A stretch of 64,000 nt of DNA from Diprion similis. Its lineage: Eukaryota; Arthropoda; Insecta; Hymenoptera; Diprionidae. A program made the translations under genes and the position numbers. Positions within the stretch are counted from its first letter, which is position 1; each line of letters starts with the position of its first letter. The stretch spans positions 25,076,001 through 25,140,000 of the forward strand of contig NC_060112.1 in NCBI RefSeq assembly GCF_021155765.1. Direction: 5' to 3'. Below, piece after piece: positions 1 to 64,000 of the stretch. Under the pieces are notes generated by a model. The model searched no databases. It had not been told where the DNA came from and saw only the letters and a list, made by a program, of their open reading frames with translations.

Positions 1-2544
1 ACGTTGAACGGCGCTGAAAAAAAGAAAACCCGGATCGTCTTCAATAATGATAACAATAATAAAATCATGTAAAAAGGGAAATATAGAGCCGTGGGAGGCA
101 GCGGAGGATAAAAAAAAATGGGAAAAAGCTGTCCACGTATGGGTTTGAATACTGGGTGGGGGACTTTCCGGGGCACCTTAAGAGCCGCGGGAGGACGAAC
201 GTTTTGTCCTTTAACGACACCGGGTTATCCCGTTTCTTCTACCCGTTATACCACACATGCCGGTAGTGGTAATCGATAATTGACACGTCCGTTAGGCCAC
301 CGTCTTATGTGTTCCACCTACCCACCATGAAAACCCGACTCTACCTTCTAGATATCTTGTACATATACTGTGTGTGTATCCTTGTGTGTATCCTTGTGTG
401 TGTGTATGTGGCATAATATGCACAGGTATCGATATATGGATCGAAAGAGGAATTCTACCTCAAAAACGGCCCCGCTTGAAAACCGGTGAAAGGCTGATAA
501 GCATATGATACAAGTATAATATATATGGATATACGGGGTGAGGCATTTAAGTTGGCAAACGCGAATAACTTGAAAATTAGGTATCTTAAAGAAAAATTTT
601 TAAAACCAAAGTTTCGTCATCTTCAAAGTGAGATTTAATGGTTATAATTTTTCTCAGGTCACTGGAAAAGTTCGCGGATATGTGAATGTCAATTTTATTC
701 TTTTAAACATGAACCCCTATTTTTTTATAGATCCTTATTTTATGTGAGAAAATATGCAATTTTTGTTTCTATGATTTTTTTATTTGGTCCAATTGATTGA
801 GAGTGATTGAGTATTTTCAAAATTTTCCAAAACGCTACAAGTAAATATCTTTCGCACAAACTACTTGTAGTGATTTGTAGTGATGTACAGGACGTTCCAC
901 GCTACTCTGTTCAAGCAATAATCAGTGTAATACATGTTTGATGTGATTTACTTTGAGTACTTCTAAGTTATTCGTGTTTGCCAACTTAAATGCTTTATCC
1001 TATATACATATATATGTTAGAGAATTTTTTTTTTTTTTCCTTCAGACACGTCTTTCGTCGCGAAACCATGTCCCGAAAGCTTGTCGTTTTTCATTTTTTT
1101 CTGTTTGTAATCTACAGAGACGAGACGCTCGGAGAAAAAAAAAAGAAAGGAGTTTCCAAGAGCGTAAAACGTCCATTTTATACTAAAACTTTTTCAAAGT
1201 TTCGTCAAATTTTAACACAAGTTCTAAGATTCTCAAAATACGTCGTTTTTATCTGGTTGTTCTTTTTCAAAACATGACAAAAATAAAAAAAAATCGAAAC
1301 CCGATTCGATGCAGGACGAAACTTTCGTGATTGGACAAAACAATTTTTGTTTTTTCTTTAAAACCTTCTGAAATGAAACTACAAATTACGATGATTTTTT
1401 ATAATGCTGAATAAAAATCCAAATATGCCTGAGCAATAAATTCATCTTCGACTTTCTTTTGCGAACAACTTTTCGAAAATCGAATTTCAAAACCCTCGAT
1501 CATCAGGACTGCCATGTATAACTACGTGTCCCAATTCACAGTATCCTCGTCCGTATCAAGTCGTTATCTGGCATCCGCACCAAGAATACATGGGGAGGTA
1601 GCTGCTCGGTATAGAACGTGGGAGTCCTGCAGAGTTTCTTGCGATAGCTGCCTTCGGATCCATTCTAAACTGCGCCCCCGCTTTTCTCACGTTACAAAAA
1701 ATCCCTGGATGTAAAAAACCGTCATTTCATGTTTCGACACTCCGAAATGAGTATCTCGAACCATTTTTCAGCTCATACATGGGAATGGGATTTTAAAAAA
1801 TGTTGCTAACAGTCGAAACGCATTTTTAAGGAAAAGACCAAAAACCCAGACTCAAAATTTGTTCAACGTTATTCCTCCTTTGAGGTGTCCATTTTGCCCG
1901 TCTCTCCCTTACACAAAAATGCATCCTTTACTTTTCCAATCACCCCAGTTTCTGTCTTTTTACATTACATAGTGGGATTTTTTGATTTTTTTTTCTATAA
2001 AACTGAATACTTGGTGAATATTTTCTGATTTTTCAGCATGAATTACAAGTTCAACTTTGCTCTAAATATTAGGCACGGTGCGGTAAGATTTTGGTTGAAA
2101 ATCCTTGGTATTAGTAATATTATAGACTTTTGCATTTCATCACATTACGCGTCGGCCATAGAAAGTTGGTTATTTAGAGAGGACGTCTCATGTACATTTG
2201 CGTCTAACTTGACCATCGAACCTTAGGCTAACTACTTTGCATTCAGGTTACAAGATGGACGAGAATCACGAGTCGCTTGAATCGAGGCGACGGTGTTTTT
2301 TCAACCGCAGCAGAACGTACGTACGAAACGTGAATTGCAACGTCTACAAGCGACTGATCATTTAATTGAATGATTGATGGCGGGACAGAGATCTAGGTAC
2401 ATTTATTTGCCATAGGTGTAGTGGCGAGTTGCAAGGATCCAATCAACGATCCCGATCACGTTCGCTCCTTTCGGGTCCTTCCGCGGTTTCAAATACACAC
2501 GTGACGCGTTTTAGGATCACCGTTACACGTGTGACTCTGCGAAA

Positions 2545-2577
<33 letters not shown>

Positions 2578-4178
2578 TCCATTTCTTCTATGATCTGCCT
2601 TGCGATCGGGGTTCGATTAATCGATTGGCAACAATTTGCCACTGTACCCCTTGAAAGAAAAGTCAAAAACCAAGAAGAAGAAGAAGAAGAAGAAGAGAGA
2701 ATGAAAGAAAATCACGGAAAATATACAATCATCGTTTCAGCTCCCTCTCTAAGGCTAGGAAATTGGTTTCTCGATAATTGCAAGAGTTTCGTTTAAAAAG
2801 TTAATAGATATTTATTCTCCCATTACTTTTCCCATTTTTACGTTCTCTTTATACAATAAATTGATCGGACGATCTGCGAACAAAGGCTTTTCTCAGCTTT
2901 TCAGTCTATAAAATTCGCTCTTCAAGCGAGGATCGTTGATGTATTGTACTTATTCAATGAATTTTCAATATATCTATTGAACAGAAAATACTCTGTGAAG
3001 ATGGAATATTGCGCTTCTCTTGAACGACGCTAGCCTCTATACAATGTAGGTGATACACATTTTTCGAGTTACGATTTTTATCAATACACCGCGATTAAAC
3101 GCGAGATTGGAAAATAACGCAAATAAATCGCACATCGCTATCGACAAGTTGATCGGAACGATCTTTTAATGAGAAAAAATCTTTCGTTTGTTTGACAAAA
3201 AAAAGAAGTGAAAAAAAAAAACAAAAAAAAAATTTTCCGCTGTATTCTGGGCTTCAGAGCTTTGGCAAAAACTTTTCGTTCGTTGAAATTTTTGATTTTC
3301 CAATAGAATCAAGTCGCGCAGAAGAGAAATTTACTCGAACTCAGAATTTACGTCTCTTCGTAACTCGAGAGAAATTTCTTAGCAAAACAATGGATATTTC
3401 TGCAGAAAAAATTAGAAGAAAACTACGTATAATTTTAGAGTTTCACATTTTTTAAGATTCTCAGAAACTTGAATCTTTTATATCAGTCATTTTAAGAGTA
3501 TTTTGAAATTCGTGAATCAAAAAAAAATCATGTTTAATGGTTTTAAAGTTGTTGAGATTTTTTAAAAATTTTTATCTCGCTCCGCAACAAACGTGACTAA
3601 AGCAGAATGTAAATCAGATTTCTGATAAACTTTCGGGAAATACGATATTCTTCAAAAATTGCTAAAAAAAATAAACTCATCCTCTACGTGATTTTGACAT
3701 ATGTAGTTTGTTTTTTATGGAACAAAAAAGATTGGAGAATTTGAGGAGTAAGGAATTGAAATTATAGAGCAATTTTACACAAATTCAATTGAACAAAGGT
3801 TTGTATAAGCCAAGTGCTCAACATAAATAAAATAGTCTCGAGTTTTCCACGTGCCTTGATAAATTGGAAAATTTTACTAGGTAAACCGGATGTGAATATT
3901 ACCAACAGAGGAAGAAAAAACATGATATTAAACTTAGAAACGTTATCGTAACGATTCATCATGCTGATGAAAATCCGTTAATCCTCGATTTTGGAATTGT
4001 CTGGAATTCAGTAAATCGTAATAAACCAAAACACAGTAAAATTCCAAAATCTCATCCCCTTAAAAATCATTGTAAAATTAAGAAAATCGTGATGTTTTGC
4101 CCAACGTTTCCTTACGATAACGTTACTGATTTCAACCTCGTGAAATAATAAGAGAGGACAAAAAATGGATAAACTCAC
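1..4178. other. AT-rich non-coding stretch, no gene seen
   Basis: No open frame here has coding character: the longer frames are runs of K, F, N and S codons from A/T-rich sequence. It holds a TG-rich microsatellite (about 368-412), a fold-back pair (518-1016), a CT tract (2548-2578) and a GAA tract (2672-2697). Because the exon at 4179-4391 on the minus strand ends in a donor site, at least the part next to it is intron of that gene. No exon for a first transmembrane segment is visible, so that intron probably leaves the window. Confidence 0.5.
518..1016. repeat. Fold-back element with about 55-bp inverted arms
   Basis: The left arm (about 518-580) contains the string GCATTTAAGTTGGCAAAC followed by a CGAATAACTT-like stretch. 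The right arm (about 960-1016) carries the same sequence in reverse complement, with the ATATATAT flank also mirrored. The arms match over roughly 50 positions with few mismatches and the 400 bases between them are unrelated. This fits a non-autonomous inverted-repeat element. No target duplication could be fixed because the flanks are low-complexity. Confidence 0.6.
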
Positions 4179-4391
4179 CCTGTAGAAATAGTACTGGTTG
4201 ATCTTTTCGGAAGAATTTGGAGTGCTGGTGGTAGCTGCTTGGACGGTGCTTAAGTAGATGTGAGCGTATCCAGAGGTGTTCGTTGAATTGGCCGAATCTG
4301 CAGCGGAAGCGGGAATTTCGGTCGGCCAATTGAAGTCGTTGTTATTATTCGATTCGTCGTAGGGTGTTGTCAACAAATTTTCGAAAGACAT
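4179..4391 (-). CDS. First coding exon of a neuropeptide GPCR, probably CCAP receptor
   Basis: This is a 213-nt exon with 71 whole codons. It starts at the ATG complementary to 4389-4391 and ends at a canonical GTGAGT donor (intron begins at 4178), in phase 0. The peptide is hydrophilic, rich in N, S and T, with three N-glycosylation sequons (NST, NTS, NSS at about residues 36-60) and no signal peptide, as expected for the outer N-terminus of a class A receptor. It ends in QYYFYR. From memory of the family, insect CCAP receptors have an FYFYxTEQF stretch just before the first membrane helix, so the next exon should begin with TEQF or similar; it is not in this window. CCAP receptors act in ecdysis and heart rate control. 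Another receptor of the vasopressin/CCAP class is possible. Confidence 0.5.
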
Positions 4392-7300
4392 ATCTGACGG
4401 AGGATCAGCTCCTCGTTCTAAGCACTACATATTTTAATCGGTATTCAAACGAGCTTCGAACCGTTCCATTCCTCTGTCTCTCTCTCTCCCTTCTATTCTA
4501 CAATTTTGACTTTATTTTTTTCCCTCGCTCTCTCTCTCTCAGTATTGAGCAATTACATTACCCGTATTCTCATTATCACCTTTCCGCTTCTCGTGCCGCT
4601 GCTGTTTCCAGCGTCGCTCCTCTTCTCGATGCATTTTTTTTTTTTTTTTTTTCAAAATTATTTTAAGTCGAATGTCAAAATCGTTTTGCCTCAATTATAA
4701 ACACGTTTATCAAGCACACTTTTTTAGGTTCGTTACATCACTTCGATTGCATTGATTTATCTGAGATTCACAAATTTTTCCACTATTCGTATTATGTATT
4801 TTAACATTAAACCTGTATTGACATAATTTTATATCGATTTTATTGATATTCATGAGTTGGAAAATGAAATAATCAATCTTCTTCGATAAAAAATCGAGAT
4901 GTCAAAATTTCACTCAGATTTTTAATTATAGCAGATTATTTTATCGAGAATATAAGCTTGAATAAAAGAGAGAAAAAAAAAAGAGTTTGAAAATCAGTGC
5001 ATCGATAACACATTGACAAAGAATTCTGCTAAATCACTTTTTGCAAATGAGCTATCAATCTTTTTGGAAAATTAATTCGGTATGACATCAGCTGATTTCC
5101 CGGTTTAGCTTTATTATGGCACAAAATATTATCGACGCAAAGCTTTTATTAAGTTATAGGCACATGGCCGCAAGCTCGAAGATCATAGTTTTGCAGAAAT
5201 TATTTGGCGACTGTACAACAGCTGCTATATGCATACATAAATATGAATAATGTAGTCTTACAGTTTTCGTTTCTTCTCTTTGACTATTCTTTTTTTAAAT
5301 AAAGAATAGGTTTACTGCCCCGTACGAAACGATCGACGAACGTACAATAATATCCCTTTGATGCTGGCTGCAGGCATTTACTACCTCGTCATAACACGAA
5401 TAAACATTTTTACCTCCGTATGACAATCACATCTTTCTTCTTCTTAGTTTTATTATTAGTATACATATATATATACATATAATGCGTACTTAATCCACTT
5501 TTCTTTCTGAGAACTGGGAAGAGAATGAATAAGAAGCCAGAAAAAGAGGGCAGAAGTGAAAAGTAGAGAAACTCAAAGTTTTAAACTACTTTTGCGATAA
5601 CTCGAGGATGCATGGGGTGTACAGTCAGGTCAAAAAAGTGTTGAAGCACCAACGTAATGAGACAAAGGTTCCAAAAATCTCAGTGAAATTGTTAACCGAT
5701 CAACGAATAGTTTTTAATTATATTAAACTCGATCAGTTTCAGTTAAACTTCTTTTCAAGTTTTTGTTTGGATAGATTTTCGACTAGACTGTACGTCTCAT
5801 AGATTCTTAAGTATACGATTAAAGTAGGAAACTGCTGAGTTATTACTTTTACCGGTACTCTCAATGTTATAGGTAATTCTGCTCAGTTATTGAATCGTTC
5901 TCCATTCGATTCATCACGATACGATATTTTTTCCATCGAAACGTAATTTTCACAGGCATTCCAAAAATCTTCTGTCTTTATGAATAACCATGAATAAGAC
6001 AATTTTAAATTGATCTTTTATACAGCAAAGATCGAACGAGACTCGAGTAACAAAATTTTACAATTTTGTTCTTTAAATTTCTGCGCGTCAAATTTCGAAT
6101 AAATAAACTCGTATTCACGTAGGCGAGGTCCAGCCAAACAAAGATTTTATCACAAACAACCAGATCGTTTATCCGGTAGGCAAGCTAATATAAAAAATAA
6201 AACCAGAACGCCGGAGTTCCGATTAGGGATCAACGAACGGATCCTGGCAGAATAATCCTGTTGCAAGTTAACGACATAAAAAAAAAAGAAAAAAAAAAAC
6301 GAATCTCAGGTCTGGAATTGTCGAGGCAAAGAAGTTCTCTCCTCGTTTCCTTCTTTCCAATTTTCTCTCTTACTCTCTCTCTCTCTCTTTCATCCGATCC
6401 CGGCTTCTCCTGCACCTAATAATCGCCAGGACTCGCCAGTTGTTTCCTTCTCGATTATCTTCTTAATAATAACCACATTTTACGGATTATTATCATTCCG
6501 AAAGCTTTTTTCTCGCGCTCGAGCAGCATTCTTGGAAACTTCCGCATCCTCTCCCATCTCTATTACCCTTTTGTAGGTATATCGACTTTCTTTTATACCC
6601 GAAGTCTCCGAACGACTGTATTTTACAAAGTTTCAAAACGGGCCGAAATCCCCCCCCCCCCCCCCCCCCCCCCCACCCCCCCAGTTTCGTAAGCCCTACA
6701 TTACGCAGTCCGATGTCTTATTACGAGTGGAAATTCATGTCCGAATATTACTCAACGCACATTCAGCTGCAAGCTTTTTTACATTTCCGAAAGACAATAA
6801 TAACAAGTCTCAAACTCCAATCACTCGTATTCGTATTCGAAAAATATTTTCAAGCTTTCTTTTGCTTTGGCGAGAGCTTTTTTCCGAGATTTTTCTTTGA
6901 GCGTATTCTAAGCTTTATCGAATCTGTCCGATCTTTAGGGAGATTTTATAAAAATTTTCTCAGCCGAAGATTATTCGGAGCTTAGCGACGATCGGATTAC
7001 TTTACTTGAAAAATTTTCTTACTTTGGCAACGTATAATCGCGTTTTCAGTAAAATAGTCAAGAAAGTCGCGGCTCTGAATTATATTTCATATTACTGTTC
7101 TAACCTAAATGTAAAATAGTTAGACTAATGTGCGACACACAAGTTAGACACATACGTGTATGAAACTTCCTCTCTAAATAACAAAAACCTTCTATGGCCG
7201 ACGCCATCGGTGTTAGTTCGTAATGAGATGCTCAATGTAAATTCTTCATTATTCATTGAAATATTAACTGCTAAAATCTAAAATATGGAAAATAAAAACT

Positions 7301-10231
7301 GAATTTTCTGCCTCGAAACATCATACATAATGTAGAAGACCTAATGAGGAATGAAAATTATTTAAATAATAAATATGTATTTACATATTAATCCAGACCC
7401 TATATATCACTATATACGTGTAACACCATAACACAATACTAGGCTTGTGGCACGTTTATCTGATTGACGATATCTAGTGCACCGTCGGATTGATAATAAT
7501 AAAGTGCATTCATCACTGCGTACATATACCCACAGGTATATGTATTATACACGGTTTTCCCACATCCGACAAGCCTCGCTGACAATCATATGCAATTGCT
7601 CGTTTATAACACCGTCAATTATCGTAATTATTTGAACGATTTGTATCGATAACATTTTCATTCGTTGAATGTAATGGGGCAGCACTGACCTACGGAATTT
7701 AAACTCAAATTACGACACCATTCGACGTGCAGGCAAATAGAATTTATCAAAGAAATGAAAAAGGTAAAAAGAATTTGAACACAAAACTGAATTACCGACA
7801 GATTTATATAGTTTCTTCGTTACTTTGCGGTTGATGTTTTAATTTTTTTTCTTCCGTTTTTCCGTTTTTAAATCACGCCTCGTCATGATTAATAATTTTT
7901 CAATACTCTATTTTTATCACATACCACATTAATCGTTATGACGCGTAATTATTTTGTCGACCCGCAGATTTGATGAAAATTTCGACATTTTAGTCGTTTA
8001 TTTGATAAATGGAACAGTAACAGCAACAGTTTGAAAGAAATGTATAGAATGAAGAAATACACGAATCGAGTGAATGGGATAAAATTGGAAATGCCGATTT
8101 AATCTTCGACGCAAATCGCATTTTATACTGATCGATACCGATTATTATACGTCTGTAGTAATTTTAGATTTAAATTTCCCGCGTTTAAATTAAATCAAGA
8201 TATTCCGTCTGGCTGCCTTGCGGGGGGTGAGAAAAGATTTAATCGCCATCCGCGGCACATTCAATTATAGTTTAACAACACTGCACTGGCTGCACCTGCA
8301 GCACTGTTGCATTTTAATTTACAGAACCTTGCGCATGTTGCCTCGATATTTATTGTCTCCCTATTGAGTGCCGCAGTTATTTTCTCCGTAGCTTTTACTC
8401 AGACTTCAATTTGATTTCGAAGCTGTGACCTCATAAGCCAATATATCGCGTTTAATTTTATTTATTCTCTACGAAACTTTTAAATCGTTCGAACTAATCG
8501 GCGTAATTATTTATCCGATAATAATGTTTGTACAATTTTTTTAACGCACATTTTTACCCGTTCTTTTATATTTCGATCAGTTCGTACTCGTCAAAATTTT
8601 TGTGTTTTTTAGTTTTATTTCAAATAAATTTTCATCGATCACATTTATTGTATATATATATATATATTCGCTCATTATTTTCTCATGGTTACATTATGTT
8701 ATTGAAGAGCAATCTTGACCTCACGATTATAAACAATCACCAAATACCTGTACAAGACTTTGATGAAGATCTGATCAGTATTTTTTTAAATCAAAGAAAC
8801 CGTACATAAATTTGTCTCGGAAATAATAAGCTTGAATAATGAAAGTGCTCAGAAGAAATTTAGTTCCGTCGGAAAATTGTTTCTGTGTTATAATTTGCAA
8901 TTTTCCACCATGGCACCCCCTACAAAGTTTGTTCAGGTCAAAAGAAAGGTTCTGTCGTAAGATGAGCGTTCTACGTTACGTTGAATATCTCGCACAGTTG
9001 ATTTTTCACTTTTATAGATTTTTTTAAAATTTATCAAGTATCTGGAATAAAAATTTTTATTATTGCTTACAACGATCATAATACTAAATTACTTCGCAAA
9101 TAAGATACACACTTGTAATATCAAGTTTTTAGTTAATATTTGAGAAGCGTATCTGACGACTTTTTCATTATTAATTCAGTCTTATTAAATATTTATAATT
9201 CAATGTGAACTTTCAATGTAGGAGAATAAGATTACAGGATGATATATTGTTGTGTTATGGATCGTGATCTTTAGGTTGAATGTAAATATCAGGAAGGAAA
9301 TAATAATTGAAATGCATATATATTTGTAGAAATCTGCGGATCGAGAATAATCGTAGAAATTTTTTTAACTTTCTAGACAGACTCAGACTCATTTTTCTCC
9401 GAAACTTTTAGATTACTTCTTGATATGAATTCTTTCTTCACGTTTCCAGATTCATATAAAAAATTTTCCGTGAAATTCGTGCGAGTTTAGTATTTTTGTG
9501 ACAGAATAATTTTTTTTTTTCTTTCTTTTCTTTAGTGTCTGAGCAAGAGGTTTAACCGATTTTAGTAAAAACTTATTAGTCTAAATTTATGAATTCACTA
9601 AATTCAAACGATAAACGCTGTTCCGAATCTAGTTAAATTGACTAATTGTTCAGGTAACTTGATTTTAGCAATCTCTGAATAATTTCGTTAAAATCGATTT
9701 TAGTTTGGTTATAATAAAGTTGGATTAAAAGTGTTTAAAAAACAATGCAGGTATGAAGGTGAAAAATGCCTGCAAAATATACTTCGTCAAAAGCGTACAC
9801 AAAAATTCAGAGAAATTCGTGAGAAATAAAATAGCTGTCAAACAAGAGGAGACAAAAATCCACAAGGAAATACCAACATTTCTTTATTGTCGCTTTGTGA
9901 AGAGAAAAAAAGAAAACGTGCGAAATATTATAAAAACTCTTGAAAAAGCAAGCAAAATATATAGTTACTTACTGTCTTTACTCGAAAAAATAAAGTAAAA
10001 AATCGACACCAATGAAATCACAAAAAAAAAAATTGCACATTGTTATACGTGTAACGAACAACCCCCTTGTGAAATGCGAAAAGGGGAAGAATAAATTTCA
10101 GAAAAATTGTACAGCATTCAGTGGCGATTTCTGCAGTGGAAAAAAATAACTGCGTGATTAAGGGATGACAATTTACGCTCGTATGTAATGTACTTATATA
10201 CGTATATAATATAAGTATATCTGCAGCTCAC
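4392..10231. other. Non-coding stretch, candidate 5' region of the GPCR gene
   Basis: No open frame with coding character is seen. Contents are CT tracts (4474-4545, 6361-6390), a T run (about 4634-4651), a TA microsatellite (about 8651-8668) and the poly-C tract listed separately. If the GC-rich block at 10232-10690 is an untranslated first exon of the minus-strand receptor gene, this stretch would be its first intron, but no strong acceptor is visible just above the start codon at 4391. Confidence 0.4.
6650..6682 (+). repeat. Poly-C tract (25 C, A, 7 C)
   Basis: A run of 25 C at 6650-6674, one A, then seven C at 6676-6682, inside otherwise AT-rich sequence. On the minus strand it is a G-tract able to form quadruplex structure. 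Homopolymer length is error-prone in assemblies. Confidence 0.9.
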
Positions 10232-10690
10232 CTATCATGTAAAATCGATAAAAAATACTGTGTATTTTGAATATAACAAATCTGAAATATTCATTTTACG
10301 GTGAAAGTCTTTGTATCGCGATTTGGTTTTAAGATTCAAGATCTGATCAGCGGCAATATCCCGATGCAGGGTTGTCAGAGGAGGAGAATATATTTCGGCA
10401 GGCCGCGACGACGCGATTGCACGTCCTCCAGGAACCGGCAAATGTCGTATAGAGAGAAACCGGCGAACTTTAAGGAGGAGTGTGGAGAACCGACTTGAAC
10501 GACGCGCGAAATGCCACTGAAACCACGCGCGGCTTCTCGCGGTTTTCTCGCCAACGGAACGCAACGCGCGACTCTGACTCTCCGTCGTCGTCGTCGTCGT
10601 CGTCGTCGCGCGCCTGCTCGTCGACGACATCCGTATCCACGGTAAAGCTCACTTTAAGGTCATGTCGGACCCTCGAGTCTTACCGACGAC
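10232..10690 (-). promoter_or_regulatory. GC/CpG-rich block, candidate promoter or untranslated first exon
   Basis: This is the only clearly GC- and CpG-rich block in the first 13 kb. It contains a (CGT)n run at about 10583-10607 and ends on the minus strand at a good GTGAGC donor (intron would begin at 10231). Frames are open on both strands, but their peptides are low-complexity (runs of T, D or S from the CGT repeat), so I do not call a protein. Position and orientation fit a 5' untranslated exon for the receptor exon at 4179-4391. Transcript data would be needed to confirm this. Confidence 0.3.
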
Positions 10691-10788
10691 GAATCCAACT
10701 GATGGTATTTTTCACGAAAAATTATTAAAAAAGAAATAGAACAAAAAGTATAAAGTTCAGCTGTACAGTAATATTTATAACGTCTTAA

Positions 10789-11121
10789 GGGGGTGCCCTG
10801 ATCGATTTCGACGATCACGTGTTTTAAATGCAAAAGGGTTTAACAGCCCCATTTTATACACAATTTTGAACGAAAAGATTGTGATAAATTTTCATTTGAT
10901 GGAACAATAAAGAAATGTCATGAAAACTACGAAATCGCAATTGTAAATTCCTAGTTTTCGGGCCTTTTCTTTATTTCTGCATTAAATAAAAATTTATTGG
11001 AGATTTTATGTTCAGAATTGTGTATAGAATGGGGCTCTTAAGACCTTCTTGCGTTTAAAATACGTGGACTTTGATATCTGAAGATATGTACAACGTTAAT
11101 ATCGACCAGGGCACCACCCCC
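10789..11121. mobile_element. 333-bp fold-back MITE, TTAA-type flanks
   Basis: The two ends are long imperfect inverted repeats that extend almost to the centre. The left end begins GGGGGTGCCCTGATCGAT and the right end reads, on the other strand, GGGGGTGGTGCCCTGGTCGA. Further paired strings include AGCCCCATT(T/C)TATACACAATT. It is flanked by TTAA on the left (10785-10788) and TTGA on the right (11122-11125), which looks like a slightly decayed TTAA target duplication of the piggyBac type. It contains no open frame and is therefore non-autonomous. Confidence 0.7.
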
Positions 11122-11138
11122 TTGATTTTCCGGCTAAC

Positions 11139-11287
11139 TTGTTTTCGGTTCGAAACTACATGCGAGTTCGATTCTATACGAATTATGTGACAATGACTCT
11201 AAATCTTTCACGTCGGTTTCATAGCCAGTCATTGTCACGTAATTCGTATAGAATGGAACTCGCATTTTGTTTCAGACCGAAAAACAA
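11139..11287. repeat. 149-bp hairpin element, 60-bp arms
   Basis: The arms at 11139-11198 and 11227-11287 are near-perfect reverse complements with only a few mismatches. The shared core is ATTCTATACGAATTA(T/C)GTGACAATGACT, and a 28-base loop separates them. Only 17 bases separate this from the preceding fold-back element. Transcribed, it would give a long, nearly perfect hairpin RNA. Confidence 0.8.
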
Positions 11288-14200
11288 TAACCAATAACAT
11301 AACCTCAAAATTAGAGAGCATCAGCTGCAAGTATGACATTTCAAGTGTTTCCGTCGATTTGTTTTAATATCTCATAATAACCGTCAAATACAATTGAAAA
11401 TTCCCTCGATTTACAGCGTTTGAAACGATTTTATTACTCAAGAGGTGAAAAAAAGGGATGTTAACGGTAAAACAGGAAATACCGATCGAGGAAGCGAATC
11501 GTCTCGTACGTTTTTTTTTTCTCCTGAACGAGGAAATCGCCGGAAATTATTTATAAATTTGAAGGATTTATGATCACGCGTTTCTCGCCAATGAAAGAAG
11601 TTCGCAATTTGATGACACAGTACCGAGAATATGGTGTTCAACCATAAACTAGCGCGTAATAAATAACCACAAAGTGAGTGGAAATGAAGTGAAGTAACTA
11701 GCGATCGAAATGATTTTGGGAAATTTCAAGTTGTTCTGAGCTAATCTTAAGAATTAATTTTCATTATTTTTTCCATTTTTTCAGTCACCCTTAACAACAT
11801 TAGACAATCGTAAATAATTTGTACCAGCTTTCAGTCAGTTCACAGAGTCACAAGTTTCAGCAATTTTTAATTGTTTAGAAATATTTCGAGCAATTTTGAC
11901 CAACATCGAGTCGTCTGAAACCAAATACAGATTAAACGTTAATTATCTGCAAACAATTTCGAATTTTTCAGGGCTTCTTTCGATTTCCGAAAGCAATGTC
12001 ATTTATTTGAACAAAAACGTTACGAGAATGAAAATTGATGTTTGAATTATGAAAATATTCGTCAGGCTAGAATATTATAGTTAGCGAATTTCAAGCTTTT
12101 CGTGTAGCGCACGTACTTGAGAAAGATCTTTTTGAAGAGAGGTTTCAATCTAGGGTTTGAAATGTCAACGAATTATCGCTGAAAATGACATTTATAACGT
12201 ATGTTACACCAATATGTAACAGCTGTTAATTATGCAAACGATAAACGCGTTTCTAAGCTCTCAATACCTTAGCTTACAGTCTAATAAATTACACGGAGTC
12301 ACGATTTCAACCGTTTATATCGTACGAAAACTGCTTCAGAGCGCAGCCTACACAAATTGTAGTACTTTGATTGCTCCAGTTTAATAAAGTATACATAATT
12401 CAACGTTCGTTGTCGGACGCTGAGTTTTTTTTCACATTCTTTGAGTGTTTTGTTTTTTTATTTTTCATTTTGTACCTTTTCGTTTTTTTATTCGCTGTTT
12501 TTAGAATCGCACGTGTGGCAAAAAGTCGCCAAGCTCGCTGAACTTCGGCTGCTGCTGTTGCGCTTTAAAATACCCACGTCGAAATAGAGAGAGAACCGTT
12601 GTTTCCGGCAAAATTGGGGCAGCTTCTCATTAAGCTTGTAACTGGAAAGTGTTATTACCAGTCGTTGACTACAGAGGGTGCTTCAAATATCGCCTTGAAA
12701 TAGAAGCAAGCCATGTTCATGATGTGTATAAAATATATAAAATGAACATATGTACGTATCGTTTAGTTATGTCTTGTCCAAGCCAGCGAAACTTTTGTTG
12801 ATCATGAAATTTTGGTATTACTTGTTCTCTGTACTTTTAAAAGTTGAATTTGAATACGAATACCCTCGATTAAATCGGACCTACAGAAATTAAAACTTTT
12901 AAATAGGAGTTAAAAGAAGAAACTTTGAATGAGAGGTAACGAAGAAACAAAACTAAAAACATGAAAAAAAATAAATAAACAACGAATACATATTACTTGA
13001 AATAGAATTAAATTCTTAATTGTTGGAGAACTCATGGATTGTTGTTAAACCCATGACGCAATTAAGGAGAAAAACGTTATCATAATTTGCAGAGGAGAAA
13101 AGCGAAGAGGGTTGAGGATGGGGGGCAAAAAAAGTTGTAAAACATTGATTTATTATAGGCTTATTCAGGTGAAAAAAATCATCAATACTCGTTAATTCGT
13201 TTATATTATACAGTTATAGGATTAACAAGTTTCTTGTTAGCAAAAAAAATGGGCGAGACAGGCCAAATAGCTGGGGTGAAAAACGGCCAAAGCAATAAGT
13301 TGGTGCGTTTATTTACAGCGCCGTAATTTATAAAAACCAGCTAATATGCTAAAGTCGGAACAATTTCCTTAGCGGATACATTTTCAACAGACTTAAAAAT
13401 CGATAAAGAATTCTTAATTCATTAATAATTCTCGTTACTTTTTACCTACTTTTTTTCAACTCTTCGAAGTACTTTTCATTTTGTAGTTTTTTCTCATAAC
13501 GACTCGTTTCTACGCACCTGATGGTGTATAATTTTTTTATCCTTCCGTTCAAAATTTATATCTTCACGGTTCAGCGAGTCTAAACAGAAGCCGGCGCACT
13601 TCCTTGGCTCATGAATTTCACAAAGGATCGAACGAAAGCGATATACCGACCCCGTATAGCTCGGAGAGCTCGACGGCTGCCTACTAGAGGGTTACTGTAA
13701 TAATTGAACAACATCGCTATGCACTCGAGGTGATGCCCTAGGGGGACTGTTATGGAACATACTTTATCCTATAGGTGGGAATATTTCTGCCTTCAATTGT
13801 AAATGCCGAATTTATTTTCCGTCAGTTACAGAAGGGGACGCAAGAGAAGAAGAAGGAGAAGAAGAAGAAGGAGAGAAACAGTCAGAACCATCTTGATAAA
13901 CGCTAAGAAAAAATCCAAGTCGAAGGTGAAGAGATATTTCGAAGTGAAATAACAATTTCTCCTTCTCATTTTTCTTCTTCTTCTTCTTCTTCTTCGAGAA
14001 CCGTATTCGGTTGTACAATTTCTGGGAACTTTTCAAACCCCGCTAGCAGTGAAACGGACTTAATGTGTTCTTCTTAGAAATCTGTTTGTAATCTTTGGCC
14101 ATTATTAGGATAAATTTGCAAACACGTAATTAAGCGAATGTAACTGGAACGACTAAGTAATTGCGAGTGAACTGTTTCTCAATTTATTTCGTACGATTCG

Positions 14201-15208
14201 AATTATCGCCACTCGCGTTCTAAGCTCTGCGAATACTTGTAACCGCGTCTGTCCCTCGCCTGAAATTGGAGTAGACGTATGTGGATTTACATCACCGGGG
14301 TGAGTATATAACACATCGGCAGAAAAGTGGTATTGGAAGAGTGAAATATTGGAACGCTTTCAGAGTTGCACGATAAATTCTAAAGCGACAGTGAAGATAC
14401 AGAGCTGAGATAAATTTCTATTTGAAGAATCCCACTTCCTTCACTCAGCACAATTCTCAAACCTTTTTCAACAATGATTTTGGTCCATCGCCAAACGTTC
14501 CTCACCCGAGGGATTCGCTCTATCTCCCAAAGCGGTTGCATCTTTATCCTCTTGCTAAAACGAGATTTGTTTAGATTTTTTTTTGCCATGCCTAGCTGTC
14601 TAAATTCACGTTCTTCAGTCAGAAGAAGAACGATCGGCAAAACACTCTGAGTGAAATGCGATTCTCTCGTTGCTATCGTTTTCTTCTTACTTCACGTTAT
14701 ATCCTGAGGTCGACTTGATTGATTAGCTCTAAATTTGCAATCTCGAAAAATGTTTAAGCTAACAAGATGGCGAATATGCTGTTTAAAATGAGCGCAGTGT
14801 GAGTATTTTCAGCTGAATGTTCCACTATGAATGAAATGACACACGTATAAATAATCGCAAATGTCTCACGAGATCAACATTCCGATATTCAAACTACAAT
14901 GCCGTTCATTCCTCGAATGGTAATACTTATGGAATTGCACGACGTTGTTAGTCCTATAATTTAAACGTCATCGTGTATTGACGATACAGTTTTTACTATG
15001 ACGTTATTTCTGACACCTGAATTGCGACTTGCAGAGATTGTAAAAATATTTGGGCAAGTTTTAAAGTAGATGAGATTTTTTTTATGAATTTTACATTCTT
15101 AGACACCACTATCAAATTATATATTTTTTTGTACCTTTATCAAGTGATGATAATTGGCATATGCTAAGTCACTAGTATAAGAAAAATGCACGACAATGTT
15201 TTACGCTG

Positions 15209-15421
15209 CTACTCCATAACTTTGAAAGATTCCACGGTGACGTTGGGAAATGTGACGTTTCCTGCGTCGTCGAAAAGCTCGGAATATTTCCTCTCTAGCT
15301 GAAGTTTGACTAAGCCGCATCGAGCAGCAACAGTCTGAACTGCCACCTCGGAGAAGATGGTCTTGGTAATGGGTATCTGATATGGAAGGGCCAAGTCATC
15401 GTTGAAAATAAAATCATTTTC
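15209..15421 (-). pseudogene. Orphan GNAT terminal exon (relic)
   Basis: The minus-strand frame ending at the stop 15209-15211 aligns residue for residue with the last exon of the three GNAT genes next to it: YQIPITKTIF against YQIPATETIF, then ERKYSELFDDAGNVTFPNV against EKKYTEILDDEGNVAFPGV. It ends in SFKVME, short of the MGKKLLK tail of the others. Possible acceptors put its first base at 15421 or 15427, both giving phase 0, whereas the homologous exon in the intact genes needs phase 2. No earlier GNAT exon lies between it and the gene at 15947. It is best read as what is left of a fourth, more diverged copy. An alternative 3' exon of the next gene is less likely because the phase does not fit. 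Confidence 0.6.
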
Positions 15422-15560
15422 CTGTTTCTGAATAAAAATTAATATTACATTGAGAGTTATGTAGTCAGCCAACTGAATTGAATTGATAGAATTGATTAAA
15501 CCGTTCAGTTCGTTTACCTCGATCTGTTTTCGGATGAATATTTTACTACACTGCTTACAT

Positions 15561-15672
15561 TTCGCCGGCAGATAGGCAAGCGTAGTTATATCTAACAGGC
15601 AGTTGTTCTCTTAGACGTAACTTCGGTTGCCTATTTGCCGGCGTAACATGGGCTGCCTATTTGCCGGCGAAA
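15561..15672. repeat. Small fold-back repeat with GCCGGCAGATAGGCAA ends
   Basis: The left arm CGCCGGCAGATAGGCAA (15563-15579) is mirrored by TTGCCTATTTGCCGGCG at 15627-15643, and a second mirrored arm, TGCCTATTTGCCGGCG, follows at 15654-15669. The same arms, with a different middle, occur again at about 60902-60990, so this is a dispersed repeat family. Its position just outside unit 1 of the GNAT array puts it close to the duplication breakpoint. Confidence 0.65.
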
Positions 15673-15869
15673 CATCGTTCGCCTCGGGACCCTTCAGCGA
15701 AAACTTCCTGTAACCTATACGGAAGTTTAACTTCTAGTCTCTTGTTCGCATTATCGGATCATAGTAGGCCGATACATGGTTCTTTTTTTCAAGGGTCCTT
15801 TGCTATTCTTGTTTAACGAGAACATCTACACTATAAAACTCCGCAGAGTATTGAAATAGAATGAATATC

Positions 15870-15875
15870 TTTATT
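15870..15875 (-). terminator. Poly(A) signal AATAAA of the first GNAT gene
   Basis: AATAAA on the minus strand, about 72 bases below the stop codon at 15947. The third copy keeps the same signal (27350-27355). At the same place the second copy reads AATAAG (about 21389). Confidence 0.6.
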
Positions 15876-15946
15876 CAGAATGAAGTTTAGAAAAACTGTA
15901 AACAATGATGATATTTTTTTGTAAAAAATTATAAATAATGCAGCGT

Positions 15947-17503
15947 TTACTTCAATAACTTTTTCCCCATGACTTTAATGAATTTCGGCGCAACTCCAGG
16001 AAAGGCGACATTCCCTTCGTCGTCGAGGATTTCCGTATACTTTTTTTCAACCAGGATTTCAAACCCGTTGCGGCTGGCAACAATCTGGGATGCAGTACCC
16101 GTAAAAATTGTCTCTGTCGCGGGTATCTGATAGGCCTGACCAATGTCGGTGCTGAAAGTGAAATCGATTTATTAGCTATAATAAATGAGTAACGACCGAC
16201 GTAAGATTTGTCGAGAAATTAGCATCGTCACTTGTAGTACAAAGTATGTGGCGAGTCGCAGGTTTGACCCGACGAAAGACGATGGCCCTTATGGTCGGCA
16301 TATTGCAATCGCTTCCGCATGCCACCCACGCTCTGGCACGAGAGTTTGTCTAATCGGCGTAGAGGCCAAGTAGTTCGATCGGAGTAAAGTCATTAAGTAA
16401 CGAGGTAAGGGGCTCAAGTGATGTACGCCTGCTTCGCCATCTGCACACGATTAACAAATTTAATAATGCACACTGATACTGACCGTGCCTGAAGAAGGGC
16501 GTCTGCAATGCCCTGCCCTCTGTAACTGGGATGCACGCTGAGGCCGAATGCAGTAAGATATTTATCAACCCCGTATATTTTGGTCGTATCAACTTCAGCC
16601 GTTAACCGAAATGCCGGTGTCATTATGTTGTTCATCTTTTTTGATCGTACCTACGCAATAAGAAAATAATGGAATCATTGACTTTAAGAATTACCTTGGA
16701 AATGGCAAAGTTTTTAACGTATGCAAACTTTGTTACGCGCTAACATCCGAGTGAGAAACGTATTCAAACAAAAATGTGATAGAGCGAAGGTTAGCAACGT
16801 CTTGCTGATCTGTGAAACTAAACCGCTTCCGTCTAAATGGGCCAGGTTCAACTTGATTAGCTCCGGATGACCTTTTCAAACCGTTGTCTCGACACTTTTT
16901 GACCTGCTTTTAGGTCCTAGACATTCTTAGGGTATCCAAAAATTCAGCTCTCATCCGACTCTACCCAATGATCCGAAAATATGTTGCTAGAAGTAGAAAC
17001 AGAAATCACCTTGATCGTGCTTATCATTTTATCCTCATCCTCCTTCGTTGCAACGATAAGGACGTTGGCTCCAACGATTTCAGGCTTCTCATCGGATTCG
17101 AAATTCTCCCTGATAGCAACGACGCTGAACCCCAGACGAAGCGACTCCTTCCACATTGTACGAAACTCTCTTACGGCAATTGGGTCGCTCAGCAAATCTA
17201 TTCGTTGTATGATAATTAGTGTTATTCCACCCAAAGTAACAGGTCTCACTCACTTAATTTTCTCTTACTCTGGCTTACGCATAGCGTTTCTTCGGAGGCG
17301 AAGTATTTTGTCATAAAGTCGACTAATTCTTCCTCCATCGATTCGGGGACCTCTTGAATTATGAATCTCGGTACTTCTCCACTCGGCATCTTTTTCCGAC
17401 CATCAACGACGCGCCAAACACGCCTTGGACCTTCCGGCCGCTTCCAGGACGTTCCAGAGAGGTCGACGTAATCGACGTACTTTTCACTATTGTCGATCTG
17501 CAT
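15947..17503 (-). CDS. GNAT-family N-acetyltransferase, tandem copy 1
   Basis: Exons on the minus strand are 17503-17269, 17197-17010, 16650-16484 and 16151-15947 (235, 188, 167 and 205 nt; intron phases 1, 0, 2), giving 264 aa. Donors and acceptors are GT/AG and the frame is intact. The N-terminal half carries VPRFIIQEVPESMEEELVDF, the helix pair that opens insect arylalkylamine N-acetyltransferase-like proteins. Exon 3 carries motif A, GLSVHPSYRGQGIADALL, whose RGQGIA loop fits the acetyl-CoA consensus [QR]xxGx[GA]. The last exon supplies the C-terminal lobe. The protein is probably cytosolic and transfers acetyl from acetyl-CoA to an amine or similar acceptor; the substrate cannot be read from sequence. 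I start at the ATG at 17503 because the sister copies start there; an in-frame ATG at 17524 exists only here, where the upstream region is deleted. Confidence 0.85.
16152..16483 (-). other. Conserved GC-rich third intron of GNAT copy 1
   Basis: This 332-base intron is clearly GC-richer than the surrounding intergenic DNA and is kept almost unchanged in all three copies (also 21671-22008 and 27635-27965). It includes an internal acceptor-like site (CGCCGATTAG before AC). Reading on from exon 3 through that site meets a stop after about 20 codons. A poison exon or recent common origin could explain the conservation. Confidence 0.4.
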
Positions 17504-18623
17504 TTTCGGATGAAGTTCGACCATGCGAGTGGAATACCGAAATGCCTTTGCTCTCTGTTGATCAATATTTTCAACATTCACGAATAATTTCAACAGATTG
17601 TTTCGAGGTGCACCATGGGCTGTACATACCCTTGGATCGTTTTTGGAAATAGAGATAATAATAGATAGAGTAAGCAAATGCAGGGTGTAACGGCCCGATT
17701 CACTGTTTGGCCGCTGGTGGTTGAGACGTACATTTTTTTCTCGCGTATTGGTGAGCATAATGACAATTTTATTCAGAATCCTCTCGACGTTACCGCATCT
17801 GTTTAAATTGGTTTGCCCAAGTTCCCTCGATAGGACGACGTACCACGACTGAACTCTATATAAGGTAAGTGTAGCAGTTATCGAATTGTCCCAATTAATG
17901 ACCTTTTTTGATTGTGTCTATTTAATTCTTAGTTCTAAACTTACTAAAAAATATATTGGTAGTGTCTAACCCTCTAGCAATTGGTTTTAGTAATCGAGAA
18001 ATTTACAATTTGTGCCGCCATTTTATGATTTTGGAAAATAAAAAGGTCAATAGCTGGGTCTAAACGTGTCAATTATGGTCAACAATGGCTACTAAGCAAA
18101 AAAAATAATCGAACACTACTCGTTTGAATTGGTAAAAATGAATCGATTAATCGATTATTTCGTATTTTTATGAAACGGTGCATATGAGACCGAAATTTCG
18201 AAAATTTCAGTATATAGTCTAACAACGGAAGACTTTTTCCAATATTTTTCAATTTCAAGTTAAAATATTCAATTATCTTTCACTTATTCCATCAAATAGG
18301 TGTTAGTAATAGTAAGTAAGACAATGATAATCATTCATACTTTAATCACATAAGTTGATATTATATTGCGTCGTTCACGGGGGTAAAGAAATGGATCAGT
18401 TTTGGTCATTCTTAGTACGTGTTGACCATGACTAGAAGAGGGAACAGGGGCAACCAGTGAAGCTCGAGAAAATAATAATCATGTAATAACCATAAAATGA
18501 TATAAGTGTTGATTCATTATGATCGAAATTAACCGCACTTGCCAATATTTGTTTGGTAGAAAAGATATTCATTATTGTACAGAGGAGAATCGAAACACCT
18601 CGCTCATGGCGGGTACGACTTAT

Positions 18624-19060
18624 AAGTAACGACCTTTTCTTGTACAGAGCTATCTAACTTCGCGCAATTCAAACGTGTACGTGCGGTGTGTATGCACTAT
18701 GCACACATCACGTGACCGATCGCTCTATTAGCGATTACAGTGAATAGATCTGTACAGGAAAGGTGTGTGCGAAAACGATATAAATTTACTCTTATTTCAA
18801 CAATAAGATAACAAGAATAAATAATAAATAACTCGAATGACACCGAACACGTGGTGCAGTCAGAAACGGCTCTGCTGGATAAGTGCAGAGTCGCCGAATT
18901 GTTTCGGGCTTGACGACAATGTTGATTTTTCTTCTTCATTCATTTCTGCACGCAATATGTTTCTTTCGTAATCTGCATTTTATAAGTGCATCAATCGAGT
19001 CAAGTAAGATTGATTACGAAGCTCTGATCAAAGACTTCGCAAGGAAAAAAGTAGGAGAAA
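18624..19060. repeat. Block identical between units 1 and 2
   Basis: From about 18624 to 19060 the sequence matches unit 2 (24857-25300) at every base I compared, apart from one 7-bp indel near 18700. Neighbouring parts of the same units differ at several percent. The block contains two CACGTG E-boxes (one in TCACGTGA near 18710, one in ACACGTGG near 18848) and the start of a possible plus-strand exon. Confidence 0.75.
18919..19003 (+). CDS. Possible signal-peptide exon (unit 1 copy)
   Basis: The ATG at 18919 lies in good context (ACAATG) and opens a hydrophobic leader starting MLIFLLHSFLHAICFF and ending about SASIES. The exon would end at a strong donor, CAA before GTAAGAT, at 19003. Without splicing the frame runs to 19245 but loses similarity with the unit 2 copy beyond 19060. 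No downstream exon was recognised and no protein family is evident. Upstream on the same strand a TATAAG-GTAAGTG sequence at about 17867 is kept in both units and could be a first exon end. This is a candidate only. Confidence 0.25.
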
Positions 19061-21465
19061 ATTTTGAATACCTGCCATATGTCGAGGGTCTTCGATACGT
19101 TTCACTCGTTGTCTTAAAGGCCCACGTATTCTCGGCGTCAGCTGACCAACCTCTGTCGAATTATCTTTCCGGCATGAAACTAAGCACACAGGGCCAACGC
19201 TCCCACTGTCGCCGTACAGCACGGGATTGGAACGGCTTCGCATAGTTCCGCTAGGTAGCGCACAGTACGGCACTAATAGTGTTTAACGTCTAGACTGGAG
19301 GGATTTGATAAGCCAAAGTTCCCAAATAGTGTGCCTTTATCTTAAATATGATAAGCAATTCGTTCGACAACGCTTTCGATGCTCTTCCATACGTTTCAAT
19401 CGTTGACTCAAAGTCCCGCGTGTCCTCGACGCCAGCTTACCAAATTCTGTCGCATTGCACTCCCACTGTTGCCATATAGCACGGGATTAGCACGGGATCG
19501 CGTATTTCCGCCATGCAGCGTACAGTACGGCACTAATAGTAATTGACCTTTAGACTGCCGAAATTTCATGAGCCAAAGTTCCCTAATATTGTGCCTATAT
19601 CTTAAATATGACCTGTACAAAGTTCCGATCACATGTAGCGGTTATATTCAGGCGTTCCGTCGATTCACGGTAGGGAAAAACCCAAAAGTTGTAGTATTGC
19701 ATAAGATGTGGATGTGGGGTTTTTTGGATTACTGAGAACGAATCTGGAATCTGATTTTCAAAATTCAAGATGGCGGACAAAAATCCAAAAAGTCAGTCTA
19801 CGCAACCATACTGGATCCACCATAACGAATTTTGTAATTTCGAGTTCAGATTCGTGGTCAGTGACTTCGAGAACCCTCGAATACCGAGTTTCATCTAAAT
19901 CGAGTGACTTCGGATTTTAGTCCGCCATCTTGAATTTCGAAATTTCAAATTCAGATTCGTAATCAGCGATCTCAAAAATCCTTGGTAATCTGATTAATGA
20001 AATCGTTTGCGGTTCGTCTGTAGATGATTCTAATGCAGTTAGAATTGATTGATAGTAAAGCGATTTTTTTTTTTTTTTCTAATAAAATAATAAAAAATTC
20101 TGCATGCATGTAGCCGACAATTAGATATAAGGTTCAATATTTTCAATAAATTCCGACATATATCGATAGAGAATCGTTTGTAGGGCAATAATTGATTGTT
20201 GCAACTGTATGATAGTCAACCTTTAGAATCCGCTATGATTTCGGTTTCCAAAATCAGTCAGTGAGCCAAAAATTAATATATCACAGTCAAAACTCGTCAG
20301 GTACTTTGGTTTTCTGTCGACCGGAATACTACCACCAGGCACTGACGTATATTCCTTGTGAAAAAATAAGATAAACATTATTCGTACGTACCTATTAAAA
20401 TTTCTTCAAGCATATCGACGCTGGAAATTTTTTAATCCGACAAAGAATACGTCATTTATTCAAACTGAAAAATGAGTGAGTAATTGCCTAAAAAATAATG
20501 AAAATTGAATTTCAATCATCATCTTCTCACGTCCTAAAACATGAGAATAATTTATGTCCATATAGGATGCACCATTTTTAATTTTATGACTCTCGAACAT
20601 CTTACACGTTGCCAGCCGATTTATACTCCCTTGGACCCCCGCTTACACACAGCCCCGAATCTACGATTTTTCCGAGGGTGGCAAACATTTGACATCGGCA
20701 CCCGTCACCTCCATCACTTGAGATTAATGATTTCGAAAAACTCACAAAGCAAATTCAAGTATTCACTTGGTGAAGCGGGTAGAATTTTTGGATGAGATGA
20801 AAACACTTGAATTTTGCAATCTTTATGAGGTACTTATTTACCATCGAGTATTACTATAACTTTACACGTCAAGCTTTTCTTTTTGCGAAGAAATCTACAT
20901 ATTACGTCATCAAAGTTTGTCTCATAAGCAGTTTTGTTTTCAATGGGCTATGAGTTAACAAAAGCGGGAACGGGAAGGTGGCTGGACGAAAGGTAAAAAA
21001 TAACATTACGTAATACTTGAATGACTCCATAGGTAAAATGGTCAATTTCCCATTTCGATTTCAAACTCAGAAATACTATAAAACATCATTATATAAGTCA
21101 AAGTAACAATTACATGATCCAAAACTATATTAGTCTAAGAGAATAAATTCATGAAGTAACGGAACGATTTGGATATTGATCTGATAGGCAGTCATTCAAG
21201 GTTTAGGGTGACCACATTGCCCGCCCTTCCTTTGACCAAGATAATCACATTTAAACCATGAAGTAACCAGATAATCAAATTTATGTATGTTTATAGAACA
21301 CGGCTACATTTTTTCTCCACAGATCGGATGATAGTGGACCGATACGTGGAGGAAAACGATATACGAAATTCAAAAATAAGATATCCTTATTTGGAATGAA
21401 GTTTGGGAAAAAAATGTAAACAATCGAAGCATCCTTTTTCACACAAAGCCAGAATATTGCAGCAT

Positions 21466-23033
21466 TCACTTCAATAATTTCTTTCCCATAAATTTAATGA
21501 ATTTCGGCGCAACTCCAGGAAAGGCGACATTCCCTTCGTCGTCGAGGATTTCAGTATACTTTTTTTCAACCAGAACCTCAAACCCGTTGCGGCTGGCCAC
21601 AATCTGGGCTGCAGTAGCGGCAAAAATTGACTCTGTCGCGGGTATCTGATAGGCCTGACCAATGTCGGTGCTGAAAGCGAAATCGATTTATTAGCTAAAA
21701 TGAATGAGTTACGACCGACGCGCGACGTAAGATTTGCCAAGAAATTAGCATCGTCACTTGTAGTACGAAGTATGTGGCGAGTCGCAGGTTTAACATGACG
21801 AAAGACGATGGCCCTTATGGTCGGCACATTGCAAGCGCTTCCGCATGCCACCCACGCTCTGGCACGAAAGTTCGTCTAATCGGCGTAGAGGCCAAGTAGT
21901 TCGATTGGAGTAAAGTCATTACGTAACGAGGTAAGGGGCTCAAGTGATGTGCCCCTGCTTCGCCATCTGCACACGATCAACAAATTTAATAATGCCACCG
22001 ATACTGACCGTGCCTGAAGAAGGGCGTCTGCAATGCCCTGCCCTCTGTAACTGGGATGGACGCTGAGGCCGCGTGCAGTAAGATATATATCAACCCCGTA
22101 TATTTTGGTCACATCAACGTCAGCCCTAAACCGAGATGCCACTCGTGCTATGCTGTTCATCTGTTTTGATCGTACCTACGCAATAAGAAAATAATGGAAT
22201 CGATGACTATAAGAATTACCTTGGAAATGGCAAAGTTTTGAAAGTATGCAAAATTTGTGACGTGCTAACACCCGAGTGAGAAACGTATTCAAACAAAAAT
22301 GTGATAGCACAAAGGTGAGCAACGTCTCACTGATTTGTGAAACTAAACCGCTTCCCTCTGAATGGGCAAGTCCCCATTCAACTTGATTAGCTCCGGATGA
22401 CCTTTTCAAACCGTTGTCTTGACATTTTTTGACCTGCTTTTACGTCCAATACATTCTTAGGGTATCCAAACATTCAGCTCTCATCTGACTCTACCCAATG
22501 ATCCGAAAATATGTTGCTAGAAGTAGAAACAAAAATCACCTCCATCTTGCTTCTCGGTTTATCCTTGTCCTCCTTCGTCACAACGGCGAGGACGTTGGCT
22601 CCAACAATTTCAGGCTTCTCATCGGATTCGAAATTCTCCCTGATAGCAACGACGCTGACCCCCTGACGAAGCGACTCCTTCCATACTGTACGAAATTCTC
22701 TGATGGCTATCGGGTCGCTCAGCAAATCTATTCGTTGTATGATAATTAGTGTTATTCCACCCAAAGTAACAGGTCTCACTCACTTAATTTTCTCTTACTC
22801 TGGCTTACGCATAGCGTTTCTTCGGAGGCGAAGTATTTTGTCATAAAGTCGACTAATTCTTCCTCCATTGATTCGGGGACCTCTTGAATTATGAATCTCG
22901 GTACTTCTCCACTCGGCATCTTTTTCCGACCGTCAACGACGCGCCAAACACGCTCTGGACCTTCCGGCCGCTTCCAGTACAGCCCAGACAGGTCGATGTA
23001 ATCGACGTACTTCTCACCGTCGTCGGTCTGCAT
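21466..23033 (-). CDS. GNAT-family N-acetyltransferase, tandem copy 2
   Basis: Exons 23033-22799, 22727-22540, 22175-22009 and 21670-21466 have exactly the lengths and phases of copy 1 and give 264 aa. The start MQTDDGEKYVDYIDLSG and motif A with RGQGIADALL are intact. Differences from copy 1 include FAATAAQ for FTGTASQ at the start of the last exon and RFRADVDVTK for RLTAEVDTTK before motif A. The 5' flank (23034-23105) present here is missing in copy 1 and kept in copy 3, so it is ancestral. Below the stop the sequence matching copy 1's poly(A) signal reads AATAAG, so 3' processing may be weaker or use another site. The role is as for copy 1. Confidence 0.85.
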
Positions 23034-23829
23034 TTCCCGATGATTCTGATCAGAATTCCAGATTTCTTGGACGCAGCTTCCTCCTCGTTTCTACTGTAAT
23101 GTCCTTACAAGGGTTGCGGATGAAGTTTGACCGTGCGAGTGGAATACCGGAAACCCTCTGCTCTCTGTTGATCAATATTTTCAACATTCATGAATAATTT
23201 CAACAGGTTGTTTCGAGGTGCACCATGGGCTGTACATACCCTTAGATCATTTCTGAAAATAGAGATAATAATAGAGTAAGCAAATGCAGGGTGTAATGCC
23301 CCGATTCACTGTTTGGCCGCTGGTGGTTGAGACGTACATTTTTTTTCTCGCGTAGTCGTGAGCATAATGACAATTTTATTCAGAATCCTCTCGACGTTAC
23401 CGCATCTGTTTAAATTGGTTTGCCCAGGTTCCCTCGATAGGACGACGTACCACCACTGAACTCTGTATAAGGTAAGTGTACCAGTTATCGACCTGTCCCA
23501 CTTAATGACCATCATTGATTGTGTCTATTTAATTCTTACTTCTAGACTTAGAAAAAAATTGATTTGTAGTGTCTAACCCTCTAGCAATTGGTTTTAGTCA
23601 TCGAAAAAGTTACAATTTGTGCCGCCATTTTATGATTTTGGAAAATAAAAGTGTCAACAGCTGGGTCTAAACGTGTCAATTATGGTCAACGATCGCTACC
23701 AAGCAAAAAAATAATCGAACACGACTCGATTGATTTGGTAAAAATTAATCGATCAATCGATTGTTTCGTATTTTTTTAAAACGGTGTATATGAGACCGAA
23801 ATTTCGAAAATTTCTGTATATAGTCTTAA

Positions 23830-24615
23830 CCCTTCGTGTGAACACTCAATTTTTCGCTACGCGGTGTGAATACTGGGTCTTTTAGGGAACAGTCGAGTTT
23901 TTGGAGTTTTCCATGCTTTGAAAAAATTTGAAAAAATTCTGGGTTACTTCTTGAAGTATCTACTATATGGCCCAGAAGTTGATAAGGTCAAAAGTTTAAA
24001 CCCGTTGTTAATAAAAATTCAAGAAAAGTCGAAAAAGTGGAAAAAACGGAATTTTGTTAAAAAATTCAGAACTTTACAATAAACAAATATAAAAAAAAAG
24101 GGTCGTAGGCTTTTTTAGTTTAGACTATAAGCTTTCAAAAGAATATAGTGTCTTTAGCACGGGCTCCAAAAAGTTGAATTATTTCAGGACCTGAAGAATG
24201 GGGATTATTTTATGGATTCAGGCATCTCATAATAAACTGAACGGCTGGAAAGGAAGCAAGTTTTTGAGGTTAAAGTCCGTGAAAATAGCCACAAGACCAT
24301 CAGATTGCATAAAACATTTATTATAGTCGTGAGAAAAGAGAAGAGTACGAGAAAAGTAAAAAATAACGCCATTTACTTACCTTCGAAAATACTAACGCCG
24401 TGTGAACACTGACCCTTTTAGGGAACAGACGTGACTCGAGCTGGCTGGCGTTTCCAGGTAGACTGCCAGACTCGGGCGTCCTTTGGGCCCTTAGTGCCCA
24501 CTAATACCTAAATTTTTTAGGGGGGGTACCCGAAGACCGGCCTCTATTCATAAGCGGGAAATCCAAGTTGGAAATTTCGACTGTTCCTTAAAAGACCCAG
24601 TGTTCACACGAAGGG
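23830..24615. mobile_element. 786-bp piggyBac-type MITE in unit 2
   Basis: The terminal inverted repeats are CCCTTCGTGTGAACACT at 23830 and its exact complement at the other end (24599-24615). TTAA stands on both sides (23826-23829 and 24616-24619). Unit 1 has the empty site (near 18215), so this is a clean insertion with the TTAA duplication typical of piggyBac elements. Inside, a GGGTCTTTTAGGGAACAG-like segment occurs three times: near each end in inverted orientation and again at about 24409-24430. No transposase frame is present. It inserted after units 1 and 2 separated, or was lost precisely from unit 1. Confidence 0.9.
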
Positions 24616-25158
24616 TTAATAACGGAAGACTTTTTCGAATATGTTCGAATTTCAAGTGAAAATGTTTAATTGTCTTTCACTTATTCCATGAAATAGGTGT
24701 AAAGTGAGGCTCGAGAAAATAATAATCATGTAATAACCATAAAATGATATAAGTGTTGATTCATTATGATCGAAATTAACCGTACTTGCCAATATTTGTT
24801 TGGTAGAAAAGATATTCATTATTGTACAGAAGAGAATCTAAACACCTCGCTCATGTCGGTTACGACTTAAAAGTAACGACCTTTTCTTGTACAGAGCTAT
24901 CTAACTTCGCGCAATTCAAACGTGTACGTGCGGTGTGTATGCACACATCACGTGACCGATCGCTCTATTAGCGATTACAGTGAATAGATCTGTACAGGAA
25001 AGGTGTGTGCGAAAACGATATAAATTTACTCTTATTTCAACAATAAGATAACAAGAATAAATAATAAATAACTCGAATGACACCGAACACGTGGTGCAGT
25101 CAGAAACGGCTCTGCTGGATAAGTGCAGAGTCGCCGAATTGTTTCGGGCTTGACGACA

Positions 25159-25243
25159 ATGTTGATTTTTCTTCTTCATTCATTTCTGCACGCAATATGT
25201 TTCTTTCGTAATCTGCATTTTATAAGTGCATCAATCGAGTCAA
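25159..25243 (+). CDS. Possible signal-peptide exon (unit 2 copy)
   Basis: Identical to the unit 1 copy at 18919-19003, including the ATG context, hydrophobic leader and the GTAAGAT donor. If unspliced the frame stops at 25356 and differs from unit 1 beyond position 25300. Identity at every base gives no information on coding constraint by itself. Unit 3 does not reach this segment. Confidence 0.25.
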
Positions 25244-27236
25244 GTAAGATTGATTACGAAGCTCTGATCAAAGACTTCGCAAGGAAAAAAGTAGGAGAAA
25301 TTTATTATTACCTGCCACGTATCGAGGGTCTTCGATACGTTTCAATCGTTGACTGAGAGTCCTGCGTGTCCTCGACGCCAACTTACCAAATTCTGTCGCA
25401 TTGCACTCCCACTGTTGCCATATAGCACGGAATTAGAACGGGATCGCGTATTTCCGCCAGGCAGCGTATAGTACGGCACTAATAGTAATTAACCTTTAGA
25501 CTGCCGGAATTTCATAAGCCACAGTTCCCTAATAGTGTGCCTATATCTTAAATATGACTTGTACAAAGTTCCGATTACACGTAGCGGTTATATTTAGGCG
25601 TTCCGTCGGTTAACGGTAGGGAAAAATCCAAAAGTTGTAGTTTTGCATAAGATCTGGATGTGGGGTTTTTGGGATTACTGATAACGAATCAGGAATCTGA
25701 TTTTCAAAATTCAATATGGCGGACAAAAATCCAAAAAGTCAGTCTACGCAACCATACTGGATCCACCAGAACGAATTTTGTAATTTTGAGTTCAGATTCG
25801 TGGTCAGTGACTTCGAGAACCCTCGAATGCCGAGTTTCATTTAAATCGAGTGACTTCGGATTTTAGTCCGCCATCTTGAATTTCGAAATTTCAAATTCAG
25901 ATTCGCAATCAGCGATCTCAAAAATCCCTGGTAATCTGATTAATGAAATTGTTTGCAGTTCGTCTGTAGATGATTCTAGTGCAGTTAGAATTGATTGATA
26001 GTAAAGCGATTTTTTTTTTTTTTTCTAATAAAATAATAAAAAATTCTGCATGCATGTAGCCGACAATTATATATAAGGTTCAATATTTTCAATAAATTCC
26101 GACACATATCGATAGAGAATCGTTTGTAGGGCAATAATTGATTGTTGCAACTGTATTATAGTCAACCTTTAGAATCCGCTATGATTTCGGTTTCCAAAAT
26201 CAGTCAGTGAGCTAAAAATGAATATATCACAGCCAACACTCGTCAGGTACTTTGTTTTTCTGTCGACCAGAATACTACCACCAGGCACTAATGTATATAC
26301 CTTGTGAAAAAATAAGATGAACATTATTCGTACGTATTAAAATTTCTTTGAGCATATCGACGCTGGAAATTTTTAAATCCGACAAAGAATACGTCATTCA
26401 TGCAAACTGAAAAATGAGTAAGTAATTCCCTAAAAAATGATAGAAATTGAATTTCAGTCATCATCTTCTCACTTCCTAAAACATGAGAATAATTTATGTC
26501 CACATAGGATTCACCATTTTGAATTTTATGACTGTCGAACATCTTGCGAGTCGTCAGCCGATTTATACTCCCTTGGACTCGTGCTTACACTCAGCCCCGA
26601 ATCTACGATTTTTCCGAGGGAGGCAAACATTTGACATTGGCCCCCCTCACCTCCATCACTTGAGTTTAATGATTTCGAAAAACTCACAAAGCAAATCCAA
26701 GTATCTACTTGGTGAAGCAGGTAGAATTTTTGGGTGAGATGAAAACACTTGAATTTTGCAATCTTCATGAGGTACTTATTTACCGTCTAGTATTGCTATA
26801 ACTTTACACGTCAAGCTTTTCTTTTTGCAAAGAAATCTACATATTACGTCATCAAAGTTTGTCTTATAAGCAGTTTTGTTTTCAATGGGCTATGTGGTAA
26901 AAGGTAAAAAATAACATTACGTAATACTTAAATGACTCCATAGGTAAAATGGTCAATTTCCCATTTCTATTTTAAACTCAGAAAAACTATCAAACATCAT
27001 TATATAAGTCAAAGTAACAATTTACAATATGATCCCAAACTATATTAGTTTAAGAGAATAAATTCATTAAGTAACGGAACGATTTTGATATTGATCTGAT
27101 AAACCTTTTCAAGGTTTAGGGTAACCACATTGCTCGCCCTTCACTTGACCAAGATAATCACATTTCAACCATGAAGTAACCAGATAATCAAATTTATGCA
27201 TGTTCATAAAACACGGCTACATTTTTTCTCAACAGA

Positions 27237-29133
27237 TCGGATGATAGTAGCCCGATACGTATTCCTCTTTTGCAAAGGTCCCCGGAAAGGAGTGCAATCG
27301 TTTGATTTCTCTGCAGAGTAGTAAAATGGATATCCAAAAATAAGATATCTTTATTCGGAATGAAGTTTGGGAAAAAAATGCAAACAATCGATACATCCTT
27401 TTTCACCAAAAGCAAGAATATTGCAGCATTCACTTCAATAATTTCTTTCCCAGGACTTTCATGAATTTCGGCGCAACTCCAGGAAAGGCGACATTCCCTT
27501 CGTCGTCGAGGATTTCAGTATACTTTTTTTCAACCAGAACCTCAAACCCGTTGCGGCTGGCCACAATCTGGGATGCAGTACCCGTAAAAATTGTCTCTGT
27601 CGCGGGTATCTGATAGGTCTGACCAATGTCGGTGCTGAAAGCGAAATCAAATTATTAGCTGAAATGAATGCGTTACGACCGACGTAAGATTTGCCAAGAA
27701 ATTAGCATCGTCACTTGTAGTACAAAGTATGTGGCGAGTCGCAGGTTTAACATGACGAAAGACGATGGCCCTTATGGTCGGCACATTGCAAGCGCTTCCG
27801 CATGTCACCCACGCTCTGGCACGAGAGTTCGTCTAATCGGCGTAGAGGCCAAGTAGTTTGATTGGAGCAAAGTCATTACGTAACGAGGTAAGGGGCTCAA
27901 GTGATGTACCCCTGCTTCGCCATCTGCACACGATCAACAAATTTAATAATGCCACCGATACTGACCGTGCCTGAAGAAGGGCGTCTGCAATGCCCTGCCC
28001 TCTGTAATTGGGATGCACGCTGAGACCATATGCCCCAAGATATTTGTCAACTCCGTATATTTTGGCCATATCAACTTCAGCCGCTAACCGGAATTGAGAC
28101 CCCATCACGGTCTTCATTTTCTTTGTTCGTACCTGCGCAGCAAAAAAATAATCAAATCACTGACTTCGAGAATTAACTTTGAAAGAGAGAAATTTGTAAT
28201 GTATGTAAAATTTGTAACACGCGCTCAAACAAGAACTTGATTCAACAAAGGTTCGAAACGTCTCACTGAGTTGTGAAACGAAATGAGTTATGTACATCTC
28301 AATGGGTAAGTCCCCATGGTGCAGAAATAAATTTGAAAACACTGAATCTTAACTCAAAACTCTTTGTTCTTATGAGCAATGTCAGACAAGACATTATTCC
28401 ACTAGTTTTTCGTAAAAAAAATCTATGTCACTTGACTCATTCTAACTCGCAATAGCTCGATTTATTTGTAAATGACCTCCGGAAAATAACTGACCACCAA
28501 CCACTACATCAGGATGTCACCCCGCTCTACCCAATGATCCGAAAATATGTTTTATTACGAGTAGAAAAGAACACCTCTATCATGCTTGTCAGTTTATCCT
28601 CATCCTCCTTCGTCACAACGGTGAGGACGTTGGCTCCAACAATTTCAGGCTTCTCATCGGATTCGAAATTCTCCCTGATAGCAACGACGCTGACCCCCTG
28701 ACGAAGCGACTCCTTCCATAACGTACGAAGTTCTTTAATGGCAATTGGGTCGCTCAGCAAATCTATTCGTTGTATGATAATTAGTGTTATTTCACCTAAC
28801 GTCACAGGCCTTACTTATGTAATTCTTTCTTACTGTGGCTCGCGGTTATCGTTTCTTCGGCAGTAAAGTATTTTGTCATAAAGTCGACTAATTCTTCCTC
28901 CATCGATTCGGGGACCTCTTGAATTATGAATCTCGGTACTTCTCCACTCGGCATCTTTTTCCGACCGTCAACGACGCGCCAAACACGCTTTGGACCTTCC
29001 GGTCTCTTCCAGGACAGCCCAGACAGGTCGATGTAATCGACGTACTTCTCACCGTCGTCGGTCTGCATTTCCCGATGAGTTTGATCAGAATTCCAGATTT
29101 CTTGAATGCAGCTTCCTCCTCGTTTCTAATGTG
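27237..29133. repeat. GNAT array, repeat unit 3 (partial)
   Basis: The third unit contains the GNAT gene and about 65 bases of its 5' flank. Similarity to unit 2 ends after CTTCCTCCTCGTTTCTA at about 29127-29133 (unit 2 position about 23090). The long intergenic segment with the E-box block is absent here. Unit 3 is the most diverged in its introns, for example intron 2 at 28133-28574. Confidence 0.75.
27430..29068 (-). CDS. GNAT-family N-acetyltransferase, tandem copy 3
   Basis: Exons 29068-28834, 28762-28575, 28132-27966 and 27634-27430 again have lengths 235, 188, 167 and 205 nt, giving 264 aa. It starts MQTDDGEKYVDYIDLSGLSW. Near the end of exon 1 it reads FTAEETITAS where copies 1 and 2 read FASEETLCVS, and before motif A it has KYLGAYGLSVHPNYRGQG. 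Motif A is intact. A canonical AATAAA on the minus strand lies at 27350-27355. The last intron keeps the GC-rich conserved sequence seen in copies 1 and 2. Function is as for copy 1; the amino acid changes cluster next to the acetyl-CoA loop and in exon 1, so substrate range may differ. Confidence 0.85.
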
Positions 29134-32100
29134 AAGAACTTCCGTTGATTAAAAGTTTTAACACTCACCGACCATTTCAAGAGATATTTTCCTAGTGCAC
29201 TAGAGATTGTATGTTCGGGTTAACATATCTTCTGTAAGTTACGAAAACAAATGATAATCTTATCAGTAATAACGTAATATTGAGAACCATACGCTAGATA
29301 GTATACATATACATACGAGAGTGTCCTTTGTATTGTTAACGTATCAAAACAACTGGAAAAGGATGATTTTTGTGTAACTTTAGCATCACTTTCAAGGAGT
29401 CCGCTTTTCAAAATATGAGCCTGTTTTGTTTATTATAGTATACTAATTTCTAGACAGTCCTAAAGATGCGAAGTAAGAAATTTTTCCGGAACGAGCATCA
29501 TTCCAGTAACGTAGCTAACTTCAACCTTGTAAATAAATGTGCTGAGACAACTACCGATTTCTTCACTCAAGAGAAAAAAATATTGATCAAAACAGTTTCC
29601 AACTCCGCCAGGGGCAGCGTTGCCAACCTATCAGACGCATCTCTCTTTAAATGGCGCCAAAACAATTTCTCAGATTTCTTATTTAGATTGCACCACAATA
29701 AGTTTTCATGTTTCTCATTTTCAAGAGTAATTTTTGACGGTATCGAAACACAATAAGTACAGGAATACATAATATACCTAATTTTTTCGCTTTATAATTA
29801 TAAGATGGACAATTTTCCTAGAAATATAATTATAATGATAATTATCGAATGAAGCAACATGGACAGATTTACATTCTACAATCTGAATAATTATTGCAAA
29901 GATCGTAAGAACTTGTGCTTGTATAATATGTTTTTATTTTCAATATTTAGGACCACCAACTTGTGACGTCGGATTGGGAACTCCACCGGAATCTCCGGAG
30001 AAGTTTTATTCTTTGGGTTAGAATCTTCACTGGAGCCTGGCGACTGATCAGGGATTGGATCTGATTCTCCCGGCCTAGTTTTTTCCTAACTGACCCTCGA
30101 ATAATTGAGTGCCTGAGTAGTGACCTGCGATCTTAGTACTCGGGGGTTCGAAGGCGGAGAATGTACTACAGCTGGTTGTTTTTTTGTGATGAGAAACTTG
30201 ATTCGACACTCCTTCAGATAAATCGGATGAGATTTTTGTGGTGGTTTAATAGTTACGTATTACCATATTTTTTATAACGCATAATGCATTGATTTCTGCG
30301 TTTTTTATACCCATAAGCCGCACCAAGGTGGCCTTTTTTTGACAGGTTACTTCATAGTTATGTTGCAATTAGATTGCACTTTTTCAACAGGAAAAAGTAA
30401 ATGTGACAAAATTTTAGGTAAAAATACAAGAAGCTTTCCTCCATCAAATTATAATATATAAATATGTACACATACGTATAGTATATATGTATACACACAT
30501 ACGGTCGTTCCTGCTGACTTCTCAAAAAGCGGCCAAAAATGAAATATCATTACCCACTTTTTCAATAAGCGGGCAAAAATGGGGTGAGGGTGAAAACTTG
30601 GAAGGGCCAATATTTTGAATGGCCGAAATATCTAAATTCCAAACATGCAATAATCAAATAACTAAAGATGAACTGTTGGAAATTTTGATTTCCGAAAGTG
30701 TCACTGGTTAGAGTGACTACTAATCAGTGACACTTTCAAGACACAAGATTTCGAACAATTCATCTGTCGTTACTTTATTTTTACATGTTTGAAATTTCCA
30801 TATTTCGGCTATTCAAAAGATTAACCCTTCCAAGTTTTCACCCCCACCCCGAAAATGAAATATTATTGCCCGCTCATCCAAGCCGGTCAAAAATGGTCAT
30901 TTTAGGCCAGCTCAAATAGGTCTGAAACACGCAAAAATCAAGCACGTGTTGCAAAAATTTACTTTTGAAACGATGCATTCTGCGCTGTTGAGATGTTGCA
31001 TCTGCAGGATGTGGCTTCGTTACAATGAAGACACGAAAGTGAAACAGGAGTTTTAATACCAATTAGTTTTATTAAGAATTAAAGATATGTTTTTAAATAT
31101 TTATTCCTTGAATAGAAAAACGCTTACAAATCTGGATACTAAATAATATTTCAGAGTTAGGATGGAAGAATTGCTTAAACAAATTGTTTTTTCCACCGAG
31201 CTGGGTCTCCTTGAGAGTGTGGTCTAAGTATACACCGCTGTGTATTGGTTGCCTAGCATTTGGAGCTAATCCGTAGATCTATGTCTTACATGAGAACTTG
31301 AATTTTTGTTGTGGTGAATCCTATTTACTTATTACTATTGATTATGTTTATTTGAAAGGTTACATAGACGGTTATTTAATACTACGTGGTTATTATAATG
31401 TTTCCGATTTAGTATTCTTATTGCTTCCCATCACAAGATTATCCCGTGAGCTAGTTTAATCCTCCTGCACGGGGGGCACACCCGCGGGTAATTGGTTGCA
31501 TGGTTCGACAACAGGAATTTGTAACGTTAACTACGCCCTTGTGTTGCCTATAATACGGCGTTCTAGGTATGGTTCTTTGGTTTATTCTAGATGATGATGG
31601 TTATAGGTTAGGGAACCCTTCAATTGTCATTTAATATTTAATAGTAATAATAGTTTAATAGTATACATGGCTCTAATACTCCGTGTTTGCAAACGGTGTT
31701 ATTAAGCATTATGTAATGGTGGTTAGTGACCCGTAGTGTTAAAAGTGATTAAGTTGATATGGATGAATGATATGGCTTCCTGTAGGTCCATGAGTCTTGC
31801 AGTATGTTTTCAATGCTGTGGATAATGGTATTTGTCATTATTTTCATCTAGGGGTATTTCAATTCGTTAGGTACTAGTTTAATACTTCCTAGTTGCAAGA
31901 TTCTCGTACTTAAGGTTGGGTTAGTTGGTAGTAATGATAAATAATTATAAAAATCGGTAAAATATATGGATGTTCCGGTCGGACGTTACAAACTTGTGAA
32001 ATAAGTGCGTTTGAAAATTGTAGACGCTATATAATTGGCGCATATTTTCTCAGGAATCTCACAATTGATGGATTTTTAATCCGTTCACTCGTTTGACTTG

Positions 32101-35060
32101 AGATTTTCTTTAGATTCCGGCCTAAACGACAATATTTCTTAATAAGAAAACAACTTTTTTTTTCTTCAAACGGACTCTAATTTCTTTAGATCTAAACGCT
32201 GGCCAGGGGTGCCAATAACTGTATCTCTTACGCTAGCTATATCTAAAATGAGGTTATGTTCCGTTAGATGGAGAAGAATAACATCGATTTAACTTTCGAA
32301 CATCAGAAAACTTACACTTCAATAGTTTCATTTGAAAAGCCCGCTAACATCGCTAATTGATTGGGAACTAACAAGATTATGAGACTTATTTATTCACTTA
32401 CCCTGATAACCAAAATCACAGCAAAGGGATTGTTTCTGTCAACCTTTGATCGACCAATAAATTTGTGTCAGAAGATCACGATGTGAAGATAATATCTTGC
32501 TGTCACAATTTTTTTCATCCAATGATTCTGCGTAGATAAAATTATCACATCAACACCCCTTAATTCATTTACCGCATTTATAACTCCAAATATTGTGGAG
32601 CAGTATCGCCCGAACGCTGTTGAATTACACTCACGATTAAAGCTATCGAGTCCATCGCTGGTATATATAAAATCGATGCACAGAATCACTTGATCATTGA
32701 CCTCTACAATACTATTTACAATAAATGAACGTTGTGTTGAATACTAATAGACCGAATTTTCATTTGTGCGAAAGGTGTATTTACTGGTTAAGTTACATAA
32801 TCACGTGTTCGTTTATGCAAATATCGTTGAGAAACATTAGTTTAACTAATACCGTTATAGTTTTCACCAAGATAAATAAAGTAACACAGTTAAAAACTTT
32901 GATAATGTTACATGCATTCACTGTACAGCGCTCTCTCAAGAAATAACGACTAGTCAGGATTGTGGATGAATTTTAATTACAATAATAACCAGGTGTAAGT
33001 ATACTTACAGTCTTGTGGTATGCAAATAAGTGTTATGCCATCGACAGAAGTTAGTCAAGAAGATAAACAACTTCAGGTTACCGCAACGTAGCTTCAACCA
33101 GAATAGAATGACGTGGAAAATGTTTATGTATCAAGTTTTTGCTGCACCAGCAAACCTGAAGTATATAACCATCATTAATACATATCAAACTTTGAGATTG
33201 TAACTTTTATTCAATTACATTAGACAAAATAGAGTCTAACGAAGTGCTGTTTTTTATATTACACATATGTGTAGTTGAGAAAATAACTTTTGTACCCGTT
33301 GCTATAATCCCGCACGTATTTTTAAACGGTTCTCGCAGCTGCTAATACAAATTTAACAAATTCTGGCATTTACTGACGCGAAAAAAGCGTTGACGTGCCG
33401 TAAGCGTGGGTATTACATAATATTGTACGCTTGTCGACATCGGCTTCCAGTAGTTTCCAATATTTGATCTCACCTCTCGTTTATTTCAATATTGGTTTTA
33501 CCTTCGAATCTGCACTCCCATACAGCTGTTGACTCTTATCATCTCACAAATGGATGAGAAAAATTTTAAATGCATAGAATTTCTGGTGCTGGTTTTGTTG
33601 AAAAAAAAGTTCTCACTTGAAAGCAAAACATCCCTCTCAACCCATCTCATTTGTCAGCAATTCAGGTCGGTTCAAAGGATCGACGATACGCAAATATTAA
33701 TTACTAGGACATCCGTTGAGCGATTTTTCAATGAAAAGCAAGCAGTGACTTCACCTCCAGCTCCGTGAATAGTCTGAATATCGCCTAAAGATCTAAGAGG
33801 CGATTGAATAGAAATTGCAAGACAACTTGCATTCAACATTCGACTTTGTCGTGTTTTTAAGCCTGCAATGAAATATTCGCTATAAACTTGACTGTTGTAC
33901 AGTTTTTGTACGAAAATTACGTCCATCAATAATATCGTTTGCTAGTAACGTTGTAAATACTGTATGCCCGTCATATATTTGCTAATTGCTTTGCTGTCGA
34001 AGTTGGGAACAACATATACTGACAATGAGCCGACACTCGTATTCTATTACGAAATCTCATATCCCTGCTTCTATTTCCACTCCCATATTATTATGTTCCG
34101 TGAAATGGACAAAAATCAGACACGCACGCCATATACACAATACAAGAGACAAGGTTAACAACTAATCGCCCACCCAAGTATCGGCATGCATTCTCCTTTG
34201 AAGTGAAATATCTTTGCAGAAAGATGCGATATGTAGTCGTTCACAACTCGTCGCACAGAAGAAATTTTCAACAATATTGGACTGGTGTGAACGAGTGTTC
34301 CGATTGGAAAGAGTTGGGAATAGAAACGTTATCGAAATGTGGAAACGCGACGATGGGACATGATTGCCGATTGCACACAAGCAATTTGGAATCAGCTAAA
34401 AATAGAAAATAACCAAAGTACGGTTTTTCGTAATTAGAAAATATCAGATCTGATTAAAAATCCTGAAGTTTCTGGCGAAAAAAATTCGCCCAAGAAATTT
34501 TTTTTCCAGCAATAGCCTACAGATATAAGACGAAGGTATACCTGTACAGTGTTGTAAATACTTAACCCTTCGTAAAAAAAAGTTCTAAACGAGTTTCCTT
34601 AAAAATCAAATCACAACTTTTGACGCATTAACAATTCGTATTTTGTATAATATAATTCTACAGTTATAAATGAATTATTATAAGATTCCAAGCTTCTCTT
34701 CGTACATGCTTAAGTTGTTGATTCCAACTTTTGAAAAGCCATAAAACATGAAGCTCATAATTTTGTACCAGCTTGTTCAATTAGTCAAACTCGACGAGAT
34801 TATGACCACAAATGCAAGTATTACGAATTAACAGCACTAACTCGGAAAAATAATTTATGTTTCAGATACAAAATTTAAATACACGTTTTCTTTTGTATAC
34901 TGCAAAGAAATTTCTTTTGAAACACATAACGCAGCATAAAAATACAAAGAAAAAATAAGGAAAATTCGAACCGCTTCAGAACATATTGTCGGAACAGATT
35001 TGATCGACTTTTAAATCCGCGTAAAATTATCCCCATAGAATTTATGAAAATCAAAATTGA
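29134..35060. other. Gene-poor stretch with one large fold-back
   Basis: No supported exon. Contents are the fold-back at 30568-30874 and a T- and G-rich patch at about 31180-31990 unlike its surroundings, without an open frame, possibly the rest of a retroelement. Short frames at 33529-33768 and 34203-34412 lack splice context or family signal. Confidence 0.4.
30568..30874. repeat. 307-bp fold-back element with near-complete arms
   Basis: The sequence folds back on itself about a centre near 30718. The inner arms GAAAGTGTCACTG and its complement are perfect. The outer arms pair AGCGGGCAA with TTGCCCGCT and GGTGAAAACTTGGAAGGG with CCCTTCCAAGTTTTCACC. Almost the whole element is stem, with moderate divergence between arms. 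It has no coding frame and is probably a MITE. Further short repeats of the AGCGGCCAAAAATG kind just outside suggest that part of an older copy extends beyond. Confidence 0.75.
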
Positions 35061-36004
35061 TTACAACCGCTTAGCAACGAGATAACTGGACGTGTTTTCA
35101 GGATCGCGTATTCGTTCGCTGTATTTTTTCCCCTTGAATTCGAAATCGTCAAAAGAAACGGTGACGAGGGTATCGAATCCGAGATTTTTGCAAATTTTAA
35201 GAGAGTAAGGAGAGCTGCAAATCAGAGAACAAAGCTGAGGCACTGCATCCTTATTCGCGATGCTTTCAACGCCGTCAACTTCAACAGGAGTTTTAACACC
35301 TTTTCCAGCTTTTAGCTCTTTCCCTATTTCAACCGAAGCTGCCACAACCAATTGGCCGATTCGCCGTCTCCGATGCGAGGATGCCGTGCCCAAAAACATC
35401 ACTTCCAATAAAGTGTCGACGTTGTAGTGCTCGAACAAGTTGAGCCTCGAGTCGACGTTTATCATGAAGTCCGTCAGTGCTCGAGACGAGTTGTACTTGC
35501 AGTTTTCCGCAAAGATCTCAAAGAATCCTTTAACACCGGGAACCGCAAGCGTCTGAAAAGAAGCGCAATGAATAATCATAAGATTGCTACCTGCACTCTA
35601 AAGTTTGTTAAACTTTCCTTTTCAACACCCGTTAACTTTCAAATGAAAATGGAAACAACCGATTCGGCAACTTTGCAGATGGAATGACGATGACCGGATA
35701 TCGCGGCTTCTAACGAGTATGAAAAACTCACTTGAATCTTGTTAAAACCAACTCCAACCACTCGTCCAGTGCTGACTTCAACTGCTACGACGCTGACTCC
35801 GTCCTTAGCACTGATTCTGCACAATTCCTCAAGCTCTTCGGCAGCTCCGGGTTCGGAAAGCAGATCTACACCTTGGCTGACAGCCTCGTCCTTGAAAAAG
35901 GAGTCCCTTATAACCTGGAGAGCACCTTCTAGAGTCTCGGTGGTCAATGACTCGAATTCGACCTCGCCATCCTCGGTCGAACCCCAGAGCCGATAGGACG
36001 GCAT
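35061..36004 (-). CDS. GNAT-family N-acetyltransferase, two-exon paralog
   Basis: Exon 1 is 36004-35732 (ATG start, GTGAGT donor, phase 0) and exon 2 is 35552-35061 (acceptor TTTTCAG), giving 254 aa. The opening matches the tandem copies in layout: a helix ending VIRDSFFKDEAVSQ, then LLSEPGAAEELEELC and VSVVAVEVSTGRVVGVGF, against LLSDP and VSVVAIRENF in the copies. Motif A is FLGTASSHRRRRIGQLVVAA. The RRIGQL loop keeps the key G but has L where G or A is usual, so acetyl-CoA binding may differ. The single intron sits after NKIQ, matching intron 2 of the tandem genes in position and phase, which supports common descent. The C-terminus ends SSYLVAKRL. Acceptor substrate unknown. Confidence 0.85.
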
Positions 36005-39000
36005 TCTCTTTCGGTTGCTGAAGAAAGAGAAGAAAAATCTGTTGCGAGATTTTGTCGGGGAAGTTTGTTCGCAGGTATGTCGGTTATTAAAAAGTAAAGC
36101 TCGCTTGAATATATGATCAAAGTCATTCCGAGAAATAAGAAATTGAATATAACCACGGAAAGTTCAACAGAGAATCGCATTTCGTTGCATTTCAAAGAGA
36201 AGCTTGAAAGCTTTTCCTTGTTTTTTTTTCTGCCTTTTCTCGCAGTCTACAGTCATACTGTGAAGTAAATAGTCTTGGAGGTAAATGGACTCTCTGGGAT
36301 TTCATGGAAACTCTTTTCTCTTCAAGAACTCTTCCTCTGTGGCAGGATTAAAAACTACGACATTTTACACAAGACTCGCGTGAACTGGAGAACTTTGGAT
36401 TCTGTTGCAGCCGTGAGACCTGTATTGTTATCTTGCAATTTTTCAATTTGGCGAAACGACACAATTTCGCTGTTTGATGTGTACAGTTAATTCACACAAA
36501 GCACGATGACGTTTTTCTCAAATACCTATATTTTACAATTGGCTTTTCGAAGGTGATCATAAATTCACATTCGTTTGTTTAACTATGACAAAGTATTGAT
36601 AACGACATTGTCTAGTAAATTCTAATGTACTGTCATTCTAATGTAATGTCACGTTATTCTATGTAGAATTAGCGATGTTCCAGCAAATTATTATAACATT
36701 ACAATTTTATCTTACATGTACTTTGTTCTTCCTGTATAGAGTTCCGTTTCAAACAAGACACCAATGAACGAATATGAAGCGCTCTTATCTAAAAAAAATA
36801 AACCTCAATTCAAACCTCATTATGATTACTGTGGTTTCGAGTCTGGGACGAAGAATGAAATGACGGATAAAAACGTTCCAACGGCGCCTTCCTCAGAGTA
36901 TCTACCGTACCCAATAACGAAAACCGTTTATTTTAGGTACTGCAGTTGCTACTAGTTTGATAATTCTGGCACAATCCAAAATCACTGTTCAATAACCGGT
37001 ACAACAAAAGTTTTTAGTATACGAGAGGACCATAATTTTAAATTTAATAATTGATTCCACGGTATATTCCGCCTGAAACTGCACAGCTCCTGTCAACCTG
37101 CCTACGAAATTCTCCAGAATGACTTTGCGGTTGGTTTGCAGCATATGATAAACTTGCAGTGAGACAGGAGTGGTGGAAGTGAAGCGTCATGTATGGATAT
37201 TCTGCTGAGAGAAAATGTCTGAAGTTCTTATCGCGTTTCAACCTTCCGAATGACCTTCGGTGTTCCGATTGGAACACAACTGTGTTGATCGCAAAAGTTA
37301 AATACGATTCAAGTTCGAACCATATTTGGCCACCTGCGAGTCCATACTGATTGTGAGTATAAGCTATCTATTGGGTCTCGATCGTTTTCGATAAAACAAA
37401 AACAACAACAATATCAACAATAACAACGGATTTAAAAGGTAAGAGGGAAGACCGGTACTGGTAAGAAACACTTGTGATAGATATTTTGTCTAAAGTTAGT
37501 GTACATTATCATTGATATATATATACAGTATAAGCTATGTCATGCGAGAAAGTGTCGGTTCAATGAACTCACGAGAAGATTCCTGATATATGTGATTCCC
37601 CGTGACGTTATCTCCTCACCACAGTTAGCTATTGGAAATGTTCGTTACTGCATTGAAACATAATGTAATCCGAGTATAAGATATAACGAAGTCGACGACT
37701 TAACAGAACTTGAATCGTTATAATATCACTATTGCGTGCATGATGGATATTGTCGCGTGTAGTACACGTCTCTAAGTGAACGAAATTATACCTCATCTTC
37801 TGAATTATTAATCCTTGTATAACGTTCGTTATTCTAGCTGTGTATAGCACGTGTGGTCATCACAATTCAAATTTCTATCCACCCAATGAACATATCGCCA
37901 TGCTGTACGACGGCTCCTGAGACTGTAAACTATACGAACAAAATTCCTCACTAATGGTGCTTTTCGTTCAGTTATCATTATAGAGTCGGACCCATTATCA
38001 ACACATTAACACTGCAATAGAATTTTATACAATATTCTATATACTTATTTGTTAGTGACGATTTTTACACAGCATAAAATACTAATACATCTAATTATGA
38101 TATTTGCACGGATTATCGTTGCTCGAGACTCGCATCTTTTCAATTTTAAGGTTAACTCTCTGCTGGCCGTGTGGATTTTTACTGACGATTCCGGCCAACG
38201 TAGACGATTTCGTCCTGAGCTCTTTTTCCCCCACGCAGGACTTTTCCAAAATTTCCAGAAAACTCAAGTACTAATCAGTTTCAGGTGCCTCCTTGACATT
38301 CCAATAATTTCCTTAACGGAATTTTCAATTAGTGAATAAGTAGACATGGTTGAACAATTAAAAATTCTCGAGACACCGATAAGTGAGACAGTCAGACATT
38401 GGCCAGACCCGATGTATCGAGTACATTTGTATCGAACGAGATGTTGCATGAGTGCAGCATCGTGAAAATGATTACATTTTATTTTGACTAATTTCTCCCT
38501 CTGCTGATCAAACGACGACGTCAACTTGTGAGGCTTCTACTGTACAGCTAAGCCTAAACACAGCGTGTATCTGGAGCAAATCGCTCTTGTCCTCATTCTG
38601 CGACGGCAGGTTGCGGAAGGCCCTGCTCTTTGTTTAAAAATAACCACTAGCCCGATGTAACCATCGCAATGGAATTGGCTCCAAGGACGGAAAACGGCAG
38701 TTTTTCTTTTCAGAGTTCGGTTATGTTAAAAAACCGGAACACCAGCGGTAGGAACTCGACACAAAAACCCTAGCCAAAGTAAACGACTCACTCTGCGATA
38801 TGTTGCTGCTGTTGTTATTAATGTGTCACTATGACATTTTCAGCGCAAGCCTGCAATTATCGTTACGTTCATAATTATAATAAGTGTGGTTGATATTTTA
38901 TCTTGATATCATACTCCACGCGGGAAATTCCAAGTGATAATGTATTACCCAGTAATTAAAACCTGTTAATACAACATGTTCGTTTACATACAACTGAATT

Positions 39001-40145
39001 ACATGGTTGTTTTTAAAGAAAGATTTCACGCGCTCAAATGTGAGGTGCCTTTTTTAAAAAATCTGTTTTCTTTTCGTTACTTGGTCTTTCGTATTATTCT
39101 TCTAGTATTTTTTTTTTGTTTTTTTATTTTTTTTTTTACTACAACCAACAGCTCACGGACTTGGCTTAGCAACAGAATGTTTGAATTTATGTATCAAAAT
39201 AAAAAGACCGCAGTTTTGAATAAGACTTACCAATGTTCACTGCGTAGACCAAGATGAATAAACAATCGCAGATTGTGCATCAAGGAAGCAAAGTAGGTCT
39301 TTTTACGCTGAGCGTGTATGCAATATGAGCCGTAGGCGAGCGCGTGCGCGAAACGAAGACGAATATTGCAAATACGGGAGGCGATAAAGAGTTAGCCTCT
39401 ATGGTGGGCACTATACTTCATGTTAGAAATATGTGATTGACAAATTTTTTTTAAAGCGGAGTTCAAAAGAGACAACTTTCAAGTACTCGGATACTATTTT
39501 TTTTTTCTACTTTTGCAGAAACAATTACTTCACGTATACCGAAAGCAGGCAAAAAAGACGTGTAAACATATTTGCTTTACATAAAATGTGTTTATATTTA
39601 TATTTTACAAGACAAATATTCTGCAATATTTTGAATATGTACTTTAATATTGCACCAGTTACTTTCTAAACGTTGAAGTGTGGCTGAAGACTGTTATTTA
39701 AATTTCAAACCACATTCCTCGTCCATACTTAATGGTGCTATTGTCATTTGAATATACATATCTGTAGAGTACCAAGAAAGAATGAAGTGTCGTCTATGCA
39801 CAGGTGGAAAATAGACAAGGGTATTCAAAGATTTACTATTATGATTATTTTTTCTCATACAATTCAACGATTTTTACATAGAATAACCACATCGACGTAA
39901 GTATATTAGTACTCCATCTGTCCCGAAGACCCGGAAAATGAATTTCCTTTTATGCACAGGCATAAAATAACCATCGACGGTAGTTGTATATTTAAAATTA
40001 TGATTATTCAATTTTTTTCCATGCAATTCAACATCAAAGATCCAGAATTTTTTTTTATTCAAGGTGTTATTTTACATTTGGGCGATAAAATAATGATGAA
40101 TAAGAATACTATATGTTATTTTTATAACTACAAAAATTGACTTAA
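36005..40145. other. Intergenic stretch between two GNAT paralogs
   Basis: Apart from one weak exon candidate (36764-36936) I see no gene. It includes a GC-richer strip at 39300-39400 with GCGAGCGCGTGCGCG. A diverged direct repeat (about 39793-39870 and 39952-40035) shares TATGCACAGG and ATTATGATTATT strings. Confidence 0.35.
36764..36936 (+). CDS. Weak candidate N-terminal exon, family unknown
   Basis: An ATG in fair context (ACCAATG) opens a hydrophilic frame beginning MNEYEALLSKKNKPQFKPHY and containing SSEYLPYPITKTV. It ends at TTTTAG before GTACTG, a possible donor at 36936. An acceptor-like TGTATAG lies at 36733-36739. The composition (Y, K, P, D, mixed) is less A/T-driven than chance frames nearby. 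No domain was recognised and no partner exon was found. Confidence 0.2.
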
Positions 40146-40904
40146 TTACACGTGATCAATTTCCAACCCCATAACGGAAACTGCGCAATCTTCATCAACG
40201 TCGCGAAATATGGACTCACCCTCGTCGTTCTTAAAAGTTGTCGATAAATCGATATCGCACAGATTAACCATTCCAATTTCTTCGGCGACTTTCCTCGAAT
40301 CTATCGAAGAACAATAACCGTACACAACACGCACTCCCGGAAGACATTTGGCAATCGTGAGTGCAGTCTGGCTTAAATCTTTTGCGAGTCCCTTCTCGCG
40401 GTGATCGTTATGAACGGCGATTAAGAAAAATTCCAGAACGGCTTCGGCCTCTGGATACCTTTGGTGTATACCCACTTCTTCGTCTATCTTTGCCAAGTAG
40501 CTGTAGTACTCTTTAACGAACTTGGATTTGAACGTCTGAGACTTGAAGAGTTCCGCCGTCCCTGCACCATTCCGTTCATCCTCACCCTCTCGCCGATTCA
40601 GAAGGGTCAAAATCACCCCAACTACTTCCTCGGTCCCGTTTTGAACCGCAATCAGACAGGGCGATCGCTCGTAAACAGCGGTGATAAAGCTTTCGTCGTC
40701 TTCCTGGATGCATTCAGCCTCCTCCTCCTCCTCCGCGCTCGTCTGGAAACCAGCTTTCAACACTCTCTTAATTTTTTCCTCCTCGTTATGATTTTCCTGA
40801 ATGAATTTCAGTATGTCAGGTAGTCGGCTTTGTTTGGCCAGTTCGATTCTGTATCCTGACGCTGTTGTCGGATACGGTTTGAGGTATTCCATGGTCATCG
40901 CCAT
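40146..40904 (-). CDS. GNAT-family N-acetyltransferase, intronless CDS
   Basis: A single open frame of 252 aa from the ATG at 40904 (MAMTMEYLKPYPTTASGYRI) to the stop at 40146. The frame is open further up to 40958 but without an ATG; other ATGs lie at 40898 and 40892. Motif A is FFLIAVHNDHREKGLAKDL, with REKGLA fitting [QR]xxGx[GA]. An acidic stretch (EEEEEAECIQEDDE, about residues 50-70) lies in the loop after the first helices. It is the most diverged paralog of the cluster and lacks the intron present in the 35-kb gene, so it either lost introns or arose by retroposition. It shares strand with the other GNAT genes and lies about 3 kb from the divergent AF10 gene start. Confidence 0.8.
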   Translation of the reverse strand: MAMTMEYLKPYPTTASGYRIELAKQSRLPDILKFIQENHNEEEKIKRVLKAGFQTSAEEEEEAECIQEDDESFITAVYERSPCLIAVQNGTEEVVGVILTLLNRREGEDERNGAGTAELFKSQTFKSKFVKEYYSYLAKIDEEVGIHQRYPEAEAVLEFFLIAVHNDHREKGLAKDLSQTALTIAKCLPGVRVVYGYCSSIDSRKVAEEIGMVNLCDIDLSTTFKNDEGESIFRDVDEDCAVSVMGLEIDHV

Positions 40905-43620
40905 TTCCTTGATATTACTCGACCGCACCTTTCTTCTTCGCAAGCTTTTCAAGATCAATCAAATCTCACGTATAGCACAATACGAGTCCGTATGTTATGC
41001 GGAAAGCAAGCTTTATACTCGATAAGGAGTGAAATAATTTTGCTGAAAACTGCAGCCTTCATCACCGGACAAAGCTACGTGTGAATTGATTACAAAAAGT
41101 AATGATAAGATAAGAGACCTAAATAGATTACACAATTGCATACGTAAGTAAATTTTGGACTCGGCTTCATTTATCACTCATTTCTCGATATGATGTGATA
41201 CTTAAAATCGCTGCAGCGGTTAATTATGAAAATTCTATACACAGGTGCTCAGATTCTAGAACCGTACCGGAAATGATGTCAACGTTGTGAATTTTTTCCG
41301 CTAGCGCTAGCGACAGGAAGGCCAATTGCACTTGTAGTGGTAGGCGTACTTGTTAGGCATGCACTTGTAGTAATCGGCTTCCGAGATTGCAGCGCTTCGG
41401 TTTGGTCTAGTGTACGTATATGTATTGGGATGAGTGGATCATTAGTAGACAAATAAGTAATTTATTACCCATATTATATAATCCACTTTATCAAAGTATT
41501 ACCAATTTTCTGATATGTTTTTGCTTATTGAGCCGTCCCTAAGCTTTAAGTCGTCAGTAACGGGTTACACCTGTTTTACAATAGATGCGGTATTTGGTAT
41601 TAGTAAATCGAATTGGTTGTGCAATTCTCTGTTATACATGAGAAACGCGCGCGGTTCTAATTAGTTATTATTTTTAAAGTGTGACAGAGCAATAGCACTC
41701 AAACTGTTGATGATACTCAAAAATGTTTCATATGAAAGTTATATTGTTGAAAAAGGCCGTCATACTGGACCATCATGTTATTTTTTCGGTGCAATGGAGG
41801 CGCGATTTTTGTCCTTCGCTTTTTGCTAGTATCAGCTGAATTCTGTAGGTGCCGGAACTACGCTTCGACGGTGAACCCACATGAGAGAGGCAATAGAATG
41901 CTTGCATCCACCTGTCAAACAAGATACTAAATTGATGATACTTTAAGCTCAACGACGTACGTGGGATGTACCACATCGCTGCGTCCCATAACTTTCTCGT
42001 ACAGACCAAATTATCGAGAAGGTATATCCGCCAGGCTATATGTATACGTGGAAAATGTAGATACTTATTGATATTGATCAATACATAATTTTTTTCACGC
42101 TCCACTGGGTACAAAGGAGTATGTAGAAGACTGAAGAAGTGAAGCACCAGGATTCACTTATAATTGAAAATCAGTTATTGCATAAGAAGCGTGGACTTTT
42201 CAATAATCTCCTTTATGTTATAAACATTTCAAAATTGGTCCGGCGATGAAAGTGTTTTCCATTTTTTTTTCACGCGTTAAAAATTTCGAATTGATAATAA
42301 TTGATAATTAGCATTTGAAAAATTTCAGCAAATTTTTTTTTTGATAAGTCCGTTCATATTACGCATATTCAGCAACTTTTTTGAAATATTAAATAAAATT
42401 CAGAAAATTAGTTTCACTTTTACCATATCTGTAGCGTTCCTTCTACAACGTGGAAAATGTTCCAGAATTCTTCGGATATTTCGAAACATTGAGTCACTGA
42501 ATTTTGTCAATCGATAATCCCGAAGACCTCAAGAAATTGATTGCAAAATTCTGTACGGGAGGAATCTGAAAACGATTGTAACTAAAATTGGAATAAATAA
42601 AAAATTTTAAGAAGTTGAATTTCCAGAAAGCATGAATATTTACTAGGTATGGCTGACAAAAAAATTCAATGTAATCAGGTAAATATAAATGATATACGTA
42701 TATTTCATTGCCATTCATTTTTTCCGTTGTTTAATTTTTGGGTACATTTTTTTGTGTTGAATGTACCAACCTTTCAACCTCTCGATGATGACGGTATGTT
42801 ACCAACGTCTTCACGCAATAACTAATGGTTATGAAGAACTTCTTTTTACCGACGTGGTAAGTTACTCGGTTGATAATACATGCAACGGCTAATACCCGCA
42901 AATCTGACCAGTCCCGATAAACTGGTACGAAAAATAACTCGGGGCTAACAGTCTTTATATGTAAATGACGCCGCCTGTTGCTTACGGATTGCTGTCGCCC
43001 GCAGCGTCAGGCGTAAATTTGAATACCACAAGCTTTTAAGCCCACTTACCCGCCGAGTACTTGTCGCGAAAATTTCGCCAGAAGTAGCCGTCTTTGAATT
43101 CTTCCGTCAACGCGCAAACGAAAGACATCACAGTTTCTCAATTTTCTGTAACCTACTGACAAGTTTAGGCTAATGACAATATATTTCTGGATAATTTTAA
43201 ACTTTAAAAGTTATCCCTAAATTAGACCATGCTCAAAATAGAAACTTCAGAGTGCAAAACTATACTAATGTGCGCTTTCCTTTTACGTCAATTTTCCAAC
43301 ACAAATGGACACCAAGTGATTTAATTGGCCGGATCTAACAGAATAAGCGAATGAAATCACATAGTGTCGTGTTTTGTCAGACAGTTCACGCAAAAAGAAA
43401 GCGCCCAATGTTACCGATAAAGTCAACTATCATAGCATAGCACTACTTGCGTTGACTGAGGATCAGTCAACGCCGCGAGGCTACTACCCCGTGCCAGTAA
43501 TGCTACTTTAGCCTCCGTCCATAAGTCCGTGCTTCCCCCTCGTTAGTTGTGATTAAGCATGGTGGGAACCAAAGAAAACCTAAACTTCTATCCACCAGTC
43601 TCTCTTATTAGAGAGTCTCT
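40905..43620. other. Intergenic stretch upstream of AF10 homolog
   Basis: No supported gene. It contains a 14-bp perfect palindrome CGCTAGCGCTAGCG at 41299-41312 and a perfect inverted repeat at 43449-43473 (GCGTTGACTGA, 3-base loop, TCAGTCAACGC). The frame at 41773-42147 on the minus strand has no ATG start and no family signal. Confidence 0.4.
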
Positions 43621-43624
43621 ACCA

Positions 43625-43720
43625 TTGCCCAATGGTCCATGACCCATGATGCATTTTTGTTACGCGCGGGATTGCGCATGCGCTTGCTGCGCAACAACAA
43701 AATAAAATGGCCGCATAGTG
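43625..43720 (+). promoter_or_regulatory. Candidate core promoter of AF10 homolog
   Basis: About 300-400 bases above the start codon lie a CCAAT box (43629-43633), the NRF1 (ewg in flies) palindrome TGCGCATGCGC (43673-43683) and AAAATGGCCGC (43704-43714), which resembles the YY1/Pho site. This set is typical of TATA-less housekeeping promoters. The transcription start cannot be fixed without transcript data. Confidence 0.5.
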
Positions 43721-44012
43721 AGATAAATAGAGAGTACGAAGAGTAAATAAATAATTCGCGTGACTCGGTTGTTAAAACGGTCGTTGGTACGATCGAATGT
43801 TATCGAAAAGAATCAATTATCCCAGCCCCGAATAACCGCTGGTAATATCGGCCTGCAGCTCGGTACCAGTACCCGATCGAGTAATAAGAGAAAAATAGTG
43901 CAATCGTGTGCATGCGGTTAATTCCCGATATCACAAAACACGATGCTCCGTTTACGAAGCGATACGCAAAGGCGAGTTCGGCTGGTGTAGCTCACGAGAT
44001 CTGTACCGCAGC

Positions 44013-47000
44013 ATGAAGGAGATGCTTGGAGGTTGCTGCGTATGTTCGGACGAGAGGGGTTGGACGGAGAATCCGTTGGTTTATTGCGATGGCCAAGGGT
44101 GCACGGTCGCCGTACACCAAGGTATAACACGCATCTCTATTATCGCCCCCTCAGTTCCCCTCTTCTCCCCCCTCGTCGCAATCTCTGTTCCTTAACCTAG
44201 TGGAAACCCGGAGTATGGAATTACTTTCCCACCGCAGGCCCCGAGGCTGCTCTTCTCCTATTGTTTCAAGAAAATTTCAGCGGATTCTATGCTACATCAG
44301 AACGAAGCAAAACAACTTTAGGCAACTTGGTTAGATCTTGATCTCAAATGTTATATGCGCTCAACACCACGTGTGCATCTGTTCTCGATCGTGGATCCAT
44401 CGACGCTAAGTACCCCGAACACCAGACTTATTTTGTACTTTTCGCAAACTCTTTGTCTCGATGGTACTCGATAAACGATGAAACATTGGCAAGAAATAAA
44501 CTCGAGATTGAAATTCATTCCGTCTTGAAGTAACTTGTATAATTTGACCAATACGTTTTTAGAAAATAGCTTTCTCAACTTTAATAGCAACCCTCGAACA
44601 ATATGAAAAATCGTTGAAGGACGCAACATGTCGTTCGAAAACCACATTTGCTTCATATGTATATCAATTATTGCCACCTGAGTTTTATTCTTACCATCTG
44701 CTACATCGTTTCTTCTTGCTCTGGGGTCATAAAAAAGACCTCCTCTGTGATTTAACAGCCACATCACTGCCTCACATTACGTTCTCACCACTCTAAATAG
44801 CTGGAAAGAAACATGAGCATAGTGTGATCTGTCTACATTCAGAAAACAACAAGCAAACAGAAGTTGAATATTTTGTTGTTATATATCAAAACATTTTGAG
44901 AATAATTTATTTAGTCATTTTTTTCCTTTTACAATATGTATGAAGGAATATGTATGATCTTGATTTACCGTGAATTGGATAATTAAAATCTGTATCAATG
45001 CCTTGCAGCTTGTTATGGGATTGTTACGGTACCGACTGGCCCATGGTATTGCAGAAAATGTGAATCGCAAGAACGCAGCGCTCGGGTGGTAAGTTACTTT
45101 CATCAGTGAGTGACACTAGAATTTTTCAAGATCTTTAAGACGATAAAAGAGTTCTTACATTGATCGAAACTTCCTTCATTCAATGAATATCTTAACTCGA
45201 ATCATTCTTAAGGATCGCAAAAGATGATGCATTTAACGAATATCAGTTGTTGCATAAGTTAATCAACCTTTTTGCAGTTATGAAAGAAACTTGCATATGT
45301 ATAAATTTGTGTCAAGGTTCAAACGATGCTTGACTACAGTAATTTTCTCTTACGTTATATAACTTTGCTGAGGTAAATGTTGAAAGAAAATGAAGCAGCA
45401 TCTAAAAATAGGCAAACAAGAAAATGAGTAATTATGAATTCTAAGCAATATGTACAACAAAAAAAAAAAGGTTCTTTAACTTCCCCTTTTTTTCATTGTC
45501 TTTGGATTTTTAACCTTTCATTTCAACGATGTGCTTGTGCTAACCAGGAAAATGACTGATAACCGTTTATTAGATGGGATTTATTTTTAATCGTAAGCAT
45601 AGGCTAGGCAGAGGTAGGTTGTAGTAATTGTGTGGTTGTGATGCAAAATGTTGGAGCAGCGCTGCGAGCTGTGCCCAAGCAGGGATGGAGCTCTCAAGAG
45701 AACGGATCAGGCAGGCTGGGCCCACGTTGTGTGTGCCCTTTACATACCTGAGGTCAGATTTGGCAACGTTACGACGATGGAGCCAATTATCCTGCAATTG
45801 ATACCATCAGAGCGATTCAGTAAGGTAACTAAACAGTGTATTATCCGAACACTAATTCAACAATGATTAATTGTGTCAAAATATTATTGTGTCAATCATT
45901 TGCCTCTCTTCTCAATTCTTCTGTATTCATTTCACTATCGCTATCACATCCACGATCTTCTTTTTTCAAGAATAAGAGCGTTGCCTGTGTTAAAAATTTA
46001 TCCATTTTCTTCAGACATGTTACATCTGTGAGGAACAAGGTAGAGGCGGCAGAGCTAATGTGGGAGCTTGTATGCAATGTAACAAAGCAGGTTGCAGACA
46101 ACAATTTCATGTTACTTGCGCTCAAGCTCTGGGATTGCTTTGCGAAGAAGCTGGTAATTATTTGGACAACGTAAAATACTGCGGTTATTGTCAGCATCAT
46201 TATTCAAAACTGGTGAGTATTCCGAATGTTGTTGGTGCTGCTATAGAATTGAAAAGTATTCAATTTTAGCAAAATGATTCGATAAGAATTGTTTCACTTA
46301 ATTTCGATAGCTTGTGTTATTAAGTTACGAATTTCATTAGTACTTTTCAATTGTCAGTATAATAGGTAAAGTTGGAAATAATTTTTAATTCACATTGAGA
46401 AAAAATGATCACGACTAATGAATGTAATTAACGTATTTTTCTGCTTTTTAGAGTCCTGGATTTGATTTAGGAAATAAATTGAATAATGATACTGTTGAAT
46501 TACAGAAAAAAGGGGGTAACGTTAAAACAATTCCTCCATATAAACCAATCCCAGCAGACAACGGTTCATCGGATTCGTCGCCCGAAAAAGAGGCTGAAAC
46601 ACCTGTAAAAACGTCGAGCAGCGGTAAGCGCAAGAGTTCAAACTCAAAGATGAACGCGGCGTCGTCGTCGTCATCGTCTAGTTCAAAGAGTAAATCAAGC
46701 GCTAGTCCTAGCTTAGAAATAAATGGAAATGCCGACGAAAAAAGTGGAAGTGGTCGTAATACGCCTAAAGAAAATTCTTCCGACACAAGTAAATTCACCA
46801 CCTCAAATTTCGTAGAGACCGTTGTCACTCAGTCGGAGAGTGTTTTTGGGCACGAGAACGTTACTGCAAAGTCTGGATCTAATTCAAATGTGATTCACAA
46901 AAGCAGCAGCCTGTCCAAATCCAGTTCGTCCACGTCCGGTAAAGCCTCTAGCCATGCAACCAAAAAGAGAAAAACCGGCGCCCGAACACCGACTGTTATT

Positions 47001-50000
47001 GGAAATGAAAATTCAAATCATTCCATTAGTTCCGAGGCAAGTGGGTCGGTTGTTGTCGCTGTTAGTTCAGTCGTTCAGCAAACTATTAACACTAACATTG
47101 TTCTACCAACCGTTACCGAAGCTACCAGTCTGAGTACAACCACCGAACCTGAGAAAACAAAAAAGGTAAATTCCTCTTACTTTTTTCCACGTTCAAATAA
47201 GCATTTGGCATAGTAAATGGCTGTTTTAAAATAGCGGCGCCATGGCATATTCGTGATGAATATATACCATTCATTAATAGAGTGATATTTTACAGTCAAA
47301 AATAGAGAGTCCATCGGTGCAATCATCCTTGCATCCTCCAATCACAACTGAGACTACAACAACGACTCCGGTTATAACATTGATAACTCAAGCTCAACCT
47401 TCAGTTCCTGCCCAGTCGCCTACTACGACTTCCAACAGTATTGTTGTCTCCGTGCCATTGACGGCAACTTCTCTTCCCAGCTCCGTTCAGAGTGTTGTTA
47501 CAAGCGCTCCGACCCTCTATCAACAAATACAGCAGAGTGTTGTCACTACCGCTGCTACCAATGATTCCAAACGAAGTCCAATTCCAGCTGATGATATGCC
47601 AACCAAGAGGTCACGGTGAGTCTAGAATAAGAAATCGTCAATGTTTGCTGGATATCAAAAAATATCAAGTTTTGCTCAAAGTTTTGAAGTGCTGTAAAAG
47701 GTTTTAATAAGTTCGATATTGTCAATCGAAATAATCAGGTTCCGTGATTAACCAAGATTATTTTTTTCAATATTTTACGTGGTGTTACAGAAAAACAATT
47801 ACTGTACATTTTACGGATGCAGTTAATATCTGCTATATAAAACAACAACTGGGAAATCAGCATAGTTTCATCACTGGTAATAGTTAAAAAAAAATGTTTC
47901 GTACTACGGCTAAATGTAATTGCAGTTATTCTCAGCCAATTCAGGAAATTATTTGTCGATGATATCGTGTGAACTCTATGTCAAGCGAAAATATAATAAT
48001 CGACATAACATTAAAACTATTACATGCGAAATATTCGCTGTTTTTCGTGGTGTATGGAAATTATTTTTCATGACTGGTTGATGTCTTCAGACCAGGTGTT
48101 TAGATTTAAAAAAAAATTCAATTATTTTTTGTTGTAAGATGGCAAAAATTGCGTGCATGATCAATGCGGGAGGCATTGTTTATATTCGCCCTAGAAGTTT
48201 GAGCAAAGTATGAAGAACTGGTGGGTGATTATGCATTTGTGGATTTTCAGCCAATCCGCTTGCGATTTCTGCATTTTTCGCATTTTTTTACCATGCAAAA
48301 TCGAACGGGTGAAAAATAATATAACAGGGATGATATCGACGTCATGGACGTCATTCGAGTTCGATAGCCGCGTTCAAAATGGCCGCCGTGGGGGGTAAAC
48401 AAGAAGCAGGTTGTTCTAACCTCATTTAAGTGCAATAATATCTCGGTTAGAGTGAAAATATTGGTGATTTTTGGTGAAATAAAACAGTATATCATATGAA
48501 GAACTTTATTCCGCAAGTGTAAGTCATATTTCGGAACCCATATCCTTTCACACTTGAGCTAAAAATCAGTTTTACTCCGGTAAAAATCAACTGTTGATAA
48601 CAGTAGTCCTGCCTTTGTATGTATATCGGGCACAGTAGTTCACTTCAGGTCATGCCACTGCTATGGATTTTCATAAAAATAGAAATTAAACTTCCCTGTT
48701 AGTCCCTACACTCGGAAAAATCGTATTATCGTCAGATTGGTTAGCTGACTACTCTTCAACATTCCTTTCGACGTTTAAGCGTGTATCAAATATCGCGTTT
48801 TTCTAGGTTATGTTCGATTATTATTTACAAATGAGATCGTACTGAGCTGTAAATACACACCCCTCCATGATTACTCAGTCATAATCAACCTAAAAATATC
48901 ACTTTACCAACACTCCATAATCAACTTGAAAATTATCAAATACTTATCAGTTTTATTTTTACATCTTTTTTCCTTCTTAATCATATAAGCGGGAGTAAAA
49001 AGATGAGACCTTATTAATAGAAATTATTTTTTTTTCAGTAGCTCAGAGATCTACTTATCCTATACATAGCTTGTGATAAAAGCACATTCTTCAGTATTTT
49101 CTAGTTGTCAATTAAGCGCTGCGTTCTCTCGCGGTGTGGAAATCCAATAATAATTATTCAAAGTTTCGGTTTTCCAGGTCACAGTCGTCGGACAAGCCGG
49201 ATAAACTGCGGAAGCCGAAACGGGGTGCTACGTCAAACAGTCAGCCGGTTCCGCCACCGCCACTAACAACATCTACAATATCAACATCCCTTCCCAACAG
49301 TATAGTTAGCACAACTAAACGTGGAAGTCGAAGTAATCATCAGACGCCGCCACCATTGATAACTGTGGCTCCAGTACCATCCATAATTCAAGGACCCAGT
49401 CAACCAGTCGGTCATTTCAGCAGTGTTGGAACTGGTTCAGGCATGGGACCCACTGTTAAAGACTCACCACCTAGCAGCCCTGGTTCGGAAAGTATGAGCA
49501 ACTCTGGACCTGTTCGACGAAAGCGCAAGAGCGCCGGAGGAGCTTCTACCACACCAACGCCTTCCACATCAAGTTCCACTCCGACGGCCATGGCGAACAG
49601 TACTAAGGATGAAAAGGATATAAAATTGTGAGAGAAAGTTGACTTTTTATATATTTGGTTTTCATGATTTGTCAGATATTGTAGAACCAACACTAATCAT
49701 TTTTACACAATCTGTGGACGATGTAGCATAAAAATTTTATTCACCTGATCACTTTTCTAATTCTGGTACATTCGCTTCTGATCAAATAGGTTCCAAAATG
49801 GTGTCAGCGCGCCACACATGCTTGGGAATCAATTGAATCCGACTTCTACAATGGCACAAAAAATGTCTGACACACTTACTCAAGAATTAGAGGCTCACGC
49901 GATTTTCACCGATGCTAATAATCCTACGAGTAGTTTGGTTGGACCACAGCTACACAGTCGTGTCATCGCCTCTGTGAGTACTCCTTTAATTATACGTGAT

Positions 50001-52219
50001 AAAAATTTGTTTTTTTCATCGATCCATCTGTTCAGGGGTTTTTTTTTTTTCATCTCTGTAATCGTGTCAACAGTTATTCATTACTCACTGTCAAAAACAT
50101 TCGGATTTTCATGACCAACAATATTTAATAAACAGATAAGATCCAGCCAATCTGTACCTGCCACAACGTCTTTGTCATCCGTATTCGCAACTAATACTGG
50201 TCCAAATGCTGGCGGATCTGGCAGCAATGTGTTGGGTGGAGGTGCAATCCCTCAGACGTTGGATCAATTGCTCGAAAGGCAGTGGGAACAGGGCAGCCAA
50301 TTTCTGATGGAACAGGCCCAGCACTTTGACAGTGAGTGTACGGCAAGAAAAAATTCGCTTTGCTTTTTTCCCAAATGCATGGCTGACAGGGCAAAATCAA
50401 TGATGATTGCAACAAAAAAAATATTCATTTGCTATCGTACATTTTTTTAACCACCTCTATATAGAGCTGACTGATTTGTTCTACAGCTTTTCTATCCCCC
50501 GCACGAAATTAGAACTTTAATTTGCTGCTTGCAACTCTGAACATATACAATTGCACATCATGTAAGGTTGCAGTTTTACTTCAGTATCTGTACATGAATT
50601 ATTGTCTGATTATAATTGCATGTTTGTTCAAAATCGGTATTATACTTACATTAAACTTTTTGCATTCAAAAGTCATTTTATACCATTAACAGTATTTTTC
50701 TATTATACTGAATCTTAAGAAAAAAAATATATGTTTATCATACATGTGTGACGATCGTTTTCACCACTAATTTTTTCAATCACAGTTGCCTCCCTTTTAT
50801 CGTGCTTACATCAATTGCGAGCGGAAAACCTGAGGCTAGAAGAGCATGTCAACAGTCTACTGCAAAGAAGAGATCATCTGCTAGCAGTGAACGCTCGACT
50901 AGCTATTCCACTGACCACGCAACCAAACACACATACAGGTAAATAAACGACGCAGCGGATTCAGTAACATTGCTTCAACTGATGTATCTCAAATACCTAT
51001 TCGTATTCGTTTCATTATGGTAGATTCTCTTTTTCATATAGTGAACAACATACATCCTTCGGTGAATCCAACGCATTCGAATATTCCGCATCCGGATATA
51101 CAACCGGGAGCACCCGCCCCAGTTTCCCGGGTCAGCCGTGAACCCCGAGTGAATAATAGCTACTTACCTCATTCAAGTTCCAGTTCGCATTCCACTGTCA
51201 TGGAAAACGGATTACCACCCGATCCTTCCCCGCCTGCAGCTGCCTCCATGACGCAGTACCAACACAGAGGCTCACTTGTTCCTCCCCAACCAAGTCCAAC
51301 GATCAGGTAATTTCATTTATGACACTCAATCGTTATGAACATCCACATAATCACAATAATAACTTGAAATATTTATGAATTGTTAACATTATACTTTTAT
51401 TGCGAAAGTAAAAATTGTCCAAATTAAGATTCAGGTACAATTCATTTTAGTCTTCAACCGCATTTTCAAATGTGATCACAAATATCATCCGCTCTCAGTT
51501 ATCAAATGGTTGAAGATAGTTGGAATTTTGCATACTAATTGTATAACAAGAATATTCCTTTCAGAAGTACCGTATTGTTCTGAATATAAGCCGAGATTTT
51601 TTGTCGTTGACAGCACCCGCCAAAACCAGCCTTGTCTTACACGCAGATCCGTTCTATGCGTAGGTAACCAAGAAAAACAGCCTGAAATACTGTCTCATAA
51701 TTGCGGGTTGGCTTATACTCTGAACATTACGGTATAAACTATTTTTCAGGATCGCATTCAGCATTAAAAACCTCGATATATATATATATTTGAAAACACT
51801 TTTTAACGGAGAGTTATCTTTCTCTCTTTCATGGAAGGCATAGTCCAGCTGGAACCGGTTACCATCAAGGTCAACCTAGCAATATCGTTTCGCCTGCAAG
51901 TGCAAACAGCTCGGGTGTTGTTCGAAATTCATCGGTGACACCAGATCCGCTGCGAGGTGTACCTAGGTAAGATTTCCAATTGCTTAATTAGTGTGTGTGT
52001 CTAATATTTTGTAACACAATAAATTTGACATACTTAAACACGTGTTATTACACTATTGAATTCATCAGATCCGTGGCGCCTTCATCGAGCAGCTACATGC
52101 CGACAATGTACCAGCAAACAATGTCCAACTTGGCTAGCAGTCAAGTGGGAAGCATACACAACATACATGCACACGGACCTACGCCTACCAGCCACGGGCC
52201 TCCGGGCAAACCCAGCTGA
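44013..52219 (+). CDS. Alh: AF10/AF17 homolog Alhambra, PHD-finger chromatin protein
   Basis: Thirteen exons: 44013-44121, 45009-45088, 45660-45824, 46015-46212, 46452-47165, 47296-47615, 49178-49627, 49790-49973, 50136-50331, 50786-50938, 51042-51306, 51844-51966, 52069-52219. Every junction is GT/AG and the phases agree, giving 1035 aa. It starts [17 protein letters not shown], the family's usual N-terminus. Exons 1-2 form the C4HC3 PHD finger (to WYCRKC). Exons 3-4 form the zinc knuckle and extended PHD finger ([42 protein letters not shown]). In human AF10 this module reads the H3K27 region. A long S/T-rich disordered middle follows. Exons 8-10 carry [11 protein letters not shown], the octapeptide region [16 protein letters not shown] and a leucine zipper ([16 protein letters not shown]). 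In the family this binds DOT1L for H3K79 methylation. The tail ends GPPGKPS. Nuclear. Confidence 0.95.
46452..46505 (+). other. Tandem splice acceptors at Alh exon 5
   Basis: The exon can begin after TTTTTAG at 46452, adding 18 residues from SPGFDLGNK to VELQ. It can also begin after GAATTACAG, so that the extended PHD's HHYSKL joins directly to [15 protein letters not shown], the arrangement I recall from other insect Alh proteins. Both keep the frame, so two isoforms are possible. Confidence 0.5.
47616..49177 (+). other. Long sixth intron of Alh
   Basis: This 1562-base intron joins exon 6 (…KRSR) to exon 7 in phase 2. It includes the YY1-like AAAATGGCCGCCGTGG at 48376-48391, which may mark an internal promoter. 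That ATG opens a 16-codon frame and has a GTAAAC donor soon after, but the phase (1) does not match exon 7 (2), so it would not make an in-frame N-terminus directly. Confidence 0.4.
51568..51734. mobile_element. 167-bp TA-flanked MITE in Alh intron 11
   Basis: The ends are inverted repeats: TACCGTATTGTTCTGAATAT on the left and, on the other strand, TACCGTAATGTTCAGAGTAT on the right, both continuing into AAGCC. The outermost TA on each side fits the TA target duplication of Tc1/mariner/pogo elements. It has no frame of its own and lies within an intron, well away from the splice sites. Confidence 0.8.
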
Positions 52220-53277
52220 AGGTAGGTGCGAGCCCAGAACGGGCACAACAATGCATCTTCAACTAGATCTCAGGCTACCCCTTGCGCTAGCCAACCGCGT
52301 TTTCATCGTAAGCGGTAAACTGCTCGGAGCTAACAAACATACAGATCGGTAGTACACGTATTGGTACGGGAAAAAAGAAATCGAGATGAATTTAATGAAT
52401 GTAAGTATAATCAAGTCGTGAGGTTGAGGTAACATGAAAACTTAGTTACCTGGAGAGAATATCTATCTTGTCCTTGTTAAATCATCTTCGCTGGAAGTTA
52501 ACTGTGTTCTGCGACAGAATTTTACTTGCAATTAGAAGTGGGTTTACATTCAGTGAAGTCTCCATTCAAGGGTATTAATTAGCATTGATTTACCCTTTTT
52601 TCCTTTTATTCTTCACATTATGGGGATACGTATCGCATGTACACAATTATTGTCCTCGGGTGATTCGCGTTAGCAAAAAACATCTCGCCCGTAATGAAAA
52701 ATCGACTGCATATCCAGACGGAATAGAATTAACAGTTTTCAGCGCATTTCAATGCTGGAAAAAAAAAAAAAATTATTACTCTCCCACGGTCGTTTCAACC
52801 GAATCACGTTGTTCAAGATATTTAAATGCATTTCTAAGAATATGTTTATATTAAATATCCAATTGGCAGTACAAAAAAAAAAAATATATATTCTATGCAT
52901 CTGTATTGTTGTCAAACGAATTCCAATTTACTAGGAATGATCCGTAAGTAACACTTTTAGTATGTGAAGCGAAGATATTAAACTAAAAACTTGCAAAAAT
53001 TAATGTCAATTACATGGCGCAATAGCTTTTAATTCTATTTTTTGCGAGAAGTGCACCAGCTGTTTTATGTGTTTTTGTTACGAAGCAGAAAAAACGATTA
53101 TGAAAAAAATAAATTGGTCAGTTTACCTTAGGATGATAAAAAGTTATAAATTAAGAAAAAAATTCATCGTGTTAAATTTTCTTTATACCAATTTGATGGA
53201 ATTCTTAGAGTTTCATTATTTCTGGTATAAGCAGAAGTAAAACTCAAGTCTTGTTCTTGGTTTATGTACAAAATAAA
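52220..53277 (+). other. Probable Alh 3' untranslated region
   Basis: AT-rich sequence follows the stop codon (52217-52219). Candidate poly(A) signals AATAAA stand at 53108-53113 and 53272-53277. A good donor, AAG before GTAGGT, lies three bases beyond the stop, so an intron in the 3' region is possible. Where the transcript ends cannot be told from sequence. Confidence 0.4.
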
Positions 53278-56200
53278 ATAATGATGAATGTAAAATTGAT
53301 TTTATTTTTGGGTGTGTTATTAACGATTGTTGTAAGTACTTACTTCGTCTATCTTATTTTATTGTCGAAACACCTTGAATAACCAGAATCAGAAGAAAAA
53401 CATCAATAAAATGTGACAAGGAAATTCTGAAATTATACAAAGTATCACGTGTATTTCATTAACATCATCTATACACGAAAAATTTCGTATTAGTGTTTTA
53501 CGATTTTTCCCCTGTACGTTTGCAATATAAAATCAAACCCTTCAGCATTTTTGTTTTCTACATAAACTAAGAGTTATTCAGTATATTATTATTGATTAGA
53601 GGCTAATTCTAGGGTATAACATTTTTAGGGTCTTTAATTACTACAAAAGGATTCGAATGAAATTTAATTGACAACAGCGCTCAGATCTGGTTTTGGTTTA
53701 CATAGGGATAAAGAAAGAAAAAAAAATATTTTAGCCCTTAGATTCATGAGGGTTTATATTTTCTGTCGAACTGAAAATTTTCGAAGGAGACACCCAAAAA
53801 CAGATCTTCAAAACCTATTAACTAATGAATTTTCCAGCAGGAGGCGGTATAAGAGGTTTTCTCGCATGTTAAAACAATCTTAAAATAGCGTTGTGTCAAA
53901 AATCGACGATTGACACTAAATAAGGATGAAAATCCCACAGATGTACAAATATTAGAAACGTAAATAAGTTTACTTATCGTGAGGTGGATAAGGTGAAATA
54001 AATAGAAGTAAAAAATAGCAATAAAAATAGTAATTGTAAAATAAATCATTTTAAATTACACACACGTACAATTGAATGCCAGCTAATGAGAGATGGTGTG
54101 TGAATTGAAATTTTTTTTAAATCAAACAAGGTTGTCAGATGAATTATTTAAACGATAAATATGTTTGAAATTTTCTGCAGAGCTGTTTGAAGAAAATGAA
54201 TTTCCACGTTGCTTTCATTTTGTTATTTAAGTATTATTATATTATTTCGGCTTTTTTTTTGGTTTCCATTTGTTTTCAATCGCCGAATGCAAATTTTTAT
54301 TGTGTGTAACTCTGCTACGCAACCGAATCTATAAGATCGACGTAACGATTGGAAATATGTAATAAAAAATTATTCATATGTAGTTAATAGATTCGTTTGC
54401 TGAATCTGGCATGCATACAAACTGCACTCAATATCGTACAATCGAAATAAATTTTTTCATCCTATTTCAAAACCGGTAACAAACATTATTGTGAACCATT
54501 AAAATTAATATTTAGTTGTATAATGTAAATGACAAACACTGCCTTCCATTAACGCCAATTTTGAAATAGGTCAACGCTCTTGCGAGTGTAGGAATCTAGC
54601 GAGCGTGAATTAGTTTTATTTTTTAATTATCCTTAGTTGATTGACTACCTATTATTACTTAAAAAATAAAAAATAAATAAATTGTTACATAGACTGCCGT
54701 GAAAAGACCGATCAGCCAGGATATCCCAGGGACTACCCTTAGAAATTTCATGAATATTTAAAAAATTTGCGAATCGTCTCATCTTGTTTCATGTTATTTA
54801 TTTTGTTTCTAATCAATTCTCAATAACGAGGAAAAACAATTTCAAAGATAATATTCCAATCATTTCTAAGATCATTCTATCGGGATATGGTTTCTATCTT
54901 CATTAAGAGTATAATCCTTTGAATAATGTATATTGACAGATAGAATTAGTACTAATTTCATTTCGTATTAATAAAGAAAATTATCGCATGTACATACATA
55001 TACCTCTACACCACAATCTGTGAGCTCATTTCAGTTTATTGAGTGATTCAGTTTATTGTATACACATGAAATGACTCTTTGATTTTATTTTATTTTTTTT
55101 TCAATCCTTTTTTCTTTGCATTTCATTCTTTATTCTGATAATTATCAATGCCCAAAGCAGTAGATTACAATAAATGTAATAAAGTAATAGAGAATTGATT
55201 ACAATTTTTGAGAAAAGGGGAACTCTCATCTCTTAGAAAAAAGATGAGCTAAGAACTATAAATTCTTTGATTCTTTTTCATCATTGAAACAAATTGATTG
55301 AGTAGACCTCTATTTATTAAGCATGCAAATTTCATTAGCGAAATAATGTCAGCCTGATAGAATAACTCTACACATTGCTTGTGAAGAACATTTATCACTA
55401 TCTTGTCTCTGTCTTTGTCATGAATTATTTTTTTACCTCTAAAACAGGATTTTTAGCACATATGTAAAAATATCATTTGCCCTCGATATTTCATCTAAAT
55501 CACAAAAAACACCAAATATTTCTAGTTCGATGCAAACAAGTGAATTGACAAACCCTTTGAATAGCATTGAATTGATGGAACAGTAAAGGTGGAGAGAAAT
55601 ATGAAAATTTGATAGAATTTCTGAGTTTTTAACGTTGAAAGTTGATGGAAAAAGCGGAATAGAAACCTTTTATAAGCAAGAATAAATGGGCATTTGAAAA
55701 TTAGAAATAATCAGTGACCTACATGTGTAAAAATCATACATAAAACTTGTATATCATACGTAAATTGCTAATAGAATGAAACACCGATCTTACAGACTAA
55801 AATTAAATATTACTCAGGGAATTAGTTTATTCTACTTCCTTCAATTTTATAATGAAATATGTAATAACGATAGTAATAATAATCATCATAACTAATAGAG
55901 AAACACAATTTATTAACTATCTTGCAATGCTTATCACTCGTTCTTTTTATCCGTTTTATATTATTTTTTATTTTTTTCTTGTTTGATTAAAAGACATGCA
56001 ACAGCTCAGTTTTACTGTTCAAACCCAATCTTCATTTTATCATTATATTTGCGTTTTCTCTCTTTTCTTGAATGTAATTTCACCTTTTGTCTGTACTGAT
56101 GGTATTTTTTGTAAAGGTTTCAAAAATTAGTACAATTTTTTACTCTTTCAAACGAGTGATAAAAGTGCAGAACAGATTTATAATTGTGTAGATTATGATA

Positions 56201-58757
56201 AACAAACAGTGCGGTCTTGAATGAAAAATAGGATAAGAATTTCTACAATACCTTGTAATACTAAGTATGACTTTTCGTAATGGATTAAAGAGAAAATAGA
56301 GATAAAAATTCTATACAGAATGCAGGAAATAAGAAAAATCGAGAGAATACAATTGTCACCGAATCGCCATATTTTTATATAGGCTAGAGTAAAAGAAGAA
56401 AAAAAAAAAAAAAAAATACAACAAAACAATGATATTTTCTCACAGTAATCGTGCCAAATTTTTCTATCTTATTACATTTAATTGATTAATGAATTAATCG
56501 GCATGTATAAAAATACTTAAAAAGAAGAGAGAAAAAATATACCAAAATTAGGTTTTGATATAAAAACACCAAGCTGCAAATTATCAACTATATTCACTGT
56601 TATAACACAATGTCATCGAGCATGTATTTATTTATTGCAATATATAATAATACCCGCATGTCATTTCGTAATATGTAACCTATTGGTGTTCAACATCTAA
56701 ACAGCTACTGAATGCCTGTTCATTCGGAGAAATAATCTAAGAATTGTGGCTATAAATTTTCGGTGAAAGTTCTGCATGAAATCGAAGTATGAAGAAATGA
56801 TTCTTAAGGTATCCTTCAGATTTTCAGAACATGATAGGAAAACAATTTGTTGAATTTTTCCATGTATCGTTACGTTCGCCCGAAAATAACTAACAATAAG
56901 CTCTTGCACCTGTGACACACGGATTAATTTTCAATTCGATGAATGAATCGAAATCTTAAAAGAGAAGCAAATTCAAATTAATTTCCATGAAAGCCGACGC
57001 TATACGCTTATTGTATAGTGTATATCAGTGAAACACTATATTGTATTGTACCATATTCAGTAGCAGAATACAAACAAATGTTATAATATTCTAATATAGA
57101 CGAAGTAAAACGCTAGTTTTATTTTATGTATAAAGTATATATCGTATAGAGCAGGCCAAAACTCTTTTTAATTCCGTTACTGCGCGCCAGTCTGAAATAA
57201 TTCATGCATGTCAAGAATTATTGAACAAAATATAGGAATACCAAGTGATTTCTTATATTCCGTTGCCTACTGGTGGATATTTATTCCATAGCAGTTACCA
57301 GATAACACGAATATTATGAATTTTGGCCTTCCCGTATACATAATAATTAATAATTATTATTCTGTAATAAAAAGATGAAATGCCATATGTGTTTCCAAGG
57401 AAAATTTTTTTAATAAAGTCTGATTGTTTTTTAACTTGTAACAAACTATGGTTATCGAAATTATTATTAAACACATTCTAAATGAGCGTTCCGAAATTAG
57501 CTCCCATTGCTATTAACAATCTCTTATCTCTTTTGCACTACCGAGTTTGAGATTAGTTTAGCCTCAGTCCTAGGGAGTTTTTAGCGCTGACTGCTAGTCT
57601 CGGAATGCACCCTATGACAGTAACGATATGCTGCCATATTATGGTGCACCAGAACGCAAAGTTTACCGGGATTTTTAATTTTCTTCAAACAAAGCAAGGA
57701 GAATCGGCGCGCTGCCCCTCATTGTACGCAACTCGTAGATCACGGCGGTATCGTATGTGAACATATTTACGAGGTTCTTGGAGTTACTACACAGATTTTA
57801 ATCAAAAGGCACGTGAAGTAGGAATAATGTGAAATACGGATAAGATCGTTGTCATCCAGAAATGTTGGTACAACTTAAATAGACACACACATGCATCAGG
57901 ATATAATAGGATTTAAAATTGAATCCTAACGCGTTATCTGCCGCTCGCTAGAGAGATTTTACGCTGAATTCACCGCAGTTGATCCTCTGATCTTATCAAA
58001 TACTATACCTAAGGAAATTTGATCCCCTTATTGCGATAAAAGTGAACGTGGATCGTCACCATTGCTCTGCGATGTCAGTACAACGACGGTCGCTTTAAAA
58101 ATTAGCCTGTAAAAATTACCAATATGTGTTTTTCCACTAATATGAATTATCACGGTTGCGTGACTTACTTAGAAGAGAAATCCGATCATCATCGAAGATG
58201 CAAATTAAAAATAAAAGAAAAATTTGAAACATTCCAAATCAAAGCGTTCGGCCATTTAATCATTTCCAACTCAATACATCGCGTGCAGGTGTTGAGTTGG
58301 AAATGCGGTCCAGGTTTGGTACCGAAAAAAGCGGTACCACCCTCCTTCTTGCGGAGGAGATAATCGTTTCGATCCGAAGCCCTTAATAATTGCATTATAA
58401 CGAACCTTGGGTTCTCTAAGCCACAAGCGCCAAAGCGTGTTTGCACTATTCAAGTGGGGTGGAGTTTAGGACCCCTGTGGTGCAGCTGCCCAGGTATTTG
58501 CGTGCCCTAATTTTTACCTTTTTTAGGGTCCTTTTCAAAGAGGGGGACTGTCTCTTGCTCAGTTCATGTTTCGTGCGTTAAGCCATCATACCGGCTCTCC
58601 GCACCCTCAAAATTTCAATCATTATACATATAGATGTATTTATTTTGAAATTCAATCCTTTTCTTTTTCCTCACGACAGAGATAATTTTCAATTAAATCT
58701 ACTAAATTTTTATCATCAAAGTTTTTCTTTCCTGAAATTTACATGAAAAATTTGTAG
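53278..58757. other. AT-rich non-coding stretch
   Basis: No supported gene. All longer frames are A/T-driven. It may include extended 3' untranslated sequence of Alh. The stretch at 57500-57800 is less AT-rich but has no frame. Stem-loops at 58261-58360 are listed separately. Confidence 0.4.
58261..58357. repeat. Three consecutive stem-loops
   Basis: First, CATTTCCAACTCAA (58261-58274) pairs perfectly with TTGAGTTGGAAATG (58292-58305). Second, TGGTACCG pairs with CGGTACCA around an AAAAAAG loop (about 58317-58339). Third, CCTCC pairs with GGAGG around TTCTTGC (about 58342-58358). Three stems in a row within 100 bases is unusual here. It could be a structured RNA or a piece of a mobile element; no RNA family was recognised. 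Confidence 0.5.
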
Positions 58758-59001
58758 ACGACCATCAGTATGTTACGGAGTGGATGATTGTGATCACGAC
58801 GAACGGCTATACATGACCGAATCCACAACCAACCGTGATGTCATTACAGCCTATTTCGGGTTTGCAACTCAATGTTTGCTTATACCTATAATTGATTTAT
58901 TGTCAAAGATATGGAATTTCTGGAGGGAGAAAAAGGAAAGAGAGGCGAATTTACATCTTGACCTTATGGAAGACGACTTGAGAGTGAGTGAAAGGGACTG
59001 A
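58758..59001 (+). CDS. Possible terminal exon, small membrane protein, family unknown
   Basis: The frame from an acceptor-like TTTGTAG (58751-58757) to the stop at 58999-59001 includes an ATG at 58780. It has a hydrophobic segment (ITAYFGFATQCLLIPIIDLL) followed by aromatic and charged residues (IWNFWREKKEREAN) and an acidic end. Its composition is less A/T-driven than neighbouring frames. An AATAAA poly(A) signal follows at 59096-59101. Alternatively, AGA before GTGAGT (58983) could be a donor. No earlier exon was found and I do not recognise the family. Confidence 0.3.
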
Positions 59002-59040
59002 ATAGTTGCAGTTTAGGAGTACCGGGAGCATTTTAAATTT

Positions 59041-59061
59041 CTCCAGATCTAAGATCTGGAG
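59041..59061. repeat. 21-bp near-perfect palindrome
   Basis: CTCCAGATCT followed by AAGATCTGGAG: arms pair fully with a one-base centre. It lies about 35 bases above the AATAAA at 59096. Confidence 0.7.
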
Positions 59062-59339
59062 GACTTAACGCGTGAAAAAAGTGGAATTTTTTTAAAATAA
59101 AATATTTACAATAATGAGTATATATTTTGATAATTTTTATTTCTCTCTTCGCTGAGATGATCCGCAAAATTTTGGCTCGTGAATGTAACGGTGTGAATCG
59201 CCCGTCTCGCAGCTATTATTCCTAGGCTTTCTATTATCCCCCATTATTCCTACGCGGCGAGAATTAATACTTTATTTGTACGTCACTCCAGCTGCGAGGA
59301 TCAGCACAAGTGGCTCGGTGCAACACCCCGAGCGATCCA

Positions 59340-59397
59340 TCTCTCTCTCTCTCTCTCTTTTCCTCTCTCTCGGTGCCCCCCCCCCCCCCCCCCCCCC
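59340..59397 (+). repeat. CT tract followed by 22 C
   Basis: A (CT)n tract (59340-59370) runs into a pure C run at 59376-59397. Together with 6650-6682 this makes two long C runs on the plus strand of the window. Confidence 0.9.
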
Positions 59398-60901
59398 ACA
59401 GAACTACCCCTACACATGTTGCCATGCAGGCAAAATGTAACGCGGTACATTGGCTCCCCAAAGTGCCGACACCGGGGTGTCGAGTACGTTTGCGCATCTA
59501 TGCACATACTCGCAGGTATCGCAGGCATATATGTACCCTTAAGGTACTCACACACCCCATCATCTAGATGGCTACGGGTCCATGCTTCGCTAATTTTCAG
59601 ACATTATATCGGACGTATCACAACGTCGTCACGCCGTCGGAGCCGATTAAACCGACCCTCGGACTTTGCTATCCTCGACCCTGTGACCCTTGAATCTCGA
59701 TTTACACGCCTTCGGTTTAGTGACACCTTGACAACTGTATTTTTTCGCGCAAGCATTTGCCAAAAATACGTTAGACGCAGGTCCAATGTTCGACAGTCTT
59801 GCGGACACTCCGTTCAAGTTGTTCCGTTTGTTCAGAATAATGCAATACGTTGTTGAATTGAATCCTATTTCAGTACAATAAAATGATCACTTACTTTGAC
59901 AGCACATGGAGAAAGAAATCGTGGAAACGGTTCCAATTACGTGTGATTAAACTTCCGTTTTGGACACGCTTTATAAGTTTTAAACGGACGAACCTAACTC
60001 TGACAGTTTTTCAAACGAACATCTAAAGAATCGTAGGTTTTAAAACAAAAATATTAAATTCACCGTTGCTTTTCAAAGAACATTAATTCTAAGCATTTTT
60101 TTACCCACACCAAGTTACGAACAATAAGGTAAACTGAAACAATTAGTTCCTGCAAATCCTTACAAAGACGAGATTTTGCATTATTACAAAAATGAAAAAC
60201 CACATTTCAATATGACAATAATATGGTGGGAAAAAAAATATACCATAACAATTTCATATTTATTTATTTACTCTGTGACATCATGGTACGTGCAGTTTGA
60301 ATTTCGACTGATCACGGGCAGCCGGTAAAATTTAGCGGTATTCACAAGTTCATTGTAAAACTTTTACGCAAACCCAACCCACAAGATCCTAAGCTACAGC
60401 TACAGTACGAGCGATAGTGTACGAGATAAAACGCGACCGGGAATGGCCCTCGAGGCGTGACCGGGACGCTCTATCAGCTGTGGAAACAACGTTGTTTATA
60501 TACATCGGTACACAATGAGGTGTAATTGAATCCATATTCCATGGTTTCCATATGGATAGAGACCCCGGCGCCCCTTGGCCCTTGCCCTCGCGCCCTTATA
60601 CGCGCCCCTCGGGGATCCCCATTCAATGATCGTGGTGCCACACTTAACGGTACGAATTGAGGGTGGTGACTCCAACGGACGTATCTAGTGGAATAATAGT
60701 AGTCGCGGTAGTTAAGTTCGCCCGATTTGTGGACAATTAGGGACAATTTTGTGCCACTAGAGGGAATAATACGGGGTGCAACTTGCGGCAGCCGCCGCAA
60801 TTTGCTGAATTGAATCGTTGTAACAATTTCGTACCCCGTGATGATGGATTAAAATACAATCCAGCTATGATCTGCGGGAAGTTTTCTATGAAAGTATTGG
60901 C

Positions 60902-60990
60902 GAACGCCGGCAGATAGGCAACCGCGGCTACATTTTAATGTGTATGACAGTACGGGATGTAGCATCGGTTGCATATCTGCTGGCGTTGAG
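60902..60990. repeat. Second copy of GCCGGCAGATAGGCAA fold-back
   Basis: AACGCCGGCAGATAGGCAACCG is mirrored by CGGTTGCATATCTGCTGGCGTT at the other end (about 60965-60986), with GGCTAC/GTAGC extending the stem inward. The arms match the repeat at 15561-15672 while the loop differs. Confidence 0.7.
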
Positions 60991-63900
60991 TGGCGGTTTT
61001 CAAAGAAAACTCCCGATATAAAAGACAAACTGTAACGATTAATGAATTGTTTGGTAGTTTACCAAATTTTCAAAGACCGATGATTTCGGAATACCCACCA
61101 ACAGTATATTACTATTCGTGACATGATATTTTTAGCAGTTTTTTCACAGTCCCTACATCTGCCTCTGTGCTTCGTTTTGTCAACTAGAAAATCGGTGTAA
61201 GGAACATGATAAGGAATGAATTGAAGTGATCAAATCAGGAAGACCTTACACTATCTTTCGTCTAGAGGTTTAAGTACAGTTTAAACGATCGTCAGCGAAA
61301 TTTTTTGGTGTTTCAACGGCAAATACTTTTAAGAATAATTATTATACGAAGAAAAATTAGAAATCGGTAAACTTTTATTTTTATTCAACAAATTCATAAT
61401 AAAACGCGTCCCAAATTTTTCGAACGGTTCCCAATTATTGTATATATGCCCGTATTTTGAACTTATATCTCCATAAAAAAGAGTCGTGATTTCATAAAAT
61501 TTTTCTCAGGAAATTTTCGTTTTGCAGAAAAACTAATACTTCGGGAAGTAATGATTTTGGTACAATTTTATATCCAGTTACGTGCACATTAGACATTATC
61601 GCAATATCCGTTTAGTGCTCTTTACACTCTTCTATGCATCTAATCGTTTATACAAATAATGTAGAACCTACACTGTCAAGAGTTACGCGTGAGGCGGCAG
61701 GTGCTTTGAAACACCTGCATCAACTACCTCGGATTATCTTACCAATACTATTATAAGTATATACACATCACTATATTTATGTTGATAGTGTTATAAATAT
61801 ATCAACTACTGACTTTTGTATTAAAAAAAAAAAACCCCAGCTATAACGCGCTTTTCTCAGGATTGATTAGACAAATTCATAATAATATATAATTGCCGTA
61901 AAATTATCAATACTTCCAAATGATTTTATAATAAAAAAAATTGAACGCGCCTGAATCTTGGAAGAAAATATGTGCCTATGGCACGTTTATAGCCTGGAAA
62001 TTTTCGCACTGAATATTTCATACGGCTGGAGGAAATTGGTGCAAAATTATCGCGTTCAATTGTAAGAATTATCAACGAATGGGCGAATTATATACCTCGG
62101 GTGTATAAAGATTTGACGGTGAATTTCTGCGTCTCTCTTATCCGTGAACATTTTCCCTTTCCCTCGGTCGTCCTCTTTCTAGTCACCCCTGTATATTCGC
62201 GAGGCGTGGGAAGATCCACAGCCGTCGGCGCCATTCTGTAGCGTCGCGACGCCGCGGTATCGACGTACCGCCCACACCAACACAATCCAACTTTGTTATA
62301 AATTTGGTACAGTATCTGTTGGGATCGAACAGGTGTTCGGCCATCTTGTCTTTCCCAGGGCGAAATGCTCTAGAAAGTACTAAAGCCTAAGGATCGTCGC
62401 TGCTTGTATATATGAGTGTCCCTGATACTGCCCCAAGACTATTGTACATGCCTTATCACCCAGCAACATCTTCGTTGCATATTCTTAGTTGCATTTACGC
62501 TTGAACCTATGCCACTAAGAATTATCGGCTATACAACCCCGTGAAAACAGTTTTCAAATTAAACAAATTACAAAATCGAAGTCAGCTCAACAAAACGCGG
62601 TGCCACCGTATTTTTCAAATACCAAAGCTTGATACTGTCCGTTCAATATTCATGATTTAAATGACTAAAACTCACTGTTTTACCTGCAGGCTATTATTTA
62701 TTTAGCTTATCTTTCAATTGAAAATTATACCGACGTTGCGTGAAAAGTTTTTCATTATAATAAATTATACGGTGCGATTCCTACATTCGTTGGATCAATT
62801 TTGTTAATTTCTAGGTGATGACATGAATTATAACTCGTCGTGGTTATAAGATTATTTTTATTTTCATTTTGTTTAATCTTCTATTTATATATTTATACAT
62901 GTATGTATAAGTAGGTACCGCTGCTTAAAAGTGAATGACTAGAATTAGTATACACGTATAATACAGGTTAAATATACAATAGGTCACACGGTACATCAAA
63001 TAACCATATAATGGCTATTTGAGACAGTCGATATGTATATCTATATTCGCGTTTTTGAGCTTTTTTTCTTCACGTTAATCTTAATACGTACGAGGATTGA
63101 GTGTAACCTCCATTTCAACCAATTGTCACATAGTACATGTTATGACTAGATCTTACCTAAACCATAACAATTTTATCTCGCTCGTGATCACGACAAAAAG
63201 ACTTCAAAAAGGATATAGTTTACGTAATTTACAATCATCAGACAGTTAATCAAGCAATCGATCGATCGAGTGAAATTTTATAACGTTATAATTGAAGATA
63301 TGAAAATAATAATAACGAGACCGCATTTTGTTTTTTAATATAAATTGATAAATTTTGTTTCTCATTTTTCATATTCCAAGCCGCTTCCGAGATTGATTAG
63401 ATATAATTTTGAGACTTTGATTTATAACTGAGAAACTGCGAACTATATATATTCACGCTGATAATCTTGAAGAGAAATTTAGTTTCTACGTTGGTATGTA
63501 TATTATTCAGAAAAAACAATAATTTATTATAGGAATATACAAGTCGACTATTCTCCACAAATGTCTATCACTAATATACGATTTACGACTAGATAATGTA
63601 CAGTTAAACTTAAACACTAAATAACATTTTGACTAGATCGATTTATATAATGCTTCGCAACGTATTAGTTCACTCTGAAAATTCCATCAGATTTGAGCGG
63701 TAAAATTATTCCGTAATTCCTTCAAAATTAAATATTTTTCGAGTAAACTATAACATGATATTATTATATTTTTCCTCCGTGTATTATTTTTCTTATCGCA
63801 ACACCGATAATGCTTGCATATTATACAGCGTGATCCGAACACTTGCTGTTCAAAGACCGCGTTCGATTTTTTTTACGTTAAACTTTAGGTAACGTCTCAG

Positions 63901-64000
63901 CTACATTCTGGTAATATCACTCTTTGAAAATCTCTGCTAACATTATTCTCATCGCACTAATCATCGCGCAAAAGAGCTTCTTTTTACCTTTCGACTTCTT

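Follow-up and report, generated by a model that had tools for sequence, protein, structure and literature searches.

Three tandem genes on the minus strand, hereafter A, B and C, were found in the window, that is, the whole 64,000-nucleotide stretch of DNA analysed, and they probably form a birth-and-death cluster of aaNAT7-like enzymes in which the middle gene, B, was born as a crossover hybrid, was altered by later gene conversion, and has become weakened or selectively relaxed. B combines A-like with C-like sequence through recombination, and an old shuffling of copies together with one perhaps failing copy accounts for the cluster better than a recent radiation of new enzymes would. The features concerned are collected in Table 1.

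Table 1. Positions in the window of the three genes, their spacers and neighbouring related sequences.
Feature	Positions	Strand	Details
Gene A	15947..17503	-	exons 17269-17503, 17010-17197, 16484-16650, 15947-16151; 264 aa
Gene B	21466..23033	-	exons 22799-23033, 22540-22727, 22009-22175, 21466-21670; 264 aa; A-like/C-like hybrid
Gene C	27430..29068	-	exons 28834-29068, 28575-28762, 27966-28132, 27430-27634; 264 aa; older paralog of A
Spacer A-B, copy 1	17504..21465	.	6.4% divergence from copy 2 over the 2879 aligned sites counted
Spacer B-C, copy 2	23034..27429	.	has a transposable element (TE) insertion that copy 1 lacks
5' leader of B	23034..23106	-	88% identical to the C leader (29069-29141)
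TE insertion, copy 2 only	23826..24619	.	TTAA on either side; terminal inverted repeats start CCCTTCGTGTGAACACT; <0.8 kb
Intron-3 segment	16232..16425	.	in all three genes; 73% match at one other genome site among the matches listed
Relic of an additional, older copy (exon 4 alone)	15209..15395	-	48% protein identity
Distant AANAT-like gene	35061..36004	-	two exons, joined by visual inspection; 4FD5 is the best match among solved structures, E 6.7e-10
Distant AANAT-like single-exon open frame	40146..40958	-	best solved relatives Dat/AANAT1 structures, E 1.3e-07 (searched from an internal Met)

The gene models were obtained with a script that required four exons of 235, 188, 167 and 205 bases, GT-AG or GC-AG introns and an open frame. 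C gave a single model, and A and B gave a pair apiece that differed in exon 3 alone; from each pair the exon-3 version that reads through the GNAT loop was chosen, matching C. All three genes share these exon lengths, GT-AG introns and intact frames, and the cumulative lengths of 235, 423 and 590 bases give junction phases of 1/0/2, as the original prediction had described; a local expansion in tandem, which left a spliced GNAT gene in three copies with open frames, is supported. Pairwise identity among the copies is 89.6-90.8% in the coding sequence and 83.4-86.0% in the protein. The reported contrast at the start of the last exon was likewise seen, with FTGTASQ kept in A and C and FAATAAQ in B. 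A carries AATAAA about 72 nt 3' of the stop, and B reads AATAAG at the position where A and C have AATAAA.

With C as query, structures related over the whole domain were 4FD7 (E 1.3e-26), 4FD5 (E 1.3e-09) and 4FD4 (E 6.4e-07). Since the best solved relative is a mosquito enzyme, the putative aaNAT7 of Aedes aegypti (4FD7), the three genes are assigned by sequence to the family of insect arylalkylamine N-acetyltransferase-type (aaNAT7-like) GNATs. The alignment with 4FD7 covers C residues 29-259 and shares the FTGxxSQ motif and the YRGxGIA loop, although identity to A is 41% in the C-terminal part compared. C scores above the Pfam cut-offs for Acetyltransf_1/7 (PF13508, 27.9 bits against 27; PF00583, 22.4 against 20.7), and A exceeds that of PF00583 (22.0) while falling just below that of PF13508 (26.7); a search of the NCBIfam library with C gave nothing above cut-off. 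The acetyl-CoA loop of GNATs has the motif R/Q-x-x-G-x-G/A, and RGQGIA is present and identical in A, B and C, each of which would bind acetyl-CoA through R-G-Q-G-I-A. Differences between the copies had been placed beside this loop, and they do occur nearby (S/S/N at residue 183 and F/R/Y at residue 176 in A/B/C), but the loop itself is invariant.

The catalytic residues were compared with those of Drosophila Dat/AANAT1 (3TE4 and others), a GNAT enzyme with weak similarity to C (E 0.37). The DEPLN motif carries the general-base glutamate of insect AANATs (PMC6070697), and this residue, Glu47 in Dat and Glu72 here, is kept in A, B and C, where it would help to deprotonate the amine, although EETLC (A, B) or EETIT (C) replaces DEPLN. 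Ser182 and Ser186 of Dat are the hydroxyls of a proposed catalytic triad (PMC7427786), a role that is disputed, a serine triad (Cheng et al., in PMC7427786) being opposed to the glutamate alone (Dempsey et al., in PMC6070697). Thr214 and Ser218 align with these serines in A and C, where the hydroxyls are kept, whereas B has Ala214 and Ala218 and has lost both, being the only one of ten aligned sequences without a hydroxyl at the Dat Ser182 position. Since FAATAAQ removes the residues aligned with the Dat serines, it suggests that catalysis in B is weakened or altered rather than that a new acceptor pocket has arisen.

The claim of a recent triplication did not hold, since A and C are 63-76% identical in their noncoding sequence (intron 2, outer flanks) compared with 93.6% for the two spacers, a contrast that requires at least two events, and since B is recombinant. 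The two spacers are copies of each other in the same order, their identity being counted over 2879 sites after exclusion of the TE side (18216-18455), of an identical block with the poorly aligned stretch following it (18698-19375), and of 21348-21465. The outer flanks of A and C show older homology only, with 70% identity over 71 bp on the 5' side and 63% (far) and 76% (near) on the 3' side; given the 5' value, the sequence upstream of C cannot be regarded as unrelated to the flanks of A and B. The leader shared by B and C is absent from A, whose ATG adjoins the spacer directly. Within the genes, every pair of copies is 93-97% identical in intron 3, and the two pairs that include C are 65-68% identical in intron 2 (65% for A-C). 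A and B have the same intron 1 sequence, C carrying all 11 differences, and the A-C identity of this intron, 84.5%, is intermediate between the two levels.

The mosaic structure of B was followed through sites at which one copy differs from the other two, after removal of gapped columns and of 16 columns in which all three copies differ. B agrees with C from the leader to the start of exon 1 (14 of 15 sites), A agrees with B from the end of exon 1 into intron 1 (21/21) and in intron 2 (89/107), and B agrees again with C from intron 3 to the 3' flank (44 of 70). B is A-like between the end of exon 1 and the end of intron 2, except in exon 2, and C-like in its leader and from intron 3 onwards, including the 3' flank. 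Because three sequences were compared, none of them an outgroup, this pattern by itself cannot separate donor from recipient. A single-breakpoint score of 29.6 was obtained, which was reached in none of 1000 permutations (maximum 10.9). Additionally, exon 2 is patchy (the odd copy is A at 13, B at 6 and C at 5 of 24 sites), exon 3 holds many B-only changes and one 7-site stretch of exon 1 is mixed, so that more than one conversion event is needed.

This switching between A-like and C-like sequence fits unequal crossing-over inside the gene together with gene conversion, and both marks of an unequal-crossover hybrid, a duplicated spacer and a parental homology that changes within the gene, were found. 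We infer that an older duplication would have produced an ancestral copy, A0, and C, after which misaligned chromatids would have crossed over within the gene, giving rise to the duplicated spacer and to B. A0 would have contributed much of the 5' part of B together with the upstream flank, and C the 3' end with the downstream flank. Gene conversion at a later time would have spread intron 3 and exon 4 across all three copies, and would have given B its C-type leader, the first part of exon 1 and perhaps exon 2. The exact crossover point is blurred by this later conversion, the A-like part being interrupted at the leader, the start of exon 1 and exon 2. The difference between A and B is larger at synonymous sites (26/175) than in introns (48/761, from identities; Fisher p 0.0005), an excess for which conversion accounts qualitatively only. 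Hybrid genes produced by unequal crossing-over in tandem families are known from the red/green opsins and haemoglobin Lepore. These share with the present cluster a hybrid middle gene, a duplicated spacer and a homology switch inside the gene, whereas B belongs to a reference genome and has been overwritten by later conversion.

A single recent event that tripled one spliced gene, followed by ongoing divergence of the copies in the direction of new acceptor amines, would explain the three intact frames, the identical exon lengths and the many amino-acid differences in exon 3, but this is improbable, since the two levels of noncoding identity already contradict such an event. Exon-by-exon identity may thus mimic such a triplication while introns and flanks reveal two events and a hybrid. 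The emergence of new acceptor specificities is statistically unsupported as well: no exon or branch has a dN/dS (omega) significantly above 1, the signal of positive selection in exon 3 was not significant (A-B omega 4.1, LRT 3.11; B branch 3.1, p 0.16), and the motif change in B falls on proposed catalytic positions. The branch estimates for A in exon 3 and for C in exon 4 both reached the upper bound of 20 and were ignored because these branches have near-zero length. It is more improbable still that unequal rates and selective constraint produced the mosaic without recombination. Older paralogs should resemble each other more in their exons than in their introns, but the introns behave in opposite ways, with intron 3 alike in all pairs and intron 2 divergent from C, and intron 1 unites A and B, yet intron 3 favours B with C; the breakpoint score lies far outside its permutations. 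An assembly artefact or uncollapsed haplotypes can be given hardly any weight, since the 6.4% divergence of the spacer copies, the TE in one of them only and the 70% match of the C upstream flank to A describe copies that long reads should resolve.

The state of B is the point on which the preferred account, a crossover-born hybrid with weakened catalysis and relaxed selection, has its most serious competitor. An early-stage pseudogene, that is, a hybrid whose frame is intact and whose usefulness is gone, is a real though less probable alternative. It agrees with a B-branch omega of 1.20, not different from 1, with the loss of AATAAA and of the Ser/Thr pair, and with the TE about 0.8 kb upstream of the start. 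The intact frame is weak evidence of function, since B is the odd copy at 29 exon sites and since, in neutral simulation, 46% of sequences were still stop-free at 24 substitutions, 30% at 36 and 13% at 72. On the other hand, B has no stop or frameshift, keeps every splice site, and retains Glu72 and RGQGIA, and its omega without exon 3 (0.74) resembles that of C (0.80), the value for A being 0.34 and those of B and C not differing from 1. No coding indel was observed in B, whereas the spacer rate predicts 2.8 along the path between A and B (P of none 0.063), which hints weakly at constraint. Over the whole gene, a single omega is 0.62 (0.91 in exon 3 alone); by branch, A has 0.42 (p=0.016 against 1) and C 0.56, which like B is not significant, and jointly the branches do not differ (p 0.17), so that B is not firmly singled out. 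Given alanine at both serine positions, B has probably weakened or changed catalysis and is probably under relaxed selection, its death not being proven. It is unlikely that B is a working hybrid without the triad hydroxyls, acting through a glutamate/water route, or a non-catalytic binder of acyl-CoA or amine, with exon 3 under selection. If this were true, a working B would be a natural double mutant that tests the disputed triad and, if expressed and active, would bear on the serine triad of Cheng et al. (PMC7427786) against the glutamate alone of Dempsey et al. (PMC6070697).

Elements of the piggyBac-like type have a TTAA target site and inverted ends starting with CCC, and the insertion in the second spacer, which has related sequence at other genome sites, shares these features, with flanking TTAA and ends CCCTTCGTG...CACGAAGGG. 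A 53-residue plus-strand open frame in the spacer (18919-19077) was rejected as a gene, its listed genome matches being the two spacer copies only, and nothing in the window matched in the Rfam and tRNA scans. The cluster had no report among the matches listed in the literature on AANAT duplication, gene conversion, Hymenoptera or unequal-crossing hybrids. In the genome, where the counts are lower bounds, a protein search (E<=0.1) gave at least 16 matches, namely 12 for the four exons of A, B and C, one for the relic and three distant ones, and a DNA search with 15753-17700 gave, among the matches listed, the three loci and one 73% match elsewhere; neither listed a fourth close copy. The intron-3 segment that gave this match is perhaps a repeat. 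The relic has AA in place of the acceptor AG of A, and exons 1-3 were not found beside it. The two older paralogs described earlier are real open frames on the same strand, but they are superfamily relatives only: the gene at 35061-36004 shows 24% identity over 137 aa, and the open frame at 40146-40958 gives a weak match, 28% over 78 aa (E 0.006).

A scripted search requiring exons of 235/188/167/205 nucleotides, GT/GC-AG introns and open frames recovered three GNAT genes in tandem, here A, B and C, exactly where the original prediction had described them. Alternative exon 3 models in A and B were ruled out, as they do not contain the GNAT loop that C has. The coding sequences are 90.8% (A-B), 89.6% (A-C) and 90.3% (B-C) identical, and the proteins 86.0%, 84.5% and 83.4%, respectively. 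In the genome (269 Mb, 60 contigs, with the window on C8), a protein search at E<=0.1 returned at least 16 matches, namely the 12 exons of the three genes, one exon of the relic, a lone exon-4 remnant, and three distant matches, the third of which lies at 8.32 Mb (27% identity, E 0.074). No fourth copy was found among the matches listed in the genome-wide DNA search.

Features of the cluster and its distant relatives (window positions unless a contig is named)
Feature	Position	Orientation	Remarks
Gene A	15947-17503	minus	scripted exon/intron/frame search
Gene B	21466-23033	minus	scripted exon/intron/frame search
Gene C	27430-29068	minus	scripted exon/intron/frame search
TTAA-flanked element, inverted ends	23826-24619		~0.8 kb upstream of B only
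Distant AANAT-like gene	35061-36004	same strand as A-C	24% over 137 aa; best solved 4FD5, E 6.7e-10
Distant AANAT-like frame	40146-40958	same strand as A-C	28% over 78 aa, E 0.006; best solved Dat/AANAT1, E 1.3e-07
Two AANAT-like open frames (L032)	C8:27118500-27125500 (~27.12 Mb)	divergent, adjoining	31-33% identity to C

In a Pfam scan of A and C, C scored above the cut-offs of the GNAT models PF13508 and PF00583, and A above that of PF00583. Among solved structures, C matched Aedes aegypti putative aaNAT7 best (4FD7, E 1.3e-26), then aaNAT2 and aaNAT5b; Drosophila AANAT1 (Dat) was a far weaker match (E 0.37). The two same-strand genes previously regarded as older paralogs do have real open frames but are only distantly related, and the pair at 27.12 Mb lies on the same contig, 2 Mb from the cluster.

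The cluster had been attributed to a single recent triplication, a reading contradicted by the flanks, intron 2, the spacers and the site mosaic, which instead point to an old A/C pair with a hybrid middle copy, B. The A-B and B-C spacers are copies of each other that differ by 6.4% (JC 0.067), with 10 indels over 2879 aligned bases, not counting the TE side, the run of identical sequence and the poorly aligned bases that follow it, and the gene-adjacent end. Between A and C, identity is 70% over 71 bp of the upstream flank, 76% and 63% in the near and far parts of the downstream flank, 84.5% in intron 1 and 65% in intron 2; outside the trio, to judge from sequence, their homology is only of an older kind. 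Since the spacers differ so little compared with the A-C flanks and intron 2, A and C would be old paralogs and the spacer duplication younger. Intron 3 is 93-97% identical in every pair, in contrast to intron 2 and the flanks of A and C, a pattern to be expected from conversion; a segment of this intron matches one further genome site at 73% among the DNA-search matches listed. Additionally, 363 bases (18698-19060 and 24938-25300) are without difference between spacers that are elsewhere ~6% apart, probably a recent conversion tract. A plus-strand, signal-peptide-like open frame starting MLIFLLHSFLHAICFF overlaps the end of this block, its genome matches being confined to the two spacers among those listed, and ~150 bases of the first spacer (18304-18455) have no counterpart in the second (24700-24703).

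Along the gene, the odd copy switches among the 288 ungapped sites at which exactly one of A, B and C differs. A is odd at 14 of 15 sites in the leader and the start of exon 1, followed by a mixed stretch of seven sites within exon 1 (B 3, C 2, A 2); at the end of exon 1 and across intron 1, C is odd at 21 of 21 sites. Exon 2 is mixed (24 sites: A 13, B 6, C 5), C is odd at 89 of 107 sites in most of intron 2 and at 27 of 44 in its end and exon 3 (B 15, A 2), and A at 44 of the 70 sites from intron 3 to the 3' flank (B 14, C 12). The best single breakpoint gained 29.6 log units, a value reached in 0 of 1000 permutations (maximum 10.9). The simplest account would be a crossing-over inside the gene between misaligned C and A0, the proposed ancestor of A, producing A - spacer - B - spacer - C with B as the hybrid, and later conversion of smaller tracts. 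This kind of event is well known.

In a three-branch codon model, omega (dN/dS) was 0.42 for A (p 0.016 vs 1), 1.20 for B (p 0.69) and 0.56 for C (p 0.09), with no significant difference among branches overall (p 0.17) and a single omega of 0.62 (p 0.02 vs 1). Without exon 3, the values were 0.34 (p 0.003), 0.74 (p 0.57) and 0.80 (p 0.67), so that B and C are then not distinct. The branches do differ for exon 4 (p 0.005), where A is under strong constraint (omega 0.04). Pairwise, A-C departs from neutrality (LRT 8.88), A-B barely (LRT 2.94), and B-C shows no departure (LRT 1.47). Single p values are soft, because the tests were numerous, took no account of the mosaic and had three sequences and no outgroup to work with. 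Amino-acid change in exon 3 is rapid, but omega for this exon is not demonstrably above 1 (single omega 0.91; the A-B estimate of 4.1 has an LRT of 3.11). The adaptive change of acceptor once proposed was not shown. Open frames prove little, since 46%, 30% and 13% of neutral simulations were still free of stops after 24, 36 and 72 substitutions, and B alone differs at 29 exon sites. That the A-B path has no coding indel, where the indel rate of the spacers predicts 2.8 (P 0.063), hints weakly at constraint.

At residues 214/215/218, B carries Ala/Ala/Ala, whereas A and C carry Thr/Gly/Ser. Aligned through aaNAT2, 214 and 218 fall on Dat Ser182 and Ser186; these two serines are described as highly conserved and have been proposed to form a catalytic triad together with Glu47 (PMC7427786). 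A review doubts a serine general acid and favours the glutamate of the DEPLN motif with water (PMC6070697). All three genes retain Glu72, the residue that aligns with Glu47. When A, B and C were aligned with four solved AANATs, the two 27.12 Mb frames and the relic, B was the only one of the ten without a hydroxyl in the Ser182 column. Three of the ten have no hydroxyl in the Ser186 column: B, the relic (Val) and one of the 27.12 Mb frames (Asp). What would merit a test is that B, an AANAT-like gene intact in other respects, has naturally lost the hydroxyls equivalent to both serines. AATAAA lies 72-75 nt past the stop in A and C, where B has AATAAG, and neither AATAAA nor ATTAAA was found in the 400 nt past the B stop. 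Counting its own copy, the element upstream of B is matched by at least 29 pieces across the genome, which correspond for the most part to the first 196 and the last 75 bases of the element; it is apparently a non-autonomous member of a piggyBac-like family. Beyond the cluster, plus-strand open frames at 43899-50450 read like what we take to be a PHD-finger protein of the AF10/Alhambra type.
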